From: Alistipes sp.
GTDB lineage: Bacteria; Bacteroidota; Bacteroidia; Bacteroidales; Rikenellaceae
Direction of reading: 5' to 3'
Length of the DNA: 19,014 nucleotides
Assembly: GCA_017391665.1 (NCBI GenBank)
Contig: JAFOXS010000120.1
Location: 1 to 19,014, forward strand
Part shown: piece after piece, positions 1 through 19,014 of the stretch
How the letters are laid out: each line of letters opens with the position of its first letter
Numbering within the stretch: the first letter of the stretch is position 1
Position numbers and translations under genes: made by a program
The notes under the pieces: generated by a model
Databases searched by the model: none
The model's input: only the letters and a program-made list of their open reading frames with translations
What the model was told of the DNA's origin: nothing

Positions 1-325
1 CATGGAGCGACTGGGCGTTACGCGTATGTACTTGAGTTGTATGAATAAGATTCAGGCTATGCACGAGTTCTTCGCCGACTATGACATCGACCCCGCAACG
101 ACAATCTATATGGGTGACGACATTCCCGACCTGGAGTGTATGGAGCTGGTAGGCATCCCCGTATGCCCTGCCGATGCCTGCTCCGAGGTTATCGAGGCGT
201 CGCGCTACGTGTCGGAGTTTGGTGGTGGCAAGGGTGCTGTGCGCGACATCGTCGAGCAGGTGCTGCGCTCGCAGGACGAGTGGGCAAAGGATCGTGAAGG
301 AGTATTAGGAGCAGCGTCGCGATAG
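1..325 (+). CDS. kdsC: KDO-8-phosphate phosphatase, HAD family (3' part)
   Basis: This is the C-terminal part of a HAD-superfamily phosphatase matching KdsC, which removes phosphate from 3-deoxy-D-manno-octulosonate 8-phosphate in the cytoplasm during lipid A/KDO synthesis. The frame is already open at the first base, so the gene starts upstream of the window and the first visible Met is not necessarily a start. Visible marks are the HAD loop IV GDDIPDLEC (fragment residues about 38-46), a Lys at residue 16 in the expected loop III position, then CPADA and the C-terminal GGGKGAVRD segment typical of KdsC tetramers. The C-terminus after the GAVRD helix is about 25 residues longer than the core fold needs and is Ala/Arg rich. 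The next gene starts 2 nt after the stop, so the two are probably co-transcribed. Family assignment is secure; the exact substrate is inferred from the family. Confidence 0.85.
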   Translation, partial: MERLGVTRMYLSCMNKIQAMHEFFADYDIDPATTIYMGDDIPDLECMELVGIPVCPADACSEVIEASRYVSEFGGGKGAVRDIVEQVLRSQDEWAKDREGVLGAASR

Positions 326-327
326 AT

Positions 328-834
328 ATGAGTGGAGAGAATTTTTTTCGCCGAGAGCGGGTATTCGATTTCCTCGACTCGCACGGCATAGAATATACGG
401 TTTATGAGCATCCCGAGGCGCCGACCATCGAGATTGCCCGTCAGTATTGGCGTCAGGATGGCTCGAAGCACTGCAAGAACCTCTTCTTCCGCAACCATAA
501 GGGTAACCGCCACTATCTGGTTGTCTTCGACAGTGAGCAGACGATGGCCATCCACGACCTGGAGCAGCGCCTGCATCAGGGCAAGCTATCTTTCGCTTCG
601 GAGCAGCGTATGGAGAAGTGGCTGGGCTTAAGACCTGGCTCGGTGTCGCCCTTCGGATTGGTCAACGATGAGGAGAACCATGTGCATCTCTTCCTCGATG
701 CTAATTTGCGTGAGCAAGAGTCGCTGAGCTTTCACCCCAACGACAATACCGCCACGGTGGTCATCTCGCAGGAGATGTTCCAGCGTTATCTGGAGGCGGT
801 TGGCAACTCATACGAGTATATCGAACTATACTAA
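328..834 (+). CDS. YbaK/ProX-type aminoacyl-tRNA deacylase
   Basis: A 168-aa single-domain protein of the YbaK/prolyl-tRNA editing family. These cytoplasmic enzymes hydrolyse mischarged aminoacyl-tRNA in trans, for example Ala-tRNA(Pro). Family marks are an N-terminal helix (RVFDFLDSHGIEYTVYEHPE), the HCKNLFFR strand with a conserved Lys at residue 50, the FDSEQTMAIHDL segment, and the substrate-pocket loop LRPGSVSPFG at residues 101-110 followed by VHLFLD. Length and order fit the freestanding ProX/PrdX (ProXp-ala-like) group, not the INS domain of ProRS. The start is the ATG 2 nt after the kdsC stop, and a GGAG stretch lies further upstream. The stop codon runs directly into a terminator hairpin, so this ends the rightward transcript. 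The specific edited tRNA is inferred and could also be another YbaK-type specificity. Confidence 0.85.
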   Translation: MSGENFFRRERVFDFLDSHGIEYTVYEHPEAPTIEIARQYWRQDGSKHCKNLFFRNHKGNRHYLVVFDSEQTMAIHDLEQRLHQGKLSFASEQRMEKWLGLRPGSVSPFGLVNDEENHVHLFLDANLREQESLSFHPNDNTATVVISQEMFQRYLEAVGNSYEYIELY

Positions 835-858
835 AAAAGGTGTCGCATGACACCTTTT
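835..858. terminator. Bidirectional rho-independent terminator
   Basis: A perfect 10-bp inverted repeat, AAAAGGTGTC (835-844) and GACACCTTTT (849-858), has a 4-nt GCAT loop. The A/T ends of the arms give a U-tract in either direction, so it can end both the rightward kdsC-ybaK transcript and the leftward methyltransferase transcript. It touches both stop codons (834 and 859), which fits a shared terminator between convergent genes. Confidence 0.9.
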
Positions 859-2007
859 CTATTTCAGAAATATCGTATATGCCTGCCCCTTGATGCGTGT
901 AAGGGCTATTCTGCGCTCGGCTCCGCTACGCATGCCCGTGCGCTGGCGCACCTGATCTACCGACATAGGGAACTCGCGCACCAGAATATCGACTCCAACG
1001 CCTCGCAACTCGCGTTTAAGTGCCTTGGGGTCGAATTTTTCTATCCTTTCGACAGGCTCCACACGACCCAGCACCCCCGTCACCTCCTGACGTGCAAATC
1101 CAAACGAGTTATTGCTCCATACATCGGCCTTGCCACGCAGCGAGTGCTGCACAAGACGAGCCTTCTGCAGTGCCACATCGGGGACGATGAGGTAGCGATA
1201 CTCCTCGGCCACGAACTCACCCTCGCAGGGACTATCCACAACCTCCTCGCGGGCATACTCCACACGCTCACGACCCACAGCCTCGGCCACGATGCGAGCT
1301 CCACAGCCGTCAATATATATATTCACCTCCTTGCACTCGCCCGCCAGCGAGAGTACCTCCACCGTGCAGTCGCCAAAGAGACGAAAGGCCTCCTCGATGT
1401 CGAACAGCGGCGAGTTCTTTATCGCTACACGCTCCGTGATACGACCAAGCGCAGGGTACAATGCCACCATATCGGGCGAGCAATCCTCCAGCCTTACTAC
1501 ACGCTTGCCATCGGCGGTGCGGCGGTCGGGGTCGGCATATACCCAGTCAAAATGCTCCTCGCACGAAGAGACATACTCCTCGGCTGAGGCCGTTACTACC
1601 TCCACATTCTCCACACCCATACGTCGCAGATTCTCCCTCACCACGTCGGCCAGCACCTCGTCGCGCTCCACAGCCACCACACGCTCAAAGCGGTCGGCCA
1701 TAGCCACGGCATCCATTCCAAGGCCACACGTAAGGTCAAGCAGCCTGCCACCCCGCATACGCTTTGCGGCGGCACACTCCTCGCTTGACGACTGCTCGAA
1801 GGCACGTTGCGGGATGATTGCGCGAGCCTCATACAGGCGTGGCAGCTTTGTGCGGGCACGCTGCAGATATTTTAGCTGCGAGGCCACCTCGCGGGCGTGC
1901 ACAATGCCTCGGTCGAGCGCCACCTGCAACGGGTCGCGGTCGATATTTTCCTCGATGGCTTGTCGCACCTCGGGCTGTAGAAGAATAGAGAGTTCCTCGC
2001 GCGTCAT
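859..2007 (-). CDS. Class I SAM-dependent methyltransferase with THUMP-like C-terminal domain
   Basis: Predicted 382-aa SAM-dependent methyltransferase, probably acting on RNA. From the chosen start, an N-terminal helical region (about 1-85) precedes SAM-binding motif I, LDLTCGLGMD, at residues 90-99. The acidic end of the second strand (VAVERDE) follows, then the catalytic-loop motif YADPDRR at about 157-163. The C-terminal third, with KFDPKALKRELRG and ending VREFPM..RQRTGM, resembles the THUMP-like domain found in this Bacteroidetes family. The frame stays open 13 codons further upstream, but that start would overlap the preceding gene; the internal ATG gives a TAATG stop/start overlap typical of translational coupling, so I chose it. 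It is last in the comEC-DUF486-methyltransferase run and ends at the shared hairpin. The actual substrate is unknown. Confidence 0.8.
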   Translation of the reverse strand: MTREELSILLQPEVRQAIEENIDRDPLQVALDRGIVHAREVASQLKYLQRARTKLPRLYEARAIIPQRAFEQSSSEECAAAKRMRGGRLLDLTCGLGMDAVAMADRFERVVAVERDEVLADVVRENLRRMGVENVEVVTASAEEYVSSCEEHFDWVYADPDRRTADGKRVVRLEDCSPDMVALYPALGRITERVAIKNSPLFDIEEAFRLFGDCTVEVLSLAGECKEVNIYIDGCGARIVAEAVGRERVEYAREEVVDSPCEGEFVAEEYRYLIVPDVALQKARLVQHSLRGKADVWSNNSFGFARQEVTGVLGRVEPVERIEKFDPKALKRELRGVGVDILVREFPMSVDQVRQRTGMRSGAERRIALTRIKGQAYTIFLK

Positions 2008-2375
2008 TACTTCATAAAGACAAAATATACGGCCATAATCAGGCATACGAAGGCCGCCAGGTGGTTCCAGTGCAGTGCCTCGCCACGGAAGAATACGGTG
2101 GTGAATACGGTGAAGATAATCAGCGTAATAACCTCCTGCATCACCTTGAGCTGCATCAGCGTGAAGGGACCTCCGTTATCGACAAAACCGATGCGGTTGG
2201 CCGGAATCTGACACGAGTACTCGGCAAGGGCAATGCCCCACGAAAAGAGGATGACCAGATACAGAGGCCACGACTCGATAAGTTTCATCTGCTGCAGCTT
2301 CAGATGGCCGTACCATGCGAAGGTCATGAAGACGTTCGATACGACGAGCAGCAGAATGGTGTACAATGCTTTCAT
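2007..2375 (-). CDS. DUF486 / DMT-like small integral membrane protein
   Basis: A 122-aa protein with four predicted membrane segments (about residues 4-22, 34-52, 70-93 and 101-120). The WYGHLK motif after the first segment and CQIPANRIGF followed by QLKVMQEVITL are characteristic of the DUF486 family, which is related to drug/metabolite transporters of the small multidrug resistance fold. No function is established for the family. The stop overlaps the ATG of the methyltransferase (TAATG), implying co-translation. A TATATTTG box sits 31 nt upstream of the start, so the pair can be transcribed independently of comEC. Start choice is simple because the first Met precedes the first membrane segment. 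Confidence 0.85.
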   Translation of the reverse strand: MKALYTILLLVVSNVFMTFAWYGHLKLQQMKLIESWPLYLVILFSWGIALAEYSCQIPANRIGFVDNGGPFTLMQLKVMQEVITLIIFTVFTTVFFRGEALHWNHLAAFVCLIMAVYFVFMK

Positions 2376-2405
2376 TTCGACTTAATTATAACTTCTTTCG
2401 GGCGG

Positions 2406-2413
2406 CAAATATA
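2406..2413 (-). promoter_or_regulatory. Bacteroidetes-type -7 box for the DUF486 gene
   Basis: On the minus strand the sequence is TATATTTG, an exact match to TAnnTTTG, 31 nt upstream of the DUF486 start and inside the gap after the comEC stop. No convincing -33 TTTG lies at the expected distance, so this is a probable but one-sided match. Confidence 0.5.
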
Positions 2414-2430
2414 GCCTTTTTTTCGTAAAG

Positions 2431-3954
2431 TTATTCCTCTTTGCGGTGCAACTGCCCTGAAAACCTGCTTAAAGAGGGCATCTCCCATGCCCAGAGCGTG
2501 AGCGTAAAGATGAAGAGCAGGGCATATATCGCATAGCACCACCCGCGGCTGATGCTTGCCTCAGCCCATAACATCCCACTCTCGGCAGCCCACGTAGCAA
2601 GCCCGTTCATAGCCTCTGTTGCCTGCTCGATGATCCACGCCACGATGCCCTGTAGTGGCGCAATGGGGAAGAGAACCCATAGCAGTGTCGTGCCGACAAT
2701 TACTGCACACAGAGGCACCATCAGCGGACTGAGCAAAATACCCCACAGGCTCATCGTGCAGAATGTGTAGCTCACAAGGGGCATGGTCGCAGCCGTGGCA
2801 GCTATGCTCACGCCTATGGCGGTCATTGTGCGTTGGGAGAGTCGGCGCACGGCGTCGCGCCATATACTATGCGAGGGTAGCAGTTGTCGTGTCGCCTGCA
2901 TGTAGGGCACAACCCACAGGAGGATTGCGGCAACGGATAGAAACGATAGCTGGAAGCCCACGTCGTGCAGCGTGCGAGCATCTATGGTAAGCATCACGAA
3001 GGCTATGAATGCCAGTGAGTTGAGGCTCCGTGCCGAGGAGTATAGCGATACGGCCACCTGCACGATTGAGAACATCGTGGCGGCACGTACCACCGATGGC
3101 GAGAAGTCGGCCAGCGCGGCATAGATCCATATGGCTATGACGATCATTAGGCTTCTTATTATCTGCCCGCCACGCAGCAGCGTAGTGACGGAGAGGAGCA
3201 GATTCAGTATTGCAAATATAAATCCCACGTGCAGTCCCGATACCGCCAGCAGATGCGCCCCGCCGCTTAACGAGTAGGCCGTCTGCAGCTCCTCGGTGAC
3301 GGCATCTCTCTGGCCTATGCTTACAGCACTTGCCACCATTGCAGTCTGGGGCGAAAGTCCTAACCTTGAGATGCGGCGCTCTGCCGCTGCTTGCAGGCGT
3401 CCGATAAGGCTTATGGGTGCAGTGCGTCGATGCAGTATATTGTCGGCGGAGATGAAGATCTGGGCAGAAAAACCCTGCGCTGCCATGTAACGTCCCTGCG
3501 CCGAACCCCGCTCGAAGGGGCGAGCCGTGGCCACCACCAGTATGCGGTCACCCTGCTCGATTGGTACGTCTGACGAGATGCGCACATCGGCCCGAGAACG
3601 ATAACGCTTGCCCTCATGCATAAAAGCCACCACACGCCCCTGGGCTGTTGTGCGGCTATCATTAATCCTTATGATGCGCCTTATCTCGATCTCCATCTCT
3701 CCATGCTCGGGCAGCGAGGGCGCCGAGCGCAACGTAGCACTCACCACGCCAGCCGCGACGATGGCCAGTAGCAGCAGATAATCACCGCCATAGCGCATTG
3801 TCAGTATAATCATCAGCACAAATATAGCTATCGCTGCCGCTGCCGATACGCCCATCCACTCGCCCAGCAGTATGCCCACAATAAGGGCCGGCAGGGCGCT
3901 GAGCATGGGTGCCGTGCGCAGGAGGCGGAGTATGTTTTCAAAGATTAGCTTCAT
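2431..3954 (-). CDS. comEC: ComEC/Rec2-family DNA-uptake membrane protein, short form
   Basis: Inner-membrane channel of the ComEC/Rec2 family, which moves single-stranded DNA into the cell during natural transformation. From the chosen ATG (507 aa) there are N-terminal membrane helices (about 15-75). A soluble DUF4131-like segment follows (about 85-175, including the DRILV strand and FERGSAQGRYMAAQGFSAQI). The Competence domain contains the signature HLLAVSGLHVGF at residues 234-245, then many helices including VGFQLSFLSVAAIL. The metallo-beta-lactamase domain that follows in Bacillus ComEC is absent; the protein ends soon after its last helix with a short basic tail. The frame extends 13 codons upstream, but that would start inside a terminator hairpin, so the internal ATG is preferred. 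It lies directly downstream of the phage cassette on the same strand. Confidence 0.88.
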   Translation of the reverse strand: MKLIFENILRLLRTAPMLSALPALIVGILLGEWMGVSAAAAIAIFVLMIILTMRYGGDYLLLLAIVAAGVVSATLRSAPSLPEHGEMEIEIRRIIRINDSRTTAQGRVVAFMHEGKRYRSRADVRISSDVPIEQGDRILVVATARPFERGSAQGRYMAAQGFSAQIFISADNILHRRTAPISLIGRLQAAAERRISRLGLSPQTAMVASAVSIGQRDAVTEELQTAYSLSGGAHLLAVSGLHVGFIFAILNLLLSVTTLLRGGQIIRSLMIVIAIWIYAALADFSPSVVRAATMFSIVQVAVSLYSSARSLNSLAFIAFVMLTIDARTLHDVGFQLSFLSVAAILLWVVPYMQATRQLLPSHSIWRDAVRRLSQRTMTAIGVSIAATAATMPLVSYTFCTMSLWGILLSPLMVPLCAVIVGTTLLWVLFPIAPLQGIVAWIIEQATEAMNGLATWAAESGMLWAEASISRGWCYAIYALLFIFTLTLWAWEMPSLSRFSGQLHRKEE

Positions 3955-3960
3955 CACTTG

Positions 3961-3968
3961 CAAAAATA
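3961..3968 (-). promoter_or_regulatory. Possible -7 box for comEC, very close to the ATG
   Basis: Minus-strand TATTTTTG matches TAnnTTTG and lies only 6 nt upstream of the comEC ATG at 3954. It overlaps the T-tract of the phage-cassette terminator. Used as a promoter it would give a nearly leaderless mRNA. T-runs match this consensus easily by chance, so confidence is low. Confidence 0.35.
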
Positions 3969-3975
3969 CAAAAAA

Positions 3976-4001
3976 GTGCGACAGATTCTCCACTGTCGCA
4001 C
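3976..4001 (-). terminator. Rho-independent terminator of the phage cassette
   Basis: A perfect 9-bp stem, GTGCGACAG (3976-3984) with CTGTCGCAC (3993-4001), has an 8-nt loop and is followed on the minus strand by TTTTTTG. It sits 17 nt past the stop of the last phage gene and before comEC, closing the roughly 9-kb leftward transcript. Confidence 0.88.
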
Positions 4002-4013
4002 CTAAACAATAAG

Positions 4014-4027
4014 GGGATTAAAATCCC
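4014..4027. repeat. Short palindrome over the P5-like stop codon
   Basis: GGGATT (4014-4019) and AATCCC (4022-4027) form a 6-bp palindrome with a 2-nt centre, covering the stop codon of the last cassette gene just before the terminator. It may help stabilise the 3' end; it may also be chance. Confidence 0.4.
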
Positions 4028-4419
4028 GTCAGGTCAAATCCATGCTCCACCTCCGAGCGCCGTGCTGCGCATCCATTCTCGATGCGCGACATAGCCGCCA
4101 CAATGGGCACCATCACTCGTCGAGAGCGGGTATCTATCCGCTCGTCGGGGCGTATGCCCGTCATATCGCACACCGTATCGATGTAGAGTGCCGTATGGTT
4201 CTCCGAGGGTGGGGCGTAGCGTGCGATCATCTCGCTGAGGGTTCGCAGCCCGTAGCGCACACGATAGGTGTCGAGCAGGATGAATATCGCCCTGTATCCC
4301 CACTCCATCGCCTCGAACTGCTTGAATGACTCATCCGTCGATGGGTGGCACTCGCCCTTGTAGCGCACTCGCGAGCGGCGTATGTTGCCCGGATTGCAGT
4401 TTGCTATGCCGCGGCTCAT
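4018..4419 (-). CDS. P5-like phage structural/muramidase-type protein
   Basis: A 133-aa protein of the group annotated in Bacteroidales prophages as 'structural protein P5', after the PRD1 virion protein. It is usually found beside holins and thought to act at the cell wall or in the virion. The start MSRGIANCNPGNIRRS carries the hallmark NPGNIR (residues 9-14). FEAMEWGYRAIFILLDTY (36-52) and RYAPPSENHTALYIDTV (67-83) follow, both conserved in the family. The frame is open a further 78 codons upstream, but that is Arg/His/Cys-rich antisense-like sequence inside the holin gene; the ATG at 4419 forms an ATGA overlap with the holin stop. This is the last gene of the cassette. Cell-wall hydrolysis is inferred from the family and its position; I cannot identify a catalytic residue with confidence. 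Confidence 0.75.
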   Translation of the reverse strand: MSRGIANCNPGNIRRSRVRYKGECHPSTDESFKQFEAMEWGYRAIFILLDTYRVRYGLRTLSEMIARYAPPSENHTALYIDTVCDMTGIRPDERIDTRSRRVMVPIVAAMSRIENGCAARRSEVEHGFDLTGF

Positions 4420-4838
4420 CTCTCCACCTCCTTTCTCACGCGGTGACGCACATAACGCCTCAGGTAACGAAACAGCGGTGCATCGCTGATGCGGCAGGCA
4501 TTTTCCAGAAACGACCACATCTCCACACCGCACACAAAGCCTGCGAAGAGTTTTGTGATGTTGAGCTGCAGGAAATCGAGCATCACCGCATCTATGGCGT
4601 AGGCCATGTAGAGTGCGATGATCGACAGTGCCAGCTTCTGCACCGTGTGCCATGCTTCGCGGCTCTCAAAGTACCATCGGCGACCCTCGCGCTGTGCATC
4701 TGCGCGCGAAGCCACCACGCCCGTCAGAAAGTCGAACGTGATAAACCCCACCACACAACCTGCCAGCGGAGCTATCGGTGCCGCCAGCGCCAGCAGCGCC
4801 GCCACTATGCCGCTAAAGTATCTGTACAAGGCCTCCAT
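4416..4838 (-). CDS. Phage holin family protein
   Basis: A 140-aa membrane protein resembling the phage_holin_4 (toxin secretion/phage lysis holin) type, which makes inner-membrane lesions to release an endolysin. Hydrophobic segments lie at about residues 8-28, 27-45, 66-88 and 92-112. FDFLTGVVASR (about 35-45) and a later EMWSFLENACR (about 105-115) resemble the conserved D-x-x-TG and E-x-x-S-x-x-EN blocks of that family, and a charged tail (RRYVRHRVRKEVER) follows. It overlaps the preceding connector gene by 26 nt and shares ATGA with the downstream P5-like gene, so all three look translationally coupled. Holin-before-lysin order supports a lysis module. Family assignment is good; lytic activity is inferred. 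Confidence 0.75.
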   Translation of the reverse strand: MEALYRYFSGIVAALLALAAPIAPLAGCVVGFITFDFLTGVVASRADAQREGRRWYFESREAWHTVQKLALSIIALYMAYAIDAVMLDFLQLNITKLFAGFVCGVEMWSFLENACRISDAPLFRYLRRYVRHRVRKEVER

Positions 4839-5289
4839 TGCATCGACATCGGTTTAGAATGTTCTCCTCACTGCTATACTCCCTGTACTCTGCGGCATGC
4901 TGCTCCAGATGCTCCGACAATCGCTCCCGCATAGCGTTTGCACGCAGTCGCAGGGCTCGTTGTAGCTCTGCGCGAGCCTTCCCATCGGCAGCCTTGTGGT
5001 GACTGCCTGCGGGAGAGGAGAGTCCCAGTTGTGAGGTCTGCACATTGAGCCTGGGCTGAACCAAAAGTCGTGTGCACATGGCCACTGCGGGGATGATGTA
5101 CTCGGTCTTTAGCTCTGCGTAGCGCCCCTTCTCCACCTCGTCGAGCAGTGCCTGCCCCACGATGGGGCGAATCCATAGCTCCGTAGCTGCTGAGATGTCA
5201 GCCGTGCCGATAGCCTCCGATGAGAGCCACTCGCCGTCACCAAATGCTATGGCAACGACCTCTGCGGGTGTTATAATATTCTGTGCCAT
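4813..5289 (-). CDS. Head-tail connector-like phage protein (DUF6712-like)
   Basis: A 158-aa, mostly helical soluble protein just downstream of the portal gene. The pattern ITPAEVVAIAF near the N-terminus, then AATELWIRPIVGQALLDEVEKGRYAEL and a conserved EYIIPAVAMCTRLL helix, resembles small connector or adaptor proteins of Bacteroidetes prophages (DUF6712-like). These are thought to sit under the portal, like gp6/gp15-type adaptors. The long charged helix in the C-terminal half (KARAELQRALRLRANAMRERL) fits this. Its last 8 codons overlap the holin start region. It begins 2 nt downstream of the portal stop. The connector role is inferred from position and helical character; the recognised similarity is from memory and not tested. 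Confidence 0.5.
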   Translation of the reverse strand: MAQNIITPAEVVAIAFGDGEWLSSEAIGTADISAATELWIRPIVGQALLDEVEKGRYAELKTEYIIPAVAMCTRLLVQPRLNVQTSQLGLSSPAGSHHKAADGKARAELQRALRLRANAMRERLSEHLEQHAAEYREYSSEENILNRCRCNGGLVQIL

Positions 5290-5291
5290 AG

Positions 5292-6515
5292 TTAGTTGAT
5301 TTTGGTTACGTTATACTTCGTGATCTCCGACAGGAAAGCCTGCTGGCGCTCATCCTCGGCATCGTACTCCAGACCGTCAGCCTTGCGAGCCTCCCACACC
5401 TTCATGTAGATGGGCTTCGAGCGTGTAGGCGGACGGTTCACAATCTCGAGCGATGAGCAGTCGATACCTGCCACCTCCTGCATCAGTCGTCGGATGGGGG
5501 CGAGCAACTCCTCCTGCTCGGCCAGAATCACGGTGTTGAGTGCCACCTCATACTCGTGCAGGATGCGCTCGGCGCTGAATCCCGCCGAGTAGTCCAGACC
5601 ACTGAGCGAGCGGAACCACGAGTGGGCAATCACTATATCGCTCGTGGCCTGGTCGTGCAGCGTGCTCCAGTCGCCCTCGTTGTTCGACTCGAGGGGTATG
5701 AATCGCGATGAGTTGCCCTCCTCGCCACCACCCACGACAAACATCACCTGTCCTGGTGTGCCGGCAAAGCGCTTCTCGGCTGTCTGCACCAGTCGCTCGG
5801 CCTCGGCTTCGCTCGCCATCTCCGCATCAAGCATCATGATGCCCGAGAGCTGGAACGAGTTGTCCAGTCGCGATATGTTCCAGCAGTCGGTCTTGTAGGC
5901 TATGGCCGATACGCCCATGCCGGCTATGTACTTCGGCACGCCGTAGTGCGAGAACATGGGCTCATACTCCTTGTAGTGGATAATGGAGCGCAGCGAGCCG
6001 TCGCTCTGCTTCTCAAATCGGGGGTAGAGTGGCAATGTCTGTGCCTCCTCCGCCCGAAAGGCGCTCCAGTCGTGGTGCAGCAGCACATGCTCGGAGTCGC
6101 GTGCCAGACGACAGCGCGAAGCATCCTGATGGTGCAGCGAGAGGAACGAGTGAGCCTGGTCGGTCACCACCTCCAGAAAGGCATTGCCCATCAGCGCCTT
6201 GTCGAAGGCCAGGCGGTAGAGCACACGCCTAAGCGAGTCGCCCTCGCCATTGGCACTCTCGACCATCGAGCGCAGAAGCGGCTCTTGCTCGTCGAACGAG
6301 AAACCCTTGCCGGCGATGTAGTCGGCCTTGTCGTTAATGATTCGTCGGTGTGTGGTCGAGCGGCGCGACATGAGCGAGAGAGCATAAGGGAGCATATTGT
6401 CGTCGCCCCAGCGCCAGAACTTCTCGCTCTGCACCCTCTGCGATGAGAGCGCAAAGAGAGACTCTGCCTTGCGGTTTGTTACCGCCACCATACTCTTTGT
6501 TTTTCTCTTTTCCAT
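5292..6515 (-). CDS. Phage portal protein
   Basis: A 407-aa portal protein, the dodecameric ring at one capsid vertex through which DNA enters and leaves the head. The N-terminal signature FWRWGDDNMLPYALSLM (residues about 33-49) is typical of Bacteroidetes prophage portals. TTHRRIINDKADYIAGKGF (about 54-72), the helix-rich wing (LAFDKALMGNAFLEVV) and a clip/stem segment (RILHEYEVALNTVILAEQEELLAPIRRLMQEV) follow. Length is at the low end of the usual 400-550 aa. It follows the 149-aa gene by 13 nt and precedes the connector by 2 nt. No terminase gene is adjacent, which is unusual because the large terminase normally sits just upstream of the portal. The start is the first Met, just before a basic stretch (EKRKTK). 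Confidence 0.85.
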   Translation of the reverse strand: MEKRKTKSMVAVTNRKAESLFALSSQRVQSEKFWRWGDDNMLPYALSLMSRRSTTHRRIINDKADYIAGKGFSFDEQEPLLRSMVESANGEGDSLRRVLYRLAFDKALMGNAFLEVVTDQAHSFLSLHHQDASRCRLARDSEHVLLHHDWSAFRAEEAQTLPLYPRFEKQSDGSLRSIIHYKEYEPMFSHYGVPKYIAGMGVSAIAYKTDCWNISRLDNSFQLSGIMMLDAEMASEAEAERLVQTAEKRFAGTPGQVMFVVGGGEEGNSSRFIPLESNNEGDWSTLHDQATSDIVIAHSWFRSLSGLDYSAGFSAERILHEYEVALNTVILAEQEELLAPIRRLMQEVAGIDCSSLEIVNRPPTRSKPIYMKVWEARKADGLEYDAEDERQQAFLSEITKYNVTKIN

Positions 6516-6528
6516 ATTTCATTCAATT

Positions 6529-6978
6529 TTACTGATCCAATGCCGATGAGGTGTCGCGCGACGAGAGCGTCAGCACCACCTTCGGCTGCTCCTGTGGTCG
6601 GCTTCCCGAGTGGAATGAAAGCGAATGTAGGCGCAGTGCCCGCTCAAATCCGAAGTGCGGACTCCAGCCCACTATAAGTTCCTCGCCCGAGCTTAGACGT
6701 ATGCGTGCCGCGACGCCCTCGGCGGCAGCACGTTGCAGGAACTCTGCGTTGCGCCATGCTGCCGTGAGGTTGCGATCGGAGCAGAGGGTGAGCGTATGCT
6801 CTACGCTCACGGGAAGACCCGAGGCCTTGGTTTGCTCGTCGTAGTGCGAGCCATCATCCATCAGGCTCACCTCCACACCCTCTCCTGGCGTCATATCCTC
6901 CACTCCTCGAAGGCCGTGTACCGCGAATAGCTCTGCGTGGGCAACGCCGCCCACGGGTTTAAATCTCTTCTCGGTCAT
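6529..6978 (-). CDS. Unknown phage-cassette protein, possibly tail tube-like
   Basis: A 149-aa protein I do not recognise with certainty. It lacks signal peptide and membrane segments and is predicted largely beta: FKPVGGVAHAELFAVHGL, VEVSLMDD, VSVEHTLTLCSDRN, then IRLSSGEELIVGWSPHFGFERALRLHSLSFHSGS and a last strand PKVVLTLSSRD. Size and beta-rich pattern with an early GG resemble phage tail tube or head-tail joining proteins. Its place between capsid and portal genes, 12 nt after the capsid stop, fits a head-proximal structural role. No catalytic motif is visible. Alternatives are a capsid decoration protein or a neck protein. Confidence 0.45.
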   Translation of the reverse strand: MTEKRFKPVGGVAHAELFAVHGLRGVEDMTPGEGVEVSLMDDGSHYDEQTKASGLPVSVEHTLTLCSDRNLTAAWRNAEFLQRAAAEGVAARIRLSSGEELIVGWSPHFGFERALRLHSLSFHSGSRPQEQPKVVLTLSSRDTSSALDQ

Positions 6979-6990
6979 GGCTCACTGTCT

Positions 6991-7983
6991 TTAGTCGGCG
7001 TTGATGTAAGCCGTTACCAACTCCTCATCCAGAATCTCGCAGCCGATGGCGAAGACGGCTCGCTGGCGGTTCTCCATCTGGTCGGGGTTGTACCACATGC
7101 GGATCTCCGAGCCGGGGCTGTCGGCCGTATTCACGGCCATCACCATGTTACGACGGTCGGTGAAGATGATGAAGTCCTTCGAGAGCGACGACTCGCCGAT
7201 GGCGGGATCTACGTTCACCTCGATGACGGGGAAGCCACGGTACATGAGCTGCGGGCGACCTGTCTGGCAATCCTGGTACGATGCTGCGCCATATGCGCTG
7301 TCCAGATAGTTCTGGTAGTAGGCATAGATGCGGGGCGATACGAAGAATGCCACCTGACCCTCGGGGAAGAGACCCTTCAGACGGGGGCTGGCATCGTTCA
7401 CGATGTCGGAGAAGATCTCGCCCAAGCTCATGTCGCTGAGCAACACCTCCAGCTCCTTCGAAGAGTTGGCAATCTCGCCGCTTTTCACACGCTCGTTGAT
7501 GAGCTTGAGCAGGCCGTCGAAGCTGGTGTAGCCGGTGTTCAGCGTGCCACCCTTATCGCCGAGCCAGAGGTTCATGCGGATCGACTCGGCAATGGCCTGA
7601 CGGAAGAGTTCGGTCTCGGCTGCCTCGAGCTCGGTGCCCGACAAATCCTCCATGTTGACGTCCGAGCGGTTGGTGATAAGCTCGAAGATAGTCGAGAAGT
7701 AGTCGCTTGCAGCAAAGGCATTCTCGGCCTTCACGCGAGCCATGGGGATGGTCTTCTGATAGTGGGTTGTCTTCACTCCACCCTCCCAGTCGGTTGCCTG
7801 GTCGAAGGGTGTAAGTACGTTGCCCTTACGATCCCAGATCTGCACCACGGTAGGCATGGGCATGTTGTAGAGGATGCGGATACCAAGCGACTCAGCCGAA
7901 GGGCCGGTCAAAAGGGGACGGAAAAAGATGGTCTCGAGTTCGTGACCTGAATAGTTCTTGGGGTTTACAATAATGCTTGACAT
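6991..7983 (-). CDS. Major capsid protein, HK97 fold
   Basis: A 330-aa major capsid protein expected to build the icosahedral shell. The order fits the HK97 fold: an N-terminal arm with IFFRPLLTGPSAESLGIRILYNMPMPTVVQIW, an E-loop region (VLTPFDQATDWEGGVKTTHY), a spine helix containing LEAAETELFRQAIAESIRMNLWLG, and the A-domain strand VAFFVSPRIYAYYQNYL. YRGFPVIEVNVDP and FIIFTDRRNMVMAVNTADSPGSEIRMWYNPD near the C-terminus are typical of Bacteroidetes prophage capsids. There is no room for a cleaved N-terminal delta (scaffold) domain, so scaffolding is probably supplied by the C-terminus of the protease gene just upstream. The reading frame is intact throughout. Confidence 0.85.
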   Translation of the reverse strand: MSSIIVNPKNYSGHELETIFFRPLLTGPSAESLGIRILYNMPMPTVVQIWDRKGNVLTPFDQATDWEGGVKTTHYQKTIPMARVKAENAFAASDYFSTIFELITNRSDVNMEDLSGTELEAAETELFRQAIAESIRMNLWLGDKGGTLNTGYTSFDGLLKLINERVKSGEIANSSKELEVLLSDMSLGEIFSDIVNDASPRLKGLFPEGQVAFFVSPRIYAYYQNYLDSAYGAASYQDCQTGRPQLMYRGFPVIEVNVDPAIGESSLSKDFIIFTDRRNMVMAVNTADSPGSEIRMWYNPDQMENRQRAVFAIGCEILDEELVTAYINAD

Positions 7984-8027
7984 AATGTGTTGTTTGTTAG
8001 TTGGTTAATAATGGTTGAATGAAACGG

Positions 8028-8180
8028 TTAATATTTGCCGAAGGCCTTGGCATCGGCCGCATAGGCCTCCTCGTTGGCACGCAGCAGCGGCTGATTCATC
8101 GAGGGATCCTCTGCCGGCTTGACCTTCGATGAGGAGTATCGGCGCTGCCCCTCATCAAAGGCACAATCGACTTTGTGGGG
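8028..8180 (-). pseudogene. Displaced C-terminus of the protease/scaffold gene in the -1 frame
   Basis: In the frame -1 relative to the protease, translation from about the C4 run at 8177-8180 gives an acidic, Ala-rich tail. It includes FDEGQRRYSSSKVKPAEDPS and LLRANEEAYAADAKAFGKY before a TAA at 8028. It resembles the natural end of a scaffold or protease protein and closes the gap to the capsid gene. It has no convincing start of its own; the only nearby Met (MNQPLL) would give 23 residues. Restoring one C to the C4 run on the minus strand would join the frames cleanly. Whether this is a real mutation, a sequencing error or a recoding site cannot be told from one sequence. Confidence 0.55.
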
Positions 8181-9001
8181 CTCTGCGCCGCAGCCTGTGG
8201 CAGCGTCTCCTGCTCCTGCGTAGCCTCTTTCTCGGCACGCCTGGCCTCGCGCTTTTCCATATGCTTTTCGTGCAGGCGCTCCAGCCACTCCTCGATGCGG
8301 TAGGCCAGGCGACCCAGCAGGTAGCGGATTATCTCGCCCGCAGCCGAGTTTTCCACCTGAGGGATATCCACATCCGAGGGTGTATCCTCCTTCTCGGGCA
8401 CAAGCACACCCGTAATCAACGGGTCGGTGATGCAGTCGGCAAGGCCTGCCGCTACGGTCTCCTCGGCTGTGAGCCAGCGGCCCTCGCCATTGTTCTCGGC
8501 CATCAGGTCGGCGAAGTACTGCGCATCGCGACCCGAGTGCAGGGCGTAGAGTGATGCCAGTCGCTCGTCGGTCTTGCGCAACAGGTCGGCACGTGCATCG
8601 AGCGATGAGGCGTTACCCTCGATCGAGCATGTCGATTTGTGAATCAGATACATGGCGTTGCTCGAAATCTCGCGGCAACCGTCGTTGGCAGCCTGTGCTA
8701 TAATGGTTGCGGCCGAGGCAGTGTAGCCGTAGCAGCGCGTGGTGATGTGGGCGTCGAGTCCCATCAGTGCATCGTAGATGAGCAGCGCATCGTTCACGTC
8801 GCCACCCGTCGAGCGGATGTTCACCACCACCTTCGTGGCGGCAATCTCGGCTATGCGTGCCACCTCCTCGCGAAAACGGTCAAAGGTGGCAATGCGTGTG
8901 GATGCATTCTCAAACTGATGCTGCTCGGGTACACCTATCGTACCCTCGATGTCGATGTAACATGTGTGGGCTTCATTTCTGATAGTGATTTTGGTTTGCA
9001 T
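8096..9001 (-). CDS. ClpP-like prohead protease (probably frameshifted near the 3' end)
   Basis: As the sequence stands this is a 301-aa ClpP/S14-type serine protease, the class that matures phage proheads. Visible marks are the strand VVVNIRSTGGDVNDALLIYDAL (about 58-79), the nucleophile loop GYTASAATI with Ser96, YLIHKS with His121, and WLTAEETVAAGLADCI near the end of the domain. The usual catalytic acid before the Trp is not obvious. After about residue 205 comes a long charged helix (EEWLERLHEKHMEKREARRAEKEATQEQE) and a Pro/Ala linker, as in protease-scaffold fusions. The last 28 or so residues are basic and unlike phage scaffold tails, while the overlapping -1 frame encodes a better C-terminus ending 44 nt before the capsid start. 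I therefore infer a one-base loss near 8150-8215; the original product would be about 324 aa. Confidence 0.7.
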   Translation of the reverse strand: MQTKITIRNEAHTCYIDIEGTIGVPEQHQFENASTRIATFDRFREEVARIAEIAATKVVVNIRSTGGDVNDALLIYDALMGLDAHITTRCYGYTASAATIIAQAANDGCREISSNAMYLIHKSTCSIEGNASSLDARADLLRKTDERLASLYALHSGRDAQYFADLMAENNGEGRWLTAEETVAAGLADCITDPLITGVLVPEKEDTPSDVDIPQVENSAAGEIIRYLLGRLAYRIEEWLERLHEKHMEKREARRAEKEATQEQETLPQAAAQSPTKSIVPLMRGSADTPHRRSSRQRIPR

Positions 9002-9035
9002 TTTGTCTCTTTACATCTTTTTTTAGGTTTAACAA

Positions 9036-11357
9036 TTAATCTTCTGCCATGCGCACAAACTCGCAGTGTGCGCTCTGCGTCGTGGCATCGTAGCCTCTTA
9101 CCCTGCGCAGATAGTATGAGGCTCGCTGCCCTGCGATGTTGATTCGGAACCTTAGGCGCGCTCCACCTCCCTGCTGCACCTGGGAGAGTGGCGGCAGAGC
9201 ATGTGCTGGCAGGGTTAGGTGTACGCCCAGGCGTCGTCGCATGGCCTGCTCCTGCCACTCACGCTGGTAGTAGCGGTGGAGTCCCGACACCCCATCCCTC
9301 TCCTCGAAGCAGAGCGTGAATTCACCTGGCGAGTGAAATGCTGCGTAGGGGTACTCCCCGCCAAAGGATGGTGCTCCCCACCTCTCACCCTCGGGCAGAG
9401 GTCGCATACCCTCATATCGCACCACGCGCATCGAAACCTCACCCACGCTGTCGGCATCACGATCACCCACCTGCATGATGCGCGCCGACGGAGCCGATGC
9501 GTAAATCCCCGTAGCCGATATCGTAGGGCAGAAGAGTGGGTTGACCCTTCTCTGGCGTCCCATCGTGGCGACGTACGATTCAATGGTTGTGCTCCACTCT
9601 CCGAATACCTCGCCGCTTTGGGCATTGTATCGTGCCACGGCACCATCACCCTCTGCGCGGTAGCATAGCGTGCGGTTGTGACGCACCTCTGCGGCCAGGT
9701 CGGTGGCTCGAATCTGCTTGTTGCGATCGACATAGATGCTCACGTCGCGCAACTCACCATCGTAGAAGTCGTCATAGGGCTCGATGTAGACGCACTTCGA
9801 TGCTTCACACGTGGCAAGGCGCAGGTTGAACATCTGCTGCACCGCCTCCACAAACTCACGCTGCGTAGCCTCGTGTGCAAGGATATTCTCCGCCGAGAGC
9901 ATCGATCCCGCCGCCGGCGAGGAGTAGAACAGTGGTCGCAGCGTGCAGAGCGGCGATAGTGTCACCCGCTGTCCCTGCTGGGCGCCGTGCAGATACATCT
10001 TCGTGAACTCCTTGCCATGCGAGGGTGTGAGATGCTCGGGCGGAGTCTGCAGCGTCACCTCCACATCCATCACCCCCGTGGCCGCCACATGACCGTCGTA
10101 GATGGCCCAGTCGCCTGCATACTCCTCGCCACTGGAGGTGAGTAGCAGAGACTCGCCACCACTCAGCGCAGGCATGGTGAATGTCGTCTCGCTGGCCGTA
10201 ATGCTCTTGATGAGTGTATCCTTGCCTGCCGAGCGATAGATCAGGCGGAGCGTTGCACTGCTCTCATTGTCAAAGACAAAGCATTTGTACTGCACCTCTG
10301 CCGCAAGGCTTCTGCGACGATCTTTGTGGGGGTTGGCCAGCGGGATCTCCATATCGCAGCCCGTATCCACGTAGAGTCTGTCGAAACCCTGCAGTCGGCT
10401 GCTCGATACGATGCGGTACTCGGTCGAGTATTTGAGAAAGATCTCAAAACCTACGTTTGCCTCGACCTTGGGGTGGTACTCTACGCCCTCGTCGCCAATT
10501 AGCAGCACGCCACGATTGTTGTAGAGTTCACCACCCTGAGTCGTCTGCACGAAGTTGCCAAGCGATGAGGTGAGCACCAGCGGTGTCATCCACGCGCGAC
10601 CCATCGCATCAGCCGTGGTTGTGGCCTCGGATGTACGACCTGCCATGAAGCCCGACGAGTTCTCCAGTCGCGTGAGCGAACCGCCAGCCTTGGGGTAGCA
10701 GCCACTGAAGTAGAGTTTCCTAAACTCGTCGCTCTCCAGAAATCGGCTCTCAGTGGTGTAGCCCGCACCCTCAAATATTGCGCGGAGCATATCCCTCACC
10801 GATATGAAGGGGTGGTAGTCCGCCACGGTCATCACTCGCTGTGGCGCATAGAGCGATGTGGAGTCATAGCTCTCGCGGTAGTCGTCATGGCGTACGGGCA
10901 GAAAACGCACCGTCCTTTCGCCCTGCCAGCTATCCTCTATGGTCTGATAGCTGAGCGTGGACTCAAAACCGAGTGGCGCTTCGGAGAGCTTGCGCGAGGC
11001 TATGCGCTCCACCCAGTCGCCCGAGCCATCGCGTATCTCCACCACATAGTGGCCTACGCCCTGCCTTCCCTCAATGGCCTGCAGCGTTGCCCGGCCTGCG
11101 AGTAATTCCACGCCATCGACCACTATGCGTCCCGTGTGGAGTGAGGAGTTGAAGGCTATGGCCGTTGCGGGGTCGGCAGCAAACCCCATAATGTGGTCAT
11201 TCTGTGGCGATAGCGGCAGGCGCAGTGTGATGTGGCGCCCCTTGCGTGCTGCGTCAAGGTCATGAAATGCTTCAGCGTCGAATGTGAAGCACTCATCCCC
11301 GAGTCGGAACTCTGTGCCAAGGTCACACCGCTGGTTGTCGATCATAATCTCTACCAT
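9036..11357 (-). CDS. Large phage tail protein (Bacteroidetes baseplate/distal tail type)
   Basis: A 773-aa tail protein. The N-terminal pattern resembles large tail proteins of Bacteroidetes siphophages, which assemble at the distal tail: ITLRLPLSPQNDHIMGFAADPATAIAFNSSLHTGRIVVDGVELLAGRATLQAI (about 42-94). There an early strand, a 'P.(T/S)..N....F' turn, FN and a 'dG..v..G...L' hairpin recur. The middle (about 190-440) contains ISVRDMLRAIFEGAGY and many beta strands. The part from about 500 on has AVQQMFNLRLATCEASKCVYIEPYDDFY, suggestive of a hub-type domain. It overlaps the upstream gene by 7 nt; a second ATG four codons in (11345) would avoid this. No tape-measure gene is present, which such a protein would normally follow. 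The specific role (hub, distal tail or receptor contact) is inferred. Confidence 0.6.
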   Translation of the reverse strand: MVEIMIDNQRCDLGTEFRLGDECFTFDAEAFHDLDAARKGRHITLRLPLSPQNDHIMGFAADPATAIAFNSSLHTGRIVVDGVELLAGRATLQAIEGRQGVGHYVVEIRDGSGDWVERIASRKLSEAPLGFESTLSYQTIEDSWQGERTVRFLPVRHDDYRESYDSTSLYAPQRVMTVADYHPFISVRDMLRAIFEGAGYTTESRFLESDEFRKLYFSGCYPKAGGSLTRLENSSGFMAGRTSEATTTADAMGRAWMTPLVLTSSLGNFVQTTQGGELYNNRGVLLIGDEGVEYHPKVEANVGFEIFLKYSTEYRIVSSSRLQGFDRLYVDTGCDMEIPLANPHKDRRRSLAAEVQYKCFVFDNESSATLRLIYRSAGKDTLIKSITASETTFTMPALSGGESLLLTSSGEEYAGDWAIYDGHVAATGVMDVEVTLQTPPEHLTPSHGKEFTKMYLHGAQQGQRVTLSPLCTLRPLFYSSPAAGSMLSAENILAHEATQREFVEAVQQMFNLRLATCEASKCVYIEPYDDFYDGELRDVSIYVDRNKQIRATDLAAEVRHNRTLCYRAEGDGAVARYNAQSGEVFGEWSTTIESYVATMGRQRRVNPLFCPTISATGIYASAPSARIMQVGDRDADSVGEVSMRVVRYEGMRPLPEGERWGAPSFGGEYPYAAFHSPGEFTLCFEERDGVSGLHRYYQREWQEQAMRRRLGVHLTLPAHALPPLSQVQQGGGARLRFRINIAGQRASYYLRRVRGYDATTQSAHCEFVRMAED

Positions 11358-12325
11358 AGCAGCACGCCCTCCTCAGCGGCACGAATATCTACCTCGATGA
11401 TTCCCATCTGCTCGCTCGGCGAGAGCATCACGCGGTCGGTAGTGAGTTCAACGCCCTGAATATCACCTCCCTCGACGAGCCATACGCGTGGTGAGGAGAG
11501 TATCTCCGCCAGTGCCTTGAGTTGTTTTTCGGGTTCATAGGCCGAGAGCAGTTTCAGCTCGCTGCGACTCTCCACTGCCGCCGCCTCGCGACCCCATATG
11601 CTCGCCATGTGGTGACGTGTGGCCTCGACTAGCACGCCCTTGCGCAGAGGGAAGGTGTAGAGCTCGGGTGCGAGTTGTCTGTTGAGCCACGCCACACGTC
11701 GTGCGCTGAGAAGATTCTGCTTCATCTCGTATTCGATCACGGTGTCGGCTCTGCCATCGATCTTTACCGTCACTCGAATCGTATCCACCCCCTCTCTACC
11801 TCGGGCCGTCACCGCCACGGCTCGCTGACCGCCCGAGGGAGGGGTTATGGTTATGCACTCGGTGCCGTAGCCGATAAATTCGACATCGAAGCTCACCACT
11901 ATGTCGGGCCATGTGAAATAGGAGATGATGTCAAATTCATCGCGCTCCATCGTGCGGTGCAGCTGCTGCGATGTGAGGAGCGTGTAGAGCGCATCACGAT
12001 CAACGGATGCGGCTATGAAGTTGCGCGATGAGGATGTCTTGCCCTCGGCTTCAACCACCACCTTTATCGTTGCGTTGGTCTCCACCTCGCCGCACTCGGT
12101 GATCGCTGTGGGCAGCGTGGGGCGTGCTGCCGAGCGAAGGTAGGGGGCAATGTCTATCTCGCCCGTGGTGACGTTGTATAGCCGTTTGCGGCCAATCTCC
12201 TCGCCCGTGGTGCGGTTTATAATCTTCAGCTCCACGTCGTGGGGCGTTGTGCTCTCTGTGTCAAAGGCGTAAATCAGGGGCTCCCGAAACGAAGAGTATG
12301 CCTCGGGAATAGATGTAAATTTCAT
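11351..12325 (-). CDS. Phage tail-associated beta-rich protein
   Basis: A 324-aa protein in the phage cassette. Alternating strand patterns indicate several Ig-like or beta-sandwich domains: LIYAFDTES followed by DVELKIINRTTGEEIGRKRLYNVTTGEIDIAPYL (about 17-64), and IVVSFDVEFIGYGTECITITPPSGGQRAVAVTARG (about 142-176). The N-terminal layout, with an early 'P..EP..Y.F', 'G..I.....Y....G...ID..PYL', is like minor tail proteins next to the large tail protein in Bacteroidetes prophages. It lacks transmembrane or signal sequences, as expected for virion proteins. It starts 18 nt after the preceding gene and overlaps the 773-aa gene start. Minor tail or baseplate function is inferred from position and fold pattern only. 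Confidence 0.5.
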   Translation of the reverse strand: MKFTSIPEAYSSFREPLIYAFDTESTTPHDVELKIINRTTGEEIGRKRLYNVTTGEIDIAPYLRSAARPTLPTAITECGEVETNATIKVVVEAEGKTSSSRNFIAASVDRDALYTLLTSQQLHRTMERDEFDIISYFTWPDIVVSFDVEFIGYGTECITITPPSGGQRAVAVTARGREGVDTIRVTVKIDGRADTVIEYEMKQNLLSARRVAWLNRQLAPELYTFPLRKGVLVEATRHHMASIWGREAAAVESRSELKLLSAYEPEKQLKALAEILSSPRVWLVEGGDIQGVELTTDRVMLSPSEQMGIIEVDIRAAEEGVLLW

Positions 12326-12343
12326 GTTGTCAACGGTTTATTG

Positions 12344-12748
12344 TTAGAAGAATGTGATCACCTCGGCTGTTGCCGTTGCTGCCACCTCGCCTGCGGCCGA
12401 GAGCGTCTGCGAGGAGTGTTTGATCTTCAGGTTCTCTACGGCAATTACATAATCCTCCTTCGAGAGCGAGGCGAAGAGCCCAAGCAGATCCTGCTCCAGC
12501 GTCGCCTGGCGTGTATTGCGCTCCGTGGGCGAAAGTTTGGCTCCGGCATCAAGAGCGTGCGTTGTTACGGTGTAGGTGATTGTTCCGTGTGTGCGTCCCA
12601 CCATCGACTGAAATAGTGGCGGCGTAAGCCATAGTGCAGGGTAGGTGTGGACGAGTTGCGGGATGTACCTCTCGTCGGTGGAGTGAAACGCATAGCCATT
12701 GGCCGTTGCACTCTGCTCGAAGGAGTGAAGAAGTTTTGTTCTGTTCAT
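12344..12748 (-). CDS. First gene of the phage cassette, tail-completion-like protein
   Basis: A 134-aa protein (MNRTKLLHSF...) beginning the leftward cassette. The pattern YPALWLTPP (about 44-52), then GTITYTVTTHAL, ERNTRQATLEQDLLGLFASLSKEDYVIAVENLKIKH and a closing TLSAAGEVAATATAEVITFF, is reminiscent of small tail-terminator or tail-completion proteins in Bacteroidetes prophages. There a beta strand plus the helix 'R...LE.D....L..L' and a final 'GE.A..A.....TFF' recur. The frame is open back to 12889, but the extra residues look like leader sequence with hairpins, and the ATG at 12748 follows the last hairpin, so I chose it. Function is inferred and uncertain. Confidence 0.5.
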   Translation of the reverse strand: MNRTKLLHSFEQSATANGYAFHSTDERYIPQLVHTYPALWLTPPLFQSMVGRTHGTITYTVTTHALDAGAKLSPTERNTRQATLEQDLLGLFASLSKEDYVIAVENLKIKHSSQTLSAAGEVAATATAEVITFF

Positions 12749-12767
12749 TGTTTTAGGGGTGTTAGGG

Positions 12768-12793
12768 GTCGGAAACCGACATTTATCGGTTTC
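12768..12793 (-). promoter_or_regulatory. Overlapping alternative hairpins before the first cassette gene
   Basis: Two inverted repeats share bases. GAAACCGA (12772-12779) pairs with TCGGTTTC (12786-12793), a perfect 8-bp stem with a 6-nt loop. GTCGG (12768-12772) pairs with CCGAC (12776-12780), 5 bp with a 3-nt loop. They cannot form together, and they end 20 nt before the ATG at 12748. A translation or attenuation switch is possible. Confidence 0.45.
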
Positions 12794-12831
12794 AAAATGT
12801 TTATAAAATTGTTGAATTGTTGTGTTGCCTG

Positions 12832-12843
12832 TGTTGATAAGTT
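12832..12843 (-). repeat. Direct repeat copy 1, DnaA-box-like
   Basis: On the minus strand this reads AACTTATCAACA, repeated exactly at 12943-12954. It contains TTATCAACA, one base from the DnaA box TTATCCACA. It lies in the untranslated leader of the phage cassette. Confidence 0.5.
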
Positions 12844-12916
12844 CCAACCAATGGGTCAGAATCATCAGACAATCAGCGGAATCGGGCACACTCTGCGGCG
12901 TGTTGAAAAGCCCGTA

Positions 12917-13003
12917 TTACAGATGTAATCTCGCTGTTGATATGTTGATAAGTTGTCGGCATGAACCTTCATTATGCCGAGATTGTGGAGGGTGCAGTTT
13001 CAT
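12917..13003 (-). CDS. Possible 28-aa leader peptide
   Basis: A short frame, MKLHPPQSRHNEGSCRQL followed by ten more residues to a TAA at 12917, begins within the leader of the phage cassette. It spans the hairpin at 12956-12980 and one DnaA-like repeat. It is polar and basic with no membrane segment. There is no clear ribosome binding site, and a frame this short is expected by chance, so it is only a candidate upstream ORF. Confidence 0.15.
   Translation of the reverse strand: MKLHPPQSRHNEGSCRQLINISTARLHL
12943..12954 (-). repeat. Direct repeat copy 2, DnaA-box-like
   Basis: Second exact copy of AACTTATCAACA on the minus strand, 111 bp from the first and followed at once by a further half copy, TATCAACAG. 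Function unknown; an origin-like or protein-binding role is only a possibility. Confidence 0.5.
12956..12980 (-). repeat. Leader hairpin, 7-bp stem
   Basis: TCGGCAT (12956-12962) and ATGCCGA (12974-12980) are perfect inverted repeats with an 11-nt loop in the cassette leader. There is no T-tract on either side, so it is not a standard terminator. Confidence 0.45.
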
Positions 13004-13033
13004 AATGTTGCAAGTTCAATAATTTAATACGTT

Positions 13034-13105
13034 GTCGTAGTCGCCCACGAGAGCCTTGAGATTTCCTAAACGTGGCTGTGTTGCCCTCTCGTGGCGACTA
13101 ACGAC
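13034..13105 (-). promoter_or_regulatory. 20-bp imperfect inverted repeat at the 5' end of the cassette transcript
   Basis: GTCGTAGTCGCCCACGAGAG (13034-13053) is the inverted complement of CTCTCGTGGCGACTAACGAC (13086-13105) except for one extra base in each arm, leaving a 32-nt loop. The right arm ends 4 nt from the -7 box at 13110-13117, so the predicted transcript starts with or within this hairpin. That placement suggests mRNA protection, a structured regulatory leader or a small RNA rather than termination, because no T-tract follows. A protein-binding operator is also possible. The arms do not flank the promoter, so it is not an invertible promoter. Confidence 0.75.
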
Positions 13106-13109
13106 ACTG

Positions 13110-13141
13110 CAAATATAATACATCAAAATCCGTTTGTCAAG
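13110..13141 (-). promoter_or_regulatory. Strong Bacteroidetes promoter for the phage cassette
   Basis: On the minus strand a TTG at the -33 position (CTTG, 13138-13141) is followed after 20 nt by TATATTTG (13110-13117), an exact TAnnTTTG -7 box at canonical spacing. AT-rich sequence (13142-13185) upstream could act as an UP-like element. The start would fall near 13100-13105, giving a leader of about 350 nt before the first gene at 12748. Confidence 0.8.
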
Positions 13142-13312
13142 TAATTTAACAATAAAAATTCAATTATTTATCAAATTATTTAACTCTGCCGCCTCTAATT
13201 TGCTCTTTTCCAGCGAGGTCTGCGAGGGTAAAATTTTTGCACAAAAACACCCCTTTTTCTCCCTAAAGCGGTGAAATCGGCAAAAAAGCTCTGTAATTCC
13301 AACTATTATTTG
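13142..13312. other. AT-rich divergent intergenic region
   Basis: This lies between the leftward phage-cassette promoter and the rightward flippase promoter. It has an AT-rich block (13141-13185) with the imperfect direct repeat CAATTATTT / AAATTATTT, then a mixed stretch with a T-run and a C-run (13249-13263). I see no ORF, no RNA gene and no recognisable att site or direct repeat shared with the left border of the cassette. Confidence 0.5.
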
Positions 13313-13320
13313 TAACTTTG
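13313..13320 (+). promoter_or_regulatory. -7 box of the flippase-dut operon promoter
   Basis: TAACTTTG is an exact TAnnTTTG match 86 nt upstream of the flippase ATG. No clean -33 TTTG is seen 19-21 nt upstream, so the promoter is probable but incomplete. It would start an mRNA with a leader of about 80 nt. Confidence 0.6.
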
Positions 13321-13346
13321 CAAGTCATAGCGCGCAATGTGCGCGT

Positions 13347-13384
13347 GCGCTCGCGTACGTAATTGAGCCGAGTTAGGCGAGCGC
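13347..13384 (+). promoter_or_regulatory. GC-rich hairpin in the flippase leader
   Basis: GCGCTCGC (13347-13354) pairs perfectly with GCGAGCGC (13377-13384), an 8-bp all-G/C-rich stem with a 22-nt loop, 22 nt upstream of the ATG. Just 5' is alternating purine-pyrimidine sequence (13330-13350) that can form a competing hairpin, CGCGCA/TGCGCG. A post-transcriptional control role is possible. Confidence 0.5.
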
Positions 13385-13406
13385 CACGACCAAATGAAGT
13401 AAAAGA

Positions 13407-14885
13407 ATGCTTGAAAAGTTAGCCAAACAGACCGCCATCTATGGCATCAGCACCATTGTCGTGCGACTGCTGAGTTATCTGCTCACGCCGCTCTATACGC
13501 GTGTGTTCGGTCAGGCAGCCTACGGCATTGTGACCGATGTCTATGCGCTCATACCCTTTGCGCTGGTGCTGCTGTCGATGGGTATGGAGTCGAGCTACTT
13601 CCGCTTTGCTGCCAAGGCCGAGGCCGAGGGAGGCCGCGATAAGGAGATAAGAGGTAAGAAACGCCATCTCTTTGCCACAACCTGGGGTGCTACGCTGGTA
13701 GCTTCAAGTATCTTCTTTGTGCTGGTGGTGCTGTTCCGCTCGACGATTGCCCGCTGGATGGGTGATGCATATGTGGGCAACGAATTGTATGTGGTGCTGG
13801 TGGCTATGATCATCCTCTTCGATGTGGCGACGATGATTCCCTTCTCGCGTCTGCGTGAGCAGGGTCGGGCCCTGAAGTTCGTTACGCTGAAAGCGTGCAA
13901 TGTGGTTATCAACGTCACGCTGGCCGTGATTTTTCAGGCTACGGGACTCTTTGAGTCGGACTTTGGTGTTGGATGGGTCTTCGTGACAAACCTTGTGGCG
14001 AGCGTTGCTACATTCCTGCTCATATTGCCCACTACCGAGCGCACCGTGCCTCGTATTGACCGATCTCAACTGCGCCGTATCCTGGCCTACTCGCTGCCGC
14101 TGTTGGTGGGAGGCATTGCCGGCACGGCCAATGAGTTTATCGACCGCCAGATGATCAAGTACCTGCTGCCCGAGGATATATCGATGGCGCAGCTCGGCAT
14201 CTACGGTGCTATTACGAAGATTGCCGTTGTGATGACGCTCTTCACGCAGATGTACCGCCTTGCAGCCGAGCCATTCTTCCTTGCTAACTTCTCGAAGGAG
14301 GAGTTCATTGAGTCGAATGCCGCTGCGCTCAAATACTATATGATGGCCTCGATGATGATCTTCCTCGGTATCGCCCTCTTCCGCGACGTGTTTGCGCTGA
14401 TTGTGGGACGCGACTTCCGCGAGGGTATCTTCATCCTGCCCGTCATCCTGGGTGCCAATGTGCTGGCTGGCGTGTGGCTCAACCTCTCGTTCTGGTATAA
14501 GCGTGAGGAGAAGACCCGCTTCGCCGTCTATGTCACCTTCGTGGGACTTATCGTGACCATCGTTGCCAATGTCGCGCTGCTGCCCCGCTGGGGTTACTAC
14601 GGCGCTGCGTGGGCCCGCTTTGTGGCCGAGGCGGCTATGGTGGCGGTGAGCTACTATCTGAATCGCCGTTACTTCCCTACGCCCTACGATGTGCGCCGTA
14701 TCGCAGAGTATGTGGTGCTGGGTGTGGCTTTGTTCTTTGTGAGCGAGGCGCTGCTGCCGCATGTGAGTGGCGTTGTGGAGTATGGAATGAATATCGTGAT
14801 CTTCCTGCTCTTTGTGGCCTATGCCGTGTGGCGTGAGAAGATTGATTTACGGGCCCTTGTGCGCTCGGCACTACGCAGAAGATAA
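13407..14885 (+). CDS. Oligosaccharide flippase (MOP/Wzx-like)
   Basis: A 492-aa integral membrane protein of the MOP exporter superfamily, the Wzx/RfbX-type polysaccharide flippases that move lipid-linked oligosaccharides across the inner membrane. It starts MLEKLAKQTAIYGISTIVVRLLSYLLTPLYTRVFG, the usual first helix and 'P.yT..f' turn. It has about 12-14 hydrophobic segments, with the conserved YSLPLLVGGIAGTANEFIDRQMIKYLLP block mid-protein (about 230-257) and AAWARFVAEAAMVAVSYYLNRRYFP near the end, followed by a basic cytoplasmic tail. It is the first gene of the rightward operon, with a 5' hairpin leader; dut follows after 18 nt. In other Bacteroidales a flippase-dut pair is common, as recalled from known genomes. 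The transported substrate is unknown. Confidence 0.85.
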   Translation: MLEKLAKQTAIYGISTIVVRLLSYLLTPLYTRVFGQAAYGIVTDVYALIPFALVLLSMGMESSYFRFAAKAEAEGGRDKEIRGKKRHLFATTWGATLVASSIFFVLVVLFRSTIARWMGDAYVGNELYVVLVAMIILFDVATMIPFSRLREQGRALKFVTLKACNVVINVTLAVIFQATGLFESDFGVGWVFVTNLVASVATFLLILPTTERTVPRIDRSQLRRILAYSLPLLVGGIAGTANEFIDRQMIKYLLPEDISMAQLGIYGAITKIAVVMTLFTQMYRLAAEPFFLANFSKEEFIESNAAALKYYMMASMMIFLGIALFRDVFALIVGRDFREGIFILPVILGANVLAGVWLNLSFWYKREEKTRFAVYVTFVGLIVTIVANVALLPRWGYYGAAWARFVAEAAMVAVSYYLNRRYFPTPYDVRRIAEYVVLGVALFFVSEALLPHVSGVVEYGMNIVIFLLFVAYAVWREKIDLRALVRSALRRR

Positions 14886-14903
14886 GACTAAAAACAAGAT
14901 ACT

Positions 14904-15335
14904 ATGAAAGTAAAAATCGTAAACAATTCGCGCTTTGCGCTTCCCGAGTACCAGACACCCCTGTCGGCTGGTCTGGATATCCGTGCTAACCTCGACGAGT
15001 GCGTAACCCTCCGTCCGCTCGAGCGAGCTATGATTCCTACGGGACTTTTCGTTGAGCTTCCCGAGGGTTGCGAGATGCAGATTCGTCCCCGCAGTGGTCT
15101 GGCTGCCAAGCATGGCATCACGGTGCTGAACTCACCCGGCACCATCGACGCCGACTATCGTGGCGAGATCAAGGTTATCCTGGTGAACCTTAGCAATGAG
15201 CCCTTCACCATCGAGGCTGGCGAGCGCATTGCACAGATGATCGTTGCTCGCTACGAGCAGATCGAGTGGCAGGCCGTTGAGGAGTTGAGTGCAACAGAGC
15301 GTGGTGCCGGCGGCTTCGGCTCTACGGGCAAATAA
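14904..15335 (+). CDS. dut: dUTP diphosphatase
   Basis: A 143-aa trimeric dUTPase that hydrolyses dUTP to dUMP and pyrophosphate, keeping uracil out of DNA and supplying dUMP for dTMP synthesis. All five family motifs are intact: SAGLDIRA (21-28), RPRSGLA (61-67), [14 protein letters not shown] (78-91, with the catalytic Asp), ERIAQMI (107-113), and the C-terminal [10 protein letters not shown] (133-142) that closes over the nucleotide. Length is typical for bacterial dut. It starts 18 nt after the flippase stop, preceded by an A-rich stretch instead of a strong Shine-Dalgarno. The cyclophilin gene follows after 13 nt. Confidence 0.96.
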
Positions 15336-15348
15336 ACAGACGAGCGGA

Positions 15349-16053
15349 ATGAAAAAGATACTTTTTAGCCTTGTGGCGGCTCTCGCTTTTGTGGCGTGCA
15401 GCTCGCAACCCGAGTCACAGCCCCGTCGCGTGAAGATGCAGACCACGATGGGCGATATTGTTCTTGAGTTGAGCGATCTTACGCCCATCCACCGCGATAA
15501 CTTCATGCAGCTTGTTGAGGAGCACTACTTCGATTCGCTGCTGTTCCATCGTGTCATCGAAAACTTCATGATTCAGGGCGGTGACCCCCGCACCCGAGAT
15601 ATTTCGGGCAGCGAGTTCTTTGCCGATGGCGAGGAGACGGGCGATCCCCGTTATTGGGAGGATATCCCTGCCGAGATCAACTTCCCCACGCTCTATCATA
15701 AGCGTGGCGCTCTGGCGGCAGCTCGCGAGGGCGATGATGTGAATCCTCAGCGCCGCTCATCACGCACACAGTTCTACATCGTCTGGGGTCGTACGTTTGA
15801 CGATCAGACGCTCGATGCCCAGCAGCAGCGCATCACACGTGCTACGGGCGGTACGGTGGTTCTGCCCGACTCTATTCGTGAGGTCTATAAGACTACGGGC
15901 GGCACACCCCACCTTGATGGCCAATATACAGTCTTCGGTCACGTAGTAAGCGGACTGGATGTGGTAGATCGTATTCAGCGTACGGCCACCGACTCGCTGG
16001 ATCGTCCCGTTGAGGATGTGCGTATTCTAAGTGTTAAGGAGATTACTGAATAA
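15349..16053 (+). CDS. Lipoprotein peptidyl-prolyl isomerase, cyclophilin type
   Basis: A 234-aa cyclophilin-type cis-trans prolyl isomerase predicted to be lipid-anchored outside the cytoplasm. A hydrophobic signal, MKKILFSLVAALAFVAC, ends in a lipobox with Cys17. The fold's marks are MQTTMGDIVLEL (30-41), FHRVIENFMIQGGDP (66-80, with the catalytic Arg68), QFYIVWG (141-147) and YTVFGHVVSGLDVVDRI (193-209). An insertion between the last two (about 148-190) is common in Bacteroidetes homologues. The frame extends 20 codons further upstream inside dut, but the internal ATG gives a clean signal peptide. Client proteins are unknown; a folding role in the periplasm or outer envelope is inferred. 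Confidence 0.9.
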   Translation: MKKILFSLVAALAFVACSSQPESQPRRVKMQTTMGDIVLELSDLTPIHRDNFMQLVEEHYFDSLLFHRVIENFMIQGGDPRTRDISGSEFFADGEETGDPRYWEDIPAEINFPTLYHKRGALAAAREGDDVNPQRRSSRTQFYIVWGRTFDDQTLDAQQQRITRATGGTVVLPDSIREVYKTTGGTPHLDGQYTVFGHVVSGLDVVDRIQRTATDSLDRPVEDVRILSVKEITE

Positions 16054-16055
16054 AA

Positions 16056-17192
16056 ATGAGATTTGCCGATATCATAGGTCAGCAGGAGCTGAAGCGTCAT
16101 CTTGCCCAGAGTGTCGATCGTGGTCGCATCAGCCACGCCCAGCTATTTACGGGTGCGGCGGGTACGGGTGCTTTGCCGCTGGCCATTGCCTATGCCCAGT
16201 ATCTGAATTGCCCCAACCGTAAGGATGGCGACTCGTGTGGCGTGTGTCCCAGCTGTCAGCAGACGGCGGCGCTGGCACACCCCGACCTGCACTTTGTCTT
16301 CCCCGTAAACAAGCAGGGCAAGAAGTCGGGCGAGGTGGTTCTCAGTGCTGAGTTTATGCCGCAGTGGAGGGAGTGCGTAGCCTCTACTGCTGGTTACTTC
16401 ACACCCCAGCAGTGGTACGACCGTCTGGATCTGGGTAAGACGCTGCGAGGCATGATCTCGGCAAAGGAGGCCGATGAGATTATCCGACGCCTCTCGTTCA
16501 AGTCGTTCGAATCGGAGTATAAGATTATGCTCATCTGGTTGCCCGAGACAATGAACGACGAGGCTGCCAACAAGATTCTCAAAATCCTTGAGGAGCCGTG
16601 GGAGAAGACCATCTTCCTGATGGTGAGCGAGCGACCGGATCAGTTGCTTTCGACCATCATCTCACGCACGCAGGAGGTGGCCGTGCCACGCCTTACGGTT
16701 GAGGATCTGATGCCTATGGTCGAGGGTGATGAGCAGCAGCGCCGCAACACGGCTCGTCTGGCTGCGGGCGATCTGATAGAGATGCGTCGCCTTACGGGCG
16801 GCGAGGAGGATGCCGTGCGTAGGGAGAGTTTTGACCTCTTCTGCCGTCTTATGCGCCTCTCGTATAATGATAAACACCTCGAACTCATCGACTGGGCTGA
16901 CGAGGTGGCTACCCTCACACGCGAGCAGCAGCGCTCAATGCTGCGCCATGCGGCTCGCCTTTTGCGTGAGAGTTATATGCTTCACGCAGGCTTGGGACAG
17001 ATAAGCTACCTGTGGGGCGAGGAGGCTGCCTTCTGCAATAAGTTTGCCCCCTTTATCGGCAACCAGAATATTGAGTTCCTGATCGGCGAGATCGAGCAGG
17101 CTATGCGTCAGGTGAGCCAGAATGGTAACCCCCGCATAATCTTCACCCACTTCGCCCTGGCGGTGAGCAAACAGATTAACCGCCTGAAGTGA
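16056..17192 (+). CDS. holB: DNA polymerase III delta' subunit
   Basis: A 378-aa AAA+ clamp-loader subunit (delta'), which helps load the sliding clamp on primed DNA. It starts MRFADIIGQQELKRHLAQSV; the phosphate-binding loop GAAGTGALPLA (33-43) lacks the Walker A Lys, as expected for a delta' that does not hydrolyse ATP. A zinc-binding cluster is given by Cys52, Cys61, Cys64 and Cys67, followed by HPDLHFVFPVNKQGKKSGE, a Bacteroidetes-type insertion. Sensor and clamp-loader blocks follow: MNDEAANKILKILEEP (about 165-180) and LLSTIISRTQ (about 197-206). The start is 2 nt after the cyclophilin stop, and the stop overlaps the folK start as TGATG. Confidence 0.9.
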   Translation: MRFADIIGQQELKRHLAQSVDRGRISHAQLFTGAAGTGALPLAIAYAQYLNCPNRKDGDSCGVCPSCQQTAALAHPDLHFVFPVNKQGKKSGEVVLSAEFMPQWRECVASTAGYFTPQQWYDRLDLGKTLRGMISAKEADEIIRRLSFKSFESEYKIMLIWLPETMNDEAANKILKILEEPWEKTIFLMVSERPDQLLSTIISRTQEVAVPRLTVEDLMPMVEGDEQQRRNTARLAAGDLIEMRRLTGGEEDAVRRESFDLFCRLMRLSYNDKHLELIDWADEVATLTREQQRSMLRHAARLLRESYMLHAGLGQISYLWGEEAAFCNKFAPFIGNQNIEFLIGEIEQAMRQVSQNGNPRIIFTHFALAVSKQINRLK

Positions 17193-17683
17193 TGCGTGTG
17201 ACTCTGCTTACGGGCAGCAATGCCCCCGACCGCGAAGCGATACTGCATCGCACGGCCGCACTGCTGGCCGAGCGCGTGGGACCAATTGTCAGCCGTTCAC
17301 GCATATACACCTCTGCGGCGTGGGGATTCTCCTCCGAGGAGCCCTTTGCCAATCAGGCTCTGCAGCTGGAGACCTCACTTACGCCTATCGAGGTGCTGGA
17401 TGTAGCTTTGGAGGTGGAGCAGACAGTGGGGCGCGACAGAGCGCAGGAGGCGCGAGAGAAGGAGCTCTCGGGCGAGCGCTATGCCTCGCGAGTGGTGGAT
17501 GTCGATGTGATGTTCTGCGACGATGAGATAATCAGCGAGCCACGACTTCAGGTGCCGCATCCACTGCTGCATGAGCGTGAGTTTGCGCTGGAGCCACTGT
17601 GTGAGATTATGGCTGACTATCGCCATCCTCAGCTGGGGCGCAGCCTGAAGGATATTTACTTTGAGTTGAAAGAGAAGAGATAA
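17192..17683 (+). CDS. folK: 2-amino-4-hydroxy-6-hydroxymethyldihydropteridine pyrophosphokinase (HPPK)
   Basis: A 163-aa HPPK, which transfers pyrophosphate from ATP to 6-hydroxymethyl-7,8-dihydropterin in folate synthesis. It has the N-terminal GSN (8-10), SRIYTSAAWGF (35-46, the pterin-side loop), and FANQALQLETSLTPIEVL. The signature RVVDVDVMFCDD (100-111) carries the two Mg-binding Asp residues (103 and 105), followed by VPHPLLHEREFALEPLCEI (121-139). The region between GRDR (80-83) and RVVDVD is longer and more charged than in the E. coli enzyme. I chose the ATG overlapping the holB stop (TGATG) over a GTG one codon earlier. It is fourth in the operon after dut. Confidence 0.93.
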   Translation: MRVTLLTGSNAPDREAILHRTAALLAERVGPIVSRSRIYTSAAWGFSSEEPFANQALQLETSLTPIEVLDVALEVEQTVGRDRAQEAREKELSGERYASRVVDVDVMFCDDEIISEPRLQVPHPLLHEREFALEPLCEIMADYRHPQLGRSLKDIYFELKEKR

Positions 17684-17686
17684 GTT

Positions 17687-18193
17687 ATGATAAAGTGTTT
17701 CAGATATATCGTGCTGCTTGTGCTGGGTGCTGCGTGTCTGCACTCATGCTTTAAGGATGTGGTCTCGTATACGGATTTCAACATTGCCGTCTACGATCAG
17801 AGTGTGGCCGATGGTGAGATCCAGCCCTCGACGGCGGTGGAGACCTACGCCTACTATGTCGATACCACCGAGTGGAGTGTTCTCTCGTACGAGGATGCCC
17901 TCGCACATCGTATCACCAACAAGACCACGGGCGAGGTGCTCTCGACGCCCGATGTCGTGGGTACGTTCGATGCTTCGTTGCCCTATCCCGCCTCGATACG
18001 ACTGGAACAACCCATCTCGATGATGGTGCTGGTGAACCCATCGCTCAAGCTTTATGCTTACCGCAAGTATGAGCTTCCGGTGAATCTGCCTGCTGTCGAT
18101 ACCAAGCTCTACATGGCCTCGTGGCGCATGTCGCACTCCTCGTCGGGATGGATGATACGAAACGATTTCTATGTGGCGCCCAGTGGCGAGTAA
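17687..18193 (+). CDS. Small predicted lipoprotein, function unknown
   Basis: A 168-aa protein I do not recognise. A hydrophobic leader (residues about 4-17) ends in the lipobox LHSC with Cys21, so it is predicted to be lipidated. The mature part has YTDFNIAVYDQSVADGEIQPSTAVETYAYYVDTTEW, ITNKTTGEVL and YRKYELPVNLPAVDTKLYMASWR, an alternating strand pattern with many Tyr, ending AWR..SSSGWMIRNDFYV. This suggests a beta-sandwich lipoprotein of the envelope. It starts 3 nt after folK and is followed after 12 nt by another lipoprotein, so the two probably work in the envelope. No catalytic motif is seen. Confidence 0.75.
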   Translation: MIKCFRYIVLLVLGAACLHSCFKDVVSYTDFNIAVYDQSVADGEIQPSTAVETYAYYVDTTEWSVLSYEDALAHRITNKTTGEVLSTPDVVGTFDASLPYPASIRLEQPISMMVLVNPSLKLYAYRKYELPVNLPAVDTKLYMASWRMSHSSSGWMIRNDFYVAPSGE

Positions 18194-18205
18194 TAAATTT
18201 TATAG

Positions 18206-19014
18206 ATGATGAATTTTAGACAACAACATATCACCTCCTTGACGCGTCTGGCGTCGGTGGCTGTGCTCTTGCTCTTTGCGGGTGCATTTCTCACGCGTTG
18301 TGCCTCGATAGGCAACCCTACGGGTGGCCCTCGCGACTCGCTGGCACCTACCGTAGTGACCGTCACACCCATGCTCAACGCCACCAACTTCCGCGAGGAG
18401 CGCATCTACATGGCATTCGACGAGTATGTTCAGCTGAAGGATCAGCAGAAGGAGCTCTACACCTCGCCCGCGATGAAGAAGAAACCCACCGTTGCGGTGC
18501 GTGGCCGTGGTATTCAGATCACCCTTGAGCCCGACTCGCTGGAGCCCAATACCACCTATGCCATCGAGTTCGGCGCATCGGTAGTCGACAACAACGAGGG
18601 TAATCCCCTGCATGGCCTGCGTTATGTATTCTCTACGGGCGACGAGATCGACTCGCTCTATATGTCGGGCTATACCGAGGATAGTCAGAAGGCCGACTCG
18701 TTGGGCCGCACCTACATCTGCTTCTTCGAGGCCGACTCGGTTCCCGAGCCCCGAGAGTATGACTCTACGATGTTCAACTACCGCCCCTCGAAGATCGCCC
18801 GCTCGCAGCGCAACGGTATCTTCATCGCACAGAATCTTAAGCCCGTGCCATATCGTGTATATGCCTACTGGGATAAGAACGAGAACCAGTCCTATGAGCC
18901 GTCGATCGACATGGTGGGCTTTCTGGAGGATACCTATAACCCTGCCCAGATGCCCTCGTTTGCCATCTGGTACGACTCCGTGCGCCGTTACCCCTCGGCC
19001 GATCCGCAGATCTA
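18206..19014 (+). CDS. Ig-like (Big_5 type) lipoprotein, 3' end outside window
   Basis: A gene running off the right end. A leader (MMNFRQQHITSLTRLASVAV then LLLFAGAFLTR) ends in a lipobox with Cys32, followed by SIGNPTGGPRDSLAPTVVTVTP. That is the characteristic opening of Bacteroidetes lipoproteins with a Big_5 (Ig-like) domain. The first Ig-like domain (about 46-145) has NATNFREERIYMAFDEYVQL and ITLEPDSLEPNTTYAIEFGASVVDNNEGNPL, and further beta-rich sequence with repeated ADSL/DSL motifs follows. Many homologues are several hundred residues long. The start is one of two adjacent ATGs (18206 or 18209). The envelope role is inferred; no enzymatic motif is seen in the visible part. Confidence 0.8.
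   Translation, partial: MMNFRQQHITSLTRLASVAVLLLFAGAFLTRCASIGNPTGGPRDSLAPTVVTVTPMLNATNFREERIYMAFDEYVQLKDQQKELYTSPAMKKKPTVAVRGRGIQITLEPDSLEPNTTYAIEFGASVVDNNEGNPLHGLRYVFSTGDEIDSLYMSGYTEDSQKADSLGRTYICFFEADSVPEPREYDSTMFNYRPSKIARSQRNGIFIAQNLKPVPYRVYAYWDKNENQSYEPSIDMVGFLEDTYNPAQMPSFAIWYDSVRRYPSADPQI

Follow-up and report, generated by a model that had tools for sequence, protein, structure and literature searches.

We consider it likely that the capsid, predicted tail-tip and lysis genes in the analysed stretch of 19,014 nucleotides from Alistipes sp. (the window) are one half of a domesticated phage, and that this half, together with a terminase and a repressor encoded at a second locus, forms a gene transfer agent (GTA) whose short-tailed particles would be loaded with host DNA. 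The two loci are best read as a family-wide split-locus GTA-like system of the Rikenellaceae with a reduced tail, for which we infer DNA packaging and transfer. They are conserved in most Rikenellaceae, co-occur, follow the host phylogeny and have kept their catalytic motifs. The cassette in the window is neither a recent nor a decaying prophage.

The cassette comprises ten genes, all on the minus strand, and spans a conserved promoter to a terminator (Table 1). The sequence-only reading had placed capsid, ClpP-type protease, portal, tail and lysis genes in one such unit with both ends inside the window, which was borne out by the family matches and by Pfam assignments of the flanking host genes: Competence (ComEC) at the lower flank, and polysaccharide flippase, dUTPase, prolyl isomerase, DNA polymerase III delta' and HPPK at the upper flank. 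The terminator proposed beside comEC was recovered as well, in a scan in which terminator-like sites were overall no more frequent than in shuffled sequences. A TTGACAA/TAnnTTTG pair lies 5' of gene A in 31 of the 38 loci, window included, in which this gene was found, and the promoter pattern occurs only once in the window's own genome. At the cassette locus we found no integrase and att sites of the kind expected of an active prophage; direct repeats of at least 14 bases pairing both flanks were not found either. Head and tail genes of phage origin reside in the host chromosome, as in GTAs; integration and replication genes, which likewise do not accompany GTAs, were not detected by Pfam among the ten cassette and five second-locus proteins.

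Table 1. Features of the capsid, tail-tip and lysis cassette in the window.
Feature	Position	Strand	Remarks
Promoter TTGACAA...GTATTATATTTGC	13109..13140	-	TTGACA-17-TATATT (13140-13112), 11/12 vs sigma-70 consensus
Gene A, 134 aa	12344..12748	-	Family-restricted
Gene B, 324 aa	11351..12325	-	Ig-like N-terminal domains and tail-tube/distal-tail-like C-terminal domain
Gene C, 773 aa	9036..11357	-	Predicted baseplate hub (gp27/gp44/VgrG-like) with inserted C1q/TNF-like domain
Hub-protease junction, 34 bp	9002..9035	-	Slot of the tape-measure gene in related phages
ClpP-type head maturation protease	8096..9001	-	PF00574 2e-25; PHROG head maturation protease 8e-35
ORF with conserved protease C-terminal end, other frame	8028..8288	-	Resembles C-termini of relatives
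Major capsid protein (MCP), 330 aa	6991..7983	-	Weak PHROG head-family matches, best 2e-5
Gene D, 149 aa	6529..6978	-	Homologue adjoins the capsid gene in related phages
Portal protein, 407 aa	5292..6515	-	PHROG portal 4e-19; PF04860 (Phage_portal) 2e-8, below cut-off
Head-tail connector candidate (DUF6712), 158 aa	4813..5289	-	PF20459 3e-7
Holin, 140 aa	4416..4838	-	PF05105 5e-9
Endolysin-type lysozyme, 133 aa	4018..4419	-	phrog_873 endolysin 2e-40, scored on the longer ORF 4018-4653; start placed from relatives
Intrinsic terminator	3974..4003	-	Stem of 11 pairs, then T run

Genes A, B, C and D gave no match in a Pfam search. Gene A has 70 relatives in the database, of which the few with names belong without exception to Rikenellaceae, and its position suggests a role in tail completion. 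The structure model of gene C predicts a baseplate hub, and gene D, which matches its phage counterpart with an hhalign probability of 98 (E 3e-14), is a possible tail-tube gene. An apparent indel suspected earlier proved to be real in this sequence: length comparison with relatives showed that the end of the protease gene is broken off in this MAG by a frame change, with the first protease ORF continuing in the second; in relatives such as L032 the protease is encoded by one continuous frame.

Terminase and repressor had been reported missing from the cassette, which holds for the window but not for the genome. A search of the same genome located both at a second conserved locus on another contig, where an intact large terminase and a small partner gene are accompanied by a divergent CI/LexA-type repressor. 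The MAG has 80% completeness and 3.8% contamination, so that this contig (C231) is assigned to it by binning only. A terminase is encoded, as in GTAs; in the window's genus there is no linkage between it and the capsid genes. The Walker A motif and the acidic residues of TerL are invariant (20 of 20), and the L096 terminase is 59% identical. The repressor carries HTH and S24 domains, and its catalytic Ser (16 of 18), Lys (17 of 18) and Ala-Gly site (15 of 18) are conserved; the copy of the window's genome retains the HTH domain, the S24 Ser/Lys dyad and the Ala-Gly site, by which it is predicted to be a self-cleaving protein of the CI/LexA type. No convincing shared operator joining the capsid-cassette and terminase promoters was found; this and the assignment of the contig by binning weigh against the GTA reading. 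Since a further conserved locus in this genome harbours terminase and repressor, a split-locus GTA-like element fits among the three interpretations offered from the sequence; the other two, a satellite and a decaying prophage, do not, because the capsid gene is widespread, follows the host phylogeny and shows low dN/dS, as detailed below.

The capsid gene was found in 131 of 150 Rikenellaceae genomes (95 of 99 good ones) and in 17 of 22 genera, which is not the patchy strain distribution expected of an active prophage, and is single-copy in 128 of the 131 carriers. The terminase gene was found in 134 of 150 genomes and likewise in 95 of the 99 good ones, counting short or weak matches (G014, G023, G075) as present, and exactly one copy of a PF03237 terminase occurs in 24 of 26 genomes. 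Capsid and terminase co-occur (both in 128 genomes, capsid only in 3, terminase only in 6, neither in 13; Fisher p 7e-12). Carriers of the loci include the isolates Alistipes sp. dk3624 and Rikenella microfusus DSM 15922. Both loci are absent from eight genomes of four genera, and in G046, a 99% complete genome, the terminase is present but capsid and hub are missing. These absences and the broken protease frame of this MAG count against the GTA reading. Gene trees had 8-13 splits in common with the rpoB tree, the shuffle maximum being 3-4 (16-20 genomes; repressor 18 of 20, hub 16 of 20). Together with the spread over genera, this shows that the cassette is inherited with the host lineage, as GTAs are.

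Computation of dN/dS, which had been proposed as a check, gave values well under 1 in all measured pairs, whichever cassette gene was considered. The capsid gene reached 0.018-0.166 against its four nearest named relatives; all cassette genes remained at or below 0.33 against L031-L034 and at or below 0.37 in four other pairs; L068/L070 were left out for saturated dS. The terminase yielded 0.078-0.175. For cassette and terminase alike, dS was high or saturated in some pairs. Cassette and terminase are under purifying selection, again as in GTAs. Two observations had been named beforehand as speaking against a domesticated element, many disrupted frames in relatives and a recent prophage origin with a terminase close by; neither was made. 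It is also very unlikely that the cassette is a functionless old prophage remnant, kept by chance or by hitch-hiking. Such a remnant would be consistent with the broken protease frame, with an internal stop in one listed capsid place (G005) among the 131 genomes and with the parts missing in some lineages, but it is contradicted by the low dN/dS of cassette and terminase genes, by capsid frames that are open across 17 genera and by the shared order of all ten genes in 24 of 54 named loci.

The lack of a tape measure noted for the cassette extends across the Rikenellaceae as far as tested. In the environmental phages L114-L117 (IMG/VR) the slot after the hub gene is occupied by a gene of 1003-1010 aa, whose identity as a tape measure was established for L117. 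Judged from gap sizes, taken up to the capsid gene in four loci that yielded no protease, the hub-protease slot of Rikenellaceae is empty or contains small ORFs only. PF10145 exceeded the cut-off in 7 of 26 genomes but not in the other 19, and gave no match above it in the window's own MAG. A conserved tape measure, as expected of a long-tailed (siphovirus-type) particle, was not found elsewhere in family genomes by PF10145, which represents one tape-measure family and does not cover others. Ordinary prophages with tape measure and integrase do occur in some family genomes, and the window's MAG includes a 3.1-kb contig with distant homologues of B and C, as could be expected if the cassette were a satellite-like element or a gene set serving an ordinary prophage that provides tape measure and tail. 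Against this, most of the 26 genomes offer no PF10145 tape measure over the cut-off, the system itself encodes a terminase, its ten cassette and five second-locus proteins gave no integrase match, and it is inherited with the host, so that we regard this explanation as most improbable.

From hub through slot, protease position, capsid, D and portal to connector, L114-L117 are arranged like the cassette. Profiles of C, MCP, D and portal found matches in each of the four contigs, those of B and connector in three; the contigs count as three or four phages, because L116 and L117 look like one. They differ by the tape-measure gene and by capsids only 25-32% identical to that of the cassette. Among named phages, the closest terminases are those of Bacteroides fragilis phages such as BF10P3 and B40-8 (~46-47% identity over 98%), but these records contain no match to the cassette capsid or hub. 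Searching a phage collection with capsid and hub at E 1e-5 retrieved an unannotated 7.4-kb clone as sole match. Certain entries classified as viruses (L105-L112; GenBank MT838736, MT838805) are apparently fragments of the Rikenellaceae chromosomal cassette. In other genera, the gap between hub and protease holds small ORFs of 94-250 aa with an end motif resembling the phage tape-measure C-terminus. Comparison with the phage tape measure gave an hhalign probability below 1, a search at E 10 found no match in phages, the score was equalled by 18 of 200 column shuffles, and three other segments of the tape measure scored higher. The identification was thus not supported, and these ORFs are candidate tape-measure stubs by position only. 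A second small gap ORF matches an 80-84 aa gene 3' of the phage tape measure (hhalign probability 96.8).

Capsid and terminase genes are separated by no more than 2.2 kb in seven genomes of the Rikenella/Millionella-like group, by 9-20 kb in another eight genomes and, where measurable, by at least 112 kb in the window's genus. The Rikenella/Millionella-like genomes have kept head genes and terminase, and no convincing hub was found in them. This bears on another possible use of the domesticated particle, for killing, for delivery or as a decoy; its hub and tube-like domain would then puncture neighbours, and packaged DNA would be incidental. In favour of such a use, the window retains hub and tube-like domain, and DNA transfer by a GTA is itself inferred. 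However, portal, head protease and capsid are conserved jointly with a terminase whose motifs are intact, and keeping head and terminase with no convincing hub is the opposite of what puncturing would require. Tail-only killing particles lack heads. Overall, a use of this kind appears unlikely.

For the split-locus GTA-like system, DNA damage is probably the trigger. Activated RecA would induce self-cutting of the repressor at the conserved Ala-Gly and thereby derepress the terminase operon, and the capsid cassette would be turned on from its own conserved promoter. The terminase would load host DNA into capsids via the portal, and, with no tape measure, connector, gene B and hub would build a minimal tail only. 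Holin and lysozyme would release the particles, from which sister cells may acquire DNA. A more far-reaching version seems to us evenly balanced between right and wrong: a Bacteroidota GTA of a whole gut family would have discarded its tape measure and split off the terminase to a distant locus with a damage-cleaved repressor, after which Rikenella and Millionella kept head, portal and terminase only.

Among the papers covered, a literature search retrieved no report of the Rikenellaceae system or of any GTA in Bacteroidota, and GTAs with proven function are few. Because Rikenellaceae ranked among the three most abundant families in the gut DNA analysed in PMC12946183, an active system would constitute a standing gene-exchange route there. 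Since the series from phage over contiguous and split to head-only clusters is alive in the genera, the order in which parts are lost on domestication is directly testable. If the reading as a Bacteroidota GTA devoid of a tape measure is true, it would illustrate, stage by stage, the conversion of a long-tailed phage into an almost tailless shuttle for DNA.

Of the systems described so far, FpGTA of Faecalibacterium prausnitzii, compared here by its description in PMC12946183, comes closest. Like the Rikenellaceae system, it is encoded by two separate operons in one genome, one of them with holin, endolysin and baseplate genes, and is likewise conserved in a gut genus; its capsids are described there as ~40 nm in size, with no tails seen, and package ~9 kb of host DNA. 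Unlike the Rikenellaceae system, it has a Firmicute host, its terminase lies in the capsid operon rather than with a repressor apart from the capsid genes, and its particles are proven, whereas those of the Rikenellaceae system are predicted. The same paper reports Rikenellaceae as abundant in total gut DNA and other families as dominating the particle fraction, differences not being significant, and assigns GTA-like events mainly to Ruminococcaceae, Oscillospiraceae and Christensenellaceae. Both observations count against the reading of the Rikenellaceae system as a GTA.

RcGTA and its alphaproteobacterial relatives (cf. PMC7947584) are a further system compared. The Rikenellaceae system differs from RcGTA by its lack of a tape measure and by the CI/LexA-type repressor adjoining the terminase. 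RcGTA has a tape measure, a mostly contiguous cluster and host control of the CtrA type. The likeness lies in vertically inherited, phage-derived head and tail genes and a terminase that reside in the host chromosome under purifying selection.

The ten-gene capsid cassette is family-wide in Rikenellaceae, the family name being taken from named records of Alistipes, Tidjanibacter, Rikenella and Millionella. Homology searches detected its capsid gene in 131 of 150 Rikenellaceae genomes (95 of the 99 good ones; 17 of 22 genera), with a single match in 128 of the 131 and an internal stop at one listed place. Across 295 genomes of the order, four capsid matches were obtained, three in Rikenellaceae and one, partial, outside the family. 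The sequence-only reading had proposed a synteny comparison, which showed that the detected genes keep the cassette order in 51 of 54 named loci, all three exceptions being Rikenella. The complete ten-gene set was present in unchanged order in 24 of the 54, many incomplete loci being truncated by contig ends or lacking genes at the search sensitivity used; Rikenella and Millionella loci showed protease, capsid, portal and connector only.

The suspected split-locus element resembling a gene transfer agent fits a second locus on contig C231 of the same genome, where a terminase and a repressor were found; the claimed lack of these genes holds for the window but not for the genome. The large terminase (TerL) was assigned by PHROG (2e-84), shares 51-75% identity with 18 of 19 other fetched copies and 59% with the remaining one, and its PPQHGKS motif and acidic residues are kept in 20/20. 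The repressor accompanies 18 of the 20 terminase loci and a 98-aa gene 16; the latter is, by position only, a candidate small terminase. Exactly one copy of the PF03237 terminase was present in 24 of 26 Rikenellaceae genomes (four in one, none in one), and by homology a terminase occurs in 134 of 150, including 95 of the 99 good ones.

Coordinates of features in the window's genome and related loci
Feature	Contig or locus	Positions	Remark
TerL	C231 (terminase locus L085)	1635-3044	
98-aa gene	C231		overlaps TerL start
Repressor	C231	3439-4155	divergent from TerL
ComEC (DNA uptake)	window	2431-3993	adjoins cassette
Cassette leader	window	~13030-13110	holds inverted repeat with 9-bp perfect arms
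Protease C-terminal piece	L068	9655-9921	dk3624 group
Protease C-terminal piece	L070	9640-9951	dk3624 group
Protease C-terminal piece	L072	9606-9950	dk3624 group
Contig with homologues of genes B and C	L163 (G000:C279)	1-3100	distant homologues

The capsid and terminase loci are probably one former cluster, since separated. In seven genomes, from two genera, they lie within 2.2 kb of each other, and in eight the distance is 9-20 kb. Four genomes of the window's genus have both on one contig, separated by 112 kb to 2.6 Mb. Both were present in 128 of the 150 genomes, capsid alone in 3, terminase alone in 6 and neither in 13 (Fisher p 7e-12, which overstates independence because the genomes are related). 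Counting against a gene transfer agent, both loci are missing by homology search from eight of these genomes, in four genera, and neither capsid nor hub was matched in G046, which belongs to the window's genus and is 99% complete; its terminase is present (72% identical), and secondary cassette loss is likely.

Splits in common with the rpoB tree numbered 13/17 for capsid, 10/17 for portal, 8/13 for hub and 11/17 for TerL, with at most 3 after label shuffling, and 10/15 for the repressor (shuffle maximum 4). The proposed dN/dS check gave 0.018-0.166 for capsid and 0.030-0.169 for portal against loci L031-L034, where no cassette gene exceeded 0.33, up to 0.37 (gene D) in four other pairs, 0.055-0.080 for capsid among Rikenella and Millionella loci and 0.078-0.175 for TerL, all of them rough values because dS is high in several pairs.

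The repressor combines HTH and S24 domains; of 18 copies, 16 retain the Ser, 17 the Lys and 15 the Ala-Gly site. RecA-stimulated self-cleavage is established for LexA and CI, from which the same behavior is predicted here. At the terminase promoter, the dyad TTCAA-N3-TTGAA stands beside a TAnnTTTG box. Of 38 loci, 31 conserve the capsid promoter, whose longer pattern has a single occurrence in the window's genome and likewise in 5 of 7 others. Directly after this promoter, the leader holds an inverted repeat that was not found in the relatives scanned by the same procedure.

The claimed lack of a tape measure stood; a profile search of the window's genome yielded no PF10145. This family scored above cut-off in 7 of 26 Rikenellaceae genomes and, unlike the terminase, does not recur as one copy per genome; a true prophage of G056, taken for comparison, encodes both an integrase and a PF10145 tape measure. 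A set of four contigs from environmental phages (L114-L117; capsids 25-32% identical) carries the order hub, 1003-1010 aa ORF, 80-84 aa ORF, ORF at the protease place (profile match in 2 of 4), capsid, D and portal; L116 and L117 seem to represent a single phage, and the long ORF of L117 is a tape measure (PHROG 5e-44, PF10145 4e-28). The window's corresponding hub-protease junction spans 34 bp; among 42 named Rikenellaceae loci it measures 6-125 bp in 22 and 261-1456 bp in 20. Small ORFs are often present in the larger junctions, and one of these ORFs matches the gene that adjoins the tape measure in the phages. The tail length of long-tailed phages is determined by the tape measure, and a very short tail is therefore predicted for cassette particles. 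A search of eight Rikenella/Millionella-like genomes detected no full hub, with weak partial matches in three. A 14.8-kb IMG/VR contig (L113; capsid 40% identical) also has protease, D, portal and connector, with other ORFs beyond them; it may represent a further intermediate on the way from phage to domesticated cassette.

The protease gene is frame-broken in the window's genome, which also counts against a gene transfer agent. Before the capsid gene, loci of the Alistipes sp. dk3624 group show only an 88-114 aa C-terminal protease piece, and their capsid protein is longer by about 80 residues; they seem to have lost the protease domain and kept a scaffold-like end. Of the 45 named loci whose flanks are long enough, 14 have ComEC beside the cassette, as in the window, two of them in the opposite direction; this adjacency could be relevant to uptake or merely an inherited position. 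IMG/VR contigs L105-L112 and the GenBank clone MT838736.1 (L124), filed as viruses, carry the cassette and probably derive from Rikenellaceae chromosomes. The homologues on C279, a further contig of the window's genome, probably come from an ordinary prophage or contamination.

One study assigns GTA-like packaging chiefly to Ruminococcaceae, Oscillospiraceae and Christensenellaceae, which counts against such a role in Rikenellaceae; there, Rikenellaceae were abundant in total DNA, and the difference between total DNA and the particle fraction was not significant (PMC12946183). The literature covered, which excludes preprints and most subscription papers, listed no gene transfer agent from Rikenellaceae or Bacteroidota. 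The defining features of gene transfer agents that are open to computation were found, and particles, packaging and transfer are predicted. Among known systems, the cassette and terminase would most closely resemble a gene transfer agent in function. The nearest described layout is FpGTA, the gene transfer agent of Faecalibacterium prausnitzii.
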